Assembly (NCBI RefSeq): GCF_013304385.1
Contig: NZ_JAAITU010000011.1
Coordinates: 1 to 64,000, forward strand
DNA from: Blautia glucerasea
Lineage (GTDB): Bacteria; Bacillota; Clostridia; Lachnospirales; Lachnospiraceae
Reading direction: 5' to 3'
DNA: 64,000 nucleotides
In this document: positions 1 through 64,000 of the stretch, piece by piece
Layout of the letters: every line of letters starts with the position of its first letter
Position numbering within the stretch: position 1 is the stretch's first letter
Notes under the pieces: generated by a model
The model's input: the letters and a program-made list of their open reading frames with translations, nothing else
The model's database searches: none
What the model was told of the DNA's origin: nothing
Program-made: the position numbers and the translations under genes

Positions 1-2
1 GG

Positions 3-254
3 ATTCAATTGATAAAACAGGAAGAGAGCTATACCAGCCAGTGCAGCCCGTTATCGCCAGACGTATCGAAAAGATATGCAGAAGCATCAAACCGAAAAGA
101 ACGGGGTATGTATATAACTGACGGAGTAAGATACAATGCAGATGCGGTAGGTGCGTTTAATATCCTGCGGAAATATCTTTCCGTATCCGGAAAACAGAAG
201 AAACTGTCCGTAACCGGACTAAAAAAGCCAGAAATAATAAAAGTAGCTGCATAG
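3..254 (+). mobile_element. tnpB: IS200/IS605-family tnpB, 3' end only (window-edge partial)
   Basis: This is the C-terminal part of a TnpB (OrfB) protein, the RNA-guided nuclease encoded by IS200/IS605-type elements. The reading frame is open from the window edge, so the gene begins upstream. The visible part carries the end of the zinc-finger region (YTSQCSP, with one Cys seen here) and the highly conserved last RuvC segment, RYNADAVGAFNILRKYL, in which the Asp of NADAVGA is the third catalytic acid. A short basic tail and a TAG stop at 252-254 follow. Whether the whole protein is intact cannot be judged. The folded sequence just downstream fits the element's right end. Confidence 0.85.
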
Positions 255-395
255 CCGGAAGGCAAGCAGTATTGGTGTCATGGACGCACCCTGAAAAAGG
301 CGGTATCCCGCCAGATTTCAGATGCTCTGGTAACTAAGTTGCCGAGTAGTTCACTAGTGACTGTTGCTTCTGAATCAGAAACGGTTTAATCAGCA
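255..395 (+). mobile_element. Probable right end of the IS605-type element with omega-RNA-like hairpins
   Basis: This non-coding stretch directly follows tnpB and holds several foldbacks. One is an extended stem at 291-321: CTGAAA pairs with TTTCAG, and GGCGG with CCGCC around a TATC loop. A second is the perfect 10-bp palindrome TCACTAGTGA at 351-360. A third is TTCTGA/TCAGAA around one A at 368-380. In this family the 3' end of tnpB and the right end are known to be transcribed as the guide (omega) RNA and to carry the subterminal hairpins recognised by TnpA. The exact cleavage point is not visible; it must lie before the ATPase stop codon at 400. Confidence 0.5.
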
Positions 396-399
396 GACG

Positions 400-1695
400 C
401 TAGATACAAAATGCTGCATAAAGGGGCACGATTTTTTTATTATCTTCCAGTCCAAAGTTCTTGGTGGAAAGTTTGATGGCATATTCAGGTTTGTAAGTAT
501 TCATATAGATTCTTAAACTTTTGGCTCTGGTGTTATCGGCAGATTTAACCTCAATCGGGATGAGCTGGCCGTTACGTTGGATAACAAAGTCAACTTCTGC
601 GCCACGTTCAGATTCCCAGTAATAGGTGTTATAGCCATTAATGGTAAGTTGTACATTGGCATAATTTTCTGCCATACCGCCTTTAAAATCGTTAATTTCA
701 TCCACCATATAAAGAATATCAGTGGCAGTTAAATCTTTTTTTGCACAGAGAAGCCCTAAATCTGAGACATAAATCTTGAATGAATCAATATCGCGATAGT
801 TTTCCAAAGGTTTTTTGATTTGTTCTGTTTTGTAAACTTGTGACACGATGCCGGATAAACAAAGCCATTCAATGGCATTTTCAAATTCTGAAGCTCGTCC
901 CCCTTTTTTGATCAGCTTATATTGGAAACGGGTATTCTTTTTGGAAAGCTGAACAGTGATGTTGTCATAGACAAGTCGGGTTTTCTTGATTTCATTTAAG
1001 TTATTATACTTACTCATATCGTTAAGATAACTTGCAAGTATTGTATCCTGTGTGTGCCGGACAAGAATGTAATCAGTTGTCTGGGCGAACTGCATCACAC
1101 ATTCTGGCATACCGCCAACAACAAGATACTGGCGGTAGAGTTCAATTGCCATATCATGCAGGGCAGAGGGTAACGGTGTATTGGTGTTGAAACATTTTTG
1201 AATCCGCTTCACCAGATCTTTCTGACCGAGAGCCAACATAAATTCCTCCATATCCATAGGATAAAGAGTTTTTATATCAACCTTTCCTACAGGAAAAGAG
1301 AACTTAGTCCTGTTGACTGCCACGCCCAGTAAACTGCCAGCCACGATAATGTGATAATCAGGAGCATTTTCGCAAAAATATTTGAGAGAAGTCAATGCTC
1401 TTTCGCAGAGTTGAACTTCATCGAATACAATCAATGTTTTTTCTTTTACAATGGTCTGGTTTGCAATATGAGATAGAATGGGTATCAGATAATCAGGACT
1501 AATATTTTCGTCAAATGTTTCGTTCAATTTCGGATTTGTTTCAAAATTGAAATATGCCACATTTTCATAGTGGGTACGTCCAAATTCGAGAATGGAGTAA
1601 GTTTTTCCAACCTGCCTTGCACCTTGTAAAATAAGAGGCTTGCGATATTGGCTTTTTTTCCAGGATTCTAAGAAATTTGTGATTTTTCTGTACAT
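400..1695 (-). CDS. AAA-type ATP-binding protein with DUF4143 domain
   Basis: This 431-residue protein belongs to the AAA_14/DUF4143 family of archaeal-type ATPases, which are abundant in gut anaerobes and have no settled function. The N-terminal P-loop GARQVGKT lies at residues 25-32 and the Walker B strand LIVFDEV at 88-94. The C-terminal part is DUF4143 and ends in a PD-(D/E)XK-like core in which EVDFVI is followed by IPIEVKS, resembling a nuclease fold. Length is normal for the family and the C-terminus (PLYAAFCI) looks complete. A GGGAGGG ribosome site lies about 10 bases before the ATG at 1695. The gene is convergent with the tnpB remnant and divergent from the XRE module. Family assignment is firm; the biological role is unknown. 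Confidence 0.85.
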   Translation of the reverse strand: MYRKITNFLESWKKSQYRKPLILQGARQVGKTYSILEFGRTHYENVAYFNFETNPKLNETFDENISPDYLIPILSHIANQTIVKEKTLIVFDEVQLCERALTSLKYFCENAPDYHIIVAGSLLGVAVNRTKFSFPVGKVDIKTLYPMDMEEFMLALGQKDLVKRIQKCFNTNTPLPSALHDMAIELYRQYLVVGGMPECVMQFAQTTDYILVRHTQDTILASYLNDMSKYNNLNEIKKTRLVYDNITVQLSKKNTRFQYKLIKKGGRASEFENAIEWLCLSGIVSQVYKTEQIKKPLENYRDIDSFKIYVSDLGLLCAKKDLTATDILYMVDEINDFKGGMAENYANVQLTINGYNTYYWESERGAEVDFVIQRNGQLIPIEVKSADNTRAKSLRIYMNTYKPEYAIKLSTKNFGLEDNKKIVPLYAAFCI

Positions 1696-1881
1696 GATCA
1701 GCCCTCCCAGTTTAATTGTATCAAATATATCATATCAGATATTCGTGTGAAAATCAATAAAATAAAAAGCTAAAATAGCACCATAATACACGAATAACAA
1801 TCAAAAAAATGCGTTAAATGACATGAAAGATAGAATCGATGCACATAGATATGATATTGCTTTTTGGAAGGGACCATAAAA

Positions 1882-1915
1882 ATTATTAAAACCATTATTA
1901 AAACCTTATTAAAAC
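1882..1915. repeat. AT-rich 12-bp direct repeats upstream of the XRE promoter
   Basis: ATTATTAAAACC occurs at 1882-1893 and again at 1894-1905. A close third copy, TTATTAAAAC, follows at 1906-1915. The array ends a few bases before the -35 hexamer at 1919. It could be an UP-element-like A/T tract or an iteron-type protein site. Only the repetition is seen directly. Confidence 0.6.
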
Positions 1916-1918
1916 ATG

Positions 1919-1947
1919 TTGACAAGTATATTTGTCAATGTTATATT
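1919..1947 (+). promoter_or_regulatory. Sigma-A promoter of the XRE-DUF3169 operon
   Basis: A consensus -35 TTGACA (1919-1924) is separated by exactly 17 bp from a -10 TATATT (1942-1947). The -35 element is also the left arm of a palindromic operator, so a bound repressor would block RNA polymerase. No other good promoter precedes the small regulator gene at 2114. Confidence 0.7.
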
Positions 1948-1990
1948 GAATGACAAGAAAAGTTGTCAAAATGACAAAAATACAAGTCAT
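1919..1990. promoter_or_regulatory. Three operator-like palindromes of TGACA/TGTCA type
   Basis: Site 1 is TTGACAA-6-TTGTCAA at 1919-1938. Site 2 is TGACAA-6-TTGTCA at 1951-1968. Site 3 is a looser ATGAC-10-GTCAT at 1971-1990. Their centres are about 31 and 21 bp apart, close to three and two helical turns. Site 1 covers the -35 and spacer, and site 2 covers the expected transcription start. The layout fits cooperative autorepression by the XRE protein encoded downstream; that link is inferred. Confidence 0.65.
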
Positions 1991-2030
1991 GTATAGAAGA
2001 CAACAAAAGAAAAGAAAAAGAAAAGACCAA

Positions 2031-2100
2031 CAAAAGAAAAGGAACAAAAGAAAAGGAACAAAAGAAAAGGAACAAAAGAAAAGGAACAAAAGAAAGGGAA
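2031..2100 (+). repeat. Polypurine 14-bp tandem repeat in the 5' leader
   Basis: The unit CAAAAGAAAAGGAA is repeated five times head to tail, at 2031, 2045, 2059, 2073 and 2087. The last copy differs by one base. A degenerate purine tract precedes it. The array ends immediately before the ribosome site GGGAGG (2101-2106). It is transcribed as part of the leader of the 72-aa regulator and contains several weak Shine-Dalgarno-like GGAA motifs. Confidence 0.9.
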
Positions 2101-2113
2101 GGGAGGAACATGA

Positions 2114-2332
2114 ATGCCGTTGGTGAATCACCTGAAGGAACAAAGAGCCAGGCTTGGAATCAATCAGGCACAGATGGGGAAGCTTGCAGGAGTATCCCGA
2201 CAGACCATCAGCCTGATCGAAAGAGGCGACTATTCCCCATCGGTAACACTTGCCCTGAAGCTGGCACAGATCTGTCAGGTTCAGGTGGAGGATATATTCA
2301 GCTATTTGGAGGATGAAGATGAAGAAGGATAA
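2114..2332 (+). CDS. XRE-family HTH transcriptional regulator (72 aa)
   Basis: This compact Cro/CI-type DNA-binding protein consists almost entirely of one helix-turn-helix: residues 5-60 carry the QAQMGKLAGVSRQTISLIERG signature region and the usual SPSVTLALKLAQ helix. A short acidic tail follows. The start is set by GGGAGG at 2101-2106; an overlapping ATG at 2110 is in another frame. The gene overlaps the DUF3169 gene by 20 bp, implying translational coupling. Regulators of this size paired with DUF3169 proteins are common in Firmicutes. It most likely binds the TGACA/TGTCA palindromes in its own promoter. Confidence 0.88.
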   Translation: MPLVNHLKEQRARLGINQAQMGKLAGVSRQTISLIERGDYSPSVTLALKLAQICQVQVEDIFSYLEDEDEEG

Positions 2333-3131
2333 AGTAAATAAAAGAAAGATGAATACCTATTTGAAATATGGGCTGATCATGCTGGCGGCAATGATCTTCG
2401 GAGGTTTTCTTGGCGGTGGGATGAGCTATCTGAATCATGGGGCGCCATTGGGACAGACCATCCAGGATGCAGCACAGATGCTTGTTTTGGGGATTCGTGA
2501 AAGGATGTTTTTCATCCTTCTGATCCTGTTTGTTGCTTGTATTATCTGGAATGAATGGGCACTGCATCAGATGAAAGCAATCGAACAGCGGCTGGAAGCC
2601 GTAGAGGAAGAGGATGAGAATGACCGGTTGGAGTATGACCTGGATCGGATCTATGGCATTACCAATATTGTACATAATATTTTTATGATCCTGGACATTC
2701 TGATTTTAAGCACCAGCTATTCCGCTCATTATATTGATACAGTGGAAGACTGGCAGGCATATTTTTGGTTAGCAGGGATGGTAGTTTTTGTAATTACTTT
2801 TTTATATATTGGTATTGGCCAGATCAGGGTAATTAAGCGTATCCAGAGGATTTATCCTCAGAAGAAGGGGGATCCGGCATCAAGGAAGTTTGCCCGGCAA
2901 TGGCTGGAGAGCTGTGACGAGGCCGAAAAGGAAGCAATTTACCAGGGTAGCTACAAGGCCTATATGTGTATTATCAGGCTGCTTCCCATCCTGACAGCGT
3001 TGGCGATGGTATTCCAGATGATCTGGAATACAGGGATCATGGCAATCGTAATGCTGGCAATTGTCTGGATGGTGGTGAGCATCACCTACTGTAAAGGTTG
3101 TATGATGAAAAAGGGAGAGAAGCTTCGATAA
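2313..3131 (+). CDS. DUF3169 family membrane protein
   Basis: This 272-residue polytopic membrane protein has hydrophobic segments near residues 14-35, 63-83, 117-135, 148-170 and two close together near the C-terminus (about 225-262). A charged acidic stretch (EAVEEEDEND) separates the second and third. Its general character and its position behind a small XRE regulator match DUF3169, a family of unknown function. It overlaps the regulator and lies 50 bp before the M50-like protease gene, so the four or five genes to 6511 probably form one transcript. A role as sensor, immunity or accessory membrane protein is possible but unproven. Confidence 0.75.
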   Translation: MKMKKDKVNKRKMNTYLKYGLIMLAAMIFGGFLGGGMSYLNHGAPLGQTIQDAAQMLVLGIRERMFFILLILFVACIIWNEWALHQMKAIEQRLEAVEEEDENDRLEYDLDRIYGITNIVHNIFMILDILILSTSYSAHYIDTVEDWQAYFWLAGMVVFVITFLYIGIGQIRVIKRIQRIYPQKKGDPASRKFARQWLESCDEAEKEAIYQGSYKAYMCIIRLLPILTALAMVFQMIWNTGIMAIVMLAIVWMVVSITYCKGCMMKKGEKLR

Positions 3132-3181
3132 GCGGCAATCATGGGTATTAACCATAAATATATTGTAGGAAGGAAAAAGGA

Positions 3182-4393
3182 ATGAAAAAGAAAAATAAAA
3201 AGAAATGGCTGTCTACGTTTGTAGGTGGATTGCTTGGATTTGCTGTGGGTGCAGCAGGCGGTCTTCTAATGGTTAAGATAGCGGATAAAACCGACAGTAT
3301 TAGAAATGGGGGCATGTGGACATTTGTGCTGAATATTTTGATCATGCTGGGGGCAATTTATGCCAGTATGTTTTTACATATTCTGGTGCATGAAGGAGGT
3401 CATCTTGCATTTGGCCTGCTCACCGGATATAAGTTTAGTTCTTTCAGGATCGGGAGCAGGATCCTGTTAAAAACAGAGCAGGGATTTCAATGGAAGAAGC
3501 TGCATATCCCAGGGACAGCCGGGCAGTGCCTGCTGGATCCACCGGAGCTGATCAATGGGAAAATGCCGTATGTGTTGTACAATTTGGGCGGTGTTTTGAT
3601 GAATTTTCTGGTGTCCCTGATCTGTTTTGTGATCGGTCTGGCACTTTGGAAGCCGCATCCATATGCAGCAGAATGCCTCCTGATCATTGCCTTAATGGGG
3701 TGCGCTTTTATACTTTTGAATGGGATTCCAGCAGTTATGGGGGGAATGCCCAATGATGGCTATAATGCCTGGACGATCCGAAAGTTTCCAGGGGCTTTGC
3801 GTGCCTTCAGAATCCAGATGCAGATCAACCAGGAGGTTTCCAGAGGCAGAAGGCTGAAAGAACTGCCGGAGGAATGGTTTCAGATGCCGTCAGATGAAGA
3901 TATGCAAAATCCTTTGTCTGCTGCAATTGGGGTTTTTGTATGCAACAGGCTGATGGATGAACATAGATTTGAAGAAGCAGATCAGCAGATAGAAAAGTTG
4001 CTGCACACTGAAAACGGGATCATTGACCTGCACAGAAAGCTGTTGGCTTGTGATGGGATCCTGTGTCAGCTGTTAGGAGAGAGAAATGAAGGAGTTCTGG
4101 ATGGACTTCTGGATAAAGAACAGCTGAAGTTTATGAAAGCTTTTGGGAAAAGCCTTCTGTCTGTGACACGCACCCAGTATGGACTTGCGCTTTTGAAGGA
4201 CCAGGACACGGAAAAGGGAGAGGAGCTTCGGAAGAGGTTTGAAAAACAGGCAAAAGTATATCCATATGAATCCGATATTCAGTCTGAAAGAGAACTGATG
4301 GATCAGATAGATATAAGCTTCAAAGAGCAAACAGGGCAGACGATCGGCCCGGAAAAGGAGATTATGTATGAAACTGGAAGTAAGAGATCTTAG
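3182..4393 (+). CDS. M50-like intramembrane zinc metalloprotease
   Basis: This 403-residue membrane protein carries the zinc-protease motif HEGGH at residues 70-74 inside a predicted transmembrane helix. Further on, a PNDG-containing segment (NGIPAVMGGMPNDG) resembles the second metal-ligand motif of site-2 proteases. Hydrophobic segments lie at about 12-33, 48-70, 130-152 and 165-185. The C-terminal 200 residues are soluble and predicted cytosolic. The gene has an AAGGAAAAAGGA ribosome site. It lies between the DUF3169 gene and an ABC exporter, whose ATPase gene it overlaps by 26 bp. Its substrate could be a peptide or an anti-sigma-like factor; nothing in the window identifies it. Confidence 0.75.
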   Translation: MKKKNKKKWLSTFVGGLLGFAVGAAGGLLMVKIADKTDSIRNGGMWTFVLNILIMLGAIYASMFLHILVHEGGHLAFGLLTGYKFSSFRIGSRILLKTEQGFQWKKLHIPGTAGQCLLDPPELINGKMPYVLYNLGGVLMNFLVSLICFVIGLALWKPHPYAAECLLIIALMGCAFILLNGIPAVMGGMPNDGYNAWTIRKFPGALRAFRIQMQINQEVSRGRRLKELPEEWFQMPSDEDMQNPLSAAIGVFVCNRLMDEHRFEEADQQIEKLLHTENGIIDLHRKLLACDGILCQLLGERNEGVLDGLLDKEQLKFMKAFGKSLLSVTRTQYGLALLKDQDTEKGEELRKRFEKQAKVYPYESDIQSERELMDQIDISFKEQTGQTIGPEKEIMYETGSKRS

Positions 4394-5285
4394 AAAAAGC
4401 TTTGGCGGAAATGAAGTGCTGCATGGAATTTCTTTTTCTGTGGAAAGCGGAAATGCACTGGGGCTGCTGGGAAGGAACGGAGCCGGGAAAACAACCACTA
4501 TCCGTATTCTTATGAACGTATTTAAGGGAAATGCAGGATCAGTTCTGCTGGATGGCAAGTCCTTCGACCCGGCAAAGCACCAGATTGGATATATGCCAGA
4601 GGAGAGAGGATTATACCCAAAGAAAACCGTTAGTGAACAGCTGATATATCTTGGAATGCTTCGTGGCCTAAGCGCAAAGAAAGCCAAGGAAAATATGAAA
4701 AAATGGCTGGCTAAAATGGAGGTGTCAGAGTATGAGAACCGGAAGCTGGAAACTCTTTCAAAAGGAAATCAGCAGAAGGTACAGCTGGCGCAGACCCTGA
4801 TCACAGATCCAAAGATCATTATCCTGGATGAACCTTTTTCAGGGTTGGATCCGGTAAATTCCCAGATCCTGAAAGATGTGATCAGTGAACAGATCCAGCA
4901 GGGAAAGCTGGTGATCTTTTCCAGCCATCAGATGAGTTATGTAGAGGAATTCTGCCAGCAGATCGCCATCCTGAATCATGGGGATGTGGTTTTGTCCGGA
5001 GAATTGAAGGAGATCAAAAGGGAGTTTGGGCGGGACCGCCTGGTGGTATCCAGTCTTGAAGAAACACCAGAGGAACTGGCACACAGGTTACGTGATACTT
5101 TTGCCGATCTTCTTGAAGTAGAAAAGGTACAGAAGGATCGTCTGATCATCAGGAAAAAAGCTTCAGATGCAAAGCTTAAGATCCTGGAAAGGCTTGTAGA
5201 GCAAGATGTGGATCTGGAATTTTTCGGCATGTATGAGCCGTCTTTGAATGACATTTTTGTGGAGAAAGCAGGTGACGAGGCATGA
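4368..5285 (+). CDS. ABC transporter ATP-binding protein, NatA/YhaQ type
   Basis: This 305-residue ABC ATPase has Walker A GRNGAGKT at residues 35-42, the signature SKGNQQKVQLAQ near 131-142, Walker B IIILDEP at 150-156 and an H-loop in FSSHQM. The roughly 90-residue C-terminal extension is typical of exporters of the NatA/YhaQ and drug or antimicrobial-peptide class. It overlaps the protease gene upstream by 26 bp and the permease gene downstream by 4 bp (ATGA), so the three are probably translated together. It should pair with the permease at 5282 to export Na+ or a small toxic molecule; the substrate is unknown. Confidence 0.9.
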   Translation: MKLEVRDLRKSFGGNEVLHGISFSVESGNALGLLGRNGAGKTTTIRILMNVFKGNAGSVLLDGKSFDPAKHQIGYMPEERGLYPKKTVSEQLIYLGMLRGLSAKKAKENMKKWLAKMEVSEYENRKLETLSKGNQQKVQLAQTLITDPKIIILDEPFSGLDPVNSQILKDVISEQIQQGKLVIFSSHQMSYVEEFCQQIAILNHGDVVLSGELKEIKREFGRDRLVVSSLEETPEELAHRLRDTFADLLEVEKVQKDRLIIRKKASDAKLKILERLVEQDVDLEFFGMYEPSLNDIFVEKAGDEA

Positions 5286-6511
5286 AAAAATTTTGGACTA
5301 TATTAAGGTTTGAGCTAAACAATTACTTTAAAAGTAAAGGTTTTCTGACTGTCACGGTACTTCTTACCCTGGTGCTTATGGGTGTGATCATTGTTCCAAC
5401 TATGGTTCCGGGGCTTTTGGGAGACGATAAAGTTTCTGAAAGCAGCACCGATTCAGGTGAACAGGCAGATACACTGGGTATTTGTGTGAAGACAGATCAG
5501 ATTACAGACGTAGACAGCCTGCTTTCAGGTATGTGGGCGAATTGGGAAACATATCAGGATGAGAGCAGCCTGAAAAAGGCTGTAAAGGACCAGGATGTTC
5601 AGGCTGGTTTTATCCTGAACAGTCTTTCAGATGTTTCCTATGTGGTAAATAATAAGGAACTGTATGACAGCTATCAGGATGCCTTTGTCAGCACACTGGA
5701 GGCTTATGAGACACAGCAGTATCTGATGGCAAAAGGACTTTCAGAGGAAGAAATTGTATCTGCTGAAAACATAAATATAAACGTTACTACAGATATTTTG
5801 GGAAAAGACAGTGCATCCAATTACGGATATACTTATATCCTGGTGTTCCTTGTATATTTCCTGATCATTTTTTATGGACAGATGATCGCAACATCCGTTA
5901 CCTCCGAAAAAAGCAACCGTGCTATTGAGATCCTGGTAACAAGTGTAGATTCTAACAGTTTGATCTTTGGCAAGGTTTTGGCAGGTGCGCTTGCTGGCCT
6001 GGTCCAGGCATTGGTGATCCTTGGTGGTTCATTTGGAGCATACGCAGCTGTTAAGGAAAAGTGGGGCGGGATCCTGGATCCTTTGTTTGATATTCCGGCC
6101 AGAGTATTTGTTGCTTATGCATTCTTTGCAATTGCAAGTTATCTGTTATACGCATTTTTGTTTGGGGCACTTGGAGCACTTGTTTCCAAGACAGAGGATA
6201 TCAGCAAGGTATCCGGACCAGTGACAATGCTTTATGTGATTTCCTTCCTGGCAGCTATTTTTGGAATGAATGACTGTGACGGGCTTATGATCAAAGTAGC
6301 TTCATTTATACCATTTACCTCCGGAAATGCTATGTTCATCCGTGTGGCTATGGGTAGTGTGGCTGCTTGGGAAATCATCCTTTCCGGTGGACTTTTGGTT
6401 GCTTCCTGCGTATTGGCCGGAGTGCTGGCTGCTAAACTGTTCCGGTATGGGACCCTTCATTATGGCAATCCTCTGAAGATCACAACTGCATTAAAAAATA
6501 TGAAAATGTAA
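5282..6511 (+). CDS. ABC transporter permease, NatB/YhaP type
   Basis: This 409-residue ABC-2 type permease has one N-terminal transmembrane segment (about 19-42), a large extracytoplasmic domain of some 140 residues, and a C-terminal block of five or six helices starting near residue 180. This is the NatB/YhaP topology. The start overlaps the ATPase stop in an ATGA junction. As partner of the ATPase at 4368 it completes an exporter within the XRE-DUF3169-M50 operon. A structured inverted repeat follows at 6553-6623, probably marking the operon's end or the next leader. Confidence 0.88.
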   Translation: MKKFWTILRFELNNYFKSKGFLTVTVLLTLVLMGVIIVPTMVPGLLGDDKVSESSTDSGEQADTLGICVKTDQITDVDSLLSGMWANWETYQDESSLKKAVKDQDVQAGFILNSLSDVSYVVNNKELYDSYQDAFVSTLEAYETQQYLMAKGLSEEEIVSAENININVTTDILGKDSASNYGYTYILVFLVYFLIIFYGQMIATSVTSEKSNRAIEILVTSVDSNSLIFGKVLAGALAGLVQALVILGGSFGAYAAVKEKWGGILDPLFDIPARVFVAYAFFAIASYLLYAFLFGALGALVSKTEDISKVSGPVTMLYVISFLAAIFGMNDCDGLMIKVASFIPFTSGNAMFIRVAMGSVAAWEIILSGGLLVASCVLAGVLAAKLFRYGTLHYGNPLKITTALKNMKM

Positions 6512-6552
6512 GGTATATATTGCTGAAATAAGCATATCCTGATAACAGAGTC

Positions 6553-6623
6553 ATGAAAGGGGATGCTGTAAGATCACGCAGATGTTTTAATCTGTTAAAA
6601 GATTTTACAGACATCCCTTTCAT
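6553..6623 (+). other. Large imperfect inverted repeat in the leader of the DMT gene
   Basis: About 20 bases from 6554 (TGAAAGGGGATG...) pair with 6601-6622 (...ACATCCCTTTCA) with two small bulges. An inner hairpin, CAGAT/ATCTG, sits at 6579-6594. No T-tract follows, so it is not an ordinary intrinsic terminator. It ends about 25 bases before the ATG at 6647. It could be a leader regulatory element or a degenerate terminator. Confidence 0.5.
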
Positions 6624-6646
6624 TAAAGATCTGTGGAGGAAGGAAT

Positions 6647-7081
6647 ATGTGGGGATTTCTTGCAGCACTGTTGTCAGGAGCACTTATGAGTATACAGGGG
6701 GTATTTAATACAGAAGTCACCAAACAATCCAGCCTTTGGGTATCTACCGGATGGGTGCAGCTTTCAGCATTTCTGGTATGTGTGGCAGCATGGCTTTTTT
6801 CGGGGAGAGACAGTGTATCGGTTTTGTGGCAGGTCAGTCCTAAATATATGCTTCTTGGAGGCGTGATCGGAGCATTTATTACAGTGACCGTGATCCAGAG
6901 TATGGGAGCCCTTGGTCCGGCTAAGGCAGTTATGGTGATTGTTGTATCTCAGCTGGCAGTTGCATATATGATTGAATTGTTGGGCATATTTGGTGTGGAA
7001 AAGCAGCCTTTTGAGTGGAGAAAGATTATGGGAATGCTGATCTGTGCAGCCGGAATCGTTATTTTTAAGTGGCAAAATTAA
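6647..7081 (+). CDS. DMT-family transporter, YdcZ (DUF606) type
   Basis: This 144-residue, very hydrophobic protein has five predicted transmembrane helices and the YdcZ/DUF606 pattern: an N-terminal GALMSIQGVFNTE-like motif and a central GGVIGAFITV segment. The family belongs to the drug/metabolite transporter superfamily and normally works as dimers or tandem pairs; only one copy is present here. The start follows GGAGGAAGGA. The gene stands between the ABC exporter operon and the competence genes with its own structured leader. The substrate is unknown. Confidence 0.82.
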   Translation: MWGFLAALLSGALMSIQGVFNTEVTKQSSLWVSTGWVQLSAFLVCVAAWLFSGRDSVSVLWQVSPKYMLLGGVIGAFITVTVIQSMGALGPAKAVMVIVVSQLAVAYMIELLGIFGVEKQPFEWRKIMGMLICAAGIVIFKWQN

Positions 7082-7173
7082 GAGATTGGTATTGTAAAAG
7101 TACAGATCTTTCGTTAAAATAAGAATGAGTAGCGGGGAGCCTGCCATGCTTTGTTATGGGAGGAGAACCGAAA

Positions 7174-7926
7174 ATGAAAAGAAAACCTTTAGAACCGGGG
7201 AAATATTTCTGCTTTTTTTTCAGTGTGATTTTCATCAGCTGTGTACTTACAGGATGCAGCAGGAGAGATGATCTTTTCCAGGAGGGTTCCCAGGAGATGG
7301 CCGATGAAGAAGAATTTCAGATCACCGACCAGGAGACTGCAAATACACAGGTTCCTGTTTCGGAGGCAGCCATCACAGAATCTGCTGTACTTGCAGAAGT
7401 TTCTCAGGGACCGGAAGAGATTTATGTGGATGTTTCTGGTGCTGTGGTCAGTCCGGGAGTATACTGTCTGGATGCAGGCAGCCGGATATTTCAAGCTATA
7501 GAAGCAGCAGGAGGATGCACAACGGAAGCTGCCCCCGTGTGTCTGAACCAGGCAGCAGAGCTTTCAGATGGACAGAAGGTGTACGTTCCTACTGTGCAGG
7601 AAGCAGAAGATGTGGTAGCTGGAAATGGCACGGGTAGCAATGCAGGAAATTTATGGGATCTGGGTACACAGTCATCTGTAACAGGACAGACGTCACAGGG
7701 TACAGGGCAGGTATCAGAGGATACCGGTACAGGGAAGGTTAATATTAATACAGCAGACAAAGAGCTGCTGACCACACTGCCTGGTGTGGGAAGTTCCAAG
7801 GCAGATGCCATCCTTGCATATCGTCAGGATCAGGGAGGATTTTCTTCCATTGAAGAGATCATGAATGTGGAAGGGATCAAGGAAGGTGTTTTTGCCAGGA
7901 TCAAAGACAGGATTTCCGTAGATTAA
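7174..7926 (+). CDS. comEA: ComEA-type DNA-binding lipoprotein (SLBB + helix-hairpin-helix)
   Basis: This protein should bind incoming double-stranded DNA at the cell surface. From the chosen start it has 250 residues. A lipobox LTGC ends at Cys28, suggesting a lipid anchor, whereas B. subtilis ComEA has a transmembrane anchor. A low-complexity linker precedes an SLBB domain (IYVDVSGAVVSPGVY), a second Ser/Thr/Gly-rich linker, and a C-terminal double helix-hairpin-helix with VNINTA and LPGVGSSKADAIL. An in-frame ATG at 7156 lies upstream, but GGGAGGAG at 7158-7165 points to 7174. ComEC is encoded four genes downstream, so the DNA-uptake genes flank a two-component system. Confidence 0.88.
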   Translation: MKRKPLEPGKYFCFFFSVIFISCVLTGCSRRDDLFQEGSQEMADEEEFQITDQETANTQVPVSEAAITESAVLAEVSQGPEEIYVDVSGAVVSPGVYCLDAGSRIFQAIEAAGGCTTEAAPVCLNQAAELSDGQKVYVPTVQEAEDVVAGNGTGSNAGNLWDLGTQSSVTGQTSQGTGQVSEDTGTGKVNINTADKELLTTLPGVGSSKADAILAYRQDQGGFSSIEEIMNVEGIKEGVFARIKDRISVD

Positions 7927-7980
7927 TATCGTCTGTGTGTAGTTGAGAATGGATGGCAGGCGAGAATAAGGAGAATATAC

Positions 7981-8670
7981 ATGAGCAGGAAAGTATTGGT
8001 AGTAGATGATGAAAAGCTGATCGTCAAGGGTATCCGCTTCAGCCTGGAACAGGACGGTATGGAAGTGGACTGCGCCTATGATGGTGAGGAAGCTGTAGAG
8101 AAGGCCAAGGAAAAGAAATACGATATCATTCTTTTAGACCTGATGCTTCCAAAGATGGACGGACTTGAGGTTTGCCAGCAGATCCGGGAATTTTCAAATG
8201 TTCCGATTGTGATGCTTACAGCAAAAGGAGAGGACATGGATAAGATCCTGGGACTGGAGTATGGTGCTGATGATTACATTACAAAGCCGTTTAACATTCT
8301 TGAGGTGAAGGCCAGGATCAAAGCAATTATGCGAAGAGCAGGCAGCAATCATGAAGAAAAAGAAAAGGCAAAGACCATTGAGGTGGGAGACCTTAAGATG
8401 GACTGCGAAAGCCGCCGGGTATTTATTGCCGGCCGTGAGATCAACCTTACAGCAAAGGAATTCGATGTTCTGGAGCTTCTGGTATTTAATCCCAACAAGG
8501 TTTACAGCCGTGAGAACCTTCTGAATATTGTTTGGGGATACGAGTATCCTGGAGATGTGCGTACTGTCGATGTACATATCCGTCGTCTTAGAGAGAAGAT
8601 TGAGGCAAATCCCAGTGAGCCGAAATACGTACACACCAAATGGGGTGTGGGTTATTACTTCCAGGCTTAA
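7981..8670 (+). CDS. OmpR/PhoB-family response regulator
   Basis: This 229-residue protein has an N-terminal receiver domain with acidic residues Asp9/Asp10, phospho-acceptor Asp53 in DIILLDLMLP, a Thr in VMLTA, and Lys in YITKPF. A winged-helix DNA-binding domain occupies roughly 130-229 (LTAKEFDVLELL, VDVHIRRLREKIE). It has an AAGGAG ribosome site and is followed after 3 bp by its cognate sensor kinase. Its closest architectural relatives are PhoP, WalR and MtrA. The genes it controls are not evident from the window. Confidence 0.93.
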   Translation: MSRKVLVVDDEKLIVKGIRFSLEQDGMEVDCAYDGEEAVEKAKEKKYDIILLDLMLPKMDGLEVCQQIREFSNVPIVMLTAKGEDMDKILGLEYGADDYITKPFNILEVKARIKAIMRRAGSNHEEKEKAKTIEVGDLKMDCESRRVFIAGREINLTAKEFDVLELLVFNPNKVYSRENLLNIVWGYEYPGDVRTVDVHIRRLREKIEANPSEPKYVHTKWGVGYYFQA

Positions 8671-8673
8671 GCT

Positions 8674-10101
8674 ATGATCAACAAGCCAAAGACAAGCTTT
8701 TTTAAAAGCCTGCGTTTTCGTATCCTGATCATCCTGATCATTCTGGGAATCGTGCCAAGTGTTATAGTTACACAGATTGTGATCAATACCTATGCGGATC
8801 GGGCCATTGCTCTCCGTACTGAGAATGTGAAGAATCAATGTGACATTTTGTGCAACCTGTTAATCAAAGAGAATTATATTAATGACTCCAGCTCGCAGGT
8901 AGTGAACAGCAAGCTGGAGTTGTTGTCTAATGTATATAGCGGCAGACTTTTGCTGGTTGACAGGGATTACAGGATCGTAAAGGATACGTATGGCATAGAT
9001 GAAGGGAAGACATTGCTTTCATCCATGGTCATCCGTTGCTTTAAAGGGGATGAAGTCAGCTGGTATAATCGTAAGAACCGGTCGATAGAGATGGTTGTTC
9101 CGGTAAAAAGTCCTGAAGTGAAGCAGCTGCAAGGGGTACTTCTGGTAAGCGTTTCAGCCAATGAGATCGCTTCTACCATTGATGAGCTGGAGCAGAGGGA
9201 GATCCTGATCATCGGGTTCATAGTAGCACTGGCCATTTTGCTTGGTTATGTACTTTCCACTATTCTTGTAAAACCTTTTGCGAGGATCACCAAATCTATA
9301 GAAGATCTGACAGACGGATATCAGAATGATGAGATCTCCGTTCCGGATTATACAGAGACAAAGCTGATCACAGATGCATTTAACAAGATGCTGGCAAGGA
9401 TGAAGATCCTGGATGAGTCCAGAAATGAATTTGTATCCAATGTGTCCCATGAGTTAAAGACACCTTTAACTTCCATGAAGGTGCTGGCTGATTCCCTTGT
9501 AGGGCAAAGCGGTGTGCCAGAAGAACTTTACCAGGAGTTTATGGGGGATATTACTGCGGAGATTGATAGGGAGAATAAGATCATCACAGATCTTCTTTCC
9601 CTTGTAAAGATGGACAAAAAGGCAGCAGATGTAAATATTTCCCATATGGATATCAATCAGTTACTGGAGGATATCCTGAAGAGGCTTCGGCCCATTGCAG
9701 ACAGACGTAATATTGACCTGATCCTTGATTGCTTCAGGCCAGTAGAAGCTGATGTGGATGAAGTGAAATTCACTTTGGCAGTGACCAATCTTGTGGAAAA
9801 TGGCATCAAATATAATGTGGATGACGGATGGGTAAGGGTAACGCTGGACGCAGACCATAAATATTTTTATGTGACAGTGGCAGATTCCGGCATGGGCATT
9901 CCTGAGGATAGCATTGACCGCATTTTTGAAAGGTTCTACCGTGTGGACAAGTCCCATTCCAGGGAGATTGGCGGTACAGGTCTTGGACTTGCCATTACAA
10001 GAAGTGCCATAGCCATGCATCATGGCACCATTAAGGTATTCAGCAAAGAGGGAGAAGGAACTACCTTTACCGTTCGTATCCCGTTGTCATATATTCCTTA
10101 G
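8674..10101 (+). CDS. HAMP-containing sensor histidine kinase
   Basis: This 475-residue membrane kinase has transmembrane helices at about 15-37 and 177-197 enclosing an extracytoplasmic sensor domain of about 140 residues. A HAMP segment follows, then a HisKA domain with His259 in NVSHELKTPL. The ATPase domain carries the N box LVENGIKYN, G1 DSGMGIP, the F box ERFYRVD and G2 GGTGLGLAI. It lies 3 bp behind its response regulator. The lipoprotein gene that begins 10 bp downstream probably modulates sensing, as described for MtrB and LpqB in actinobacteria; that is inferred from gene order and the GerMN domain. Confidence 0.93.
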   Translation: MINKPKTSFFKSLRFRILIILIILGIVPSVIVTQIVINTYADRAIALRTENVKNQCDILCNLLIKENYINDSSSQVVNSKLELLSNVYSGRLLLVDRDYRIVKDTYGIDEGKTLLSSMVIRCFKGDEVSWYNRKNRSIEMVVPVKSPEVKQLQGVLLVSVSANEIASTIDELEQREILIIGFIVALAILLGYVLSTILVKPFARITKSIEDLTDGYQNDEISVPDYTETKLITDAFNKMLARMKILDESRNEFVSNVSHELKTPLTSMKVLADSLVGQSGVPEELYQEFMGDITAEIDRENKIITDLLSLVKMDKKAADVNISHMDINQLLEDILKRLRPIADRRNIDLILDCFRPVEADVDEVKFTLAVTNLVENGIKYNVDDGWVRVTLDADHKYFYVTVADSGMGIPEDSIDRIFERFYRVDKSHSREIGGTGLGLAITRSAIAMHHGTIKVFSKEGEGTTFTVRIPLSYIP

Positions 10102-10111
10102 GAGGCACCAG

Positions 10112-11050
10112 ATGAAAAAGTTACTTATATTGCTGCTGAGTGTGGCGCTGATTGCAGGAGTTCTTGGCGGTTGCGCTGATACAGGACAGTCTGGCCTTAA
10201 GGACAGCGGAGGCAATCAATATTATTTTTACTATACAAATCAGGAAGAAACAAAGCTGCAGAGAGAAAGTTATGTGCCTGAGAAGGAAAGTCCCCAGGAT
10301 ATGATCGATGAGCTGGAGCAGAAGCTGAATGACAGAGAAACCAGCGGAGATTATCAGGCGCTTTTCCCAAAAGAAGTACAGATACAGTCCTGTGTGCTGG
10401 ACGATACATCCCTGCTTGTTTATTTTAATAGTGGATATACCAGTATGGGAAGTACCAGGGAGATTCTGGTACGGGCTGGAGTTGTACGAAGCTTTCTTCA
10501 GGTTCCGGGGATTTCCGGTGTGAAATTCTATGTAGGAAATACAGAGCTTACAGATTCTAAAGGAAATCCAATAGGCACCATGGATAATTCCAGTTTTGTG
10601 GAACTGCGGGGTGATGATCGGGATGCTTACCGGTATGATACTTTTACCTTGTATTTTACTGACAGCACAGGGGAAAAACTGGTTGAGGAAGAAAGAAGCG
10701 TTTATTATAAGCGAAGTCTTCCAAGGGAACGGGTGATCCTGGAGCAGCTGATCAAGGGGCCTATGGAAAAAGGACATTATCCTACTCTTCCGGAGAATAC
10801 AGAGGTTATGTCTGTAACAACTTCTGATCGTGTATGTTATGTGAACTTCAGCCAGGCGTTTTCTGATGCAGCTCTTGATATTCCGGAGAAAACAATTATT
10901 TATTCTGTAGTTAATTCCGTACTGGCTGCTGTGGATGCAGACAAAGTTCAGATCAGCCTGAACGGACAGGATGATGTAAGCTTTGGAGAGAATACCTCTC
11001 TTTATAATTTCTTTGGCTGGAATACTGATTTGATCCAGGACAAAGAGTAA
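10112..11050 (+). CDS. GerMN-domain lipoprotein, LpqB-like
   Basis: This is a 312-residue secreted lipoprotein. The start at 10112 follows GGAGG at 10101-10105; an in-frame upstream ATG at 10022 lies inside the kinase gene and is unlikely. The signal peptide ends in LGGC with the lipidated Cys at position 21. The mature part holds two GerMN-type repeats, each with a VYFNSGY- or CYVNFSQAF-like core strand and an FLQVPGI- or LAAVDADKV-like helix. GerMN domains occur in the germination protein GerM and in LpqB, partner of the MtrAB two-component system. The position directly after the kinase supports a three-component signalling unit. Confidence 0.8.
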   Translation: MKKLLILLLSVALIAGVLGGCADTGQSGLKDSGGNQYYFYYTNQEETKLQRESYVPEKESPQDMIDELEQKLNDRETSGDYQALFPKEVQIQSCVLDDTSLLVYFNSGYTSMGSTREILVRAGVVRSFLQVPGISGVKFYVGNTELTDSKGNPIGTMDNSSFVELRGDDRDAYRYDTFTLYFTDSTGEKLVEEERSVYYKRSLPRERVILEQLIKGPMEKGHYPTLPENTEVMSVTTSDRVCYVNFSQAFSDAALDIPEKTIIYSVVNSVLAAVDADKVQISLNGQDDVSFGENTSLYNFFGWNTDLIQDKE

Positions 11051-11061
11051 GGAGGAAATGG

Positions 11062-13527
11062 ATGGCAAGACGTCCCTTATGTCTTGCGTGCCTTCTCCTG
11101 ATGTTGGCGATGGCCATGGCAGATTTGCTGGGGATGCCCCTGATCAGGGGGAATCCTCTGCCGAAATCTGTTTCAGAATATTTAAAAAAGCATCCGGGGA
11201 CCACCATCTGCGGGGAGGTGGAACGGTGCGCAGAAAGTGAAAATTCAAAATCAGTCTATCTTAAAGATGTCTATTTTATCTATCAATCTAAGAAAATTCC
11301 AATAAAAAATGTAAGAGTCTTTTTGAAAAATCAGGAAACATTTTCTAAAGCCAAGTCTGTGGCGAATGTCAGATCCTCTGTAAAGGGACGAAGTTCTGTG
11401 AATGCAGATAAGGGTTTGGGGGATAAGTGTGGAGTATCTGTGGATACAGATAAGGATGTCCTGTATAAAGGGATGATGGTTCGTGTAAAAGGAAGGCTGG
11501 AAGAAATCCAGGGCAAACGAAATCCTGGAGAGTTTGACAGCCGTCAGTATTATGCATGCCAGCATATCTATTATGTGATGAAGAAAGCTGTGATCAAGGA
11601 AAAATCATTCAGTTATTCTGTTTATGGACAATTTCTGGTGGATCTGCAGCAGTATCTGGGGGACATTTTGTGCCAGGCCGCAGGAGAAGAAGGAGAAGTA
11701 TTAAAGGCCATTGTGCTGGGGGATAAAACCGGTTTGGAGGATGAAACAAAGCTGCGCTACCAAATGGGCGGGATACTGCATATACTGGCGATTTCGGGAC
11801 TCCATATCAGTATTATCGGCATGGGCTTTTACCGGTTTTTGAAAAAATGTTATCTGGGAAACTGGACTGCCGGTATGATCGCCTTGGTTTTTATGATCCA
11901 GTATGGGATGATGACAGGAGGCAGCGTGTCTGTTATGCGGGCTGTGTGCATGTTTCTCATGGCTGCAGGGGCGAGGATTCTTGGCAGGATCTATGATCTG
12001 CCTACAGCACTGGCTGCATCTGCAGTACTGATCCTTCTGGAATCGCCGGCTTATTTGTACAGCAGCGGTTTTCTTCTTTCCTTTTCTGCAGTGTTCGGGG
12101 CAGGGATCATTTATCCTTATCTGGAAAAGAAGGCAGACAAAAGGGGAAAGAAAGAAAACAGAAAAACAGAAAATAGAAAGACGGTAAACAGAAAGGTAAA
12201 AGCAGTTTGCAAAAAGGGAACGGCCATGTTTCTGGCCTCGCTGGGAGTGCAGTTGACTATGCTTCCGGTGAGCCTTTATTTCTTTGGGGAGGTTTCTGTG
12301 GCTGGATTGATGTTGAACCTGTTAGTGATTCCGTCAGTAGCGGTGGTTCTGGTCAGTGGTCTTGCAGGAATGCTGGTGGGCTGTTTCTGGATGACAGGCG
12401 CCAAAATACTGATTTTCCCTGGAAAATTCCTGTTATGGCTTTATGAAATGCTATGTGGTGCAGCAGGCAGTCTGTCTATAGGAAATCTAAGAATTCCTGT
12501 TACCTGGGTGGCAGGCCAGCCAAAGCTGTGGCAGATCGTACTGTACTATTTGATCTTGGGAACACTCCTTTTCTTATATTCACAGAAAAGCAAATGGCGA
12601 ACCGGATATAAAGAAAAATATGAAGAAATGCCACTGAGAATGATAAAAATTTCAGGAATAGTTTACTGGGCAATTCTGGCAGCAGGAGTAGTGGTCAGTC
12701 TCCTGGTGATCCGAGTCTGGCCCTCAGCCTACCTGCAGATCACTTGTCTGGATGTGGGGCAGGGAGATGGAATTGCGATCCAGACGCCGGAAGGGAAAAA
12801 CTATCTGATTGATGGAGGAAGCAGCAGTAAAACCAGTACTGGCAGATATCAGATGCTTCCCTTTTTGAAGTCAAGGGGAATCAGCCGGATTGATGGGATT
12901 TTTATATCTCATGTTGATGAGGATCATATCAGCGGAGTTCGGGAAATCCTGGAATTGCAGGCACAGGGGCTGACCTCGGTATATGTAAGCAGTCTGTATC
13001 TGCCTAAATGGCAGGATCCTCCGGAAAACTGGAATAATCTGGAGAAACTGGGCAGACAGGCAGGCGTCCGGATCTATACTGTAAAGAGAGGAGATATTCT
13101 CCAGTCCGGGAAAATGAAGCTTTGTTTCCTGGCACCGGAAGATGGGGCAAAAGGAGAAAACGTAAATGAGGATGGCATGGTGATACAGCTTGAATATGCA
13201 AGATTTTCCGGCCTTTTTACAGGTGATATCGGTGAAAAAACAGAAAAAGAGCTGCTTCCATATCTGAAGGATGTGGATTTTCTGAAGGTAGGGCATCATG
13301 GATCAAAATATTCTACCAGCAGTGTTTTTTTGGAAAAGATAAAACCTGAAAATGGAGTGATTTCCTGCTCAGAAACAAATACTTATGGACACCCTTCGTC
13401 GGAAACGATCCAGCGTCTGAGAGAGCATGGATGTGAGGTGGCATATACCATGATAAGCGGTGCAGTGACTGTATACACAGATGGGAAACATGTGAAAATG
13501 GAAGGCTTTTTAAGTAGCGAGTTATAG
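11062..13527 (+). CDS. comEC: ComEC/Rec2 competence protein (DNA translocation channel)
   Basis: This 821-residue membrane protein should form the channel that carries single-stranded DNA across the membrane. It has an N-terminal DUF4131 region, a central Competence domain with about eight helices (including the typical ILAISGLHISIIG motif), and a C-terminal metallo-beta-lactamase-like domain with LDVGQGDG, ISHVDEDHISG and VGHHGSKYSTS. Length is normal. A short basic insertion rich in KENRKTENRKT repeats lies between helices. The gene follows the GerMN lipoprotein by 11 bp and is probably cotranscribed with the signalling genes. Confidence 0.93.
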   Translation: MARRPLCLACLLLMLAMAMADLLGMPLIRGNPLPKSVSEYLKKHPGTTICGEVERCAESENSKSVYLKDVYFIYQSKKIPIKNVRVFLKNQETFSKAKSVANVRSSVKGRSSVNADKGLGDKCGVSVDTDKDVLYKGMMVRVKGRLEEIQGKRNPGEFDSRQYYACQHIYYVMKKAVIKEKSFSYSVYGQFLVDLQQYLGDILCQAAGEEGEVLKAIVLGDKTGLEDETKLRYQMGGILHILAISGLHISIIGMGFYRFLKKCYLGNWTAGMIALVFMIQYGMMTGGSVSVMRAVCMFLMAAGARILGRIYDLPTALAASAVLILLESPAYLYSSGFLLSFSAVFGAGIIYPYLEKKADKRGKKENRKTENRKTVNRKVKAVCKKGTAMFLASLGVQLTMLPVSLYFFGEVSVAGLMLNLLVIPSVAVVLVSGLAGMLVGCFWMTGAKILIFPGKFLLWLYEMLCGAAGSLSIGNLRIPVTWVAGQPKLWQIVLYYLILGTLLFLYSQKSKWRTGYKEKYEEMPLRMIKISGIVYWAILAAGVVVSLLVIRVWPSAYLQITCLDVGQGDGIAIQTPEGKNYLIDGGSSSKTSTGRYQMLPFLKSRGISRIDGIFISHVDEDHISGVREILELQAQGLTSVYVSSLYLPKWQDPPENWNNLEKLGRQAGVRIYTVKRGDILQSGKMKLCFLAPEDGAKGENVNEDGMVIQLEYARFSGLFTGDIGEKTEKELLPYLKDVDFLKVGHHGSKYSTSSVFLEKIKPENGVISCSETNTYGHPSSETIQRLREHGCEVAYTMISGAVTVYTDGKHVKMEGFLSSEL

Positions 13528-13537
13528 CTGCCACTCC

Positions 13538-13566
13538 TTGTTTTTGCCAACAGGATATATTATAAT
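13538..13566 (+). promoter_or_regulatory. Likely sigma-A promoter for the parA-like gene
   Basis: TTGTTT (13538-13543) and a perfect TATAAT (13561-13566) are separated by 17 bp, directly after the comEC stop. A small GCCGG/CCGGC hairpin lies between this and the ribosome site GAGGGAAGAGGGG. Confidence 0.55.
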
Positions 13567-13618
13567 GCTTTCAAAGGCCGGTGGTGTCCGGCATACAAAA
13601 GAGGGAAGAGGGGCGGCC

Positions 13619-14410
13619 ATGAAGAAAACAGTTACCATATGTTTTACCAACAACAAAGGAGGAAGCGGCAAATCCACCACATGCTCCAATGTGGGAGCAG
13701 CAATGGCACGGGCAGGAAAAAAGGTACTGCTGGTGGACGGAGACATGCAGCTGAATCTGTCCCTGTCCTTTTTCTCAGAGGAAAAAGTACTGGAAATGGC
13801 AGCAGGGGAGATGAATCTATACCACGCCATTGGGGGACAGAAGGATCTGACAGATTACATTGTACATACTCCATATGAGGGGCTGGATCTGATTCCTTCT
13901 TCTACTCAGATGAGTTCCATTGAGTATGAGCTTTTTACAAAATGGCAGAGGGAATTTATCCTGAAAAAATGTTTGCAGAAGATCAAAGCAGCAGGGACTT
14001 ATGATTATATCCTGATTGATGCACCACCTACACTGGGAGGCTGGGTGATGAATATTTTGTGTGCTTCAGACCGGGTGCTTGTACCGGTAGAGGCAAGCCC
14101 GTGGGGGATGTTTGGACTGGCCAATATGTTTGATTTTCTGGATGAAGTAAAGGAGATCGCACCGGAGCTTCAGGTGCTGGGGATCGTGATCACCAAGGCA
14201 GACACAAGAAAAGCATATTTTAAACAGACGCTGGAGACCTTAAAGGATATGGACGGGATCCGGCTGTTGGATTCTGTGATCCGGGTGGACAGCTCCATTG
14301 AGTGGGCACAGGATGCCAGTGCCCCGGTGGTAGAGTTTAAGAAAAGCAGCAGAAGTGCAAAAGAATATACAGAACTTGCAGAGGAGGTAATGAATCGTGT
14401 CAGTAGGTAA
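13619..14410 (+). CDS. ParA/Soj-type ATPase
   Basis: This 263-residue deviant-Walker ATPase has KGGSGKST near residues 13-20, Walker A' VDGDMQLNLS and Walker B IDAPPTLG. ParA/MinD proteins move along DNA or membrane and position cargo. The start at 13619 is preceded by GGGAAGAGGGG; an upstream in-frame ATG at 13565 would overlap the -10 box. No parB or parS is visible. Instead the gene overlaps by 14 bp a gene for an Ala/Lys-rich protein. This is not the usual parAB-oriC arrangement, so it is probably an orphan ParA with a dedicated partner. Confidence 0.88.
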   Translation: MKKTVTICFTNNKGGSGKSTTCSNVGAAMARAGKKVLLVDGDMQLNLSLSFFSEEKVLEMAAGEMNLYHAIGGQKDLTDYIVHTPYEGLDLIPSSTQMSSIEYELFTKWQREFILKKCLQKIKAAGTYDYILIDAPPTLGGWVMNILCASDRVLVPVEASPWGMFGLANMFDFLDEVKEIAPELQVLGIVITKADTRKAYFKQTLETLKDMDGIRLLDSVIRVDSSIEWAQDASAPVVEFKKSSRSAKEYTELAEEVMNRVSR

Positions 14411-14672
14411 AGCAAGCATTCAAAGGGCAGCAGCTAAAAACACAGCTGAAGCAAAAACAACAAAAGCAGCAACAAAAACAGCAAATAAAACAGCAGCCGG
14501 GAAAACAACAGGGCGAGCTGCTGCAAAGGCAGCACCAAAGAAAGTAACACAGTCTGTGGCAACGCCTATGGATTCCCAGGAAATACAATTAAAATTTCTT
14601 TCAGGCAACAGGCCGGCAGAAGAGGGAAAGCCTGTAAAGATCGCAGAGGACCTGCCGGTTTATCTGCTCTGA
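14397..14672 (+). CDS. Ala/Lys/Thr-rich small basic protein, ParA partner of unknown function
   Basis: This 91-residue protein starts with GTG at 14397 after AGAGGAGG and overlaps the parA-like gene by 14 bp. Residues 6-55 are a low-complexity run of Ala, Lys and Thr, with repeated AAKAA- and TKTANKTA-like segments, resembling histone H1-like or AlgP-like nucleic-acid-binding tails. The last 30 residues look like a structured motif: SQEIQLKFLSGNRPAEEGK, then an acidic segment ending in LPVYLL. The coupling to ParA suggests that the tail binds DNA and the C-terminal motif binds ParA or another partner. I do not recognise the family. Confidence 0.7.
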   Translation: MSVGKASIQRAAAKNTAEAKTTKAATKTANKTAAGKTTGRAAAKAAPKKVTQSVATPMDSQEIQLKFLSGNRPAEEGKPVKIAEDLPVYLL

Positions 14673-14792
14673 TAATAATTTGGGTTAATATAGCTTTTTA
14701 CAATATAAACAGTCTCAGATTTTTTGAGAATCCTGTGGCATGATGTATTCAGAATATCCTGCTCTGGAAAGAGAAAAATCAAAAAAGTGATA

Positions 14793-14831
14793 TTCAAAAA
14801 GAAAATAATTTATAGCGTTTGTCTTTTTGAA
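14793..14831 (+). other. Inverted repeat in the carboxylesterase leader
   Basis: TTCAAAAAGA (14793-14802) is the exact complement of TCTTTTTGAA (14822-14831). A third TCAAAAAGG lies over the ribosome site at about 14848. A mutually exclusive fold that hides the AAAGGAGG is conceivable. Confidence 0.4.
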
Positions 14832-14870
14832 ATCCTAAAATGATTTTATCAAAAAGGAGGTTCTGTTTAT

Positions 14871-16535
14871 ATGAAGAAAAGAATAATCGCAGTGGCTGCA
14901 TTATTGGCCTGCTCCACACTTTTGGGAAGTGTTCATGTGTATGCAGAGGAAAATGAAAAGAATATTGTTGAAACAGCATACGGAAAAGTTCAAGGTATCA
15001 ACAGTACGGATGAAACTTATGAGAATGTTGTAGAGTTTCGTGGAATTCCCTATGCAGCACCGCCGGTGGGTGATTTGCGCTGGAAAGCACCTGTAGATCC
15101 GGAAAAATGGGATGATGTACTTGTGTGCGACACTTACAAAGATATTCCTATGCAGGTATTGGGTGGAGCAGAGGTGGAACCATATAAATCGGATATTTAT
15201 TACGATGGAGTTCCTGAAATGAGTGAAGACTGTCTGTATCTGAATGTAATGACAACAGAAGATTCACTTTCTTCTACAGAAAAGAAACCGGTATATGTCT
15301 GGTTCCATGGAGGTGGACTGAACAGCTGCTATACCTTTGAGCCGGAAGGAAACGGAGAAGCTTTTGCAAAGAATGGAATTGTTGTGGTAACAGTGGAACA
15401 GCGTCTTGGCGTCTTTGGGTATCTGTCATTGCCACAGCTTACTGAGGAACAGGGGCAGAGCGGAAATTATGGTCTGATGGATCAGATTAAAGCAATGGAA
15501 TGGATCAAAGAGAATATAGCTAACTTTGGTGGAGACCCTGAGAATATAACTGTTGGCGGACAATCCGGCGGTACCACGAAGGCAATGGCAATGACTGCTT
15601 CTCCTAAAATGGATGTGAAAGTTGATAAATTGATCCTGGAAAGCGGCTTAAAGTACAATATGGAATTCCAGACTCAGGAAAGTGCTGAAGAAACAGGAAC
15701 TGCATATCTGGGAGATCTGGGGCTTGATGAAAGTGCCACACTTGAGGATCTGAGAAACGTGGATGCTGAAAAACTGATCGACAGTACCAGCTCCAATTAT
15801 CCGGGAAGCATGAATCTGGATGGTTTGTATGTCACCTATGAAAACATTCAGGATTCTATTAATGACGGAGCTTTTGATGAGGTTTCTATATTGTCCGGAA
15901 CAAATCTTGGCGAGGGAAGCTATCCGAAGGTATCCACAGCAGATGATTTCTATGCTCAATATAAAGAAGCTCTTGGTGATTTGTATGACCAGTACGATTT
16001 TGAAAATCTGGTAAAAGTTGATGACAGTACAGCTGCTATGATCAGCCGTCAGTTAGGAACTTATGGTCTTGGCACAAATGTCAGCAGAAGCCTTATGGTT
16101 AATCGACTGTACGGAAAAATGATGTCAGAAAGAACAGATGGAAAAGTTGCAAACTATACATACTTATTCAGCCACGCTACACCTGAGAGCATTACAGATT
16201 TAGGAACGGACAGAGGCTGGGCTAACCAGTGGGCATGGCATACAGGTGAAATGTGGTATGCGTTTAATTCTCTGCGTGAGGGTGTTCCGGCGGTAAGACA
16301 GTGGACTGACTGGGATTATGAGCTGGCAGAAAAAATGAATCAGTATTGGTCAAACTTTATCAAAACCGGAGATCCGAATGGAGACGGACTTGCATACTGG
16401 CCAGTGGCAGATGAAAATATGGGATATATTCAGTTAGGAGACGGAATCAGTACACATGAAGATGAACTGACAGATCTGGAAAAACTGATGATGGATTATA
16501 CAACCAGCTATTTCAATTTTCCTGCAGCTGAATAA
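14871..16535 (+). CDS. Secreted type-B carboxylesterase/lipase family protein
   Basis: This 554-residue alpha/beta-hydrolase of the carboxylesterase family has an N-terminal signal peptide ending near VYAEE (about residue 25). It shows the oxyanion motif FHGGG at 145-149 and the nucleophile elbow GQSGG with Ser232. A normal family start (GKVQGI, FRGIPYAAPPVG, EDCLYLNV) and a C-terminal WANQWAWHTGEM segment near the expected catalytic His region are also visible. It should hydrolyse an ester outside the cell. The gene has a strong AAAAAGGAGG site, a separate leader and a strong terminator afterwards, so it is monocistronic. The substrate cannot be told from sequence. Confidence 0.9.
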   Translation: MKKRIIAVAALLACSTLLGSVHVYAEENEKNIVETAYGKVQGINSTDETYENVVEFRGIPYAAPPVGDLRWKAPVDPEKWDDVLVCDTYKDIPMQVLGGAEVEPYKSDIYYDGVPEMSEDCLYLNVMTTEDSLSSTEKKPVYVWFHGGGLNSCYTFEPEGNGEAFAKNGIVVVTVEQRLGVFGYLSLPQLTEEQGQSGNYGLMDQIKAMEWIKENIANFGGDPENITVGGQSGGTTKAMAMTASPKMDVKVDKLILESGLKYNMEFQTQESAEETGTAYLGDLGLDESATLEDLRNVDAEKLIDSTSSNYPGSMNLDGLYVTYENIQDSINDGAFDEVSILSGTNLGEGSYPKVSTADDFYAQYKEALGDLYDQYDFENLVKVDDSTAAMISRQLGTYGLGTNVSRSLMVNRLYGKMMSERTDGKVANYTYLFSHATPESITDLGTDRGWANQWAWHTGEMWYAFNSLREGVPAVRQWTDWDYELAEKMNQYWSNFIKTGDPNGDGLAYWPVADENMGYIQLGDGISTHEDELTDLEKLMMDYTTSYFNFPAAE

Positions 16536-16593
16536 TAATAAACAGACTATTACTCACAAGTAAGGGCTGCCGGAAAGCAGGCAGTTCTAAAAC

Positions 16594-16630
16594 AGGGAGG
16601 GTGTGACTTGCACTGAGTCACATCCTCCCT
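16594..16630. terminator. Intrinsic terminator between the esterase gene and holA
   Basis: AGGGAGG plus TGTGACT pairs with AGTCACA plus CCTCCCT around a seven-base loop, giving about 15 bp of GC-rich stem with one mismatch. It sits between two convergent genes. The plus-strand T-run afterwards is short (AAATTTGTT), and the minus strand has TTTTAGAA after the stem, so it may serve both directions. Confidence 0.8.
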
Positions 16631-16637
16631 AAATTTG

Positions 16638-17624
16638 TTAATTGATGCCGCAGCTGTATTTTACGATCAGCAGTTCTACGCTTAAGGTATCCTGAAGACG
16701 TCCGGTTTTAACAGCTTCTTCTGCATCTACAAAATCAGCTACTGCCTGTTGAAGCTCATCCAGGGAATAGGACCGGGCGCAGGCAAGGATCTTCCGGACA
16801 ACAAAGGCCGGGACACCAAGGCGGGAAGCCATTTCTGCCTGTGCCAGCCCTTCCTGTACAAATTGTTTTGCTAGAAAAAGCTGCCGGAACTGTTTCGCAA
16901 GAAGAAACAGGATCCGCATAGGAGGTTCCTTCAGGGTGAGCAGGTCATAATAAAGATCAAGAGCCTTTTTCTGGTTCTTATCGGCTACTGCCTGTACCAT
17001 ATCAAAGATCTTATTCTGGGTACGCGTCACACACACTGCCTCAATATCAGCTGCTGTAACAACATCCCTGCCGCTGGTGTAATTGATCAGCTTTTCCAGT
17101 TCCATGCGGAGATTCCCCATATCAGCTCCTGTTTTTGTGAGAAGCAGTTCCATGTCACGCTGGGTGATCTTTTTTCCTTCTTTGCCAAGAAGGCCGGCAG
17201 CCCAGCGCATCAGGGTTTTCTCATCCTGTGGGAGAAATTCACAGATCCGGCCAGCAGCTTTGACCGCCTTGTACATCCGGCTTCGTTTATCTACTTCGGA
17301 CTCTGCGAATATGAGACAGAGATAATCAGGCAGGGATTTCATATAATCTGCCAGCTCGTCACATTTGTTTTTGAAAAATCCGGTATCTTCCAGAAGGATC
17401 ACTCTCCGGTCAGCAAAAAAAGGCATGGTTTCGCATAAGTCGATCAATTCTTTTATTTCAATCCCTTTTCCTTCAAAACGGGTAAAATTCATGGTGTCCC
17501 CATCAGGGTTCAGTGCTTTTACCAGATTGTGCTTGTACTGCTGCTTCAGGTAGGCTTCGGTTCCGTAAAGCAGATATGCAGGTTTGAAATTGCCTGATTT
17601 AATATCTTCCTGAATATTTTTCAA
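16638..17624 (-). CDS. holA: DNA polymerase III subunit delta
   Basis: The clamp-loader delta subunit opens the beta clamp during replication. From the chosen TTG start it has 328 residues, typical for HolA. The N-terminal domain shows KPAYLLYGTEAYL, which corresponds to the family's LLYGEE motif, and an acidic DSxx-like region; the C-terminal helical domain is rich in RxLFLLAKQF-type segments. The longer frame to 17681 would begin inside the rpsT terminator. The TTG at 17624 is preceded by AGGAGA seven bases upstream, so it is the better start. The gene follows rpsT on the same strand. Confidence 0.9.
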   Translation of the reverse strand: MKNIQEDIKSGNFKPAYLLYGTEAYLKQQYKHNLVKALNPDGDTMNFTRFEGKGIEIKELIDLCETMPFFADRRVILLEDTGFFKNKCDELADYMKSLPDYLCLIFAESEVDKRSRMYKAVKAAGRICEFLPQDEKTLMRWAAGLLGKEGKKITQRDMELLLTKTGADMGNLRMELEKLINYTSGRDVVTAADIEAVCVTRTQNKIFDMVQAVADKNQKKALDLYYDLLTLKEPPMRILFLLAKQFRQLFLAKQFVQEGLAQAEMASRLGVPAFVVRKILACARSYSLDELQQAVADFVDAEEAVKTGRLQDTLSVELLIVKYSCGIN

Positions 17625-17641
17625 AATAGTTTCTCCTACTG

Positions 17642-17671
17642 AAAAAGGCAGCCGCTGACGGTGCGACTGCC
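17642..17671 (-). terminator. Intrinsic terminator of rpsT
   Basis: Read on the minus strand, GGCAGTCGC and GCGGCTGCC form a nine-base stem with one mismatch around a seven-base loop, followed by TTTTT. It lies between the rpsT stop and the holA ribosome site and should limit read-through into holA. Confidence 0.85.
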
Positions 17672-17714
17672 ATATTTTCACTTATAAGCTTATAACTAAA
17701 AATAAAATTCTCTA

Positions 17715-17978
17715 TTAACCGATGCTATTAACGGCTTTTGTTAAACGGGAAACTTTTCTAGCGCAGTTGTTCTTGTGGTAAACACCTTTGGATGTTGCTT
17801 TGCTGATAGTAGCAATAGCCTCTGTAAGTGCTGCCTCTGCTGCTGCTTTGTCCTTCTGTGCGACTGCTGCATCTACCTTTCTGATGGAAGTCTTAACAGC
17901 AGATTTGATGGATTTGTTTCTCGCAGCTTTAGTTCTTGTAACTAAAATTCTTTTCTTTGCGGATTTAATGTTAGCCAA
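17715..17978 (-). CDS. rpsT: 30S ribosomal protein S20
   Basis: S20 is a small-subunit primary assembly protein that binds 16S rRNA. The 87-residue protein begins with the conserved ANIKSAKKR and contains the KTSIRKVDAAV helix and the terminal KNNCARKVSRLTKAVN motif. The longer frame starts five codons earlier, but GGAGGTG lies just before a TTG at 17978 that gives the canonical N-terminus. It has its own promoter, a hairpin in the leader and a strong terminator. Confidence 0.96.
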   Translation of the reverse strand: MANIKSAKKRILVTRTKAARNKSIKSAVKTSIRKVDAAVAQKDKAAAEAALTEAIATISKATSKGVYHKNNCARKVSRLTKAVNSIG

Positions 17979-18020
17979 TTCGTACACCTCCAATTCCTAG
18001 ATAATCGTGAAAATATTTTC

Positions 18021-18054
18021 TTTCATAGAAACAGACACGGGCGCCTCTATGAAA
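18021..18054 (-). other. Leader hairpin of rpsT
   Basis: TTTCATAGA (18021-18029) is the perfect complement of TCTATGAAA (18046-18054), with a 16-base GC-rich loop. It lies at the 5' end of the predicted rpsT transcript, about 45 bases before the start codon, where an autoregulatory S20-binding or stability element could sit. Confidence 0.5.
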
Positions 18055-18065
18055 CATGCTTATAT

Positions 18066-18094
18066 AGTTTAGTATATTTACCATGGAATGTCAA
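18066..18094 (-). promoter_or_regulatory. Sigma-A promoter of rpsT
   Basis: On the minus strand a perfect TTGACA (plus-strand TGTCAA at 18089-18094) is followed after 17 bp by TAAACT (plus-strand AGTTTA at 18066-18071). Transcription would start near 18059. Confidence 0.6.
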
Positions 18095-18229
18095 TACATA
18101 ATTCAGGAAAAAGGAGAAAAAATATAGTATGATGGCTACTGTAAAAGGTCTGGATCCATATGGTGGATTGACCGTAAGTGAATGAAAGACGGTAGAACCG
18201 TAATCAAAGATATTTCAAAGGAGGAGTGC

Positions 18230-19141
18230 ATGTTGGGCGATTATAAGATCCGCACAGACCTGGCATTAGAGGCAAGAGAACGGTTTGATGAAAAAAATGT
18301 GGAATTGCGGGGAGTGGAAGTGAAGGAAACCTATGACCAGGAAAAGGAAATCCGGACAACGGTTGTGAAAATTTTTACGGAAAACGGAGCAAAGGCCATG
18401 GGACGTCCTCAGGGCAACTACATTACTATAGAAGCACCTAATCTGTCTTCGCCGGACGAAGGTTATCACAGGGAAGTGTCAGAAGAGATCGCAGCCCATC
18501 TGACTCAGCTGATCAATCTGAAAAAAGAGCAGTCCATTCTGGTGGTAGGCCTGGGAAATCAAAACATTACAGCAGATGCTCTTGGTCCGCAGGTGGTGGG
18601 AAATCTTCATATGACAAGGCATATTATCAGGGAATACGGACTGATGGGACTGAAAAATGAAAAGCTGCACAGGATCAGTGGAATCATTCCAGGAGTGATG
18701 GCCCAGACAGGTATGGAAACCTGGGAGATCATCCAGGGAATCGTATCGGCCACAAATCCGGATGTGGTGATCGCAATTGATGCACTGGCAGCAAGAAGCA
18801 CGAAAAGACTTAACAGGACAATTCAGATCACAGATACTGGAATCAGTCCGGGATCCGGAGTGGGTAATCACAGAGTGGGGCTTTCAAAAGAAAATCTTCA
18901 TGTGAAAGTGATCGGGATCGGTGTTCCCACTGTTGTGGATGCAGCCACGATTGTTTACGATGCTATGTCTCATCTGCTGGAGACTTTGGAAGAAACAGAA
19001 CAGAAGGAATTTCTGGAAGAAATTATTTCGCCTCATCTCCATACCATGTTTGTAACGCCCAAGGATGTGGATGAAACTGTAAGATATCTGGGATTTACCA
19101 TTTCTGAAGGACTGAATATGGCTTTTGCACAGCAGGAATAA
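18230..19141 (+). CDS. gpr: Germination protease (spore endopeptidase GPR)
   Basis: GPR degrades small acid-soluble spore proteins during germination. It is made in the forespore as an inactive zymogen that cuts off its own propeptide. The 303-residue protein begins with the family's RTDLALEA segment, which resembles the SASP cleavage site and is the normal autoprocessing region. VVGLGNQNITADALGP, the GI.PGVMAQTGMET segment, VVIAIDALAA and ISPGSGVGNHR match the catalytic aspartic-protease-like core. The start at 18230 follows AAAGGAGGAG. It precedes spoIIP, as in many Clostridia, and both should be forespore-expressed. Confidence 0.94.
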   Translation: MLGDYKIRTDLALEARERFDEKNVELRGVEVKETYDQEKEIRTTVVKIFTENGAKAMGRPQGNYITIEAPNLSSPDEGYHREVSEEIAAHLTQLINLKKEQSILVVGLGNQNITADALGPQVVGNLHMTRHIIREYGLMGLKNEKLHRISGIIPGVMAQTGMETWEIIQGIVSATNPDVVIAIDALAARSTKRLNRTIQITDTGISPGSGVGNHRVGLSKENLHVKVIGIGVPTVVDAATIVYDAMSHLLETLEETEQKEFLEEIISPHLHTMFVTPKDVDETVRYLGFTISEGLNMAFAQQE

Positions 19142-19199
19142 AAGATGAAAATCATAACTGCCGATTTTGCTTCATAGGATAGCATAAAGAGGTGGTTCG

Positions 19200-20429
19200 G
19201 TGACAAAATTCCAGAAGGGGTTCTGCGTTATTTTATGTCTGTGTTTCTTTCTGGTTCTGGCAGTAATGCCAGAGCCTTTTTCCCGTCTGGAAAATATATA
19301 CCGGCAGTTTCCTATTTATCGTTTTGCAGAACAAAAAGCCAGAGATACATATCTGGAAGCAGACTGGCGGACAGAAGAAAAATTGATAGAAGAAAATGCA
19401 GAATACGTGGGACAACTACTGGAATCAACTCAGGCACAGCAGACAAAGGAACCACAGGTAACGGAGTTTCCGCAGATGACAAAGGAACCACAGGTAACAG
19501 AGTTTCCACAGATAACAAAGAAACCACAGGTAACAGAATTTCCGCAGATGACAGAGAAACCCCAAATCACAGAGAAATTACAGGTTACAGAACCTCCGCA
19601 GATGACAGATTCCCCGCAGGTGGCAGAAACTGTGCAGCCCCATCCTGTGATCGACCTTTCACCGGAAAAGCTGGCAGATAAAAACTATCTTTTGGAACAT
19701 TTTTTTGTGGTAGATGCAGCTACAACAGCAGAGGCGGCTTCCCTGAATGCAGCCGAATATCTGGCAAAGGATATGACACTTAAGCCGGAAAAAGATCAGC
19801 CGCAGATATTGATTTACCACAGCCATTCCCAGGAAACCTTTGCGGATTCAAGAACAGGAGAAGAAGCAGATACAGTGGTTGGAGTAGGAGATTATCTGAC
19901 AGAAATCCTGGAGCAAAAGTATGGCTATCAGGTAATCCATGTAAGGGAGCATTTTGATGTGATAGGCGGAGAAATCGACAGAAGCCGGGCATACGATTTT
20001 GCCAGAGAATATGTGGAAAAAGTGCTGGAGGAGAATCCAACAGTTCAGGTTCTGATCGATCTTCACAGAGATGGGGTGCCGGAGGGGAAAAGGCTGGTAA
20101 CAAAAATCGGAGGCAGGGATACAGCACAGATCATGTTTTATAACGGTTTAAGCTATACTGTAAATCAGGGGAAAATAAGCTATCTGCCAAATCCATATAT
20201 TGAAGAGAATCTGGCTTTTTCTTTTCAACTGGAGTATACAGCGGCAGAATATTATCCTGGATTTTACAGATGTATTTATCTGGCAGGGCTGCGGTATAAT
20301 CTGCATTTAAGACCAAGGGCGCTGCTGGTGGAAGCAGGGGCGCAGACCAACACTGTACAGGAGGTGAAAAACGCCATGGAGCCTTTGGGGGATATTCTGA
20401 ATCGGGTTTTAAAAGGCAGTGACAAATAA
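19200..20429 (+). CDS. spoIIP: Stage II sporulation protein P (SpoIIP), with tandem hexapeptide repeats
   Basis: SpoIIP is a membrane-anchored amidase/endopeptidase of the SpoIIDMP complex that removes septal peptidoglycan during engulfment. The 409-residue protein starts with GTG at 19200 after GAGGTGG and has an N-terminal transmembrane helix (about 7-24). A linker of ten T-x-x-P-Q-[VMI] hexapeptides covers residues 82-141. The SpoIIP domain spans about 170-400, with ILIYHSHSQETF, VIHVREHFD and VLIDLHRDGVP metal-ligand motifs and an N-acetylmuramoyl-amidase-like end (LLVEAGAQTNT). The repeat linker is the unusual part. Confidence 0.93.
   Translation: MTKFQKGFCVILCLCFFLVLAVMPEPFSRLENIYRQFPIYRFAEQKARDTYLEADWRTEEKLIEENAEYVGQLLESTQAQQTKEPQVTEFPQMTKEPQVTEFPQITKKPQVTEFPQMTEKPQITEKLQVTEPPQMTDSPQVAETVQPHPVIDLSPEKLADKNYLLEHFFVVDAATTAEAASLNAAEYLAKDMTLKPEKDQPQILIYHSHSQETFADSRTGEEADTVVGVGDYLTEILEQKYGYQVIHVREHFDVIGGEIDRSRAYDFAREYVEKVLEENPTVQVLIDLHRDGVPEGKRLVTKIGGRDTAQIMFYNGLSYTVNQGKISYLPNPYIEENLAFSFQLEYTAAEYYPGFYRCIYLAGLRYNLHLRPRALLVEAGAQTNTVQEVKNAMEPLGDILNRVLKGSDK
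19443..19622 (+). repeat. 36-bp / 12-aa tandem repeat inside spoIIP
   Basis: Five consecutive 36-bp units start at 19443, 19479, 19515, 19551 and 19587. The first three are nearly identical in DNA and the last two are diverged. They encode pairs such as TKEPQV-TEFPQM. The length is a multiple of three throughout, so the reading frame is kept. Confidence 0.9.
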
Positions 20430-20448
20430 GCAGAAGCTGTGATATAAT
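20420..20448 (+). promoter_or_regulatory. Promoter of lepA with extended -10
   Basis: TGACAA (20420-20425) and TATAAT (20443-20448) are separated by 17 bp. TG at 20440-20441 gives an extended -10. The -35 overlaps the end of spoIIP, so lepA can be expressed in vegetative cells independently of the sporulation genes. Confidence 0.6.
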
Positions 20449-20484
20449 CAAAAAAGAGCGTAAAAAAGAGGAGGATCGTCTGGA

Positions 20485-22293
20485 ATGACAGACCAGAGTA
20501 AGATACGGAATTTTTGTATTATCGCACATATAGACCATGGGAAATCCACACTGGCAGACCGGATCATTGAGATGACCGGCCTTCTTACAGAGCGTGAGAT
20601 GCAGGCGCAGGTTCTTGACAACATGGACCTTGAACGCGAGCGGGGCATTACCATCAAATCCCAGGCAGTGCGTATTGTATATAAAGCAAAAGATGGAGAA
20701 GAGTATATTTTTAACCTGATCGATACACCAGGGCATGTGGATTTTAACTATGAGGTTTCCAGAAGCCTGGCAGCCTGTGATGGTGCAATCCTTGTGGTAG
20801 ATGCAGCACAGGGGATCGAGGCACAGACACTTGCTAATGTATATATGGCGCTGGATCATGATCTGGAGGTGATCCCTGTGATCAATAAGATCGATCTGCC
20901 AAGTGCCCAGCCAGAGCGAGTGATCAATGAGATCGAGGATGTGATCGGACTTGAAGCCCAGGATGCACCTAAGATCTCAGCCAAAACAGGACTGAATGTG
21001 GACCAGGTACTGGAGAGTATTGTGGAGAAGATCCCTGCACCTGAGGGAGATCCGGATGCACCGCTGAAGGCGTTGATCTTTGATTCTGTTTATGATGCCT
21101 ATAAAGGAGTTATTGTATTTTGCCGTCTGATGGACGGGCGTGTGCGTAAGGGGACTACTATCCGTATGATGGCTACCGGTTTTACAGCAGAGGTTGTGGA
21201 AGTTGGATATTTTGGACCGGGGCAGTTTATTCCCTGCGAAGAACTGAGTGCAGGTATGGTAGGATATATTACTGCAAGCATTAAGAATGTAAGGGATACC
21301 CGTGTTGGTGATACAGTGACAGATCATAACCGTCCCTGTAAGGAAGCACTGCCCGGATATAAGAAAGTAAATCCTATGGTTTACTGCGGATTGTATCCGG
21401 CTGACGGAGCTAAATACGGAGATCTGAGGGATGCACTGGAAAAACTGCAGCTGAATGACGCATCTTTGTTTTATGAGCCTGAGACTTCTGTTGCTTTGGG
21501 CTTTGGATTCCGCTGCGGATTTCTGGGACTGCTCCATCTGGAAATCATCCAGGAGCGTCTGGAAAGAGAATATAATCTTGATCTGGTTACAACTGCGCCC
21601 AGTGTTATTTACAAAGTCCATAAGACCAACGGAGAGGTGATCGATCTGACCAACCCAACTAATCTTCCGGATCCATCGGAGATCGAATTTATGGAAGAAC
21701 CAATGGTTCAGGCTGAGATCATGGTGACTACGGAGTTTATTGGTGCGATCATGGATCTGTGCCAGGAACGCCGCGGACAGTACGGTGGCATGGAGTATAT
21801 GGAGGAGACAAGGGCACTTTTGAAGTACAAGCTGCCGCTGAATGAGATCATTTATGATTTCTTTGATGCATTGAAATCACGTTCCAGGGGCTACGCTTCC
21901 CTGGATTACGAGCTTTGCGGATATGAGCGAAGTGAGCTTGTGAAGCTTGATATCCTGGTAAATAAAGAAGAAGTGGACGCATTATCCTTTATTGTCCATG
22001 CAGATACTGCTTATGAGAGAGGCAGGAAGATGTGTGAAAAGCTGAAGGACGAGATTCCAAGACAGCTTTTTGAAATTCCGATCCAGGCAGCTATCGGCAG
22101 TAAGATCATTGCAAGAGAGACAGTAAAAGCCATGCGTAAGGATGTGCTTGCCAAGTGTTATGGCGGTGATATTTCCCGTAAGAAGAAGCTTCTTGAAAAG
22201 CAGAAGGAAGGTAAGAAGAGAATGCGTCAGGTAGGAAATGTAGAGATACCGCAGAAAGCATTTATGAGTGTTTTAAAGCTGGATGAGAATTAA
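20485..22293 (+). CDS. lepA: Elongation factor 4 (LepA), ribosome back-translocating GTPase
   Basis: This 602-residue translational GTPase has G1 AHIDHGKST near residue 15, the switch I RGITI, G3 DTPGHVDF, G4 NKID and the LepA-specific C-terminal domain ending in [19 protein letters not shown]. Length and domain order (G, II, III, V, CTD) match the family throughout. The start follows GAGGA. It lies between spoIIP and hemW; lepA-hemW adjacency is typical of many bacteria. Confidence 0.97.
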
Positions 22294-22311
22294 GGCTCTG
22301 GAGGAATACTA

Positions 22312-22737
22312 ATGAAAGAAAAAATCCTGCAAATCCTGAAACGGATTTCATATTCGGTGAAAAAGAGCATAAGGCGAAACCGGCAGCTGTGGATCCGCGG
22401 CGGGATCATGGCTGTAGGTCTGCTGGTGATCGTGATCTTTATCGGTAAATGTGCCTGCAGCAAGAAGCCAGCCGGAACCCAGGATGAAAGCTCCATGGGG
22501 GTTATGACCATTACCGTGGCTCCGTCTCCCACGCCGACTGAGGTTCCAAGGCAGGTAAGCAGTGATGCAGCTGTTACCAATGGCAATGTTACCATGGTCA
22601 ATGAATATCTGGTGCAGAAAGGAAATGACAGCAGCACAAAGGCAGATAACAGCAGTGCCACAGATAATAATGGCAGCGGAGAGGGTAGCGATACTTCAGG
22701 AACAAATGGAGACGGCAGTACAGATGGAACAGAATAA
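22312..22737 (+). CDS. Single-pass membrane protein of unknown function, between lepA and hemW
   Basis: This 141-residue protein has a basic N-terminus, a transmembrane helix at about residues 28-47 (GGIMAVGLLVIVIFIGK), and an extracytoplasmic tail dominated by Ser, Thr, Asp, Asn and Gly (SSTKADNSSATDNNGSG). I do not recognise a domain. It lies 18 bp after lepA with a GGAGG site and overlaps hemW by 14 bp, so it is translated within this operon. The low-complexity tail suggests a spacer or surface-exposed segment; a function cannot be assigned. Confidence 0.7.
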   Translation: MKEKILQILKRISYSVKKSIRRNRQLWIRGGIMAVGLLVIVIFIGKCACSKKPAGTQDESSMGVMTITVAPSPTPTEVPRQVSSDAAVTNGNVTMVNEYLVQKGNDSSTKADNSSATDNNGSGEGSDTSGTNGDGSTDGTE

Positions 22738-23863
22738 AAAAATAGAACTATATGTTCATATTCCTTTCTGTGTGAAGAAATGTGATTATTGCGATTTCCT
22801 TTCTGCCCCGGCAGGAAGGGATACACAGGAACAGTATGTACAGGCACTTCTACATGAGATCCAGACAGAAGGCGGCAGGCGTAAAGAACCTGTGGCCTCT
22901 GTTTTTATTGGGGGAGGGACGCCTTCTATATTAGAAGCAGATCTGCTGGAGAAGATATTAAAGGCTTTGTATCGATGTTTTTATATAGAAAAAGAAGCAG
23001 AAGTAACCATGGAAGCCAATCCTGGTACGCTTACCTTGGAAAAACTGAGGATCTGCAGGGAAAATGGTGTGAACCGGTTAAGTCTGGGACTTCAGTCACC
23101 GGATGACACAGAACTTGCCAGTTTGGGCAGGATCCATGATTACCAACAGTTTCTGGAAAGCTATCAGATGGCCAGGGAGGCAGGCTTTCACAATGTAAAT
23201 GTGGATCTGATGTTTGGAATTCCGGGCCAGACAAGGGATGGCTGGGAAAAGAGCTTGCGCATTGTAGCAGCCTTAAATCCGGAACATATTTCGGCTTATA
23301 GTCTGATCATCGAAGAAGGGACACCTTTTGCTGCAAGAAACCTGGCGCTTCCAGATGAAGACACCGAGTATCAGATGTATGAAGATACGGCACGTATTCT
23401 TGGGGAATATGGCTTTGAACAATATGAGATTTCCAATTATGCCAGAGGCGGCAAAGCCTGTATCCATAATATTGGTTACTGGACAGGTGTTTCTTATCTT
23501 GGCTTGGGATTGGGGGCAGCTTCTCTGATGGATGGCTGTAGATTTACCAATACAACCTCTCTGGAAAGGTATACAACAGCCAGCAGAAAGCCGGATTTTC
23601 CTGACAATATCAGGAAAGATCTGATCAAGCTGACCCGTCAGGAGCAGATGGAGGAATTTATGTTTCTTGGGCTAAGGCTTAGATCGGGTATTTCAAAGGC
23701 TGAGTTCGCAAAGAGGTTTGGTATCCCTATAGAGGAGATTTATGGGGATGTGATCCGCAGATATAAAGAACTTGCTTTGCTGCAAGAAGAAAATGGGCGG
23801 ATTTTCCTTTCCAGACATGGCATCCATGTAAGCAATACAGTGATGGCGGATTTTTTGCTGTAG
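22724..23863 (+). CDS. hemW: Radical SAM heme chaperone HemW
   Basis: This HemN-like radical SAM protein of about 379 residues inserts heme into respiratory or other target proteins and is often misannotated as coproporphyrinogen dehydrogenase. The ELYVHIPFCVKKCDYC segment carries the CxxxCxxC iron-sulfur motif near residue 14-21. FIGGGTPS and the DLMFGIPGQT segment are typical of the family, and the C-terminal HemN_C domain is present. The start at 22724 places this N-terminus in the usual position; longer frames run through the upstream gene. The family's fourth Cys, found in true HemN, is not visible. Confidence 0.93.
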   Translation: MEQNKKIELYVHIPFCVKKCDYCDFLSAPAGRDTQEQYVQALLHEIQTEGGRRKEPVASVFIGGGTPSILEADLLEKILKALYRCFYIEKEAEVTMEANPGTLTLEKLRICRENGVNRLSLGLQSPDDTELASLGRIHDYQQFLESYQMAREAGFHNVNVDLMFGIPGQTRDGWEKSLRIVAALNPEHISAYSLIIEEGTPFAARNLALPDEDTEYQMYEDTARILGEYGFEQYEISNYARGGKACIHNIGYWTGVSYLGLGLGAASLMDGCRFTNTTSLERYTTASRKPDFPDNIRKDLIKLTRQEQMEEFMFLGLRLRSGISKAEFAKRFGIPIEEIYGDVIRRYKELALLQEENGRIFLSRHGIHVSNTVMADFLL

Positions 23864-23886
23864 ATATGGAAAACTAAGCAGACCCC

Positions 23887-23915
23887 TTGAAAAACAGATG
23901 TTCGTGTGCTATGCT
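23887..23915 (+). promoter_or_regulatory. Promoter of uvrA
   Basis: TTGAAA (23887-23892) and TATGCT (23910-23915) are spaced by 17 bp. One LexA-like box overlaps the spacer and another lies just after the predicted start site. Confidence 0.6.
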
Positions 23916-23944
23916 AAACGAAGTACAACTCGAACATTTGTTTT
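23891..23944. promoter_or_regulatory. Two LexA-type SOS boxes at the uvrA promoter
   Basis: The Gram-positive LexA consensus is CGAAC-4-GTTCG. Box 1 at 23891-23904 reads AAAACAGATGTTCG, with a perfect right half. Box 2 at 23931-23944 reads CGAACATTTGTTTT, with a perfect left half. Both have the correct four-base spacer and flank the -10 region. Damage-inducible uvrA is well known in Bacillus. Confidence 0.6.
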
Positions 23945-23975
23945 TACTTGAAGAACTGGAAAACAGGAGGCAGAT

Positions 23976-26819
23976 ATGGCCATAGATCAGAATAATAAAA
24001 AACAGTTTATCCGCATTCGAGGAGCTAATGAAAATAACCTGAAGAACCTGAATGTAGATATCCCAAGAGGGGAATTTGTAGTGTTGACCGGACTGAGCGG
24101 ATCCGGTAAATCCTCCCTTGCTTTTGATACCATTTATGCAGAAGGACAAAGAAGATATATGGAATCTTTGTCATCCTATGCCCGGCAGTTTCTGGGACAG
24201 ATGGAGAAGCCTGATGTAGAAAGCATAGAAGGCCTGCCTCCGGCCATATCCATTGACCAGAAGTCTACCAACAGGAACCCTCGTTCTACAGTAGGCACTG
24301 TGACAGAGATCTATGATTATTTCAGGCTGCTGTATGCCAGGGTAGGAATTCCTCATTGTCCCAAATGTGGTAAGGAGATCAGGAAGCAGACGGTAGATCA
24401 GATGGTGGATCAGATCCTGATGCTTCCGGAGCGTACAAAGATCCAGCTGCTAGCGCCAGTCGTCCGTGGGAGAAAGGGCACTCATGCCAAGCTTCTGGAG
24501 CAGGCAAAGAAAAGCGGATATGTGCGGGCAGAGATCGATGGCAGTGTTTATGAGCTGTCTGAGGAGATCAAGCTGGATAAGAATATTAAGCATACCATTG
24601 CCATTATTGTAGACAGGCTGATCGTAAAGGATGGGATCCAGAAGCGGCTTGCAGATTCTATTGAGACAGTGCTGGGGCTTTCTGATGGTCTGCTTGTGGT
24701 AGATACTATGGACGGTAAATATCTTAATTTCAGCCAAAGCTTTTCCTGCCCGGACTGTGGGATCAGCATTGACGAGATCGAACCAAGAAGCTTTTCCTTT
24801 AATAATCCTTTTGGTGCCTGCCCGGACTGCCTGGGATTAGGCTATAAGATGGAGTTTGATATAGACCTGATGATCCCGGACAAGTCTTTAAGCATCGCAA
24901 ATGGAGCCATTGCAGTTACCGGATGGCAGTCCTGTACAGATAAAGGCAGCTTTACCTATGCGATCCTTTCTGCCCTGGCAAGGGAATATGATTTCAGCCT
25001 GGATACGCCATTTCAGGAATATCCTCAGAAGATTCAGGATATTCTTGTGAATGGTACGGAAGGACGCTCCGTAAAGGTATACTATAAGGGACAGCGAGGG
25101 GAAGGGGTTTATGATGTGGCTTTCCCGGGACTGATCCGTAATGTGGAGCAGCGGTACAGGGAGACAGGTTCGGAGACCATGAAGCAGGAATATGAAAGCT
25201 TTATGAGGATTACACCATGTACCACTTGTAAAGGTCAGAGACTGAAGAAAGAATCCTTGTCAGTTACTGTGGCAGATAAGAACATTTATGAGATCACCAA
25301 TTTATCAATCGAAAAACTGAAAGAGTTTCTTTCGGATATCCAGCTTACACCTCAGCAGATGCTGATCGGCCGGCAGATCCTGAAGGAGATTGTTGCCAGA
25401 GTAGGCTTTCTTTCAGATGTTGGGCTGGATTACCTATCTCTTGCAAGGGCAACTGCCACTCTTTCCGGAGGAGAGGCTCAGAGGATCCGTCTGGCGACTC
25501 AGATCGGGTCAGGTCTTGTAGGAGTTGCTTATATTCTGGATGAACCAAGTATCGGGCTTCACCAGAGGGATAATGACCGGCTGCTTCGAGCGTTGATGCA
25601 TCTTCGTGACCTGGGCAATACATTGATCGTAGTAGAGCATGATGAGGATACCATGCGTGCTGCAGATTGTGTAGTTGATATTGGCCCCGGAGCAGGGGAG
25701 CATGGCGGAGAGCTTGTGGGTATCGGTACTGCAGAAGATCTGATGAAGAATGAAAGATCTGTTACAGGTGCATATCTTAGCGGCAAGCTTAAGATCCCGG
25801 TACCAAAGGAACGGAGAACACCAACCGGTTTCCTGAAGATCCGTGGCGCAGCTGAGAATAATCTGAAGAAGATCAATGTGGACATTCCGCTAGGGGTGAT
25901 GACTTGTGTGACCGGTGTGTCCGGATCCGGGAAAAGCTCCCTGGTGAATGAGATCCTGTATAAGCGTCTTGCCAGGGATCTGAACAGAGCCAGGGTGATT
26001 CCTGGAAAGCACAGTGATATCCTGGGGATCCAGCAGCTGGATAAGGTGATTAATATTGACCAGTCTCCTATTGGAAGGACTCCACGTTCCAATCCGGCTA
26101 CTTATACCGGCGTTTTTGATCAGATCCGTGACCTGTTTGCTGCCACTGCCGATGCCAAGGCCAAAGGCTATAAGAAGGGCAGATTCAGCTTCAACGTAAA
26201 GGGCGGGCGTTGTGAGGCCTGCAGCGGAGATGGTATTATTAAGATTGAGATGCATTTTCTTCCGGATGTATATGTGCCCTGCGAGGTCTGCAAGGGTAAG
26301 CGGTATAATCGTGAAACATTGGAAGTGAAATATAAGGGCAAAAGCATATATGATGTACTGAATATGACTGTAGAAGAAGCGCTTCCGTTTTTTGAAAATA
26401 TTCCGTCCATCCGCAGAAAGATAGAGACTTTATATGATGTAGGACTTTCTTATATCCGGCTTGGACAGCCTTCTACTACTCTTTCCGGAGGAGAAGCCCA
26501 GCGGATTAAGCTGGCTGCAGAGCTGAGCAAACGCAGTACCGGAAAGACTATTTATATTTTGGATGAGCCGACCACAGGTCTTCACTTCGCAGATGTGCAC
26601 AAGCTGGTGGAGATCCTGAAGCGCCTGTCTGAAGGAGGAAATACTGTGGTAGTGATCGAGCACAATCTGGATGTGATCAAGACTGCAGATTATATTATAG
26701 ATATAGGCCCGGAGGGCGGCGACAGGGGCGGCACTGTGGTTGCCTTTGGTACGCCGGAGCAGGTTGCAGCCAACCCGTCCTCCTACACCGGCCAGTACGT
26801 AGCCAAATATTTACGGTGA
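23976..26819 (+). CDS. uvrA: Excinuclease ABC subunit A
   Basis: UvrA is the damage-recognition ATPase of nucleotide excision repair. The 947-residue protein has duplicated ABC modules: Walker [10 protein letters not shown] and GVSGSGKSS, signatures [14 protein letters not shown] and [14 protein letters not shown], and Walker B motifs [10 protein letters not shown] and [10 protein letters not shown]. It also has zinc-binding CxxC pairs ([32 protein letters not shown]). Length is standard. It starts after AGGAGG. No uvrB or uvrC is in the window, and LexA-like boxes suggest SOS control. Confidence 0.98.
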
Positions 26820-26864
26820 CAAGAGCTTTCTTTTTGGAGGGGAATTGCGTATAATAAGAAAAAC

Positions 26865-26887
26865 GTAACTGTGTTTTTAACAGTTAC
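26865..26887 (+). other. Hairpin in the mreB leader
   Basis: GTAACTGT (26865-26872) pairs perfectly with ACAGTTAC (26880-26887) around a seven-base loop. Flanking AAC and GTT can add pairs with one bulge. It follows a TATAAT at 26850-26855 and lies 40 bases before the start codon. No T-tract follows, so it is probably a leader element and not the uvrA terminator. Confidence 0.5.
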
Positions 26888-26927
26888 AGTTCTGGGAAAA
26901 TAAACAGGAATTAAAGGGAGGTTCACA

Positions 26928-27917
26928 ATGCCGGCAAGCGATATAGGAATTGATCTTGGAACCAGAAACAGCCAGGTATATTCTACCGGGAAAGGCCTTG
27001 TGCTGATGGAGCCTACAGTAGCAGTATATGATAAAGATTCAGAAAAAATAAAGGCAATGGGAGAGGAAGCAAAGCAGATGGCAGGGCATGTTTCTTCCAA
27101 TATGGAGATTATCTGGCCCATTCGCCAAGGTGTGATTATAGATTACACAGTTATGGAGAAAATGCTGAAGTTCTTCATTTCAAGGGCAATGGGACGCAGA
27201 GCTTTCCGCAAGCCAAGGATCAGCATCTGTATTCCCAGCGGGACCACTGAAATCGAAAAAAAGGCTATCGAAGAAGCAACCTACCAGGCAGGAGCCAGAG
27301 AGGTTTTTCTTGCAGATGAGCCGATTGCCGCTGCTATTGGTGCAGGTGTGGATGTTACAAAACCGTTTGGCAATCTGATCGTGGATATTGGTGCAGGTAC
27401 TACAGATATTGCAGTGATTTCTATGGCAGGAGTTGTGGTATCCAGTTCCATTAAGGTGGCAGGAGATAATTTTAATCAGGCCATTATGGGTTATGTGCGG
27501 AAAGCCCACAATCTGTTTATAGGGGAGGATGCAGCAGAAAGAATCAAGATAAAGATCGGTACTGCCATCGAAGAAGCATCTCCCAGGACTATGGAGGTGA
27601 AAGGGCGCAATGTGATCACCGGACTGCCCAAGACAGTGACCCTTACCTCTGAAGAAGTAAGGATGGCTCTTAGGGAGGCTACAGGACAGATTGTAGAGGC
27701 TGTACATGGAGTTCTGGAGAAAACACCGCCGGAACTTGCCGCTGATATTGTAGACCGGGGGATCGTGCTTACCGGCGGAGGTGCATTGCTTCATGGCATA
27801 GATAACCTGATTGAACAGAAAACAGGTGTAAATACGCTGACTGTACAGGATGCCATCATGGTAGTTGCTGCAGGAACAGGAAAATATGCAGAGATCATGT
27901 CGAGGATGGATGATTAG
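26928..27917 (+). CDS. mreB: Rod shape-determining protein, MreB family
   Basis: This 329-residue actin-like ATPase assembles filaments that guide lateral wall synthesis. Visible motifs are the phosphate-1 loop DIGIDLGTRNSQVYS, EPTVAVYDK, DEPIAAAIGAG, the phosphate-2 loop VDIGAGTTDIAVIS and the adenosine loop IVLTGGGALLHG. It starts after AAAGGGAGG. The neighbours mreC and mreD are absent, so this is probably the Mbl/MreBH-type stand-alone copy. It lies 5 bp before recD2 and is likely cotranscribed with it. Confidence 0.93.
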   Translation: MPASDIGIDLGTRNSQVYSTGKGLVLMEPTVAVYDKDSEKIKAMGEEAKQMAGHVSSNMEIIWPIRQGVIIDYTVMEKMLKFFISRAMGRRAFRKPRISICIPSGTTEIEKKAIEEATYQAGAREVFLADEPIAAAIGAGVDVTKPFGNLIVDIGAGTTDIAVISMAGVVVSSSIKVAGDNFNQAIMGYVRKAHNLFIGEDAAERIKIKIGTAIEEASPRTMEVKGRNVITGLPKTVTLTSEEVRMALREATGQIVEAVHGVLEKTPPELAADIVDRGIVLTGGGALLHGIDNLIEQKTGVNTLTVQDAIMVVAAGTGKYAEIMSRMDD

Positions 27918-27922
27918 AAAGA

Positions 27923-30226
27923 ATGAGTGAGAAGATTACCGGTTATATTGACCATGTGGTTTTCCGTAATAATGACAATGGATATACAGTTATGGTGGTG
28001 AAAGGCACAAAGGAGGAAGAACTGACTTGTGTAGGCAGTTTTCCTTCTATTAGCCAGGGCGTGACTATAGAGGCGGAAGGCACTTACACTACTCATCCTG
28101 TTTACGGAAAGCAGTTTCAGATACAAAGTTATACAGAAAAGATGCCGGAAGACAGCCTTGCAATGGAAAGATATCTTGGATCAGGAGCCATCAAAGGAAT
28201 CGGGGCGGCACTGGCTGCCAGGATCGTTCGGCATTTTGGAGAAGATACACTTCGGATCGTAGAGGAGGAGCCAGAACGTCTTTCAGAAGTCAAAGGGATC
28301 AGTGAGAAAAAAGCGCGGGAGATTGCTGCCCAGGTTACAGAAAAGGCAGATATGAGGAGAGCCATGATCTTTCTGCAGAAATACGGGATATCCCTGAATC
28401 TTGGCGCAAAAATATACCAGAAATATGGCCAGGCTGTTTACGGTGTGCTTCAGGAGAATCCGTACCGCCTGGCCGAAGACATTTCTGGCGTGGGATTTAA
28501 GATCGCAGATGAGATTGCATCCAGGATCGGTATACATACAGATTCGGATTACAGGATTCGCAGCGGTATGTTGTATACTCTTATGCAGGCTTCAGGTGAA
28601 GGCCATATTTATCTGCCCCAAAAAGAGCTTTTTGAAAGAGCTTCCAGACTGCTGGATGTGGATCCCTCCTATATGGAAAAGCATCTGATGGATATGGCTA
28701 TTGACCGGAAACTTGTATTAAAAGAAACAAAAGAGGCTACTCTGGTTTATCCCAGCAAATATTATCAGATTGAGCTGAATACAGCCAGAATGCTGAATGA
28801 ACTGAATATTAAATGTCCTGAGAATGAAAAACTGGTAGAGCGCAGATTGGTCCAGATACAGAAGGAAACAGGTACTGTCCTGGATGAAATGCAGAAAAAA
28901 GCAGTAAAAGAAGCAGCAGAAAATGGCCTGTTCATTCTTACAGGAGGTCCTGGCACAGGAAAGACCACCACCATTAATGCTATTATCCGCTTTTTTGAAG
29001 GGGAGGGAGCAGAACTTCGACTTGCTGCGCCTACAGGCAGAGCGGCCAAAAGAATGACGGAGACCACCGGATATGAAGCACAGACGATCCACAGGCTTTT
29101 GGAACTGAACGGTGTTCCGGATGAAGAGCATGACAACCAGGCTATTCATTTTGACAGAAATGCTCAGAATCCGCTAGATGCGGATGTGATCATTATTGAT
29201 GAAATGTCCATGGTGGATATTTTTCTGATGCATTCTCTGCTTCAGGCCATCACTGCCGGCACAAGGCTGATTCTTGTAGGAGATGAAAATCAGCTGCCAA
29301 GCGTAGGCCCCGGGAATGTACTGCGAGACATTATCCGCAGCCAGGTATTTCCTGTGGTGGAACTTACCAAGATCTTCCGGCAGGCGTCTGAGAGCGATAT
29401 TGTGGTGAATGCCCATAAGATCAACCGTGGAGAACAGGTATCCTTAGATAACAAAAGCAGGGATTTCTTTTTTCTGAAGCGATATGATGCAGATATTATC
29501 ATCCGCGTGGTGATCGCATTGATCCAGGAGAAGATGCCCAGATATGTGGAAGCCAGACCCTTTGAGATACAGGTGCTTACCCCTATGCGTAAAGGACTTC
29601 TGGGTGTGGAGCGGCTAAATCAGATCCTGCAGAGATATCTGAATCCGCCGGATTCGGGTAAACGGGAGTATGAAGCCGGGCAGCAGATGTTCCGTGAAGG
29701 GGACAAGGTGATGCAGGTTAAAAATAATTATCAGATGGAATGGGAAGTGCGGGGCAAATATGGCATTCCTGTAGAAAAGGGAGTAGGCGTATTTAACGGA
29801 GACACCGGGATACTGAAGGAAATCAATGAATTTTCAGAGATTGCATCCGTGGAATTTGAAGATGGAAGATGGGCAGAGTATTCTTTTAAGCAGCTGGAGG
29901 AACTGGAACTGGCTTATGCCATTACCATCCATAAGTCCCAGGGGTCAGAATATCCGGCAGTGATCCTTCCGATCCTGTCAGGACCAAGGATGCTTCTGAA
30001 CCGTAATCTTTTGTATACAGCTGTTACCAGGGCAAGGAAATGTGTAACTGTAGTGGGAAGTGAAGAAACTTTTGGGGAGATGATCCGCAATGAAAAGCAG
30101 CAGAAGCGTTACAGCTCTCTGGACATGCGTATCCGGGAGCTTGCTGAATCTTCTTTATCCCAGACGATGTCCTTTGTGCCATCAGGTAATGAAGGAACAA
30201 AGGCGGCTGATTTGTCCGGAATGTGA
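27923..30226 (+). CDS. recD2: RecD2-type 5'-3' DNA helicase (RecD-like, without RecBC)
   Basis: This 767-residue SF1B helicase has an N-terminal OB-like and helix-hairpin-helix region (YLGSGAIKGIGAALAARIV, LSEVKGISEKKAREIA). The helicase core has Walker A GGPGTGKTTT near residue 340, the Walker B segment IIIDEMSM, VGDENQLPSVGPG and the terminal motif AITIHKSQGSEY. The family acts in recombination and mismatch-related repair. It begins 5 bp after mreB, with AGAAAGA as a weak ribosome site. Its last 137 bp overlap the comF frame. Confidence 0.95.
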   Translation: MSEKITGYIDHVVFRNNDNGYTVMVVKGTKEEELTCVGSFPSISQGVTIEAEGTYTTHPVYGKQFQIQSYTEKMPEDSLAMERYLGSGAIKGIGAALAARIVRHFGEDTLRIVEEEPERLSEVKGISEKKAREIAAQVTEKADMRRAMIFLQKYGISLNLGAKIYQKYGQAVYGVLQENPYRLAEDISGVGFKIADEIASRIGIHTDSDYRIRSGMLYTLMQASGEGHIYLPQKELFERASRLLDVDPSYMEKHLMDMAIDRKLVLKETKEATLVYPSKYYQIELNTARMLNELNIKCPENEKLVERRLVQIQKETGTVLDEMQKKAVKEAAENGLFILTGGPGTGKTTTINAIIRFFEGEGAELRLAAPTGRAAKRMTETTGYEAQTIHRLLELNGVPDEEHDNQAIHFDRNAQNPLDADVIIIDEMSMVDIFLMHSLLQAITAGTRLILVGDENQLPSVGPGNVLRDIIRSQVFPVVELTKIFRQASESDIVVNAHKINRGEQVSLDNKSRDFFFLKRYDADIIIRVVIALIQEKMPRYVEARPFEIQVLTPMRKGLLGVERLNQILQRYLNPPDSGKREYEAGQQMFREGDKVMQVKNNYQMEWEVRGKYGIPVEKGVGVFNGDTGILKEINEFSEIASVEFEDGRWAEYSFKQLEELELAYAITIHKSQGSEYPAVILPILSGPRMLLNRNLLYTAVTRARKCVTVVGSEETFGEMIRNEKQQKRYSSLDMRIRELAESSLSQTMSFVPSGNEGTKAADLSGM

Positions 30227-30827
30227 AAAGGATCTTCATCCTATTACCGGCCCAAGATGTTATCACTGTGGGAAACCGATCAAAGAAGGAGAAGAATACT
30301 GTGCAGACTGCAGATCTCATCCGGGCGCATTTACAGCGGGAAAAGGGATTTTTCTTTACGATGACAGGATGAAGGCTTCCATGATGAAGTATAAGTACAG
30401 CGGATGCCGAGAATATGGACGTTTTTTCGGAAGAGCCATGTGTGTCTATGGTGCGGATTCCATTCGCAGATGGTCACCGGATCTGATCGTACCTGTCCCT
30501 ATGACTGCCGCAAAGCTGCGGCAGAGAGGATTTAATCAGGCAGTGGATCTGGCAGGGATCGTTGCTGCGTGGATGAAGCTTCCTTTGGATACCGGGCTTG
30601 TACAAAAGATCAGACATACAGATGCTCAGAAGGAGCAGGATGCAGCAGGACGGCGCCGTAATCTGAAAGGTGCTTTTGAAATTACCAGAAGAATTGACGG
30701 AATGCGTATTTTGATCATTGATGATGTGTATACTACAGGCAGTACCATGGATGAGATTGCCGGATGCCTGAAAAAAAGCGGGGCAGAGGCAGTGTTTTTT
30801 CTCACTCTGTGCAGTGGGATCCATTGA
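30090..30827 (+). CDS. comF: ComF family phosphoribosyltransferase-like protein
   Basis: ComF proteins are needed for DNA uptake in competent Bacillus and have a zinc finger plus a phosphoribosyltransferase fold. The 245-residue protein shows two CxxC pairs (CPLC, CPEC) and CYHCGKP...CADC for zinc, PVPMTAAKLRQRGFNQ, and the PRPP motif LIIDDVYTTGST. The start at 30090 lies inside recD2 after GGGGAGA and is needed to include the first CxxC; the next in-frame ATG would remove it. Together with comEA and comEC, three uptake genes lie in this window. Confidence 0.88.
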   Translation: MKSSRSVTALWTCVSGSLLNLLYPRRCPLCHQVMKEQRRLICPECEKDLHPITGPRCYHCGKPIKEGEEYCADCRSHPGAFTAGKGIFLYDDRMKASMMKYKYSGCREYGRFFGRAMCVYGADSIRRWSPDLIVPVPMTAAKLRQRGFNQAVDLAGIVAAWMKLPLDTGLVQKIRHTDAQKEQDAAGRRRNLKGAFEITRRIDGMRILIIDDVYTTGSTMDEIAGCLKKSGAEAVFFLTLCSGIH

Positions 30828-30924
30828 TTCATGGCAAAAAATGCTTTTCACAGCATAGGATATATGATACAATCAATCTATATGGTTAAAATGCGTTTAT
30901 AGTATCAAAAGCAAGGAGTCATTT

Positions 30925-31359
30925 ATGATCAACGAAGAGAAAGTCAAGATAATGAACAGGCTTGCAATGTATGAAAAGCGGGGCGGGAAGAAGTATCTGC
31001 CTGTCAGCAGATATTACCGCAGCGATTATATCGGGCTTGCATTAATTAAAAATTTTTTTCTGGTTACTATTGGATATGCCTTGGTTCTTGCAGCAGTAGC
31101 TGTATATTATTCAGAATATCTTATGAATAATATTAATCAGATGGATCTGGTCAGTCTGGGCATGAAAGTGGTTGGCGGTTATGTGGTGGTGCTGATCAGT
31201 TATTCGGTTCTTACTTATATTGCATATACTGTGAAATATCACTGTGCCAAGAAAAGTGTTAAGAAGTATTATGAAGAACTGACCAAACTGGAGAGGATCT
31301 ACGGTCGTGAAGAGAAAAAGAATTCCGGACGGGAAATCACAGGAGGACGTAAAAGATGA
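30925..31359 (+). CDS. Small two-helix membrane protein of unknown function
   Basis: This 144-residue protein has a basic N-terminus, transmembrane helices at about 38-60 and 75-100, and a long basic, charged C-terminal tail (KKSVKKYYEELTKLERIYG...). I recognise no domain. The start follows AAGGAG. It overlaps the next gene in an ATGA junction at 31356-31359, so the two proteins are translated together and may act together in the membrane ahead of the c-di-AMP genes. Confidence 0.7.
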   Translation: MINEEKVKIMNRLAMYEKRGGKKYLPVSRYYRSDYIGLALIKNFFLVTIGYALVLAAVAVYYSEYLMNNINQMDLVSLGMKVVGGYVVVLISYSVLTYIAYTVKYHCAKKSVKKYYEELTKLERIYGREEKKNSGREITGGRKR

Positions 31360-32477
31360 CAGCACTACTTGAATTAAAACAGAAAATTAAAAACCTGTAT
31401 GGGCAATATGAACTTTATCTTCTTCCTGTATTCAAATTTGTTCTTGCCATGCTGTATTTTACCTGGATCAATGAAAATATGGGATATATGAGCCAGCTGA
31501 ACAGTATGTTTGTTGTGCTGATCCTGGCTCTGATCTGTTCTATACTGCCATCTGTTGTGACAGTATATGCAGGATTTATCCTGATGATCCTTCACAGCTA
31601 TGCCTTGAGCCTGGAGACTGCAGGGTTTATGCTGGTACTGATTCTGGTAATGGTGATCTTTTTCCTTAGATTCAGCGGCGGACAGAATACTGTGATGGCT
31701 TTTACACCGATCACCTTTATGTTTAATGTTCCGGCGATCCTGCCTATTGGCAGCGGCCTTATGGGCAATGCAGTATCCGCTATTCCGGCAGGATGCAGTG
31801 TGGTATTGTTTTATTTTATCCGATTTATCAAAAGACAGTCCGCTTCACTGATGAACACAGACCTGGAAGTGGCAGACAAGCTGCAGCTTCTTGCAGACGG
31901 GCTTGCACAGAATTGGGGTATGTGGATCACAGTAGTTGCTTTTGTTCTTGTGGTCCTTGTTGTTTATCTGATTCGTACCCGTGCTTTTGATTATGCATGG
32001 AGGATCGCTATTGTTGCAGGCGGTGTGACTTATGTGCTTGTGATGCTGGGAGGAAGTCTTTTCCTGAACGCAACTGTTTCCATGCCGGCACTGATTACCT
32101 GTGCAGTTTTGTCAGTGGTATTTGCCATTATTCTGGAATTCTTTGTATTTGGAGGGGATTACAGCCGTACAGAGAGACTGGAATATGAGGATGATGAATA
32201 TTTTTACTATGTAAAGGCTGTTCCCAAGGCGTCTGTATCTACTTCCGAAAGAAGCATCAAGAAGATCAACGGAGAGCCTATAAGGGAAGAGAGACGTTCC
32301 GAAGAAAAGAAAGCGGTATCTTTCACAGAGCCTACGCAGGCTGTAAGTGACAAACCAAAGAAACGAAGGACAGCGCCTGCACCTACGCCAAGAAAGGCAA
32401 AGCCGGTTTCAAAGGAAGACGATATGGATGAAATTGACTTTGAGAAGAAACTGGAAGAGTCTTTGAAAGATCTGTAA
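31356..32477 (+). CDS. Polytopic membrane protein with basic cytoplasmic tail, unknown function
   Basis: This 373-residue protein has about nine hydrophobic segments between residues 20 and 272. A charged C-terminal tail of about 100 residues follows, rich in Lys, Arg, Glu and Pro (KKRRTAPAPTPRKAKP) and ending in an acidic DEIDFEKKLEESLKDL helix. I cannot assign it to a named family from sequence alone. The stop codon is part of a perfect 16-bp inverted repeat (32475-32523), and cdaA begins 112 bp downstream. The tail resembles that of membrane scaffold proteins, but this is only an impression. Confidence 0.75.
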   Translation: MTALLELKQKIKNLYGQYELYLLPVFKFVLAMLYFTWINENMGYMSQLNSMFVVLILALICSILPSVVTVYAGFILMILHSYALSLETAGFMLVLILVMVIFFLRFSGGQNTVMAFTPITFMFNVPAILPIGSGLMGNAVSAIPAGCSVVLFYFIRFIKRQSASLMNTDLEVADKLQLLADGLAQNWGMWITVVAFVLVVLVVYLIRTRAFDYAWRIAIVAGGVTYVLVMLGGSLFLNATVSMPALITCAVLSVVFAIILEFFVFGGDYSRTERLEYEDDEYFYYVKAVPKASVSTSERSIKKINGEPIREERRSEEKKAVSFTEPTQAVSDKPKKRRTAPAPTPRKAKPVSKEDDMDEIDFEKKLEESLKDL

Positions 32478-32523
32478 TAACAATTCAGCAGTCGGTGATT
32501 ACAAGGATGCTGAATTGTTATTA
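32475..32523. other. Perfect 16-bp inverted repeat before cdaA
   Basis: TAATAACAATTCAGCA (32475-32490) is the exact complement of TGCTGAATTGTTATTA (32508-32523), with a 17-base loop. It begins at the stop codon of the upstream gene. It is AT-rich and followed by CCTGTAAC with no T-run, so it could be a weak terminator or an mRNA stability or processing element. Confidence 0.7.
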
Positions 32524-32588
32524 CCTGTAACTGTAAACCAAACCGGCGCCAAAGCAGCGCTGATTACAATAAATGAAAGGAGACCGTT

Positions 32589-33464
32589 ATGCAGGATATT
32601 GCAGTTATGCTTGCCAGGTATCTTCCTAAGCTGGCATTACCGCAGGTTGGAATCACTGATGTGATCGAAATTGCCCTGATATCATTTTTCGTATATCAGT
32701 TCATGGTTTGGATCAAATTCACCCGTGCATATACACTGCTGAAGGGTATCCTGATAGTTCTTGGGTTTATTTTTATTGCATATGTTTTCCAGATGAGCAC
32801 CATTCTCTGGATCGTAAAGAATTTGTCTACTGTGCTGATCACTGCAGTGATCATTATTTTTCAGCCAGAGCTTCGTAAAGTGCTGGAACAGCTTGGACAG
32901 AAAAAGATCATGTCTGCGATCCCATTGTTTGATACAAGCAAGGAAGTACAGGAGCGTTTTACAGACAAGACTGTAAATGAACTGGTCAAGGCCTGCTTTG
33001 ATATGGGAGAAGTCAAGACCGGTGCTTTGATCGTGATCGAGCAGAATATCCGTCTTACAGAATATGAGCGGACTGGTATTAATGTAGATGCAGTGCTTAC
33101 CAGCCAGCTTCTGATCAATATTTTTGAGCATAATACGCCTCTTCATGACGGAGCGGTTCTTGTAAGAGGCAATCGTATCGTGGCTGCGACCTGCTATCTG
33201 CCGCTTTCTGATAATATGGAACTGAGCAAACAGCTGGGAACCCGCCATAGAGCAGGTGTAGGGATCAGTGAAGTTAGTGATTCTCTGACGATTATCGTGT
33301 CAGAGGAAACAGGACAGGTATCTGTAGCGAAGGGCGGAAAGCTTTCCAGAGGGCTGACCAGTGCCCAGCTTCGGGAAGCACTTGTAAAAGCACAGAATAA
33401 GAAGGTTGTTGATAACGGTAAATTACGCCATCTGCTGAAGGGGAGGGCGAAACATGAACAATAA
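32589..33464 (+). CDS. cdaA: Diadenylate cyclase CdaA
   Basis: CdaA makes cyclic di-AMP from two ATP and is the main c-di-AMP synthase of most Firmicutes. The 291-residue protein has three N-terminal transmembrane helices (about 25-45, 52-70, 74-92) and a DAC domain with the hallmark DGA at 187-189 and RHR at 219-221 (GTRHRAGVG). The gene overlaps cdaR, its regulator, by 11 bp. The usual third gene glmM is not next; an HPr-like gene takes its place. Confidence 0.96.
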   Translation: MQDIAVMLARYLPKLALPQVGITDVIEIALISFFVYQFMVWIKFTRAYTLLKGILIVLGFIFIAYVFQMSTILWIVKNLSTVLITAVIIIFQPELRKVLEQLGQKKIMSAIPLFDTSKEVQERFTDKTVNELVKACFDMGEVKTGALIVIEQNIRLTEYERTGINVDAVLTSQLLINIFEHNTPLHDGAVLVRGNRIVAATCYLPLSDNMELSKQLGTRHRAGVGISEVSDSLTIIVSEETGQVSVAKGGKLSRGLTSAQLREALVKAQNKKVVDNGKLRHLLKGRAKHEQ

Positions 33465-34755
33465 TAGGAAGCTTACAGCAAATATTCCATTGAAAATCAT
33501 GTCCATCCTGGTGGGGATCCTGGTATGGCTTTTGGTTGTCAATGTGGATAATCCTATTAAGACCAGGACGATCATTATTCCAGGGGAGAACGTGGAAGTG
33601 ATCAATAAGGCATACGTGGACAGTGACAATAAGATGGTTATGCAGGATGACAATCCGGATCCTGTAAGGGTTTCTGTGACTGCAGAGCGCAAGACCCTTG
33701 CACGTCTGACGGCTTCTGATATATCCGTAGTAGCTGACCTGCAGCAGGCAGGGAATCTTGATACAAAGCCGGTGATGGTTCCTATTACAGCAAGCTGCAG
33801 TAGTGTTTCTGCTGATAACATAAAAGTGACACCTCAGTATCTGGAGGTGCGTCTGGAAGAAAAAGCCTCCCAGGATTTCTTGGTGAATGCTAATTATGGC
33901 ACCAGTACACCGGGGAAAGGCTATGAGGTAGGTGCTCAGACTGCAAGCCCGGAAAAAGTAAGGATCACAGGACCAAAGTCGCTGATCAATAAAATTGATA
34001 AAGTAAATGCTACCGTGAATGTGGACGGCAAAACAAAAGATGTGACAGAAGATGTTAATCTTCAGATTATTGATAAGAACCAGGACAGTCTTACTGACGG
34101 CAAGATGGCATATCTGACCATTGACAATCCTAAGGTAACAGTTACCACCAAGTTTTGGAAGATCCGTACAGGTGTGAAGCTGCGTGCCGGTTATACAGGA
34201 GAAGCGGCAGATGGTTATCAGGTAGACAGTGTGACTACAGTGCCTGACACCATCAGCATTGCAGGTACGGATGAGGCATTAGAGAAGCTGAGACTGGAAG
34301 ATAATACATTGTGGATCTCAGGAGATGGTGTAGATATCTCCGGTGAGAAGGGTGATATGGAAAAGAAGGTAAGCCTGAAGGATGTGCTTCCTGAGGATAC
34401 CAAGCTTACAAGTGGAGCCAGCGAGGATGTGCTGGTGCGGGTATCTATCCTGCCTGTTGGCAGTCGTACATTCAGTCTTCCTGCTAATGAGATCGAAGTG
34501 GATAACAAACCTTCTGATCTGCAGTTCGCTTTTGACACAGATAGTATCAGTGTGAAGGTAAAGGCTGTAGACGGGGATATTGATGAGTTTGATGTTTCGG
34601 ATATTAAGGCATCCATTGATCTGGATGGAAAGACGGAAGGAAGCTATGAAGTGCCTGTGACAGTGAAGCTGCCAAAGGGCTATGAGCTTCTTGAGGATGT
34701 GACCACAGATGTGACGATCTCCGAGATCTCCAATGTGGAAGATAATAATGGATAA
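33454..34755 (+). CDS. cdaR: CdaR, YbbR-domain regulator of CdaA
   Basis: This 433-residue extracytoplasmic protein is anchored by one N-terminal helix (residues 11-29, IPLKIMSILVGILVWLLVV). Four YbbR-type beta-rich repeats follow, starting near residues 35, 130, 215 and 310 (for example VRVSVTAERKTLARLTASDI and VTVTTKFWKIRTGVKL). In Bacillus and Listeria the YbbR protein binds CdaA and modulates its activity. The ATG at 33454 overlaps cdaA by 11 bp, so translation is coupled. Repeat boundaries are approximate. Confidence 0.92.
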   Translation: MNNNRKLTANIPLKIMSILVGILVWLLVVNVDNPIKTRTIIIPGENVEVINKAYVDSDNKMVMQDDNPDPVRVSVTAERKTLARLTASDISVVADLQQAGNLDTKPVMVPITASCSSVSADNIKVTPQYLEVRLEEKASQDFLVNANYGTSTPGKGYEVGAQTASPEKVRITGPKSLINKIDKVNATVNVDGKTKDVTEDVNLQIIDKNQDSLTDGKMAYLTIDNPKVTVTTKFWKIRTGVKLRAGYTGEAADGYQVDSVTTVPDTISIAGTDEALEKLRLEDNTLWISGDGVDISGEKGDMEKKVSLKDVLPEDTKLTSGASEDVLVRVSILPVGSRTFSLPANEIEVDNKPSDLQFAFDTDSISVKVKAVDGDIDEFDVSDIKASIDLDGKTEGSYEVPVTVKLPKGYELLEDVTTDVTISEISNVEDNNG

Positions 34756-34766
34756 GGGGTGATAAA

Positions 34767-35030
34767 ATGGTAAGTCAGAAAGTAATTGTGAATAATCCAT
34801 CAGGACTGCATCTGCGTCCGGCAGGAATCCTGTGTAAGGAGGCAATCAAATTCAAATCATTGATTACATTTACATTCAGTGGGGGAACTGCAAACGCCAA
34901 AAGCGTACTGAGCGTGCTTGGGGCATGTGTGAAGTGCGGAGATGAGATTGAACTGGTGTGCGAAGGTGCAGATGAAAAGGAAGCACTGGAAGCATTGGTA
35001 AAGGCAATTGAAGGCGGATTAGGGGAATAA
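34767..35030 (+). CDS. HPr-family phosphocarrier protein
   Basis: This 87-residue HPr-like protein has the active-site His15 in NPSGLHLRPA and a Ser at position 46 in AKSVLSVLGA, the two phosphorylation sites of PTS HPr. It has extra Cys residues (about 23, 54, 57) unlike standard HPr. It lies 11 bp after cdaR and 11 bp before the L,D-transpeptidase, so it belongs to the same transcript. It may be the general HPr or a specialised carrier; no enzyme I is in the window. Confidence 0.85.
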   Translation: MVSQKVIVNNPSGLHLRPAGILCKEAIKFKSLITFTFSGGTANAKSVLSVLGACVKCGDEIELVCEGADEKEALEALVKAIEGGLGE

Positions 35031-35041
35031 GGAGATCTTAA

Positions 35042-37150
35042 GTGAAAAAAAGAATTGTATCTATGCTTTTGTGTGCAGCTATGTGTATGACAGCTGCGCC
35101 GTCTGCTTATGCTATGGAAGTGGATTCTTTTACAGAGACTGCTGCAGAAGGGTCAGATGAGGGGTTTGAGGATTTAACTGCTGTACCATCAAAGGAGGCA
35201 GGTGAAACAGGAACTGAGTCAGAAACTGTGACAGGGACTGAAACAGAGACTGAAACGGAGACTACTACAGAGATTACTGATATTGGCCAGGATGAACTGA
35301 CGGGAGCAGATGTGCAGGAGAGCACTGTACAGGAGGAGCCGTCCGCTGATGCGTCCGGACTGGATGCAGACAGCCAGGAAAGTCTGTTTAATGATGGGAA
35401 TGTTTTTGCTGGTGAGGATCTTTCAGCACAGGAAGCAGGTAATACTGCCGGAAGCTGGCGTTGGGATCAGGCATCAGGCGCTTTTTCCTACTACGACCCA
35501 TCAGGGAAACAGGTGGCTCTGCCTCAATTGGATCAGGAATACCAGGCGCAGGGAAAATACACAGGATATTATCTGATCGATGGAAATTATTACTGCCTGG
35601 ATGAGCATGGAGTTCCACGTACAGGTATGATCCAGCTTACTGCGAACGGTGTGACTTCCACCTATTATTTCCAGGAAGAAAAAGATGCTTATGGTATTGC
35701 AGGCAGAATGTTCTATGGCGGATGGCTTTGCCGGCAGACAGATCAGGGTGAGAAGTGGCAGTTTTTTAATACTGGCAGAGACAATGTGGCCGATCTGGGT
35801 AAGCTATATGAGCATGGAACCATTGTTACCAAACTGGATCCGGCTGTAAAAGGAGACAGATCTTATCTTCTGGATAAGAATGGCTATATCCTTAAAAATG
35901 CCATGAAGAAGGCTGAGAATGGTAAGTATTATCTGACGGATGCCCAGGGGCAGATCTATATCAATAAGATCGTCACCTATAAAGGCAGCAAGTATTATGT
36001 GGGCAAGTATGGCAGCCGTGCAACATGGAAGAATTGCTGGCATCGCTGTACAGGTGCGGGGAACCGGATGTATTATTTCGGTAAAACACCTGGCAAGATC
36101 GTCAAAAAGACTGGCTGGCAGAAGGTAACTGTAAATGGTAAATTTTATGGATGGTTCTATTTTACAAAGAATGGAAACCATTATAAGAACAAGCTGCTGA
36201 AGTCCGGTTACTATTTCAGAGAAAACGGAAAGCTTGCCGGCGGCATGTATAAGGTTGGGAAGAAGACATACTTCTTTACACCAAGTACCTCATCCAAAAG
36301 GAATGGCAAGATGGTTAAGGGACGTCTGGCAACAGACGGTACCAACTGGTATTATGCATATAAGACTGGTGTACTTCGCAAGAGCGGCTGGCAGAAGGTG
36401 AAGGGCAATTCCTATTACTTCAAGAATTACAAAGCAGTTCGCAATACATTTATCAAAAAAGGAAGTACATACGGATATCTGGACAATACAGGAAGATTTA
36501 CAACAGGATGGGTGATTGAAAATGATTCAAAGAATCTGGTTCGGTATATTGACCCATCTAAGAAAGGCTTTGTGAAGAATACATCCTGTGTGATCGATGG
36601 TCTGCGTTATTACTTTGATGCAGACGGTTACAGGATCAATGATGTGACTGATCGGGTGGCTGGACCATATTCTGTTACAGTAGACCGTGTGAATGGGGTT
36701 ATGACTGTATATAATTCCAATCGCACCATTCCGGTAAAGAGTATCCGCGTTTCTGTTGGACTACCATCCACACCTACCCCGGTAGGTACATTCAGGCTTA
36801 GCCGCAGCGCCAGATGGCAGCCGTTGATGGGTAATTCCTGGGGACAGTATGGGACACATGTAACTGGCAATGTTCTTGTGCATTCCGTACCAGGAGGCAG
36901 CCCGGATGTATATGCACTTCCGGCAGGATTTTACAATATGCTTGGAGAGCCTGCTTCCCATGGATGTATCCGTGTATGTGTAGCAGATGCCAAGTGGGTT
37001 TATGAGAACTGCAATGGATCTGCGATTACTATTTTTGATGGCACAGCCAGGAGCGAAGAAGTATTCAAGGGACCGTTGGGACGCAATCCGCTGGTAGCTC
37101 TGCGTGCGCCATACACTTTTGATCCTACAGATCCTTCTATTACAAAATAA
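35042..37150 (+). CDS. L,D-transpeptidase with wall-binding repeats
   Basis: This secreted 702-residue protein starts with GTG at 35042 after AAGGAGA and has a signal peptide ending near AYA (residue 24). A Thr/Glu-rich low-complexity stretch lies at about 58-82 (TETETETE). From about 140 to 530 there are many aromatic-rich wall-binding repeats (for example GKYYLTDAQGQIYINK, WYYAYKTGVLRKSGW). The C-terminal YkuD domain has HGCIRV with Cys642 as nucleophile. Such enzymes make 3-3 cross-links in peptidoglycan. A strong terminator follows. The link to c-di-AMP genes fits a wall-homeostasis locus. Confidence 0.92.
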   Translation: MKKRIVSMLLCAAMCMTAAPSAYAMEVDSFTETAAEGSDEGFEDLTAVPSKEAGETGTESETVTGTETETETETTTEITDIGQDELTGADVQESTVQEEPSADASGLDADSQESLFNDGNVFAGEDLSAQEAGNTAGSWRWDQASGAFSYYDPSGKQVALPQLDQEYQAQGKYTGYYLIDGNYYCLDEHGVPRTGMIQLTANGVTSTYYFQEEKDAYGIAGRMFYGGWLCRQTDQGEKWQFFNTGRDNVADLGKLYEHGTIVTKLDPAVKGDRSYLLDKNGYILKNAMKKAENGKYYLTDAQGQIYINKIVTYKGSKYYVGKYGSRATWKNCWHRCTGAGNRMYYFGKTPGKIVKKTGWQKVTVNGKFYGWFYFTKNGNHYKNKLLKSGYYFRENGKLAGGMYKVGKKTYFFTPSTSSKRNGKMVKGRLATDGTNWYYAYKTGVLRKSGWQKVKGNSYYFKNYKAVRNTFIKKGSTYGYLDNTGRFTTGWVIENDSKNLVRYIDPSKKGFVKNTSCVIDGLRYYFDADGYRINDVTDRVAGPYSVTVDRVNGVMTVYNSNRTIPVKSIRVSVGLPSTPTPVGTFRLSRSARWQPLMGNSWGQYGTHVTGNVLVHSVPGGSPDVYALPAGFYNMLGEPASHGCIRVCVADAKWVYENCNGSAITIFDGTARSEEVFKGPLGRNPLVALRAPYTFDPTDPSITK

Positions 37151-37159
37151 ATTACAATG

Positions 37160-37191
37160 GGAGATGTTGCTGCGGCAGCATCTCCTTTTTT
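37160..37191 (+). terminator. Intrinsic terminator after the L,D-transpeptidase gene
   Basis: GGAGATGTTGC (37160-37170) pairs with GCAGCATCTCC (37175-37185) through 11 bp, one a G-T wobble, around a TGCG loop. Six T bases follow. Confidence 0.95.
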
Positions 37192-37290
37192 ACAATGCAA
37201 CCAGTGATACTATTTTGCCTATGTTTGTTTTCTGTCCAGTATCTTTGGGGTGATTAGGTGTGATAGTTTGGAACGGCGTGGAAAATCTTG

Positions 37291-37319
37291 TTGAAATTCA
37301 GGGGATTCCTATGTATAAT
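37291..37319 (+). promoter_or_regulatory. Sigma-A promoter of the GH25 lysozyme gene
   Basis: TTGAAA (37291-37296) and TATAAT (37314-37319) are separated by 17 bp. The predicted start near 37326 gives a leader of about 120 bases. Confidence 0.75.
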
Positions 37320-37326
37320 AAACAAG

Positions 37327-37426
37327 TAACAAAAATGTAATAATTTTGATAAGGTTTGGTGCTGATTCCTCAGGAGAGTCTTTTAAGCTCAGGCTGGGAA
37401 GGCGTCAATTGTGAGGAGTTTTGTTA
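37327..37426 (+). promoter_or_regulatory. Structured 5' leader of the GH25 gene, candidate RNA switch
   Basis: At the predicted transcript start, TAACAAAA (37327-37334) pairs with TTTTGTTA (37419-37426). An alternative stem pairs GATTCCTCA (37364-37372) with TGAGGAGTT (37412-37420) and competes with it for 37419-37420. The second arms lie 22-37 bases before the start codon. I could not match it to a known riboswitch consensus (ydaO c-di-AMP and both c-di-GMP classes were considered from memory). Confidence 0.4.
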
Positions 37427-37448
37427 AGAAAGGATTTGGAGGGTATAA

Positions 37449-39008
37449 ATGAAAAACTGGAAAAAGTGGCTGACCTGCGGGATGCTTGCAATGGCATTGG
37501 GAACAGCAGGGATTTCTGGAACGAAGGATGTAAAAGCAGAAAGTGTGAATCCGGCATTACTGCGGCAGAACGTAGCGGAAGGAGAAGAGGTTCCGCAGGT
37601 AGGGGCTACCAGCTCTTCTGCTGTGGACAAACGTGCATGGAGACGGATCAACGGTGTGTGTTACAATGGCAGCGGCGCAGAGATTCCCGGAGTGGTAACA
37701 AGAGGTATCGATGTATCAGAATGGCAGGGGAAGATCAACTGGCAGAAAGTGAAAAATTCAGACATTGATTTTGCTTTTATCCGTATTTCCTCTGGTACAG
37801 ATTATATGGATAAGTATTATGATTATAATATGAGTTCTGCGAATGAAGCAGACCTTCCGGTTGGAACTTACGTATACAGCAAAGCCACCACTACCACTGC
37901 AGCTTTAAAGGAAGCACAGCTGGCCATCAGTAAGATGAACGGCTACAAGGTTTCCTATCCGGTTGTATATGATATTGAATATTCCAAAATGGAATCTTTA
38001 TCTAAGAACCAGATCGCAAGAATGACCCTTGCCTTCTGCAATGAAGTGAAGGCTGCCGGATATACGCCAATGGTTTATATGAATACCCACTGGTATAAAG
38101 AAAAGGTAAATATGAGTATGCTGTCCGGTCTTGACGTATGGATCGCAAGCTACAGTGATAAGAATCCTGCACCAGACAGAAGTGTATACAATTATGGGAT
38201 CTGGCAGTGTACAGCCGGGAATCTTGGAGAAGGCTCTTACATGCGTACTACCAAAGGGCTGGTAGCAGGTATTCCTAAAGAAAATAATGTGGACCTGAAT
38301 TATGGCTTTGTAGATTATACTACACGTGTGACGCCCAGATGGTCAGCGAGGGAAGGATATACCCCTGCAACAGAAGCATCTACATCTGATATATCTGTAA
38401 AAAACGGCTGGTATACAGAAAATGGCAGACAGTGTTATTACATCAATGATGAGCGTGTAAAGGGCTGGAAGCAGATTAATGGTAAATACTATTACTTCCA
38501 TCCAGTATCCGGTAATATGTACGTGAACAGCCTTGTAAAAGTAAATGGTGTAGTGTATTATGTGGACAAAAATGGTGTACGTACGGCCAAACGCTGGGTA
38601 ACAAAAAGCGGCAACAAATATTATATTGGCAGCAAGGGCATTGCCTTAAAGGGCAGCCAGAGGATCAAAGGAAAATATTATTTCTTTGATCTGGACACCA
38701 GGATCATGTACAGGAATAAAAAGCTGGTAAGGAATGGAAGGATCTTCTATTTCGGAAATAATGGTGTAAGATTTAACGGAGGATTTAAGACCATCCGGGA
38801 AAATGGAGCGTATAATACCTATTATTTCCAGAAGAACGGACAGGCAAAGAAGGGCTGGCTGAGATTAAACGGTAAGAAATATTATTTCTATCCTTCTGGT
38901 GACAAAGCAGGTGTATGTGCAAAGCATACAAGAATCCGGACAGCCAGCGGAATGATCTACGTGTTTGATAAAAACGGTGTCTATGTGAGACGATATAAGC
39001 GGAAATAA
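37449..39008 (+). CDS. Secreted GH25 lysozyme with wall-binding repeats
   Basis: This 519-residue muramidase has a signal peptide ending near VKA (residue 30). The GH25 domain at about 84-300 shows Asp88 in GIDVSEWQG and the catalytic pair Asp175/Glu177 in YPVVYDIEYS. The C-terminal 130 residues are aromatic-rich wall-binding repeats (KGWKQINGKYYYFHP, KKGWLRLNGKKYYFYP) similar to those of the L,D-transpeptidase upstream. It should cleave the glycan backbone of peptidoglycan at the surface. It has its own promoter and a structured leader, with GGAGGG before the ATG. Confidence 0.95.
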   Translation: MKNWKKWLTCGMLAMALGTAGISGTKDVKAESVNPALLRQNVAEGEEVPQVGATSSSAVDKRAWRRINGVCYNGSGAEIPGVVTRGIDVSEWQGKINWQKVKNSDIDFAFIRISSGTDYMDKYYDYNMSSANEADLPVGTYVYSKATTTTAALKEAQLAISKMNGYKVSYPVVYDIEYSKMESLSKNQIARMTLAFCNEVKAAGYTPMVYMNTHWYKEKVNMSMLSGLDVWIASYSDKNPAPDRSVYNYGIWQCTAGNLGEGSYMRTTKGLVAGIPKENNVDLNYGFVDYTTRVTPRWSAREGYTPATEASTSDISVKNGWYTENGRQCYYINDERVKGWKQINGKYYYFHPVSGNMYVNSLVKVNGVVYYVDKNGVRTAKRWVTKSGNKYYIGSKGIALKGSQRIKGKYYFFDLDTRIMYRNKKLVRNGRIFYFGNNGVRFNGGFKTIRENGAYNTYYFQKNGQAKKGWLRLNGKKYYFYPSGDKAGVCAKHTRIRTASGMIYVFDKNGVYVRRYKRK

Positions 39009-39081
39009 AGAGAAACAGGTCAATACAGCCTGTAAACAAAAAGCTAAGGAAAATATACGCAAATAAGGATAAACAGGGACT

Positions 39082-40221
39082 ATGAAGAAAATTGTGATCA
39101 TCGGAGCAAATGATTTTCAGCGCCCGCTCATAAGAAAAGCCAAGGACATGGGTTATCAGACCCATGTCTTTGCATGGAGAGAAGGCGCTACAGGTGCGGC
39201 AGATGCAGATTACTTTTATGAGATCAGTATTACTGAAAAAGAAAAAATATTGGAGATCTGTAAACAGATCCAGCCGGATGGAGTAGCGACTATTGGCTCT
39301 GACCTGGCAAATATAACGGTACAGTATCTGGCTGAAAGGCTGGGACTTCCAGGCAATTCGGAAGAGTGTATCAAAAACTCTACCAATAAGTATGCCATGC
39401 GGAAGGCCTTTCTTCTGGCTGGGATCCCTGTACCTTTTTTTACGAGCGTGGAAGAAGAGGACAAGGTACAGATACCGGAATATCCGGTGATCGTAAAGCC
39501 TACAGACCGTTCCGGGAGCAGGGCCATCACAAAGGTAAACAACTCAAGGGAGCTGAAGGCTGCTATCACTGCCGCAGTCAGTCAGTCCTTTGAAAAGAAA
39601 GCCATTGTGGAAGGCTATCTTTCCGGGGATGAATATAGCATGGAAACCATAAGCTTTGCAGGACAGCATCATTGTCTGGCTATTACAAAGAAATATACCA
39701 CAGGAACTCCTCATTTTATTGAAACAGGTCATTTGCAGCCTGCACCTCTTCATACTGAAACAGAAGAAAAAGCAAAGAAAATGATTTTTGCAGCTTTGGA
39801 TGCCCTGCAGGTGAAAAATGGCGCCGGTCACAGCGAATTCCGTATTGATGAAAAGGGTGATATCCACATTATTGAGATCGGATCCAGAATGGGCGGGGAC
39901 TGTATCGGCTCACATCTGGTGCCTTTGTCCACAGGACAGGATTTTGTAGGAATGGTGGTGGACATAGCATTAGGGAATGCGCCCAAATTTGCCCGGAAGC
40001 AGGAAGGAATGTATGCAGCCATTCGTTTTATCATGGATGAAAAAGATCTTCAGGCTTATTACCAATTAAAAGAAACGTGCCCTGAGATCATCCGGGAGTT
40101 TGTGCTGGACAGTCAGCCTGGCTCCCATCCTATTACAGACAGTGGCTCCAGATATGGGTATTATATTGTGCAGACCGATTCTCTGGAGCAGGCGCGCAAA
40201 ATCCTGGGCTCCGTCAGTTGA
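39082..40221 (+). CDS. ATP-grasp domain protein (first of a pair)
   Basis: This 379-residue protein has a PurK/CarB-like pre-ATP-grasp region (VIIGANDFQRPLIRKAKDMGY) and an ATP-grasp core with PVIVKPTDRSGSRA (phosphate and adenine binding), a VEGYLSG strand, and the metal-binding end IHIIEIGSRMGGDC. A C-terminal lid follows. ATP-grasp enzymes join a carboxylate to an amine or thiol through an acyl-phosphate. It is followed by a second ATP-grasp gene and polysaccharide genes, so a ligase that modifies a sugar or lipid-linked precursor is plausible. The substrate is unknown. Confidence 0.88.
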   Translation: MKKIVIIGANDFQRPLIRKAKDMGYQTHVFAWREGATGAADADYFYEISITEKEKILEICKQIQPDGVATIGSDLANITVQYLAERLGLPGNSEECIKNSTNKYAMRKAFLLAGIPVPFFTSVEEEDKVQIPEYPVIVKPTDRSGSRAITKVNNSRELKAAITAAVSQSFEKKAIVEGYLSGDEYSMETISFAGQHHCLAITKKYTTGTPHFIETGHLQPAPLHTETEEKAKKMIFAALDALQVKNGAGHSEFRIDEKGDIHIIEIGSRMGGDCIGSHLVPLSTGQDFVGMVVDIALGNAPKFARKQEGMYAAIRFIMDEKDLQAYYQLKETCPEIIREFVLDSQPGSHPITDSGSRYGYYIVQTDSLEQARKILGSVS

Positions 40222-40246
40222 CAGTATCGGACAAAAACGCTATGAT
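40218..40246 (+). promoter_or_regulatory. Promoter overlapping the first ATP-grasp stop codon
   Basis: A perfect -35 TTGACA (40218-40223) contains the TGA stop of the upstream gene at 40219-40221. It is followed after 17 bp by TATGAT (40241-40246). It should drive the second ATP-grasp gene and the polysaccharide cluster. Confidence 0.75.
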
Positions 40247-40305
40247 ATGATACAGCGATAACCGGGCGGTTCATGCCCTGATTTTTAAGAAGAGGTAGGG
40301 ATTCC

Positions 40306-41493
40306 ATGAAGAAACTGATGATCCTGGGAGCCAGTTACTCTCAGATGCCACTGATCCAGGCGGCGAAAAGGCTGGGGATTTATACCATTGTCTGCAGCAC
40401 ACCAGGCAGCTGGCCAGGTTTTGCAGAAGCAGACGAATGTTCCTATACAGACATATCAGATCCACAGGCAGTGCTGGCAGAGGCAAGACGCACACAGATC
40501 CAGGGGATCACCACCTGTTGTCTTGATACAGGAGTACCGGCTATAGGGACTGTGTGTGAAGCTATGGGGCTTACCGGGCCAAAAGCCATTCCTGCACAGA
40601 CAGCCTCTGATAAATGGAAAATGAAAGAAGCCTTTGTAAAGGCAGGGGTACAGACAGCACGGCATATCCGTGTAAGATCTGAGGAAGAACTGGAAGCCGC
40701 CCTTTCCCAGCTTACCTTTCCTGTGATCCTGAAGGCAGTAGACCTGATGGGGAGCAGAGGGATTTTTCGCAGCAATACAAAAGAAGAAGCAAGAGCCAAT
40801 TACAGGCTTACTATGGAAGCTACAGGGAAGGATTACTGCCTTGTAGAAGAATTTATAGAAGGCACTTTATTTGGGGCAGAAGCTATGCTGAAGGACGGAA
40901 AGTTTTTGTATTGCCTTCTGGATAATACAGAAGCTTTCATCAGCGCAGTGCCTACACCGGTAGGACATTCTGTGCCTTTTGATGAAGAGGAAGCTCTTGG
41001 CGCGCAGGCCAGGGAGCAGGTGGGCAAAGCAGTAAAAGCCCTGGGACTTGATAATTGTCCTGTGAATTGTGACCTGATCTGGAAGGATGGCAGGGTTTAT
41101 GTGGTCGAGATCACTGCCAGGGCAGGAGCTACTTGTCTGCCGGAGATTGTAGGAGAGTTTTTTGGTATAAATTATTATGAAGCCATTGTAAGGCTGGCTC
41201 TGGATCTTGGAGTTGAAGAGATGTTCCATCTGGATGGAGAACATCCTGCTGTTTTGTCACATACTCTGTTATCTTTACGTGATGGGATCGTAAAAGAGAT
41301 CAGGAATGACAATGCACCATCCGGGGATATCCTGGATCTTTCTTTCAACATTTGCCCTGGAGAAGAGATACACAGATATCGTAATGGCAGGGACAGGCTG
41401 GGGCAGGTGATCCTGAAGGGCAGCATACTTACAGAATGCAGAAAGAGACTTCAGGAAGTTTTATCAAAAATACACATTGAATTTATGGAATAA
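40306..41493 (+). CDS. ATP-grasp domain protein (second of the pair)
   Basis: This 395-residue protein has an N-terminal LMILGASYSQMPLIQAAKRL segment, an ATP-grasp core with FPVILKAVDLMGSRG, EEFIEGTLFGAEAM, and the ligand end VYVVEITARAGATCLPE. It is related to the gene upstream but clearly diverged, particularly in the C-terminal third. It lies 16 bp before the EamA pair. Two neighbouring ATP-grasp ligases could add two units in sequence or act on different acceptors. Confidence 0.88.
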   Translation: MKKLMILGASYSQMPLIQAAKRLGIYTIVCSTPGSWPGFAEADECSYTDISDPQAVLAEARRTQIQGITTCCLDTGVPAIGTVCEAMGLTGPKAIPAQTASDKWKMKEAFVKAGVQTARHIRVRSEEELEAALSQLTFPVILKAVDLMGSRGIFRSNTKEEARANYRLTMEATGKDYCLVEEFIEGTLFGAEAMLKDGKFLYCLLDNTEAFISAVPTPVGHSVPFDEEEALGAQAREQVGKAVKALGLDNCPVNCDLIWKDGRVYVVEITARAGATCLPEIVGEFFGINYYEAIVRLALDLGVEEMFHLDGEHPAVLSHTLLSLRDGIVKEIRNDNAPSGDILDLSFNICPGEEIHRYRNGRDRLGQVILKGSILTECRKRLQEVLSKIHIEFME

Positions 41494-41508
41494 TTATGGG
41501 AAAATAGC

Positions 41509-41865
41509 ATGAAAGAGAATGGAAAGCAAAAGACAGCAGGACTTTTTCTGGTTCTGCATGTAAGCCTTCTGATGAGTTCTTTAAGCGGTGTATGTTCCAA
41601 AATGGCAGCCAATCAGAAAAGTTTGATCGGCTTTGCTTTATGGTATGGAGGCGTTCTTCTGATCATGGCTTTGTATGCCCTGATCTGGCAGCAGATCCTG
41701 AAGCATCTGCCATTGACGGTGGCTTATGCTAATAAGCCGGTAAGCTTGATCTGGGGGATGATCTGGGGTACCTTTATTTTTGGTGAGAAGATCACCTGGA
41801 ATATGATCCTTGGGGCACTGATCATTTTTGGAGGAATTTACCTGGTGGTGACTGCTGATGAATGA
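41509..41865 (+). CDS. EamA/SMR-like small membrane protein, ArnE-like partner 1
   Basis: This 118-residue protein has four transmembrane helices and the EamA half-repeat pattern (LPLTVAYANKPVSLIWGMIWGTFIFGEKITW). Pairs of such proteins, such as ArnE and ArnF, form heterodimeric flippases for undecaprenyl-phosphate-linked sugars. The gene overlaps its neighbour by 8 bp (41858-41865), as expected for a heterodimer, and an ArnC/GtrB-like transferase follows. Flippase function is inferred from context. Confidence 0.82.
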   Translation: MKENGKQKTAGLFLVLHVSLLMSSLSGVCSKMAANQKSLIGFALWYGGVLLIMALYALIWQQILKHLPLTVAYANKPVSLIWGMIWGTFIFGEKITWNMILGALIIFGGIYLVVTADE

Positions 41866-42202
41866 ACTGCAGATTTATATATGTATTCTGATCGTATCCG
41901 TATTTGTGGCATCCCTTTCCCAGATATTGCTGAAGATATCTGCCAATAAGACATACAGGGACAGACTTCACGAATATCTGAATCCTTATGTGATCACAGG
42001 ATACGGACTTTTGTTCCTGTCAACACTTCTTACAATGGTGGCATTAAAGAAAGTACCCCTTTCTCTGTCGCCTGTGATTGAGTCCAGCAGCTATATATTT
42101 GTGTCCCTGATGGGATATCTGGTGTTGAAGGAACGGTTTACCAAGAGAAAACTTCTGGGACTGCTGGTGATCCTTGTGGGGATCCTGGTATTCTCATTAT
42201 AA
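41858..42202 (+). CDS. EamA/SMR-like small membrane protein, ArnF-like partner 2
   Basis: This 114-residue four-helix protein has the EamA end motif PLSLSPVIESSSYIFVSLMGYLVLKERFT. It is the second half of the pair that starts at 41509 and ends 11 bp before the glycosyltransferase gene. Together the two probably move a polyprenyl-phosphate-linked sugar across the membrane, by analogy with ArnE/ArnF and the GtrA-type flippases. Confidence 0.82.
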   Translation: MNELQIYICILIVSVFVASLSQILLKISANKTYRDRLHEYLNPYVITGYGLLFLSTLLTMVALKKVPLSLSPVIESSSYIFVSLMGYLVLKERFTKRKLLGLLVILVGILVFSL

Positions 42203-42213
42203 AAGGAGAAAAA

Positions 42214-43230
42214 ATGCTTTTATCAATTGTGATCCCCTGCTACAGATCTGCCCATACCATTGAGAAGGTGGTGGAGATGAGCATGGAGGTGATTCGGACG
42301 ATCCCCGGACTGGACTGTGAATTTATCCTGGTGAATGATTGTTCCCCGGATGATACCTTTGAAGCTATCCGCAGGCTGGGCATCAAATATCCGAATGTAA
42401 AGGGAATTAATCTGGCTAAGAATTTTGGTCAGCATAATGCCATCATGGCAGGACTTCATGAGGCAAAAGGGGATTATATCATGGGAATGGATGATGATAT
42501 GCAGACCCACCCGTCGCAGATCCCTGCCTTTATTAAGGCGATGGAAGAGGGCTATGATGTAGTCTTTGGAATATATAAGAAAAGAAAATTCAGTTTCATG
42601 AAGAATCTGACCAGCAAGATTGCTTCATTTATTGTATGGCATATGGTAGAGCGGCCTAAGGGACTGGAGGCTAGCAATTACTGGTGCTGCCGCAGGTATG
42701 TGCGGGATGAGATCGTGAAGTATGAAGGTTACAATCTTTACCTGCAGATCCTGTTTTATCGAACTACTTCCAATATTGCCAATATTGAGATCCAGCATTT
42801 TTCAAGAGAAGAAGGAAGCTCCAATTATAATTTTAAAAAGGCGTTCCGCTTGTTTATGTCTTTTCTGAATTATACAGTGATCCCTCTTCGGGCAGCAGAG
42901 GTGATGGGAGTTCTGTTTTCCCTTACCGGATTTATACTGGCAGTGGCTGTGCTGATCCAGAAGCTGTCCAATCCTGATGTGGCTATGGGCTGGTCTTCCC
43001 TGATGTGTGCCATGCTGATCTTCTTCGGTATTACATTTCTGATGCTTGGAGTTATGGGAGAATATATCGGTAAGATGATTCTGAACCAGAATAAAACTCC
43101 TCAGTATGTAATACGGGAAACAGTAAATGTTCAGAAGGCAGATGCTCAGAAGATAAGTGTTCAGAAGTCAGATGCTCAGGAACCGGCAGAAATTATACAG
43201 AAAAAAGGACATGGAAAAGCTGATGATTGA
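42214..43230 (+). CDS. GT2 polyprenyl-phosphate glycosyltransferase, ArnC/GtrB type
   Basis: This 338-residue enzyme has an N-terminal GT2 (DPM1-like) domain with SIVIPCYRS, LVNDCSPDDT and MGMDDDMQT. Two C-terminal transmembrane helices lie at about 233-252 and 265-287, followed by a cytoplasmic tail. ArnC, GtrB and YfdH have this layout and make undecaprenyl-phosphate-sugar. The tail carries a repeated VQKADAQ/VQKSDAQ segment. The gene lies after the EamA pair and overlaps the aminotransferase gene, which could supply its sugar donor. Confidence 0.92.
   Translation: MLLSIVIPCYRSAHTIEKVVEMSMEVIRTIPGLDCEFILVNDCSPDDTFEAIRRLGIKYPNVKGINLAKNFGQHNAIMAGLHEAKGDYIMGMDDDMQTHPSQIPAFIKAMEEGYDVVFGIYKKRKFSFMKNLTSKIASFIVWHMVERPKGLEASNYWCCRRYVRDEIVKYEGYNLYLQILFYRTTSNIANIEIQHFSREEGSSNYNFKKAFRLFMSFLNYTVIPLRAAEVMGVLFSLTGFILAVAVLIQKLSNPDVAMGWSSLMCAMLIFFGITFLMLGVMGEYIGKMILNQNKTPQYVIRETVNVQKADAQKISVQKSDAQEPAEIIQKKGHGKADD
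43129..43179 (+). repeat. 30-bp tandem repeat in the GT2 C-terminal tail
   Basis: Two 21-base copies (43129-43149 and 43159-43179) differ at one base and repeat with a 30-bp period. They encode VQKADAQ and VQKSDAQ. They lie just before the overlap with the aminotransferase gene. Confidence 0.8.
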
Positions 43231-44353
43231 TTTTAACAGGCCTGCCTATACAGGCAAAGAAATGGAATATATTCAGGATGCTGTACAAAGAGGCATGCTG
43301 TGCGGTGACGGGGAATATACCAAACGGTGCTCCAGATGGATGGAGGAAAGGTTTCATACAGCACATGTAATGCTTACCACTTCCTGTACCCATGCACTGG
43401 AGATGGCTGCTTATCTGTCCGATATACAGCCCGGGGATGAGGTGATCATGCCTGCATATACCTTTGTGTCTACAGCAGATGCGTTTGTACTTCGTGGCGC
43501 CAGGATCGTATTTGTGGATATCCGTCCGGATACCATGAACATTGATGAGAATTTGATCGAGCCGGCCATTACAGAGAAGACAAAGGCAATCGTAGTGGTC
43601 CATTATGCAGGAGTGTCCTGTGAGATGGATAAGATTCTTCAGATCGCACACAAATATGGACTGAAGGTAGTAGAGGATGCTGCCCAGGGCGTAAATGCCT
43701 ATTATAAGGGCATGGCACTGGGAACTATTGGTGATTTTGGCTGCTATAGCTTCCATGAAACAAAGAATTATACCATGGGAGAGGGCGGCGCTATTTTATT
43801 TGATAAAGACGAGTATCAGGAAAAAGCAGAGATCCTCAGGGAAAAGGGAACTGACAGAAGTAAGTTTTTCAGAGGCCAGGTGGACAAATACCGGTGGATG
43901 GATTATGGTTCCTCCTATCTTCCAAGTGAACTGAATGCAGCCTATCTTTACGCACAGCTGGAGGTTTGTGACCAGATCCAGGATAAAAGGATGGAAATCT
44001 GGAATTATTATCATCGAGAGCTGGAAGCTCTTGAGAAAGAAGGCAAGATTACACGGCCTGTGATACCGGAAGGATGTATCCATAATGCTCATATGTACTA
44101 TTTGAAAGTGCGGGATATGGAAGTTCGTACTAAGCTGATCCATTATCTTCGGGAAAAAGGTATCTGCAGTGTATTTCATTATATTCCTCTGCATACAGCA
44201 CCGGCAGGACAGAAGTTTGGCCGTTTTGCAGGAGAGGACCGATATACTACAAAGGAAAGCGAGAAACTGTTAAGGCTGCCTATGTTCTACAACCTGGACA
44301 TGAAGGATGTGGAGTATGTTACAGAGCAGCTGAAGTCCTTTAAGGAGTATTAA
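43223..44353 (+). CDS. DegT/DnrJ/EryC1-family sugar aminotransferase
   Basis: This PLP-dependent aminotransferase of about 376 residues is closest to dTDP-4-amino-4,6-dideoxygalactose transaminases (RffA/WecE type). It has MIDFNRPAYTGKE, TTSCTHALEMAA, DEVIMPAYTFVSTA, VVEDAAQGV and the PLP lysine in SFHETKNY (Lys181 from this start). AAAGGA at 43204-43209 favours the ATG at 43223 over the one at 43211. It makes an amino sugar, which the ATP-grasp ligases upstream could acylate. An in-frame longer form overlaps the upstream gene and is unlikely. Confidence 0.9.
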   Translation: MIDFNRPAYTGKEMEYIQDAVQRGMLCGDGEYTKRCSRWMEERFHTAHVMLTTSCTHALEMAAYLSDIQPGDEVIMPAYTFVSTADAFVLRGARIVFVDIRPDTMNIDENLIEPAITEKTKAIVVVHYAGVSCEMDKILQIAHKYGLKVVEDAAQGVNAYYKGMALGTIGDFGCYSFHETKNYTMGEGGAILFDKDEYQEKAEILREKGTDRSKFFRGQVDKYRWMDYGSSYLPSELNAAYLYAQLEVCDQIQDKRMEIWNYYHRELEALEKEGKITRPVIPEGCIHNAHMYYLKVRDMEVRTKLIHYLREKGICSVFHYIPLHTAPAGQKFGRFAGEDRYTTKESEKLLRLPMFYNLDMKDVEYVTEQLKSFKEY

Positions 44354-44418
44354 GCAAGTTGGATTTGTGACCAAAATATAGAAAATGGAAAGCCAAAAAA
44401 GGCAGAAAGGAAATCAAA

Positions 44419-44973
44419 ATGGGAAAGATCAAAGTGACACCATGTGGAGATATTGAAGGATTGAAGGTAATCGAGCCAACTGTTTTTGGAGATGCCCGTG
44501 GTTATTTTATGGAAACCTACAATTACAATGATTTCAAGGAAGCAGGGATTGATGTGGAGTTTGTGCAGGACAATCAGTCCAGTTCCCACTACGGAGTATT
44601 AAGAGGTCTTCATTTCCAGATCAATTATCCTCAGGATAAGCTGGTTCGTGTGGTAAACGGTGAAGTGTTTGATGTGGCAGTAGATTTACGAGAAGGCTCC
44701 AAAACCTACGGCAAATGGTTTGGTGTTGTGCTTTCAGCAGAAAATAAAAAACAGTTCTTTATTCCAAAGGGATTTGCTCATGGATTTCTGGTACTTTCCG
44801 AAAGTGCAGAGTTCACCTATAAATGCTCTGACTTCTATCATCCGGGAGACGAAGGCGGCCTGATCTGGAATGATCCGGATATTGGAGTAGAATGGCCGAT
44901 CCCTGAAGGTATGGAGCTTACTTTCTCTGACAAAGACCAGAAATGGGGGAGCTTTAAGGAGTTCCATAGATAG
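44419..44973 (+). CDS. rfbC: dTDP-4-dehydrorhamnose 3,5-epimerase
   Basis: This 184-residue cupin epimerase converts dTDP-4-keto-6-deoxy-glucose to dTDP-4-keto-L-rhamnose. Family motifs include FGDARGYF, FVQDNQSSS, LRGLHFQ with the catalytic His (about 65), and FIPKGFAHGFLVLS. Length and order are standard. RfbA, RfbB and RfbD are not in this window, so the rest of the rhamnose pathway must be elsewhere. It suggests L-rhamnose in the polymer. Confidence 0.94.
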   Translation: MGKIKVTPCGDIEGLKVIEPTVFGDARGYFMETYNYNDFKEAGIDVEFVQDNQSSSHYGVLRGLHFQINYPQDKLVRVVNGEVFDVAVDLREGSKTYGKWFGVVLSAENKKQFFIPKGFAHGFLVLSESAEFTYKCSDFYHPGDEGGLIWNDPDIGVEWPIPEGMELTFSDKDQKWGSFKEFHR

Positions 44974-44983
44974 GAGAGAATGA

Positions 44984-45799
44984 ATGCTTAAGACGATATT
45001 TTCCCTGCCGGCGGATGTATACAAAAACCGCCGGCTGGTTATGAAACTGGCTAAAAATGATTTTAAGACCAGATACGCAGGTTCCTATTTTGGAACCTTC
45101 TGGGCATTTGTGCAGCCCATTGTTACCATTATGGTGTACTGGTTTGTATTTTCTGTTGGCTTCCGCCAGAATACAGATGGGATCGGGATTCCTTTTGTAC
45201 TGTATCTGGTAGCTGGGATTGTTCCCTGGTTCTTTTTCCAGGATGCCCTAGTAGGCGGGACCAACGCTCTTCTTGAATATAATTACCTTGTAAAAAAAGT
45301 CGTTTTTAACATCAGTGTGCTTCCTGTTGTGAAGATCATTTCCGCACTGTTTGTACACGGCTTTTTCGTGGTCTTTACAATTATTTTGTATGCCTTCTAT
45401 GGAAGATTTCCGGACTGGTATTATCTGCAGATCCTGTATTACAGTATTTGTGTATTTATATTGTCCTTAAGCCTGGTTTACATTAGCTGTGCAGTGGTGG
45501 TATTTTTCCGTGACCTGACCCAGATCATCAACATCGGCCTGCAGGTAGGCGTATGGCTTACACCCATTATGTGGGTGGCAGATACAGCTTTGAAGGACCA
45601 TCCGCTGATCCAGAAGATCCTTCAGCTGAACCCTATGTATTATATTGTTTCCGGTTACAGGGATGCATTTGTTGTAAAAAGGTGGTTTTTTGAAAGACCA
45701 TTATGGACCTTATATTTCTGGCTCTTTACCCTGGTTTGTTTCTGCTTCGGAAACTGGGTATTTAAAAGACTGCGGATCCATTTCGCAGACGTACTATAG
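44984..45799 (+). CDS. Polysaccharide ABC transporter permease (Wzm/TagG type)
   Basis: This 271-residue ABC-2 permease has six transmembrane segments and the family pattern KNDFKTRYAGSYFGTFWAFVQPI near the N-terminus. Wzm/TagG proteins export undecaprenyl-linked polysaccharides or teichoic acids. Its ATPase partner follows after 17 bp. Together with a C-terminally extended ATPase this indicates ABC-dependent, not Wzy-dependent, export of the polymer. Confidence 0.93.
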   Translation: MLKTIFSLPADVYKNRRLVMKLAKNDFKTRYAGSYFGTFWAFVQPIVTIMVYWFVFSVGFRQNTDGIGIPFVLYLVAGIVPWFFFQDALVGGTNALLEYNYLVKKVVFNISVLPVVKIISALFVHGFFVVFTIILYAFYGRFPDWYYLQILYYSICVFILSLSLVYISCAVVVFFRDLTQIINIGLQVGVWLTPIMWVADTALKDHPLIQKILQLNPMYYIVSGYRDAFVVKRWFFERPLWTLYFWLFTLVCFCFGNWVFKRLRIHFADVL

Positions 45800-45816
45800 A
45801 AAGGAATCAACCTGTT

Positions 45817-47097
45817 TTGAGTGATAAAAATGTGATTTCAGTCCAGCATTTATCAAAAATGTATAAGCTGTATGACAAGCCCTCTGACCGTCTGAAAGAG
45901 TCTCTTGGCCTGTCCAGAAAGAAAAAATACAGGGAGCATTATGCCCTTCATGATGTGAATTTTAATATTCACGAAGGAGAATGTGTAGGGATCATCGGAG
46001 TGAACGGTTCCGGGAAGTCCACGATTCTTAAGATCATCACAGGAGTGCTGGCACCTACCACAGGGGAAGTGAAGGTCAATGGACGTATTTCTGCCCTTCT
46101 GGAGCTGGGAGCCGGTTTTAATATGGAATATTCCGGGCTTGAGAATGTGTATCTGAACGGTACCATGATCGGTTTTTCTGAGGAAGAGATCGACGCAAAG
46201 CTGGATGATATCCTTGCTTTTGCAGATATCGGAGATTATATCCATCAGCCGGTGAAAACCTATTCCAGCGGTATGTTTGTACGTCTTGCCTTTGCAGTTG
46301 CCATCAATATCGATCCTGAGATCCTGATTGTAGATGAGGCACTGTCTGTTGGTGATGTATTTTTCCAGGCAAAATGCTATCATAAATTTGAAGAGTTTAA
46401 GAAACAGGGAAAAACCATTCTTTTTGTTACCCATGACTTAAGCAGCGTGTCCAAATATTGTGACCGTGTGATCCTTCTTAACAAAGGTGTTAAGCTGGAT
46501 GAAGGCTCACCAAAGGAAATGGTGGATCTGTACAAGCAGCTGCTGGTAGGACAGGAGCCTGTGAAACAAAAAACAGATGGGGGCGAGGACCTTGCAAAAG
46601 CAGCCGTAGCGTCCATCAGCCATGAACATTTTCTGCCAAATCCTAATACTCTGGAGTATGGGGACAAGCAGGCGGAGATCGTGGATTTTGCAATTAAGGA
46701 TGATAAGGGGATGTTCACCAATACCATAGAAAAGGGAAGCACCTTCCAGATCCTTATGAAGGTTCGATTTAATGAGCAGATCCAGGAGCCGATCATGGCT
46801 TATACCTTTAAGAATATTAGGGGAACAGAGCTGACAGGCACCAACACCCTTTTTGAGAAAGCAGAAGTGCCGGAACCTGCTCCTGGAGGATGCTGCACAG
46901 TTACCTTTACACAGAAAATGGATCTGCAGGGTGGGGAATATCTTCTGTCCTTTGGCTGTACCGGCTATAAGGACGGGGAATTCAAGGTGTTCCACAGATT
47001 GTATGATGCGTGCAATATTACCGTTATTTCTGCCAAGAATACGGTAGGCTTTTTTGATATGAATTCGACTGTAACGGTTCAGGAGGATGATATATGA
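45817..47097 (+). CDS. Polysaccharide ABC transporter ATPase with Wzt-type C-terminal domain
   Basis: This 426-residue ATPase starts with TTG at 45817; AAAGGA lies upstream. The N-terminal ABC domain has Walker A GVNGSGKS at 61-68, SSGMFVRLAFAVA as signature and EILIVDEAL as Walker B. Residues 250-426 form an extra beta-rich domain (IVDFAIKDDKGMFTNTIEKG, PIMAYTFKNIRGTELTGTN) resembling Wzt_C, which in E. coli O9a recognises the capped, non-reducing end of the polymer. The gene overlaps the following capping-like gene by 4 bp. Confidence 0.92.
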   Translation: MSDKNVISVQHLSKMYKLYDKPSDRLKESLGLSRKKKYREHYALHDVNFNIHEGECVGIIGVNGSGKSTILKIITGVLAPTTGEVKVNGRISALLELGAGFNMEYSGLENVYLNGTMIGFSEEEIDAKLDDILAFADIGDYIHQPVKTYSSGMFVRLAFAVAINIDPEILIVDEALSVGDVFFQAKCYHKFEEFKKQGKTILFVTHDLSSVSKYCDRVILLNKGVKLDEGSPKEMVDLYKQLLVGQEPVKQKTDGGEDLAKAAVASISHEHFLPNPNTLEYGDKQAEIVDFAIKDDKGMFTNTIEKGSTFQILMKVRFNEQIQEPIMAYTFKNIRGTELTGTNTLFEKAEVPEPAPGGCCTVTFTQKMDLQGGEYLLSFGCTGYKDGEFKVFHRLYDACNITVISAKNTVGFFDMNSTVTVQEDDI

Positions 47098-49328
47098 GGA
47101 AGATCGGTAATGTGATCCTGGATGATACCTGCTATCAGGGCAGGGATTTATATACAGATGGTGCTATTGAGGATGAAATGCTGGAGATTGCCAGAAATGT
47201 AAGTCCAGACAGATTTAATAAGATGATCGGGGAAAAGAAAAGTTGGCCCATTCTCTATCATTTTTCACATATCAGAGAGAATATCCTTAGCTGGATGCCT
47301 TTTACAGGCAAGGAAAAGGTGCTGGAAATCGGTTCCGGATGCGGTGCTGTTACAGGTGCCCTTCTTGGCGGAGCAGGTGAAGTGACTTGTATCGATCTGT
47401 CCATGAAGCGCAGTGAGATCAATGCGTGGAGACACAGAGACAGTGAGAAGCTGAAGATTCTTGTGGGAAATTTTCAGGATGTGGAGAAGAAACTGACAGA
47501 GAAATATGATTATATTACTTTGATCGGTGTATTTGAATATGGAGAGGCCTATATCCAGAGCCAGGATCCTTATGTGGATTTCCTGAAGATTATCCGAAAG
47601 CATCTGAAGCCAGACGGGAAGATCGTGATCGCCATTGAGAACCGTTTTGGTTTGAAGTACTGGGCTGGATGTACAGAAGACCATTTTGGTACTTTATTTG
47701 AAGGAATCCAGGGGTATCCATCCACAAAGGGCGTAAAGACCTTTACTGTAAAAGAACTGAAAAAGATCTTCCGGGAAGCAGGCGGCTTTGAAAGTACCTG
47801 GTATTATCCATTCCCGGATTATAAATTCCCTATGACCATTTATTCGGACAGAAGACTGCCAAGGCGTGGGGAACTGAATCGTACAGAATATAATTTTGAC
47901 AGGCTGCGTATGGAACTTTTTCAGGAATCAGCAGTGTATGATTCCATTTTGGATAATGATCTGTATCCTCAGTTTGCCAATTCCTTCCTGGTAGTGATCG
48001 GGCAGGATAAATTTGAAACAGAGACAGCCTATATCAAGTATTCCAATGAAAGAGATCCAAGATTTAATATCCTTACCCAGATCTGCCAGAAACCAGATGG
48101 CAGCCGTTATGTACAGAAGCTTCCGACTGGGTTAAAAGCAGAAGCTCATGTAAGTAATATTTATGATAAAGGACAGGCTTTAGCCCCACTTTTTGAAAAA
48201 GAAAAGCTTTATGTCAACTCCTGCGAAAAAGTATCATATGGGGTAAAACTGGAATATCTGGAAGGGATTTCCCTGGAGGAGAAACTGGATACACTTCTAA
48301 AAGAAGGACAGTTAGATGAGGCAGAAAGCCTTTTATTTACTTATCTTCATAAGGCAGAACGGCTTTACGGCAGCCAGGATTTTAAGAAATCACCGGAGTT
48401 TATACAGGTGTTTGGCCAGGCTGGGCTTCCAGAAGGCTTAAAGGGCGGCAGGCTTGCAGATATTGATCTGGTTCCGGCCAATATCCTTCTTGGAAAAGGC
48501 AAGGACTGGGTGCTGGATTACGAGTGGACCTTTGATTTTTGCGTGCCTGCACACTTTATCATGTATCGTATGCTTCATTATTATCTGGAAAGTGACGGAA
48601 AGCGTCATGTGCTGAAAAACAGAGACCTTTATGAAAAGGCTGGGATCAGCCGGGAAGAACAGGAAATATATGCGAAGATGGAGCAGCATTTCCAGAAATA
48701 CATGGTCGGAAAGCATATCCCTATGCTGTCTCTGTATGATGAGATTTCTCCAGGCAAGCTGGATGTGATGGAATATTATGACAGGATCCGGGGCTGTGGA
48801 GATGAGAGAAAGCTTCAGGTATTTTTCGACAGGGGACAGGATTTTCAGGAAAGAGACTCTTTTAAGTATCCTATGACCAGGAGAGGGCTATGTATTGATA
48901 TCCCTGTACCTGCAGGCACAAGACGGATGCGTCTTGATCCTGGTGAAGTGCCGGGAGGTTTTAAAATCTGCAGGATCCGGTGGAGAGATCTGGGAAAGGC
49001 AGCCTTCCATACCAATGGGTTTGCACTTGGTGATCACTGCTACTATTTCGGCGGCGGAGATCCGCAGATCATTTTGGAAAATGTGCCAAGGGAAGCAGAG
49101 ATCCTCACCCTGGAGCTGGAGGCCTTAAAGGAACAGGAAGCAGTAAAGGAATTCTGGAGCAGATTTGCACGGGAAGAAAATGAAAAAAATGCTCAGATCC
49201 AGGATCTGAAGGCTCAGCTGAAGCAAAAAGAAGCCCAGATCCATGAAATGGAAAATACAAAGGCATGGAAGTTATACAGAAAGCTGAAGCCGGAAGGAAA
49301 AGGGGCTTCATCAAAGAAGCAGGAGTAA
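47094..49328 (+). CDS. Methyltransferase-kinase-coiled-coil protein, WbdD-like
   Basis: This 744-residue multidomain protein has a class I SAM methyltransferase with LEIGSGCG at 77-84 and a second motif IAIENRFGLK. A region at about 305-545 looks like a small-molecule or protein kinase: catalytic-loop DIDLVPANIL (Asp458, Asn463) and LDYEW (Asp475). A beta-rich segment (about 560-680) and a C-terminal coiled coil (about 680-735) end in NTKAWKLYRKLKP. E. coli WbdD has the same order (methyltransferase, kinase, coiled coil) and caps O-antigen while measuring its length. It overlaps the Wzt-type ATPase gene. Kinase assignment is from motifs only. Confidence 0.78.
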   Translation: MRKIGNVILDDTCYQGRDLYTDGAIEDEMLEIARNVSPDRFNKMIGEKKSWPILYHFSHIRENILSWMPFTGKEKVLEIGSGCGAVTGALLGGAGEVTCIDLSMKRSEINAWRHRDSEKLKILVGNFQDVEKKLTEKYDYITLIGVFEYGEAYIQSQDPYVDFLKIIRKHLKPDGKIVIAIENRFGLKYWAGCTEDHFGTLFEGIQGYPSTKGVKTFTVKELKKIFREAGGFESTWYYPFPDYKFPMTIYSDRRLPRRGELNRTEYNFDRLRMELFQESAVYDSILDNDLYPQFANSFLVVIGQDKFETETAYIKYSNERDPRFNILTQICQKPDGSRYVQKLPTGLKAEAHVSNIYDKGQALAPLFEKEKLYVNSCEKVSYGVKLEYLEGISLEEKLDTLLKEGQLDEAESLLFTYLHKAERLYGSQDFKKSPEFIQVFGQAGLPEGLKGGRLADIDLVPANILLGKGKDWVLDYEWTFDFCVPAHFIMYRMLHYYLESDGKRHVLKNRDLYEKAGISREEQEIYAKMEQHFQKYMVGKHIPMLSLYDEISPGKLDVMEYYDRIRGCGDERKLQVFFDRGQDFQERDSFKYPMTRRGLCIDIPVPAGTRRMRLDPGEVPGGFKICRIRWRDLGKAAFHTNGFALGDHCYYFGGGDPQIILENVPREAEILTLELEALKEQEAVKEFWSRFAREENEKNAQIQDLKAQLKQKEAQIHEMENTKAWKLYRKLKPEGKGASSKKQE

Positions 49329-49332
49329 CCGG

Positions 49333-51855
49333 ATGGAACAGTTAGTGTGGAGTGTAGATGACCGTAAATACCAGGAGAAGAATGAAAAATCCCTGATTCT
49401 GGAAGGGTGGGCCTTTCAAAGGGACAGCCAGCCCTTACGTTTCCTTCTTACAGATCCGGCAGGGGAGCAGCTCCCGATGGAGGAGCCGGTGCGCTTTGCC
49501 AGACCGGATGTGGAAGCCGGATATCCGGAGACATCAGGGACAAAGCAATGCGGTTTTACAATAAGGATCCCCAATGCAGAAGCGCTTGTAAAGAAGCATG
49601 AAAAGCTGAGGCTTGTGGTTACAGATGGAAAAGAAAAAGCCATTTTGTGGGAAACAGATCCACAGCAGCTTTATGATTTTTGTAAGGATCAGATGATGGA
49701 GGTACACATAGACCGACAGGAGGTGCTGTACCGCACCATGATCGCTGCAGAGGGCTGGGTACTTTGCCAGAAAGGTACTGACCGGATCCTGCTTCAGGAC
49801 GGTAAGGGGAATCCGGTATCCTTGAAGCTGAGCCGTGGACGCAGGCCGGATGTGGTGGAAAGTCTGGCGCTTGGCACAGAATATAAAGAAAAAGAACTGG
49901 GATTTCAGATCAGCGGCAAACTGGCAGATGTGGCCGGAGGCAGGCTGGTGTTGGTTTTCATTGGGAATACAGGCAGGGAAGAGATCCGAAAACAAGTGGA
50001 AATCGACCTGAAAAAGCTTCAGGCGGAAAATTCACCTGCCGGCAGACGTAAAAAGGTGCTGGCCTGGGAAAATCGGAAAGAGAATCTGGAATGCCTGCGA
50101 AAGAAGGGAATCCGTGGATTTTTGAAATATGTGGATGCAAAAGCCGGAATCGTGACCGGAGACTATGAGCAGTGGCTGATGCGTCACAAAGCCGGGAGAA
50201 AAGAGCTGATGGCCCAGCGGAAAACCCATTTTCCTTATGAACCTAAGATCAGTATTGTGATCCCTCTTTATAATACACCATTACCTTATCTGAAGGAGGC
50301 GGTGGATTCTATCGTAAAGCAAACCTACAAGAACTGGCAGCTTTGCCTGGCGGACGGAAGTACAGGAGATGAGCTTACCAGTTATATTCATAAGCATTAT
50401 GGCAGGGATCTAAGGATCTGCTATAAAAAACTGGAAAAGAACGGGGGTATTTCAGAGAATACTAATGCGGCAGTAAAAATGGCTAAAGGGGATTATATCC
50501 TTCTTGCAGACCATGACGATGTGGTAGCACCGGATGCACTTTTTCATATTGTAAAAGCCATCAATGAAAGTATTCAAAAAGGTGATCGTCCGGCAGATGC
50601 ACTGTACACTGATGAAGATAAGATCAGTATGGATGGTGCCCATTATTTTGAACCAAATTTTAAGCCGGATTATAATCTTTTCCGTTTAAGGGAGAATAAT
50701 TATATTTGTCACATTTTTGTGGTAAAGAAAGAATTGTTAAAGCAGGTTGGACTTTTTTCATCAGATTATGATGGAGCACAGGATTATGACCTGATCTTGC
50801 GGTGCTGCGAAAAGGCGGAAAACATAGTGCACATTCCAAGGGTACTGTATCATTGGAGGTGTCATATGGAGTCTACAGCAGCAGATCCTGCAAGCAAGGC
50901 TTATGCCTATGAAGCAGGGAAAAGAGCACTGGAAGCACATTACAAAAGAATGGGGATCCAGGCAGAAGTGGAGATGACAAAGAGGCCAGGCTGGTACAGA
51001 AGCCAGGTGAAGATAAAGGGACAGCCCTTGATCTCCATTATCATACCAAATAAAGATCATGTAAAGGATCTGGAACTGTGTATTTCTTCTATTGATAAGA
51101 AAAGTACCTACCGAAATTTTGAAGTACTGGTTGTGGAAAATAACAGCAACCATCCGGAAACCTTTGAATATTATGAGAAAATGACCCGAAAGTATTCTTT
51201 TGTAAGGCTTCTCACATGGAAAGAAGGTTTTAATTTTTCTGCTATCAATAATTTTGCAGCAGCCCTGGCGAATGGGGAATATTTCCTATTTCTGAACAAC
51301 GACGTGGAGGTGCTTACTCCCAACTGGATCCAGGAAATGCTGATGCTTTGTCAGCAGAAGGACGTAGGCGCGGTAGGGGCAAAGCTGTTTTACCCAGATG
51401 ATACCATCCAACATGCAGGTGTGGTGATCGGCCTGGGAGGCATTGCAGGACATATTTTCTGCAGGGCGTCCGGCAGTGCAGATGGCTATATGGGACGATT
51501 GGTAAGCGTACAGGAATACAGCGCAGTGACAGCTGCCTGTATGCTGGTTAAGAAAGAGGATTTTCTGCTGGTAGATGGTTTTGATCCGGAGTTTGTAGTT
51601 GCATTTAATGATATTGATTTCTGCATGAAGCTTGGACAGCATAAGAAAAAGGTAGTATTTACGCCTTACGCACAGCTGTATCATTACGAGTCTAAGTCCA
51701 GAGGCATGGAGGATACACCGGAGAAGCAGCTTCGCTTTAAGAAAGAAACCCTGCTTTTTGAGAAAAAATGGGGAAAAGAGCTGGCCAAAGGAGATCCTTA
51801 TTATAGCCCGAATTTATCAGTGACAGAAGGAGACTGTTCCTTAAGAGAGGTTTAA
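49333..51855 (+). CDS. Large bifunctional GT2 glycosyltransferase (paralogue A)
   Basis: This 840-residue protein has an N-terminal region of about 250 residues with beta-sandwich-like repeats (SLILEGWAF, AEGWVLCQ). Two GT2 domains follow. The first starts at about 310 (KISIVIPLYNTP, with LADHDDVV and YTDEDKIS). The second starts near 560 (ISIIIPNKDHVKDLE, with LFLNNDVE and FNDIDFCMK). Each has an acidic metal motif. Tandem-GT2 proteins of this kind extend rhamnan- or galactan-like polymers. It is translated 4 bp after the capping-like protein and is a close paralogue of the proteins at 51857 and 60682. Confidence 0.9.
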   Translation: MEQLVWSVDDRKYQEKNEKSLILEGWAFQRDSQPLRFLLTDPAGEQLPMEEPVRFARPDVEAGYPETSGTKQCGFTIRIPNAEALVKKHEKLRLVVTDGKEKAILWETDPQQLYDFCKDQMMEVHIDRQEVLYRTMIAAEGWVLCQKGTDRILLQDGKGNPVSLKLSRGRRPDVVESLALGTEYKEKELGFQISGKLADVAGGRLVLVFIGNTGREEIRKQVEIDLKKLQAENSPAGRRKKVLAWENRKENLECLRKKGIRGFLKYVDAKAGIVTGDYEQWLMRHKAGRKELMAQRKTHFPYEPKISIVIPLYNTPLPYLKEAVDSIVKQTYKNWQLCLADGSTGDELTSYIHKHYGRDLRICYKKLEKNGGISENTNAAVKMAKGDYILLADHDDVVAPDALFHIVKAINESIQKGDRPADALYTDEDKISMDGAHYFEPNFKPDYNLFRLRENNYICHIFVVKKELLKQVGLFSSDYDGAQDYDLILRCCEKAENIVHIPRVLYHWRCHMESTAADPASKAYAYEAGKRALEAHYKRMGIQAEVEMTKRPGWYRSQVKIKGQPLISIIIPNKDHVKDLELCISSIDKKSTYRNFEVLVVENNSNHPETFEYYEKMTRKYSFVRLLTWKEGFNFSAINNFAAALANGEYFLFLNNDVEVLTPNWIQEMLMLCQQKDVGAVGAKLFYPDDTIQHAGVVIGLGGIAGHIFCRASGSADGYMGRLVSVQEYSAVTAACMLVKKEDFLLVDGFDPEFVVAFNDIDFCMKLGQHKKKVVFTPYAQLYHYESKSRGMEDTPEKQLRFKKETLLFEKKWGKELAKGDPYYSPNLSVTEGDCSLREV

Positions 51856-51856
51856 A

Positions 51857-54301
51857 ATGTATAAGGAAATATTTGAGGTAACGAAAGAACGGTTCCATTT
51901 ACAGGATCCTACACGGTATGTTCTGCAGGGAACCTGGCCCAAAGAAGGAAAAATGCTGGCTTTTCTGGATAACAGCCAGTTAAAGGCAGATATCCAGAAG
52001 CTAGAGATCGTTAGCGCCATGGAGCGCTTCAAGGATCCAGACAGGATCCGGGGAGAACGGATCACAGCAACGATACAGCTTCCACAGGATCTGAAGGGCT
52101 ACCATAAGCTGAAGATCTATGCAGACACACCAGATAAAAAGGAATTGTGGTTTTCCATTCCGGTGAAGGATCTGGAGAAAAAAAGAGGAAAGCCACAGTA
52201 TTATATGGAAGAGGAAAAGGTGCAGGCAGGCTGTGTCCGTTTAAGGGGCTGGACCATTGCTGACGGACCGGTTTCGGTCCATATTTTTGATGAAAACAAA
52301 AAGCCTGTCCAGGCAGATATCCAAAGGACTGCACGGGTGGATGTGGAACAGCTTTATGAGGAAGCAAAGGATCCTGGAAAAACAGGGTTTTTTGCAGAAA
52401 TAACCGGGTTTTCTGGTAAAGTAATGTATCTGGTTTTTGAATGTAAAGGCAAAAAGTCAGTTTATGTAGTGCATCTGCAAAAACCGGTGATCCTGGCAAA
52501 TAAGGTGGAAAAATATGCGAAAAAGGGCATGAAATATTTGAAATATCAAGGCCCTGCTGCGTTATGGAATAAGACAGTATCTAAGGTGAAAACTGTTTCC
52601 ACCAGGGAAATCCCTTATTCTAAATGGATCGAGAGGCATCTTCCCACAAAGGGAGAACTGGAAAAGGAGCGGCGTACAAAATTTGATTTCCAGCCAATGA
52701 TCTCTATTGTGGTTCCTGCTTACAAAACACCGGAAAAATATCTGCGCAGACTGGCAGAATGTGTAAAAGAGCAGACATATCCTAACTGGCAGCTTTGCAT
52801 CTCTGATGGAAGCGGGGCAGATTCTCCTATCAGGAAGCTGCTGCAGGAGCTGGCAGCCCAGGATGAAAGGATCAAGGTCGTTTTCAGTGAAAAGCCCTTG
52901 CAGATTTCTGAAAATACCAATCAGGCGCTGGCAGTTGCACAAGGAGATTTCATTGCTTTTGCAGACCATGATGACGAATTGACTCCTCATGCGTTGTTTT
53001 CCTGTGTAAAGGCGTTAAATGAACATCCGGGAATACGGGTGCTTTATTCTGACGAAGATAAAATGTCCATGGATGGGCACAAATTTTTTCAGCCTCATTT
53101 TAAGCCGGATTATAACCCAGATCTTCTTTGTACAGTCAATTACATCTGCCATTTATTTGTGGTGAAGCGGGAGCTGCTGGATCAGGTTGGTATGCTTCGC
53201 AGTGCTTATGACGGGGCACAGGACTACGATTTTGTATTCCGGTGTGTGGAGGCAGTGAAGGACCAGGAGATTTATCATATCCCTAAGATTCTGTATCACT
53301 GGAGATGCCATGAGGACTCTACAGCAGAGAATCCGGAAAGCAAAGGCTATGCTTTTGAAGCCGGGAAGAGGGCCATTGAGGCTCATTATGAACGTATCGG
53401 CATTTCGGCACAGGTATTTCCTGGAGAATTTCCTGGACTTTACCGTACCAGGTTCCTTCGGGACAGGGATCCGTTGATCTCTATCATCATTCCTAATAAA
53501 GATCATATTGATGATCTGAAACGGTGCATGAATGCCATTGACAGTAAATCTACTTATAAGAACTATGAGTATGTGATTGTTGAAAACAACAGTACAGATC
53601 CGGCTACCTTCCAGTACTATAAAGATCTGGAAAAGGAAAATCCAAAGGCTCGTGTGGTGTACTGGGATGGTCCATTTAATTTCTCAGCGATCAATAACTT
53701 TGGGGCAAAGTATGCAAGAGGAGAATATTTTCTGCTTCTGAATAATGATACGGAGATCATTAACCCGGATTGTCTGGAAGAATTGCTTGGCTATTGTATG
53801 CGTCCGGATGTAGGTGGTGTAGGCGCAAGACTTTACTATGAGGATGATACCATCCAGCATGCAGGAGTGGTGATCGGCTTTGGCGGGATTGCAGGACACT
53901 GCTTTGTGATGCAGCCAAGAGGGACTACAGGCTATTGCCACAGGATCATCTGTGCCCAGGATTACAGTGCTGTTACAGCAGCCTGTATGATGGTAAAAAA
54001 AGAAGCCTTTGAAAAGGTGGGCGGTTTAAGCGAAGATCTGGCAGTTGCATTTAATGATATTGATTTCTGCCTGAAACTGCGGAAGGCCGGTTATCTGATC
54101 GTATACAATCCTTATGCAGAGCTGTATCATTATGAGTCAAAATCAAGAGGCCTTGAGGACACACCTGAAAAGGTGGCCAGATTTAACAGGGAAATGGCTG
54201 TGTTTGAGAAAAAATGGCCGGAGATCCTTCGTGACGGAGATCCCTACTACAATCCAAATCTTACTTTAAAGAGCCAGGATTTTTCCCTGAAGAGGATTTA
54301 A
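51857..54301 (+). CDS. Large bifunctional GT2 glycosyltransferase (paralogue B)
   Basis: This 814-residue paralogue has the same layout: an N-terminal non-GT region of about 260 residues (including VRLRGWTIADGPVSVHIF), a first GT2 domain from about 275 (MISIVVPAYKTP, FADHDDE, YSDEDKMSMDG) and a second from about 530 (ISIIIPNKDHIDDLK, LLLNNDTE, FNDIDFCLK). It follows paralogue A by one base. The two may work in turn on alternating linkages, and the different N-terminal regions could set acceptor or partner specificity. Confidence 0.9.
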   Translation: MYKEIFEVTKERFHLQDPTRYVLQGTWPKEGKMLAFLDNSQLKADIQKLEIVSAMERFKDPDRIRGERITATIQLPQDLKGYHKLKIYADTPDKKELWFSIPVKDLEKKRGKPQYYMEEEKVQAGCVRLRGWTIADGPVSVHIFDENKKPVQADIQRTARVDVEQLYEEAKDPGKTGFFAEITGFSGKVMYLVFECKGKKSVYVVHLQKPVILANKVEKYAKKGMKYLKYQGPAALWNKTVSKVKTVSTREIPYSKWIERHLPTKGELEKERRTKFDFQPMISIVVPAYKTPEKYLRRLAECVKEQTYPNWQLCISDGSGADSPIRKLLQELAAQDERIKVVFSEKPLQISENTNQALAVAQGDFIAFADHDDELTPHALFSCVKALNEHPGIRVLYSDEDKMSMDGHKFFQPHFKPDYNPDLLCTVNYICHLFVVKRELLDQVGMLRSAYDGAQDYDFVFRCVEAVKDQEIYHIPKILYHWRCHEDSTAENPESKGYAFEAGKRAIEAHYERIGISAQVFPGEFPGLYRTRFLRDRDPLISIIIPNKDHIDDLKRCMNAIDSKSTYKNYEYVIVENNSTDPATFQYYKDLEKENPKARVVYWDGPFNFSAINNFGAKYARGEYFLLLNNDTEIINPDCLEELLGYCMRPDVGGVGARLYYEDDTIQHAGVVIGFGGIAGHCFVMQPRGTTGYCHRIICAQDYSAVTAACMMVKKEAFEKVGGLSEDLAVAFNDIDFCLKLRKAGYLIVYNPYAELYHYESKSRGLEDTPEKVARFNREMAVFEKKWPEILRDGDPYYNPNLTLKSQDFSLKRI

Positions 54302-54306
54302 ATGAT

Positions 54307-56769
54307 ATGAAAAAACTTATAAATAGAATAAGCCGGGAGCAGAAGACAAGACTTCTGCTCCTGCTGGTATTGTTTGTCAGCGGCCTGATCGTTTACAGAA
54401 ATTACATTTTCGGAAATGAGTTGCTGGTGTTCAGCGATGTAGGGGGAGATACCCTGGAGCAGTATACCATGCATTATGCAACCATAGTCAATCATCTTCG
54501 TGAAGGAAATTTTTCTCTGTGGGATTTTAATAATGGCTTTGGAACCAGTATGTTTAACCTGAATCTGTTTGACCCGTCCCTAATGGTGCTGTATGCCCTG
54601 GGAGTGATCCTTGGACCTGCACACATGCTGTTTTTCCTGGTATGGATACAGATTGGAAGGATCCTGGCAGCAGGCTGGGTTTTTTACTGGTTCCTGTCAG
54701 AATTTTCCTTTAGCAGGCAGAGCAAATTTATATTCAGCTTTGCCTATGGACTTAGCGGTTATCTTCTTGTTTGGGGACAGCATTACCAGTTTGGAATGGT
54801 AACGGTGTATTTTCCACTATTACTTTTATTCTGCGAGAAATTTTTAAGAAAAGAGAAAAAATGGAAGCTGTTTCCGGTAATGGTATTTTTTTGTGGGATC
54901 TATAGTGTGTATTTCACATATATGTGCCTGGCGGGAACCGGTCTGTATCTACTGTTCCGGGTAATCTCCCTGAATGGGCTTACCATCCGGCAGAGGATGG
55001 GGAAATTTGCAGGCGGCTGCCTGCTTATGCTGTTGGGACTTGGGATGAGCTTTGCAGTTTTTCTTCCTATGGCATCCATTCTTTTAAATGTAACATCCAG
55101 AGTGGAGCAGAAGAGGACCCTGGCAGATCTTTTAAAAAGGTGTTTTACCCTGAATAAGCAGGAATATTATGAAACCCTTCTGCTTCGTCCTTTTTCCACG
55201 AATTTCCAGAATCTGCAGGAACTGGGAGACAAGAAATACTATGGCTTCTGGAATTATTATGAGGATCCGGTGCTGTTTGTTTCTGTTCTGGCAGTTTTCC
55301 TGGTAGTGCAGTTTCTGCTTTTGTTCTGGAAAAGCAATGAGACAAAGCGTACCAGAAGGACTGCTTATGGTGCAGCCTTGTTTATGTTGCTTCTGATGAT
55401 CTTTCCTGTAGGCGGTTATGCCTTTAATGCTTTTGCTACGGTTACATACAGATATACTTTCCTGCTGCTCCCTATGATTCTTCTGGCAGCAGCCTGGACC
55501 TGGGATTATCTGAAAAAGGGCGGCAGAGCCAGCATTATAGGTGTGGTTCTGGTTTGTATCTTTATGTATAAAGCCTGCAGGATGGGCTATGAGGACAGTC
55601 TTTTTGCTGAATACAGACAGAACGCAGTGATCACGGCTGTAACCGGAACAGTAATGGCAGTTGTACTTTTGCTGGTGAACCGGTTGAAAGTAAAAGGGGA
55701 GCAGGTGCTTTTTAGCCTTTTGGCACTGGCTATGGCTGCGAATGTGATCTGTGAGGGAACTGTTGGCTATGAAGACAGAATGTCCCTGAAAAAAGAGGAT
55801 ACACCGGCAGAAACAGTGGTGCAGGTAACGGATGATTATCTTGAGAAGATCGTTGAGGATCCGTCCGAGCAGCAGGCAAGAGATTTTATTGACAAGCCCC
55901 AGGCATATTTCCGGGAGCTTTACAGTCAGGACATCCAGGACATTCTGGGATTTTTAAGGGAAACAGACAAAAGCTTTTACAGGGTGGAAAAGGACTTTTC
56001 GTCTGCGACGATTTCCATGGATTCCCTGGCTCAGGGGTACAGAGGGGTCAGCACCTATAATTCTGTAATGAACAGCAATGTAAAGGATTTTGTAAACACC
56101 TGTATCCCAAGCTTTTATTATGCAGACCGGAACAGGTATACCTTTTGGGATAATGCTATGAACAACTGGTTTGCAGCCTTTACAGGGGTAAGATACCTGA
56201 TCTCCAAGAATAGCAGCCTGGATAGCAGCAAATATACGCTGATCCGTCAGTTTGGCAGTATGTATCTGTATCAAAATGTACGGGAAAGCGATGTGGCAAG
56301 GTTTTATGATGAAACGGTATCAGAAAACAGCCTGCGGGAAGCGGATAAAAAGATCCGGAAGAAGTTTTTAAGTAATGCCATTGTGCTGGAGGATGGAGAA
56401 GACAGGGAAAGTGCGGCAGGCCTTGGGAAATCCCAGGCAAAGAAGGGATCAAAGGTTGTGCTGGATGCTCCTCGGAAGGACACACTGGTAACAGGCAGTA
56501 TCCAAGCGGCTTCAGATGGATATGTACTTTTTATGATTCCTTATGAGGATGGATGGAGCCTTAAGATCGATGGAGAAGACACAAAGCTGCAGAAAGGGGA
56601 CTTAGGCTTCCTTGCATGTAAAGTAAAAGAAGGAAATCATGCCCTTACCCTTACTTATCATGCACCATTGCTGAAAGAAGGAATCCTGCTAAGTCTGGCA
56701 TTCTGGATTATCTATCTTATGTTTACTATATATACATTTTTTGTTCATAGAAAAGACACAATTATATGA
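54307..56769 (+). CDS. YfhO-family polytopic membrane protein
   Basis: This 820-residue membrane protein has about twelve transmembrane helices in the first 480 residues, a large extracytoplasmic C-terminal region (about 490-775) and a last helix near 795-812. The N-terminal DVGGDTLEQYTMHY segment and a GT-C-like loop fit YfhO, a family linked to glycosylation of lipoteichoic acid or other polymers with polyprenyl-phosphate sugars. It ends the first part of the polysaccharide operon, 5 bp after paralogue B. It may use the sugar made and flipped by the upstream ArnC/ArnEF-like genes. Confidence 0.88.
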   Translation: MKKLINRISREQKTRLLLLLVLFVSGLIVYRNYIFGNELLVFSDVGGDTLEQYTMHYATIVNHLREGNFSLWDFNNGFGTSMFNLNLFDPSLMVLYALGVILGPAHMLFFLVWIQIGRILAAGWVFYWFLSEFSFSRQSKFIFSFAYGLSGYLLVWGQHYQFGMVTVYFPLLLLFCEKFLRKEKKWKLFPVMVFFCGIYSVYFTYMCLAGTGLYLLFRVISLNGLTIRQRMGKFAGGCLLMLLGLGMSFAVFLPMASILLNVTSRVEQKRTLADLLKRCFTLNKQEYYETLLLRPFSTNFQNLQELGDKKYYGFWNYYEDPVLFVSVLAVFLVVQFLLLFWKSNETKRTRRTAYGAALFMLLLMIFPVGGYAFNAFATVTYRYTFLLLPMILLAAAWTWDYLKKGGRASIIGVVLVCIFMYKACRMGYEDSLFAEYRQNAVITAVTGTVMAVVLLLVNRLKVKGEQVLFSLLALAMAANVICEGTVGYEDRMSLKKEDTPAETVVQVTDDYLEKIVEDPSEQQARDFIDKPQAYFRELYSQDIQDILGFLRETDKSFYRVEKDFSSATISMDSLAQGYRGVSTYNSVMNSNVKDFVNTCIPSFYYADRNRYTFWDNAMNNWFAAFTGVRYLISKNSSLDSSKYTLIRQFGSMYLYQNVRESDVARFYDETVSENSLREADKKIRKKFLSNAIVLEDGEDRESAAGLGKSQAKKGSKVVLDAPRKDTLVTGSIQAASDGYVLFMIPYEDGWSLKIDGEDTKLQKGDLGFLACKVKEGNHALTLTYHAPLLKEGILLSLAFWIIYLMFTIYTFFVHRKDTII

Positions 56770-56811
56770 TAACTATTAGATATCCGAATTGAATATGTAT
56801 AAAGTTGTAGC

Positions 56812-56957
56812 GTACAGGTAGCATCATTTCATGATGCGTAAAAGAGAATCCGGTGTGAATCCGGAACGATGCCGTCACTGTGTAAGGGAGCTGCTTCAGA
56901 GCCCACTGGGAGACCGGGAAGGGGAAGCAGTGTAGAACGAAGTCAGGAGAACTGCCT
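56812..56957 (+). promoter_or_regulatory. Cobalamin riboswitch
   Basis: The segment shows the conserved cobalamin-aptamer elements in order: CAGGTAGC near the 5' end, AAGAGAATCCGGTG and AATCCGGAACGATGCC in the core, GTCACTGTGTAAGGGAG, GCCCACTGGGAGACCGGGAAGG, and the B12-box-like GAAGTCAGGAGAACTGCC at its 3' end. It precedes an intrinsic terminator and a CbiK gene, so adenosylcobalamin or a related corrinoid should switch transcription off. Confidence 0.93.
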
Positions 56958-57097
56958 TTGCGTGGGATTGTGGATCTGCGGGACACAGAACCAGTATTCT
57001 CATAACATTATATGATCATATAGTTTACTGTCGGTATACTTCTGCGAAGAGGGAGAAGCATCTGGCAAAAGGAACGAATGTGTTGATGAGAAGCATT

Positions 57098-57126
57098 GCG
57101 GTCGCAGAAATGTGACCGCTGTTTTT
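57098..57126 (+). terminator. Intrinsic terminator of the cobalamin riboswitch
   Basis: GCGGTCGCA (57098-57106) pairs with TGTGACCGC (57111-57119) around a GAAA loop, followed by TGTTTTT. It lies between the aptamer and the CbiK start codon and is the likely transcription-termination expression platform. A perfect palindrome, TATATGATCATATA, sits at 57009-57022 between aptamer and terminator. Confidence 0.85.
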
Positions 57127-57169
57127 ATGCATAGTTCGTCCGGAAATACGAAAAAAAGAGGAAAAAATA

Positions 57170-58456
57170 ATGAAGCGCAAAACAATTATGGCACTGATCC
57201 TGTCTGTATCTATGGCAGCAAGTATGACATGTGCAGCAACAGCAGCATTTGCAGAGACAGAAGACGCAGCAGAGACAACAGACGACACAGAAGCAGCAGA
57301 CGACGCAGAAGCAACAGACGACGCAGAAGCAGCAGACGATGCAGAGGAAACAGATGATGCATCTGCTGAGGACGCAGACCAGGAGGCAGCAGATAAAGTG
57401 GCAGCTCTTATTGATGCGATCTACGTACAGGAGAGAACAGACGATACAGATGCACAGTGTACAGAAGCAAAAGAAGCATGGGATGCACTGACAGATGCAC
57501 AGAAGGAACTGGTAGAGGGAGAAGAGGCAAGCCCTGAGTATTTCGGAAGAGATACAGGAGACGCTTCCAAGGATGATCCGAGAAACCAGGATGAGATCGG
57601 TGAGAATGAGCTTCTGGTTGTAAGCTTTGGTACTTCTTTTAATGATAGCCGTGCACAGGATATCAAGGGTATCGAGGATGCACTTCAGGAAGCATATCCG
57701 GACTGGTCTGTAAGAAGAGCATTTACAGCTCAGATCATCATCAACCATGTACAGGCAAGAGATGATGAGCATATCGATAATATGCAGCAGGCACTTGACC
57801 GTGCAGTTGCAAACGGAGTTAAGAATCTGGTTGTACAGCCTACACACCTGATGCATGGCGCAGAGTATGATGAGATGACAGCTGCTATTGAGGAATATAA
57901 AGACAAATTCGAGTCTGTAGCTATTGCAGAGCCAATGCTGGGTGAGGTTGGAGATGATGCTACAGTGATCAATGAGGACAAAGAAGCTGTAGCGAAAGCT
58001 ATCACAGATGAGGCTGTTAAGACTGCAGGCTATGACAGTATGGAAGCTGCAGCTGAAGATGGTACAGCATTCGTATTTATGGGTCATGGAACATCCCATA
58101 CAGCAAATGTTACTTATGACCAGATGCAGACACAGATGGAGAACCTTGGATTTACAAACGCATTCATCGGTACTGTAGAGGGTAAGCCGGAAGACACAGC
58201 CTGCGATGCTGTAATCGCTAAAGTAAAAGATGCTGGATTCAAGAAAGTTGTTCTTCGTCCGCTGATGGTTGTTGCAGGTGATCATGCAAACAATGATATG
58301 GCTGGAGATGACGACGATTCCTGGAAGAGCATGTTTGAGGCATCCGGAGAATTTGACAGCGTAGACTGCCAGATCGAAGGACTTGGAAGAATCGATGCAG
58401 TAGAACAGCTGTATGTAGAGCATACAAAAGCAGCTATCGACAGCTTAGCAAAATAA
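57170..58456 (+). CDS. cbiK: Secreted CbiK-type cobaltochelatase
   Basis: CbiK inserts cobalt into sirohydrochlorin during anaerobic cobalamin synthesis; related proteins also act on iron or heme. The 428-residue protein has a signal peptide ending at AFA (about 28), a Glu/Asp/Ala/Thr repeat linker (37-60), a helical segment and the CbiK domain from about 144 (ELLVVSFGTSFNDSR). Candidate metal-binding histidines lie in VVQPTHLMHGAEY, FMGHGTSHTANVTY and VVAGDHANNDM. Export is unusual for a biosynthetic chelatase but is known in Desulfovibrio. It is under a cobalamin riboswitch. The true metal and substrate are not settled by sequence. Confidence 0.9.
   Translation: MKRKTIMALILSVSMAASMTCAATAAFAETEDAAETTDDTEAADDAEATDDAEAADDAEETDDASAEDADQEAADKVAALIDAIYVQERTDDTDAQCTEAKEAWDALTDAQKELVEGEEASPEYFGRDTGDASKDDPRNQDEIGENELLVVSFGTSFNDSRAQDIKGIEDALQEAYPDWSVRRAFTAQIIINHVQARDDEHIDNMQQALDRAVANGVKNLVVQPTHLMHGAEYDEMTAAIEEYKDKFESVAIAEPMLGEVGDDATVINEDKEAVAKAITDEAVKTAGYDSMEAAAEDGTAFVFMGHGTSHTANVTYDQMQTQMENLGFTNAFIGTVEGKPEDTACDAVIAKVKDAGFKKVVLRPLMVVAGDHANNDMAGDDDDSWKSMFEASGEFDSVDCQIEGLGRIDAVEQLYVEHTKAAIDSLAK
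57278..57349 (+). repeat. 18-bp tandem repeat encoding a DD-E-rich linker in cbiK
   Basis: Four 18-bp units (57278, 57296, 57314, 57332) encode TDDTEA, ADDAEA, TDDAEA and ADDAEE. They form an acidic linker between the signal peptide and the folded domains. Confidence 0.85.
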
Positions 58457-58506
58457 ACGGACATGTGGCCATTTGACCACATCACCATAAAGGAGAAAAG
58501 AAAGTT

Positions 58507-59082
58507 ATGAAGCGTTCATTAGCCATTTTAGTATCAGCATTAAGTATTTCTGCTATGACAGTTCCTATGACACTGCCGGTATGGGCAGAGGCAGCAGACA
58601 CCAAAGAAGAAGCATCCGATACACAGGATCTGGAGGATGGAGTTTACATTGTTGACTTTAATACAGACAGCAGCATGTTCCACACAAATGAGGCATGCGA
58701 GGGCAAAGGCCAGCTTACTGTAGAAGACGGCAAAATGACCCTTCATATCTCTCTTGTATCCAAGAACATTGTGAATCTTTTCCCAGGGCTTGCTGAGGAT
58801 GCACAGAAGGATGACGCAGAGCTGCTTCAGCCTACCACAGATACGGTTACCTATAAGGATGGTTTATCAGATGAAGTGTATGGCTTTGATGTTCCTGTAG
58901 AGGCTCTTGATCAGGATTTTGACCTTGCTATTATCGGTACTAAGGGCAAATGGTATGATCATATAGTAAGCGTAAGCAATCCGGAGGAGATGAATGATGA
59001 CAACAAGCTTCCTGTAGAGGTTGCTGAAGATGAGGCAGAAGATACCGAGAATGCAGCAGAAGATACAGAGGATGCAGAATAA
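58507..59082 (+). CDS. Small secreted protein of the cobalamin-controlled operon, function unknown
   Basis: This 191-residue protein has a signal peptide (ending near VWAEA, about residue 29) and a compact beta-rich domain with DGVYIVDFNTDSSMF, GKGQLTVEDGKMTLHISL and KGKWYDHIVSV. A Glu/Asp/Ala tail (EDEAEDTENAAEDTEDAE) ends the protein. The domain resembles NEAT-like or metal/heme-binding surface modules in its strand pattern, but I cannot confirm this. It lies 50 bp after cbiK, has AAAGGAG, and shares the acidic linker style. It is probably a binding partner for the chelatase's substrate or product. Confidence 0.75.
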   Translation: MKRSLAILVSALSISAMTVPMTLPVWAEAADTKEEASDTQDLEDGVYIVDFNTDSSMFHTNEACEGKGQLTVEDGKMTLHISLVSKNIVNLFPGLAEDAQKDDAELLQPTTDTVTYKDGLSDEVYGFDVPVEALDQDFDLAIIGTKGKWYDHIVSVSNPEEMNDDNKLPVEVAEDEAEDTENAAEDTEDAE

Positions 59083-59111
59083 TCATTAAACAGATATATC
59101 CACCGTATATG

Positions 59112-59145
59112 AAAGCCAGCCGATCGTGTTTCGGCTGGCTTTTAT
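59112..59145. terminator. Intrinsic terminator after the cbiK operon, nested in a second inverted repeat
   Basis: AAAGCCAGCCGA (59112-59123) pairs with TCGGCTGGCTTT (59131-59142) through 12 bp, followed by T and A bases. It lies inside an outer repeat, ATATATCCACC (59094-59104) and GGTGGATATAT (59149-59159). It can act for the plus-strand operon and possibly for the convergent dacF-like gene. Confidence 0.9.
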
Positions 59146-59224
59146 TATGGTGGATATATTCGCTTTATGATGCATCCTTTACTGATTGAACAGGCACAGG
59201 GGCTTACACTTTTGCACCCTGATA

Positions 59225-60496
59225 TCAGGACTTGATGATCTTGATCATTTTAATAAATAACAGAAGAAGGATCAGGAATGCCACGCCTCCGATCACTGCA
59301 TAAGGCACATAGGAGGTGGACTGGGAATAGGCCTTTGCGGCTTCCATATTCGCCTGTCCGTTGGTATAAAGAGAGGTGTCCTGTTCCTGTTCCGGCTCCA
59401 TCACAGCAGTACCAACCTGCACACCGCTGTAGAAGTAAGTGCGGTTCACCTGGTCGCCTGCAGGTGTGTCCTGGATCGTCAGGCTGTCCGCTGAGGCACC
59501 GGCAGGTACGATCACCTGACCTCCGGACATCAGGGAAAAATCATCCTGACCTAAGGTAAGAAGCTGGAAATTGGAAAATCCATAATCCAGAAGAGTGATG
59601 GCTTCATCATCTGTCTGGCTGGAGGCTCCTTTTAAAATAACGCAGATCAATGTGACATCATTACGCTGTGCACTGCATACAAGCGTGCTTTGGGAAGCTT
59701 CTGTAAATCCTTCCTTGCCGCCAAGACAGCCCTGGTAGTAAGCATCTGAACTGTTGTTGGTCATGGTGAATTTACTGGTAAGTGATCTGGCTCCGCCGGA
59801 TACATTGGTTGCCGGAATGGTGTAGGTATTTGCGCTGGCAATAGGAGAAAAGGAAGGATTCTCTGTAGCTGCCTTCATGATCAATGCCATATCATGGGCT
59901 GTGGTATGCTGATTCTCATCAGGAAGCCCGGTAGGGTTGGTGAACACTGTGTTGGTACAGCCAAGCTGGGCAGCCCTGGTATTCATCATGGCAACAAAGT
60001 TTTCAACGGACCCGCCTATATGTTCTGCAACCTGAAGGGCGATATCATTGGCAGAGGCAACCATGATGGCATACAGGCATTGTTCCATGGTAAAAACTTC
60101 GTCCAGCTGTGCAGAAATATTGGCACCTCCATCGGTAACACCGGAAACGCCGGTAGCTGTCATGGTCACTTCATCTGTAAGATTACTGTTCTCTAAAGCA
60201 AGAAGACAGGTCATGATCTTGACAGTGCTCCCGGGATAAAGAACCTCATCCATATTCTTGGCGTACAGGGTAGTACCGGTACTGTCTTCAAGGATCACAG
60301 CGGCTTCGGAAGTGATCTCAGGCCCTTGGGGCCATCCTGAAATCTGGTTGGTGGTGATACTTGAGGCGGCAGTATCTGTAGCAGCCTCTTCTGCAAATGC
60401 AGGGCTCCCCAGGATCAGGGAAGCAGACAGCCCGGCAGAGAGCAGAAGGGAAAAAACAGTCCGTTTTCTGCAGGGGGATTTCTTTTGCTTTTTCAT
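59225..60496 (-). CDS. D-alanyl-D-alanine carboxypeptidase (DacF/PBP5 family)
   Basis: This 423-residue secreted penicillin-binding protein trims peptidoglycan stem peptides. It has a signal peptide ending near AFA (about 35), SxxK with Ser90-Thr-Val-Lys93 in YPGSTVKIM, and SxN with Ser148-Ala-Asn150. Where the family has KTG, the sequence reads GGKEGF (Lys261-Glu262-Gly263). A C-terminal membrane helix lies at about 398-417. It is a minus-strand gene that splits the polysaccharide cluster. The Thr-to-Glu change in the third motif may lower penicillin binding or activity. Confidence 0.88.
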   Translation of the reverse strand: MKKQKKSPCRKRTVFSLLLSAGLSASLILGSPAFAEEAATDTAASSITTNQISGWPQGPEITSEAAVILEDSTGTTLYAKNMDEVLYPGSTVKIMTCLLALENSNLTDEVTMTATGVSGVTDGGANISAQLDEVFTMEQCLYAIMVASANDIALQVAEHIGGSVENFVAMMNTRAAQLGCTNTVFTNPTGLPDENQHTTAHDMALIMKAATENPSFSPIASANTYTIPATNVSGGARSLTSKFTMTNNSSDAYYQGCLGGKEGFTEASQSTLVCSAQRNDVTLICVILKGASSQTDDEAITLLDYGFSNFQLLTLGQDDFSLMSGGQVIVPAGASADSLTIQDTPAGDQVNRTYFYSGVQVGTAVMEPEQEQDTSLYTNGQANMEAAKAYSQSTSYVPYAVIGGVAFLILLLLFIKMIKIIKS

Positions 60497-60617
60497 TGTA
60501 TAGATTATCTCCTGTTGTATTTTTATTATTTGTCAGCTGTTTCAGACATTTACAGCTTAATATTTTTATCATAGCATATCTGCAATCAGAAATAGTATAT
60601 CACATTTACTCCATTTC

Positions 60618-60646
60618 TTGCAAAAAATATAGTAGAATGTTAAAAT
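60618..60646 (+). promoter_or_regulatory. Possible promoter of the second polysaccharide block
   Basis: TTGCAA (60618-60623) and TAAAAT (60641-60646) are separated by 17 bp. An alternative is TTTACT (60605-60610) with TATAGT (60628-60633), also at 17 bp. One of these should serve the glycosyltransferase gene at 60682. Confidence 0.4.
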
Positions 60647-60681
60647 GGACAGTAATAATAAAACAGAGGTAAAAAGAAAAT

Positions 60682-62547
60682 ATGAGTAAACAAAAATCAT
60701 CAGGGATGAAGATCCAATGGGGGCGTCTTCTGAAGAAGCTGTCTCCCTATACCATCCAGAAAGGGTTTCGCTATCTGAAGCATTATGGCCCCAGGGAGTT
60801 CTGGATCCGTCTTCACGAACGGTTTGAGCCTGAGGAGGTTCCTTACGATCCCTGGTATGAAGCATATATTCCAGATGAGACAGCGCTGGAGAAGCAGAGA
60901 AAGCATTCTTTTGCCTATGCGCCTAAGATCAGTGTAGTAGTACCTGCTTACCGTACACCGTCTGTCTTTTTAAAACAGATGCTGGAGTCGGTCCTTGCAC
61001 AGACTTATGCTAACTGGGAGCTTTGCATTGCAAATGGCAGCCCAGAGGACAAGGAGATGTGTCAGATCCTGGATGGATACCAGACACAGGATCCGAGGAT
61101 ACGCTGGCAGCCATTGAAGGCCAACCTGGGGATCGCAGAAAATACAAATGCCGCTTTTGAAATGGCACAGGGCGACTATATCGGACTGATGGATCATGAT
61201 GATCTGCTGGCTCCCAATGCTTTGTTTGAAGTGGTACAGGCTCTCAATACAGATCCCAGACCAGAGGTTGTATATACAGACGAAGATAAGGTGACCATGG
61301 ATCTGAAGGAACATTTTCAGCCTCATCTGAAGCCGGATTTTAACCTGGATCTTTTACGCTCCAATAATTATATCTGCCATTTTTTTACTGTATCCCGGGC
61401 TATTATGGAGAAGGTTGGCGGATTTCGCAGGGAATACGATGGTGCCCAGGATTATGATTTTATTTTCCGATGTGTGGAGGCTGCAGGCTGTGTGGCGCAT
61501 GTACCGGAGATTTTATATCACTGGAGGACACATAAAGCATCTACTGCTGACAATCCTGCAAGTAAGATGTATGCCTTTGATGCAGGCAAACGGGCGATTG
61601 AGGCTCACCTTGAAAGAACCGGCACGCCGGGTGTGGTAAGCCATACCAAGGATCTGGGTTTCTACAGAGTGAAGTACCCGGTACAGGGTTCTCCCCTTGT
61701 GTCTGTGATCATTCCCAATAAGGATGAAAAGGATACGCTTCAGGCCTGTATCCGGTCTATCCGTGAGAATACCTCTTATAAGCATTATGAGATCCTGATC
61801 GTTGAGAATAACAGTACCACTGATGAGATATTTGAATACTATAAGCAGCTGTCAAAGGAGCCGGATGTAAGGATCCTGCACTGGAATGGAGTTTTCAATT
61901 ATTCAGCTATTAATGATTTTGGAGCAAAAAATGCCAGAGGGGATTATTTCCTTTTCCTGAATAATGACATTACAGTGATCACACCGGATTGGATGGAGGA
62001 AATGCTGGGTGTCTGCCAGAGACGGGAAGTGGGAGCTGTAGGCGTGAAGCTTCTTTATCCGGATAATACCATCCAGCATGCAGGCTGTGTGGTAGGTATG
62101 GGAGGCATTGCAGGCCATATGTTTGTAGATATGCCAGCCGAGAGGACAGGATATCTGCATAAAGCATCTCTTCTTCAGGACATGAGTGCAGTGACGGCAG
62201 CCTGCATGATGGTAAAAAGAGATGCTTTTGAAAAGGCTGGCGGTTTTACAAAGGAACTTGCGGTAGCTTTTAATGATGTGGATCTTTGTTTGAAAATACG
62301 CAGGGAAGGATACCTGGTGGTGTATGATCCTTATGCAAAGCTTTATCATATGGAGTCCAAAACAAGAGGTCTGGAGGACAGTAAAGACAAAGTAAGGCGC
62401 TTTCAGACTGAGATCGAATATATGAGAAGCCACTGGATCCAGATCCTGAAAAAGGGGGATCCTTATTACAATAAGAATCTGTCTCTTACAAAGTGGAACT
62501 ATTCCCTGAAACCACTTCCGGGGATGAAGAACAGGAAAGGGCAATAA
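60682..62547 (+). CDS. Bifunctional GT2 glycosyltransferase (paralogue C, short N-terminus)
   Basis: This 621-residue protein is a third tandem-GT2 enzyme. Its N-terminal region is only about 70 residues and lacks the beta-sandwich repeats of paralogues A and B. The first GT2 domain begins near 75 (KISVVVPAYRTP, MDHDDLL, YTDEDKVTMD) and the second near 335 (VSVIIPNKDEKDTLQ, LFLNNDITV, FNDVDLCLK). It begins the second block of the polysaccharide cluster after dacF, 10 bp before another GT2 gene. Confidence 0.9.
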   Translation: MSKQKSSGMKIQWGRLLKKLSPYTIQKGFRYLKHYGPREFWIRLHERFEPEEVPYDPWYEAYIPDETALEKQRKHSFAYAPKISVVVPAYRTPSVFLKQMLESVLAQTYANWELCIANGSPEDKEMCQILDGYQTQDPRIRWQPLKANLGIAENTNAAFEMAQGDYIGLMDHDDLLAPNALFEVVQALNTDPRPEVVYTDEDKVTMDLKEHFQPHLKPDFNLDLLRSNNYICHFFTVSRAIMEKVGGFRREYDGAQDYDFIFRCVEAAGCVAHVPEILYHWRTHKASTADNPASKMYAFDAGKRAIEAHLERTGTPGVVSHTKDLGFYRVKYPVQGSPLVSVIIPNKDEKDTLQACIRSIRENTSYKHYEILIVENNSTTDEIFEYYKQLSKEPDVRILHWNGVFNYSAINDFGAKNARGDYFLFLNNDITVITPDWMEEMLGVCQRREVGAVGVKLLYPDNTIQHAGCVVGMGGIAGHMFVDMPAERTGYLHKASLLQDMSAVTAACMMVKRDAFEKAGGFTKELAVAFNDVDLCLKIRREGYLVVYDPYAKLYHMESKTRGLEDSKDKVRRFQTEIEYMRSHWIQILKKGDPYYNKNLSLTKWNYSLKPLPGMKNRKGQ

Positions 62548-62557
62548 GGAGGAATAC

Positions 62558-63520
62558 ATGCAGGAAGTTGAAGTTTCAGTGGTAATACCCAATTATAATG
62601 GGATGGCATATCTGGATGGTGTATTGTCAAGCCTGGAATGCCAGACATTCCGGGATTTTGAGGTGATCCTGGTGGATAATGGTTCTGCTGACGGAAGTAC
62701 ATCCTTTGCAGCAGCCAGTTATCCCTGGGTACGGGTGATCGAGCTTCCAGATAATTATGGGTTCAGCCGTGCTGTCAATGAAGGGATAAAAGCGTCTGCA
62801 GCAGAATATGTGCTGCTTTTGAATAATGATACAGAAGTTGAAAAGGATTTTGTAAATGAGATGCTGTCTGCCATCAAAAGGCATAGCAATGCTTTTTCCT
62901 GTGCAGGCAAAATGGTTCAGTTTAATGACCGGGACAAGCTGGATGACGCAGGCAATTATTATTGTGCGCTTGGCTGGGCTTTTGCAAGAGGAAAGGGCAA
63001 GAGTATCCATACTTATGATCAGGAGGAGCAGGTGTTTGCTACCTGTGCCGGAGCTGCCATTTACAGAAGGGAATTCCTGGATAAGACCGGATATTTTGAT
63101 GAAGAGCATTTTGCATATCTGGAGGATCTGGATGTGTGCTACCGTGCAAGGATCATGGGCTATGAGAACTGGTATGCACCAAAGGCAGTGGTCTACCATG
63201 TAGGCAGCGGCACCAGCGGTTCCAGGTATAATCAGTTCAAAACAAGATATTCATCAAGAAATAATATTTATCTGATCTATAAAAATATGCCGGTTCTGCA
63301 GATTATTCTGAATCTTCCTTTTATGATCCCGGGCTTTGTGGTAAAGATCCTGTTTTTTACCTTAAAAGGTATGGGACGGGAATATCTGGCAGGGATCAAG
63401 AATGGTTTCCAGATCAGCAAGAAAGACCGTAAAGTACGTTTTTCCATAAAGAATCTGCCAAATTATCTGAAGATACAACTGGAATTATGGGTAAACATCA
63501 TACGCAGGTTCCGTGGATAA
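62558..63520 (+). CDS. GT2 glycosyltransferase, rhamnosyltransferase-like
   Basis: This 320-residue GT2 enzyme starts after AAGGAGG. It has SVVIPNYNGMAYLDGVL, LVDNGSADGS, LLLNNDTEVE and YLEDLDVCYRARIMGYENWY with a conserved HVGSGTSGSRY segment. This pattern is common in WbbL-type rhamnosyltransferases, which add rhamnose to a lipid-linked acceptor. C-terminal hydrophobic helices (about 235-275) suggest membrane association. It fits with rfbC in a rhamnose-containing polymer. Confidence 0.88.
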   Translation: MQEVEVSVVIPNYNGMAYLDGVLSSLECQTFRDFEVILVDNGSADGSTSFAAASYPWVRVIELPDNYGFSRAVNEGIKASAAEYVLLLNNDTEVEKDFVNEMLSAIKRHSNAFSCAGKMVQFNDRDKLDDAGNYYCALGWAFARGKGKSIHTYDQEEQVFATCAGAAIYRREFLDKTGYFDEEHFAYLEDLDVCYRARIMGYENWYAPKAVVYHVGSGTSGSRYNQFKTRYSSRNNIYLIYKNMPVLQIILNLPFMIPGFVVKILFFTLKGMGREYLAGIKNGFQISKKDRKVRFSIKNLPNYLKIQLELWVNIIRRFRG

Positions 63521-63689
63521 ATAAGGGAAAACTTAACTGCTTCGTAACTGTTCGGTATCCTCACCGTTACTATCTGTTGAATAGTTATCCTTTTTCATGA
63601 AATTTTTATAAATTGTATTTCAAGATTTTATTGCAATTATGTTGCATCTATTATAAGATAAGTAGAGCGAAAAAATGAGGTGACAGGAA

Positions 63690-64000
63690 TTGATTAAGGA
63701 CAACCAGAAAAATTTCAGTCTTCTCCATGTGGCAATAGATGCCTGTATGATTATCCTGGCGTATATTTTTGCCTGGGCATTACGATTTATAGGCCCCTTT
63801 GCAGCGACAGCAGTGCGTACCCGATCCTTTGAACAGTACATGTTCGCACTGCTTTTTATTGTTCCGGCATACCTGATGATGTATCATGCATTTTCTCTTT
63901 ATGAGCCAATGCGTATGCAGGGCAGGCGTCTTGTGCTTGCCAGTGTGATCAAGGCCAACACTCTTGGTATTCTTCTGACCACATTTGTACTGTATTATAT
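63690..64000 (+). CDS. N-terminal part of a polyprenyl-phosphate sugar transferase (window-edge partial)
   Basis: The frame opens at TTG 63690 after GAGGTGA and runs to the window end without a stop (103 codons seen). The product begins with a short polar stretch, then predicted membrane helices (about 14-32 and 53-70) and a third starting near 93. Segments such as VAIDACMIILAYIFAWALRF and LYEPMRMQGRRLVLASVIK match the N-terminal membrane domain of WcaJ/WbaP-type undecaprenyl-phosphate sugar phosphotransferases. These enzymes start polysaccharide synthesis on the lipid carrier. The catalytic domain lies beyond the window. Confidence 0.75.
   Translation, partial: MIKDNQKNFSLLHVAIDACMIILAYIFAWALRFIGPFAATAVRTRSFEQYMFALLFIVPAYLMMYHAFSLYEPMRMQGRRLVLASVIKANTLGILLTTFVLYY

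Follow-up and report, generated by a model that had tools for sequence, protein, structure and literature searches.

Gene content of the locus

The window analysed here is a 64,000-nt stretch of a contig of Blautia glucerasea, hereafter the window species. Between positions 39082 and 44353 it carries six open reading frames, all on the + strand, encoding two ATP-grasp ligases, two EamA half-transporters, an ArnC-like GT2 glycosyltransferase and a DegT aminotransferase. All six had been named in an earlier sequence-only reading of this DNA and were found with Pfam matches above the gathering scores. They are listed here together with three further features of the window.

39082..40221, + strand: ATP-grasp 1, 379 aa; ATP-grasp_4 87 bits (Pfam gathering cut-off 27)
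40306..41493, + strand: ATP-grasp 2, 395 aa; ATP-grasp_4 30.2 bits (cut-off 27)
41509..41865, + strand: EamA half-transporter 1 (Eam1), 118 aa; EamA 30.7 bits (cut-off 28.2)
41858..42202, + strand: EamA half-transporter 2 (Eam2), 114 aa; EamA 38.7 bits (cut-off 28.2)
42214..43230, + strand: GT2, ArnC/GtrB/PgfS-like polyprenyl-phosphate glycosyltransferase, 338 aa; GT2 Pfam 95.8 bits (cut-off 23.3)
43211..44353, + strand: WecE-type aminotransferase (DegT); DegT Pfam 301.1 bits (cut-off 19.8)
44419..44973, + strand: RmlC, dTDP-4-dehydrorhamnose 3,5-epimerase; TIGR01221 259 bits (cut-off 155.75)
44984..47097, + strand: Wzm/Wzt polysaccharide ABC exporter; ABC2_membrane 46.8 bits, Wzt_C 144.3 bits
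54307..56769, + strand: YfhO-type (GT-C) membrane glycosyltransferase; YfhO PF09586 204.6 bits (cut-off 28.5)

The spacings from ATP-grasp 1 through ATP-grasp 2, Eam1 and Eam2 to GT2 are 84, 15, -8 and 11 bases, and the GT2 and DegT genes overlap. The mechanically called DegT start, GTG at 43157, falls within the GT2 gene, and a start at ATG 43211 or 43223 agrees better with the family; the DegT searches were run from 43208, one codon upstream of 43211, with harmless effect. The six-gene arrangement is not due to chance, because the same arrangement recurs in related genomes.

The aminotransferase and its predicted sugar

The DegT protein scored above the cut-offs of two NCBIfam WecE models (628.3 bits, cut-off 375; 614.2 bits, cut-off 434.85), and its closest solved structures were the dTDP-4-amino-4,6-dideoxygalactose transaminases 4PIW (2.9e-160) and 6BLG. 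Having passed the WecE cut-offs, the enzyme most likely makes dTDP-Fuc4N (dTDP-4-amino-4,6-dideoxygalactose), the type of sugar found in enterobacterial common antigen. The proposal that DegT makes an amino sugar therefore held, and the WecE match makes Fuc4N, in place of the Ara4N-type sugar of an Arn-like setting, the most likely sugar. Two other assignments were rejected: the protein reached 195.5 bits against an ArnB cut-off of 631, and the NCBIfam models placed it as WecE-type instead of FdtB-type. Genes rmlA and rmlB scored above cut-off elsewhere in the window genome (C98:165562-167440). Their products would yield dTDP-4-keto-6-deoxyglucose, which WecE would aminate to dTDP-Fuc4N, and RmlC may represent the rhamnose branch of this common dTDP-sugar supply.

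The two ATP-grasp ligases

The best PDB match of ATP-grasp 1 was the L-amino acid ligase 3VOT (1.6e-27). An alignment of 54 sequences, the others being 49-92% identical to the window copy, contained 82 invariant columns, including K139, E252 and E265, which line up with identical residues of 3VOT. In ATP-grasp 2, K143, D256 and E268 were invariant in a nine-row alignment, and all six residues presumably have metal/ATP roles. ATP-grasp 1 shares the ATP-grasp fold of L-amino acid ligases (BL00235/3VOT, BacD), 3VOT being its top solved match, but differs from them in its predicted acceptor, an amino sugar, and in falling below the LAL_C2 (PF18603) cut-off (20.8 vs 29.4 bits). We predict that it is the core enzyme of the module, using ATP to activate an amino-acid carboxylate and join it to the 4-amino group of dTDP-Fuc4N.

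ATP-grasp 2 exceeded the LAL_C2 cut-off (42.7 vs 29.4 bits), and its best PDB match was 4DIM (4.8e-95). It should be noted that 4DIM is named as PurD/GARS, an assignment rejected for ATP-grasp 2 (TIGR00877, 35.8 bits vs cut-off 288). Of 20 fetched ATP-grasp-2 loci, 18 had GT2 no more than four genes away. ATP-grasp 2 is predicted to be a second amino-acid ligase, a variable tailoring enzyme that would extend the first residue by a second; it occurs without ATP-grasp 1 in other genera, and in such genomes it is perhaps the sole residue-adding ligase. Among 299 genomes of the family, 24 had ATP-grasp 1 and 25 had ATP-grasp 2, with only seven in common, and the slot 3' of ATP-grasp 1 was variable across loci. 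The ligase pair, highlighted in the sequence-only reading, is thus not the core of the module, and the presence of two ligases is a local variant.

Linkage with WecE, GT2 and the EamA pair

At 80 ATP-grasp-1 loci, WecE was found within six genes in 66 (65 without a truncated copy), a GT2 of this type in 68 (56 at at least 35% identity), Eam1 in 62 and Eam2 in 61. All four partners were present at 49 loci; of the 54 loci where four or more genes were called on both sides, 37 had the full set. Six of the 14 loci without WecE in this range lay near a contig end, and in three more WecE was slightly further off.

In the 299-genome sample, WecE occurred in 22 of the 24 genomes with ATP-grasp 1 (7.6 expected, p 2.7e-10), was not found in the other two, and occurred in all 25 with ATP-grasp 2 (7.9 expected, p 3e-14), p-values that overstate the evidence because the sampled genomes share ancestry. 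WecE lay within 20 kb of ATP-grasp 1 in 17 genomes and of ATP-grasp 2 in 15; in five of the 22 genomes with both WecE and ATP-grasp 1, the two were on different contigs. Among 398 genomes of the same phylum, WecE was found in four of the five with ATP-grasp 1 (window genome included) versus 20 overall. These locus and genome counts, from the co-occurrence analysis that the sequence-only reading had suggested, bear out its grouping of the ATP-grasp with WecE, the ArnC-like GT2 and the EamA pair: the ATP-grasp gene is conserved with the cluster.

ATP-grasp and GNAT genes at WecE loci

The WecE neighbourhood count took in 93 of 96 WecE places. An ATP-grasp gene was nearby at 33 of these, a GNAT acetyltransferase at 24 and both at one (Fisher p 1.2e-4), leaving 23 with GNAT without ATP-grasp and 37 with neither. 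At 20 of the 24 GNAT-bearing loci, the GNAT gene follows WecE and immediately precedes a GT2; GNAT was also within six genes at four of the 80 ATP-grasp-1 loci. This near-exclusion suggests that the ATP-grasp probably N-acylates Fuc4N. The cluster resembles the Fuc4NAc branch of enterobacterial common antigen (WecE-WecD) in the use of WecE for dTDP-Fuc4N, with GNAT near WecE at the 23 ATP-grasp-free loci. Fuc4NAc in that antigen is part of an Und-PP-linked repeat, whereas the Fuc4N of the cluster is proposed to be an Und-P-linked decoration.

ATP-grasp/PLP pairs also produce free peptides and siderophores, and ATP-grasp 1 and 2 each occur without the other, as would fit ligases whose product is some unrelated small peptide or metabolite and whose only tie to a plain Fuc4N decoration system is co-transcription. 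We consider this very unlikely given the near-exclusion, the individual ties of both ligases to WecE across genera, and the GT2 and flippase types that track the PLP-domain state (see below).

The PLP domain and the acyl group

Most Blautia that have the module carry a PLP-dependent (PALP) domain fused to ATP-grasp 1, where it may make or modify the amino acid. Outside this group, the domain was fused to ATP-grasp 2 in five of the 20 fetched ATP-grasp-2 loci and separate beside the ligase in three. These fusions point to an amino acid as the acyl group. The 80 ATP-grasp-1 loci had OCD/SbnB-like neighbours in two cases and hexapeptide acetyltransferases in seven.

Three identities were rejected for the relatives' PLP domain, which scored below the NCBIfam cut-offs for CuyA (D-cysteate sulfo-lyase; 153.3 vs 450 bits), XcbE (136.7 vs 450) and ACC_deam_rel (133.8 vs 289.4), and so fell outside D-cysteine desulfhydrase membership.

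The window species itself lacks the PLP domain that forms part of the amino-acid argument: its genome gave no PALP match at 1e-20, and there was no PALP, OCD or acetyltransferase among 18 window proteins scanned with Pfam.

Fuc4N acylated with a non-amino carboxylic acid (hydroxy or dicarboxylic), which would make the product a common N-acyl sugar and not an aminoacyl or peptidyl sugar, appears unlikely. The L-amino acid ligase match of ATP-grasp 1, the LAL_C2 match of ATP-grasp 2, and the amino-acid-type PLP and OCD enzymes fused to or beside ligases elsewhere argue against it, while the LAL_C2 score of ATP-grasp 1 (20.8 vs 29.4) and the null searches in the window species are in its favour. 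ATP-grasp ligases also accept varied carboxylates.

Co-divergence of GT2 and the EamA pair

The best PDB match of GT2 was ArnC 9HWJ (2.5e-39), followed by 5EKP (glycosyltransferase sll0501; 5.6e-30). GT2 fell below the ArnC (159.6 vs 529 bits) and PgfS (155.7 vs 500 bits) cut-offs and is therefore a relative, not a member, of these families. Its predicted role is the transfer of the acylated sugar to undecaprenyl phosphate (Und-P). Eam1 and Eam2, which weakly matched ArnE (27.2 bits, cut-off 92) and ArnF (27.8 bits, cut-off 99), are predicted partner subunits of an Und-P-sugar flippase that would flip the lipid-linked acylated sugar.

Compared with G001, another PALP-less species, the window proteins gave 84% for GT2, 78% for Eam1 and 82% for Eam2, versus 63%, 61% and 59% for PALP-bearing Blautia and close MAGs. 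In contrast, WecE gave 78% and 77% and ATP-grasp 1 66% and 67%, with Wzm/Wzt likewise in range. Trees of GT2, Eam1 and Eam2 split along PALP state with support of 0.999-1.0 and long branches. YbbR and ATP-grasp 2 were also slightly nearer to G001 (z 2.4 and 2.5), and the GT2 of a PALP-less Robinsoniella locus (L050) was not of the window type (64%). The PALP-less Blautia comprised three species, two of them very close, so the co-divergence may stem from one or two events.

Since, in Blautia, the types of GT2 and flippase change with the PLP-domain state and WecE and the exporter do not, acylation probably precedes lipid loading. It is quite unlikely that the ATP-grasps act in the cytoplasm after GT2, on the Und-P-linked rather than the nucleotide sugar. 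Gene order does not fix step order, and covariation of the EamA pair with the acyl group would be expected in that case too; however, the link of GT2 to the PLP-domain state is as strong as that of the flippase, suggesting that GT2 sees the acyl group, and ArnC, its nearest solved relative, by name uses an already N-acylated (formamido) sugar.

The YfhO-type enzyme and the acceptor

The YfhO gene lies 10 kb downstream of the six genes in the same + strand gene run. The enzyme, foreseen in the sequence-only reading as the transferase, likely passes the flipped sugar to an outer acceptor, because YfhO sits in or beside the module at four other loci (L047, L048, L051, L100). The YfhO protein had no match among PDB sequences at 0.01, and only 36 of the 80 ATP-grasp-1 loci had a large membrane protein passing a crude GT-C test in the stretch fetched. 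The module continues into rmlC-wzm-wzt both in the window and in those Blautia loci that reach far enough. Wzm/Wzt, whose Wzt has a C-terminal domain, presumably exports the acceptor polymer, and the YfhO-type enzyme would transfer the sugar to an acceptor that is probably this polysaccharide.

This continuation argues against an acceptor of another kind, a surface protein (Pgf-like glycosylation) or teichoic acid, reached by a pathway that is right through flipping. We regard that as possible, if somewhat unlikely. It is consistent with the sub-cut-off Pgf matches (PgfS 155.7 vs 500 for GT2; PgfM2 57.5 vs 1500 for YfhO), with three YfhO-GT2-ATP-grasp 2 groups (L140, L142, L143; YfhO similarity 22-34%) without a Wzm/Wzt label in the fetched stretch, and with the LTA or WTA substrates of YfhO enzymes in other bacteria, as given in a review (PMC8035078).

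Proposed pathway and comparison with known systems

We think it rather probable that the cluster produces an N-aminoacylated Fuc4N that is carried on a lipid and attached to a polymer at the cell surface. The data behind this are homology identities, conservation, linkage, the ATP-grasp/GNAT near-exclusion, domain fusions, and a GT2 and flippase that diverge together with the PLP-domain state; we infer from homology and context each chemical step, the ligase order, the acid and the acceptor.

In the Arn pathway (Ara4N-lipid A), a 4-amino sugar is N-acylated before ArnC transfers it to Und-P, and a paired small EamA/DMT flippase and a GT-C transferase are used. The cluster likewise has a 4-amino sugar, an ArnC-type GT2, a small EamA pair and a GT-C enzyme, but it has WecE instead of ArnB and an ATP-grasp where Arn uses formylation. 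It also misses the ArnB, ArnC, ArnE and ArnF equivalog cut-offs, and neither ArnA nor ArnD was found among the window proteins scanned.

Multi-component transmembrane glycosylation systems (CsbB/GtcA/YfhO, Csd, Gac) use a GT-A enzyme to charge C55-P with a sugar, together with a flippase and a GT-C enzyme that serves an outer acceptor, according to the review (PMC8035078). By homology, the cluster has the corresponding C55-P-loading GT-A, flippase and GT-C (YfhO). It differs in its sugar, Fuc4N with predicted acylation by ATP-grasp, and in its flippase, an EamA pair, where the review names GtrA- or Wzx-type flippases; 'EamA' is absent from its main text, and no GtrA or Wzx Pfam match occurred among the 18 window proteins scanned.

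The nearest described case is the flagellin glycan of Clostridioides difficile type B (CDR20291_0244-0247), an amino sugar with taurinyl-Ala-Gly (PMC5207245, PMC5207246). Both systems are Gram-positive and have a dTDP-amino sugar aminotransferase and an ATP-grasp_4 ligase, and the C. difficile set includes an OCD enzyme. That system differs in its Fuc3N, made by an aminotransferase assigned as FdtB (PMC5207246), in its one ATP-grasp with a FemAB-like protein, and in its protein acceptor. The sequence-only reading knew of no Gram-positive pathway with two ATP-grasp ligases in such a setting; this case provides a Gram-positive precedent for an ATP-grasp that helps to make an amino-acid-bearing amino sugar, although the available sections of these papers describe neither lipid carrier nor flippase.

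As a tentative extension, which may well be wrong, the cluster would represent an undescribed, widespread envelope chemistry of gut Clostridia: Und-P-linked Fuc4N bearing one or two non-standard amino acids, made or modified by ATP-grasps and a fused CuyA/XcbE-like PLP enzyme, each chemotype flipped by dedicated EamA pairs. Such an amino acid is possibly sulfonated or beta-substituted, by analogy with the taurinyl group capping the glycan of C. difficile type B flagellin.

Related gene sets occur in Blautia, other Lachnospiraceae, records named Ruminococcaceae, Oscillospiraceae, Treponema ruminis, Gordonibacter and Bacteroidales, many of them MAGs. The ATP-grasp/GNAT near-exclusion and the acyl-following GT2 and flippase types offer natural pairs for a direct test of Und-P glycosyltransferase and flippase specificity. 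If the proposed pathway is right, many gut bacteria would display aminoacylated sugars from swappable cytoplasmic ligases, and the flippase class carrying them would be one that the main text of the review does not name for Gram-positive envelope decoration (PMC8035078).

Gene content of the module and its surroundings

The six genes at 39082-44353 lie on a single strand with short gaps or overlaps between neighbours, and ORF and family-model checks bore out both the positions and the products assigned to them in the sequence-only reading, namely ATP-grasp 1, ATP-grasp 2, two EamA half-transporters (Eam1 and Eam2), an ArnC-like glycosyltransferase (GT2) and a DegT aminotransferase (referred to below as WecE). 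The same gene run extends through rmlC, wzm, wzt, a methyltransferase gene and the genes for two double-domain GT2 proteins and YfhO, up to 56769. The features referred to here are:

35042-39008, next to ATP-grasp 1 on its upstream side, L,D-transpeptidase and GH25 lysozyme with choline-binding-type repeats
39082-44353, + strand, six-gene module (ATP-grasp 2 at 40306-41493)
49333-54301 and 60682-62547, three long proteins with two GT2 stretches apiece
57170-58456, protein with a CbiK-type cobalt chelatase domain (250.6 bits)

The repeats of the transpeptidase and the lysozyme might bind the decorated glycopolymer. Relatives of these two proteins were found near ATP-grasp 1 at 17 and 9, respectively, of 80 loci (the best 80 of 101). 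The double-GT2 proteins are probably glycosyltransferases of the polymer backbone. The protein at 57170-58456 scored under the NCBIfam CbiK cut-off (204.4 versus 400); it has a signal-like start followed by a long Asp/Glu/Ala-rich N-terminal stretch, and is perhaps extracytoplasmic.

Conservation of the module

Scanning the ATP-grasp 1 alignment over genome contigs produced 362 pattern hits and identified 101 relatives; the comparison was limited to the best 80 (49-92% identity). Cultured carriers in Blautia include the B. wexlerae strain of locus L029 and the B. schinkii strain of L033. Genes in the other genomes were longest-ORF picks with BLAST or HMM labels, made without a trained gene caller. 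Among these best 80 of 101 loci, many of which are from Blautia and which are thus not independent, WecE lay no more than six genes from ATP-grasp 1 in 66 (65 excluding a truncated copy), GT2 in 68 (56 at ≥35% identity), Eam1 in 62, Eam2 in 61, and all four in 49. The initial GT2 labels were loose, and a recount with stricter labels bore out the GT2 counts near ATP-grasp. Where four or more genes were called on both sides (54 loci), the corresponding numbers were 46 (WecE), 51 (GT2), 46 (Eam1), 46 (Eam2) and 37 (all four). Fourteen of the best 80 loci had no WecE within six genes; six of them were near a contig end and three had WecE slightly beyond.

One ATP-grasp 1 homologue (68% identity; L043:693-1994), near a contig end, adjoins holA, gpr, spoIIP and lepA and has no module partners at its locus. 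It is possibly a contig or binning artefact, and was taken as uninformative because of the nearby contig end, yet retained among the 80.

In the family sample (299 genomes, 298 genera), 24 genomes had ATP-grasp 1 (E ≤ 1e-75), 25 had ATP-grasp 2 (E ≤ 1e-60) and 95 had WecE (E ≤ 1e-110). WecE was present in 22 of the 24 ATP-grasp 1 genomes (7.6 expected) and in all 25 ATP-grasp 2 genomes (7.9 expected), and lay within 20 kb on the same contig in 17 and 15 of them, respectively. In the phylum sample of 398 genomes, four of the five ATP-grasp 1 genomes had WecE, versus 20 of 398 overall; one of the four is the window genome, another (G427) carries WecE on a different contig, and the fifth ATP-grasp 1 genome (G534) has none.

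The two ligases

The pathway proposed in the sequence-only reading, an amino-sugar decoration with two ATP-grasp ligases, holds for the most part, but its emphasis on two ligases needs correction. Both ATP-grasp genes occurred together in only seven genomes of the family sample (2.0 expected), within 20 kb in five, and this co-occurrence and the locus comparison ruled out a core made up of both ATP-grasps. Another ATP-grasp gene lay within three genes of ATP-grasp 1 at 31 of the best 80 of 101 loci, and 22 of these 31 belonged to Blautia, Robinsoniella and close MAGs. Elsewhere the slot after ATP-grasp 1 held an NAD-dependent epimerase-type SDR or a second DegT enzyme; at some loci it held an OCD/SbnB-like dehydrogenase with a further ATP-grasp, at others ATP-grasp 2 together with a hexapeptide acetyltransferase, and at others again the flippase or GT2 itself. 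The two-ligase arrangement is a local form. GT2 lay within four genes of ATP-grasp 2 at 18 of the 20 loci counted (20 of 27 places).

A close relative of ATP-grasp 2 is PDB 4DIM (4.8e-95), named phosphoribosylglycinamide synthetase. The PurD/GARS label that this name would give was ruled out since ATP-grasp 2 is far under the PurD cut-off, and the structure itself may be misannotated.

Predicted sugar and acyl group

The DegT protein scored above both NCBIfam WecE models (628.3 versus 375 and 614.2 versus 434.85) and below the ArnB cut-off (195.5 versus 631), and its closest solved structures are dTDP-4-amino-4,6-dideoxygalactose transaminases. Above-cut-off rmlA and rmlB were found on a different contig of the window genome, and both genes are located within the locus in several Blautia relatives, so that the substrate dTDP-4-keto-6-deoxyglucose should be available. 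Given this supply, family identity suggests that the product is most likely dTDP-Fuc4N.

Several observations favour an amino acid as the acyl group. The top solved match of ATP-grasp 1 was an L-amino acid ligase, and ATP-grasp 2 had an LAL_C2 domain over cut-off. Among the 64 Blautia-genus genomes, ATP-grasp 1 was not found in 42; in 18 of the other 22 its frame was 604-759 aa, in three (the window genome, G022 and G001) it was 382-393 aa, and one more was cut by a contig end. The extra domain of the long form, for instance at L015:9760-10737, belongs to the PLP fold II enzymes. Against NCBIfam it scored highest with the D-cysteate sulfo-lyase CuyA (153.3 bits, cut-off 450), followed by XcbE (136.7 versus 450) and then by the D-cysteine desulfhydrase family (133.8 versus 289.4), each time under the cut-off. 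In other genera the PLP domain was fused to ATP-grasp 2 at five and a separate neighbour at three of 20 loci (20 of 27 ATP-grasp 2 places). Its fusion to either ligase in different lineages ties the PLP domain and both ligases to one product. A PLP domain in the window's own system was ruled out, with no match at 1e-20 in its genome.

A described parallel for amino-acid acylation of an amino sugar with an ATP-grasp enzyme is the type B flagellin of C. difficile. The passages on this system in PMC5207245 and PMC5207246 describe Fuc3N acylated by taurinyl-Ala-Gly and genes for an ATP-grasp_4 ligase, an OCD enzyme and an FdtB-like aminotransferase; in the ATP-grasp and OCD mutants the terminal peptidylamido-sugar was gone, sugar included. 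Two negative results count against an amino acid as the acyl group: the PLP domain is missing from the window species, and no OCD enzyme or acetyltransferase was found among the window proteins scanned. The open-licence literature yielded nothing joining ATP-grasp with Fuc4N or with Qui4N, a weak absence.

Proposed order of steps

Between the window genome and G001, both without the PLP domain, identity was 84% for GT2, 78% for Eam1 and 82% for Eam2, versus 62.8 ± 2.1%, 60.7 ± 2.2% and 58.7 ± 2.1% (16 loci each) against Blautia and close MAGs with the domain. The corresponding values for WecE (78 versus 77.3%) and ATP-grasp 1 (66 versus 67.0%) hardly differed; RmlC, Wzm and Wzt were likewise in range, and YbbR and ATP-grasp 2 were slightly nearer to G001 (z 2.4 and 2.5). 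Trees of GT2, Eam1 and Eam2 split by presence of the PLP domain (support 0.999-1.0, branches 0.27-0.31), whereas those of YbbR, WecE, Wzm, Wzt and RmlC showed no such split at all. ATP-grasp 1 split on a short branch of 0.004 (support 0.04) and ATP-grasp 2 on one of 0.034 (support 0.875). Thus the predicted lipid loader and flippase appear to track the acyl chemistry, unlike the genes for sugar synthesis and export. On a base of three species without the PLP domain, two of them close to each other, this speaks for acylation ahead of lipid loading and for ligases that are part of the same pathway. A Robinsoniella locus without the domain (L050) has a GT2 that is not of the window type (64%).

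Predicted lipid loading, transfer and acceptor

GT2 was closest to ArnC and then to 5EKP, under the ArnC and PgfS cut-offs, and the Eam proteins matched the ArnE/F models weakly. Membership in the Arn pathway was dropped because the scores fell short of the cut-offs. YfhO lies 10 kb downstream in the window and within or adjoining the module at four other loci (L047, L048, L051, L100); by a crude criterion, a membrane protein resembling GT-C enzymes was found around ATP-grasp 1 at 36 of the best 80 of 101 loci. In the part of PMC8035078 that deals with described Gram-positive systems, YfhO enzymes are GT-C partners and the named flippases are of the GtrA or Wzx type, whereas the candidate flippase in the window is the EamA pair. 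Nothing linking YfhO, EamA and polysaccharide was found in the open-licence literature, again a weak absence. Weak Pgf matches make a protein acceptor possible; synteny points to the Wzm/Wzt polysaccharide as the most likely acceptor.

ATP-grasp and GNAT at WecE loci

Neighbourhoods of WecE were compared at 93 of 96 family-sample places (two partial genes and one 48% identical were omitted); the first 20 WecE-only loci were chosen by similarity rank and the set was afterwards completed. Within five genes of WecE, ATP-grasp was found at 33 of the 93 loci, GNAT at 24, both at one and neither at 37 (Fisher p 1.2e-4). At 20 of the 24 GNAT loci the GNAT gene was downstream of WecE and immediately before a GT2 gene, and the five such genes checked were all Acetyltransf_3. 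The simplest reading of this near-exclusion is that the two are alternatives for capping the 4-amino group, GNAT with acetyl and ATP-grasp with another acid. The genomes share ancestry, the GNAT model was seeded from five sequences, and four ATP-grasp 1 loci (among the best 80 of 101) do carry GNAT within six genes, so the exclusion is support and not proof. A frequent layout (20/93; L157, L159, L161, L171, L194, L195, L206 and others) was WecE, often a large ORF of ~600 aa that we guess to be a GT-C membrane protein, then GNAT and GT2. Such loci probably represent a simpler acylated-Fuc4N decoration.
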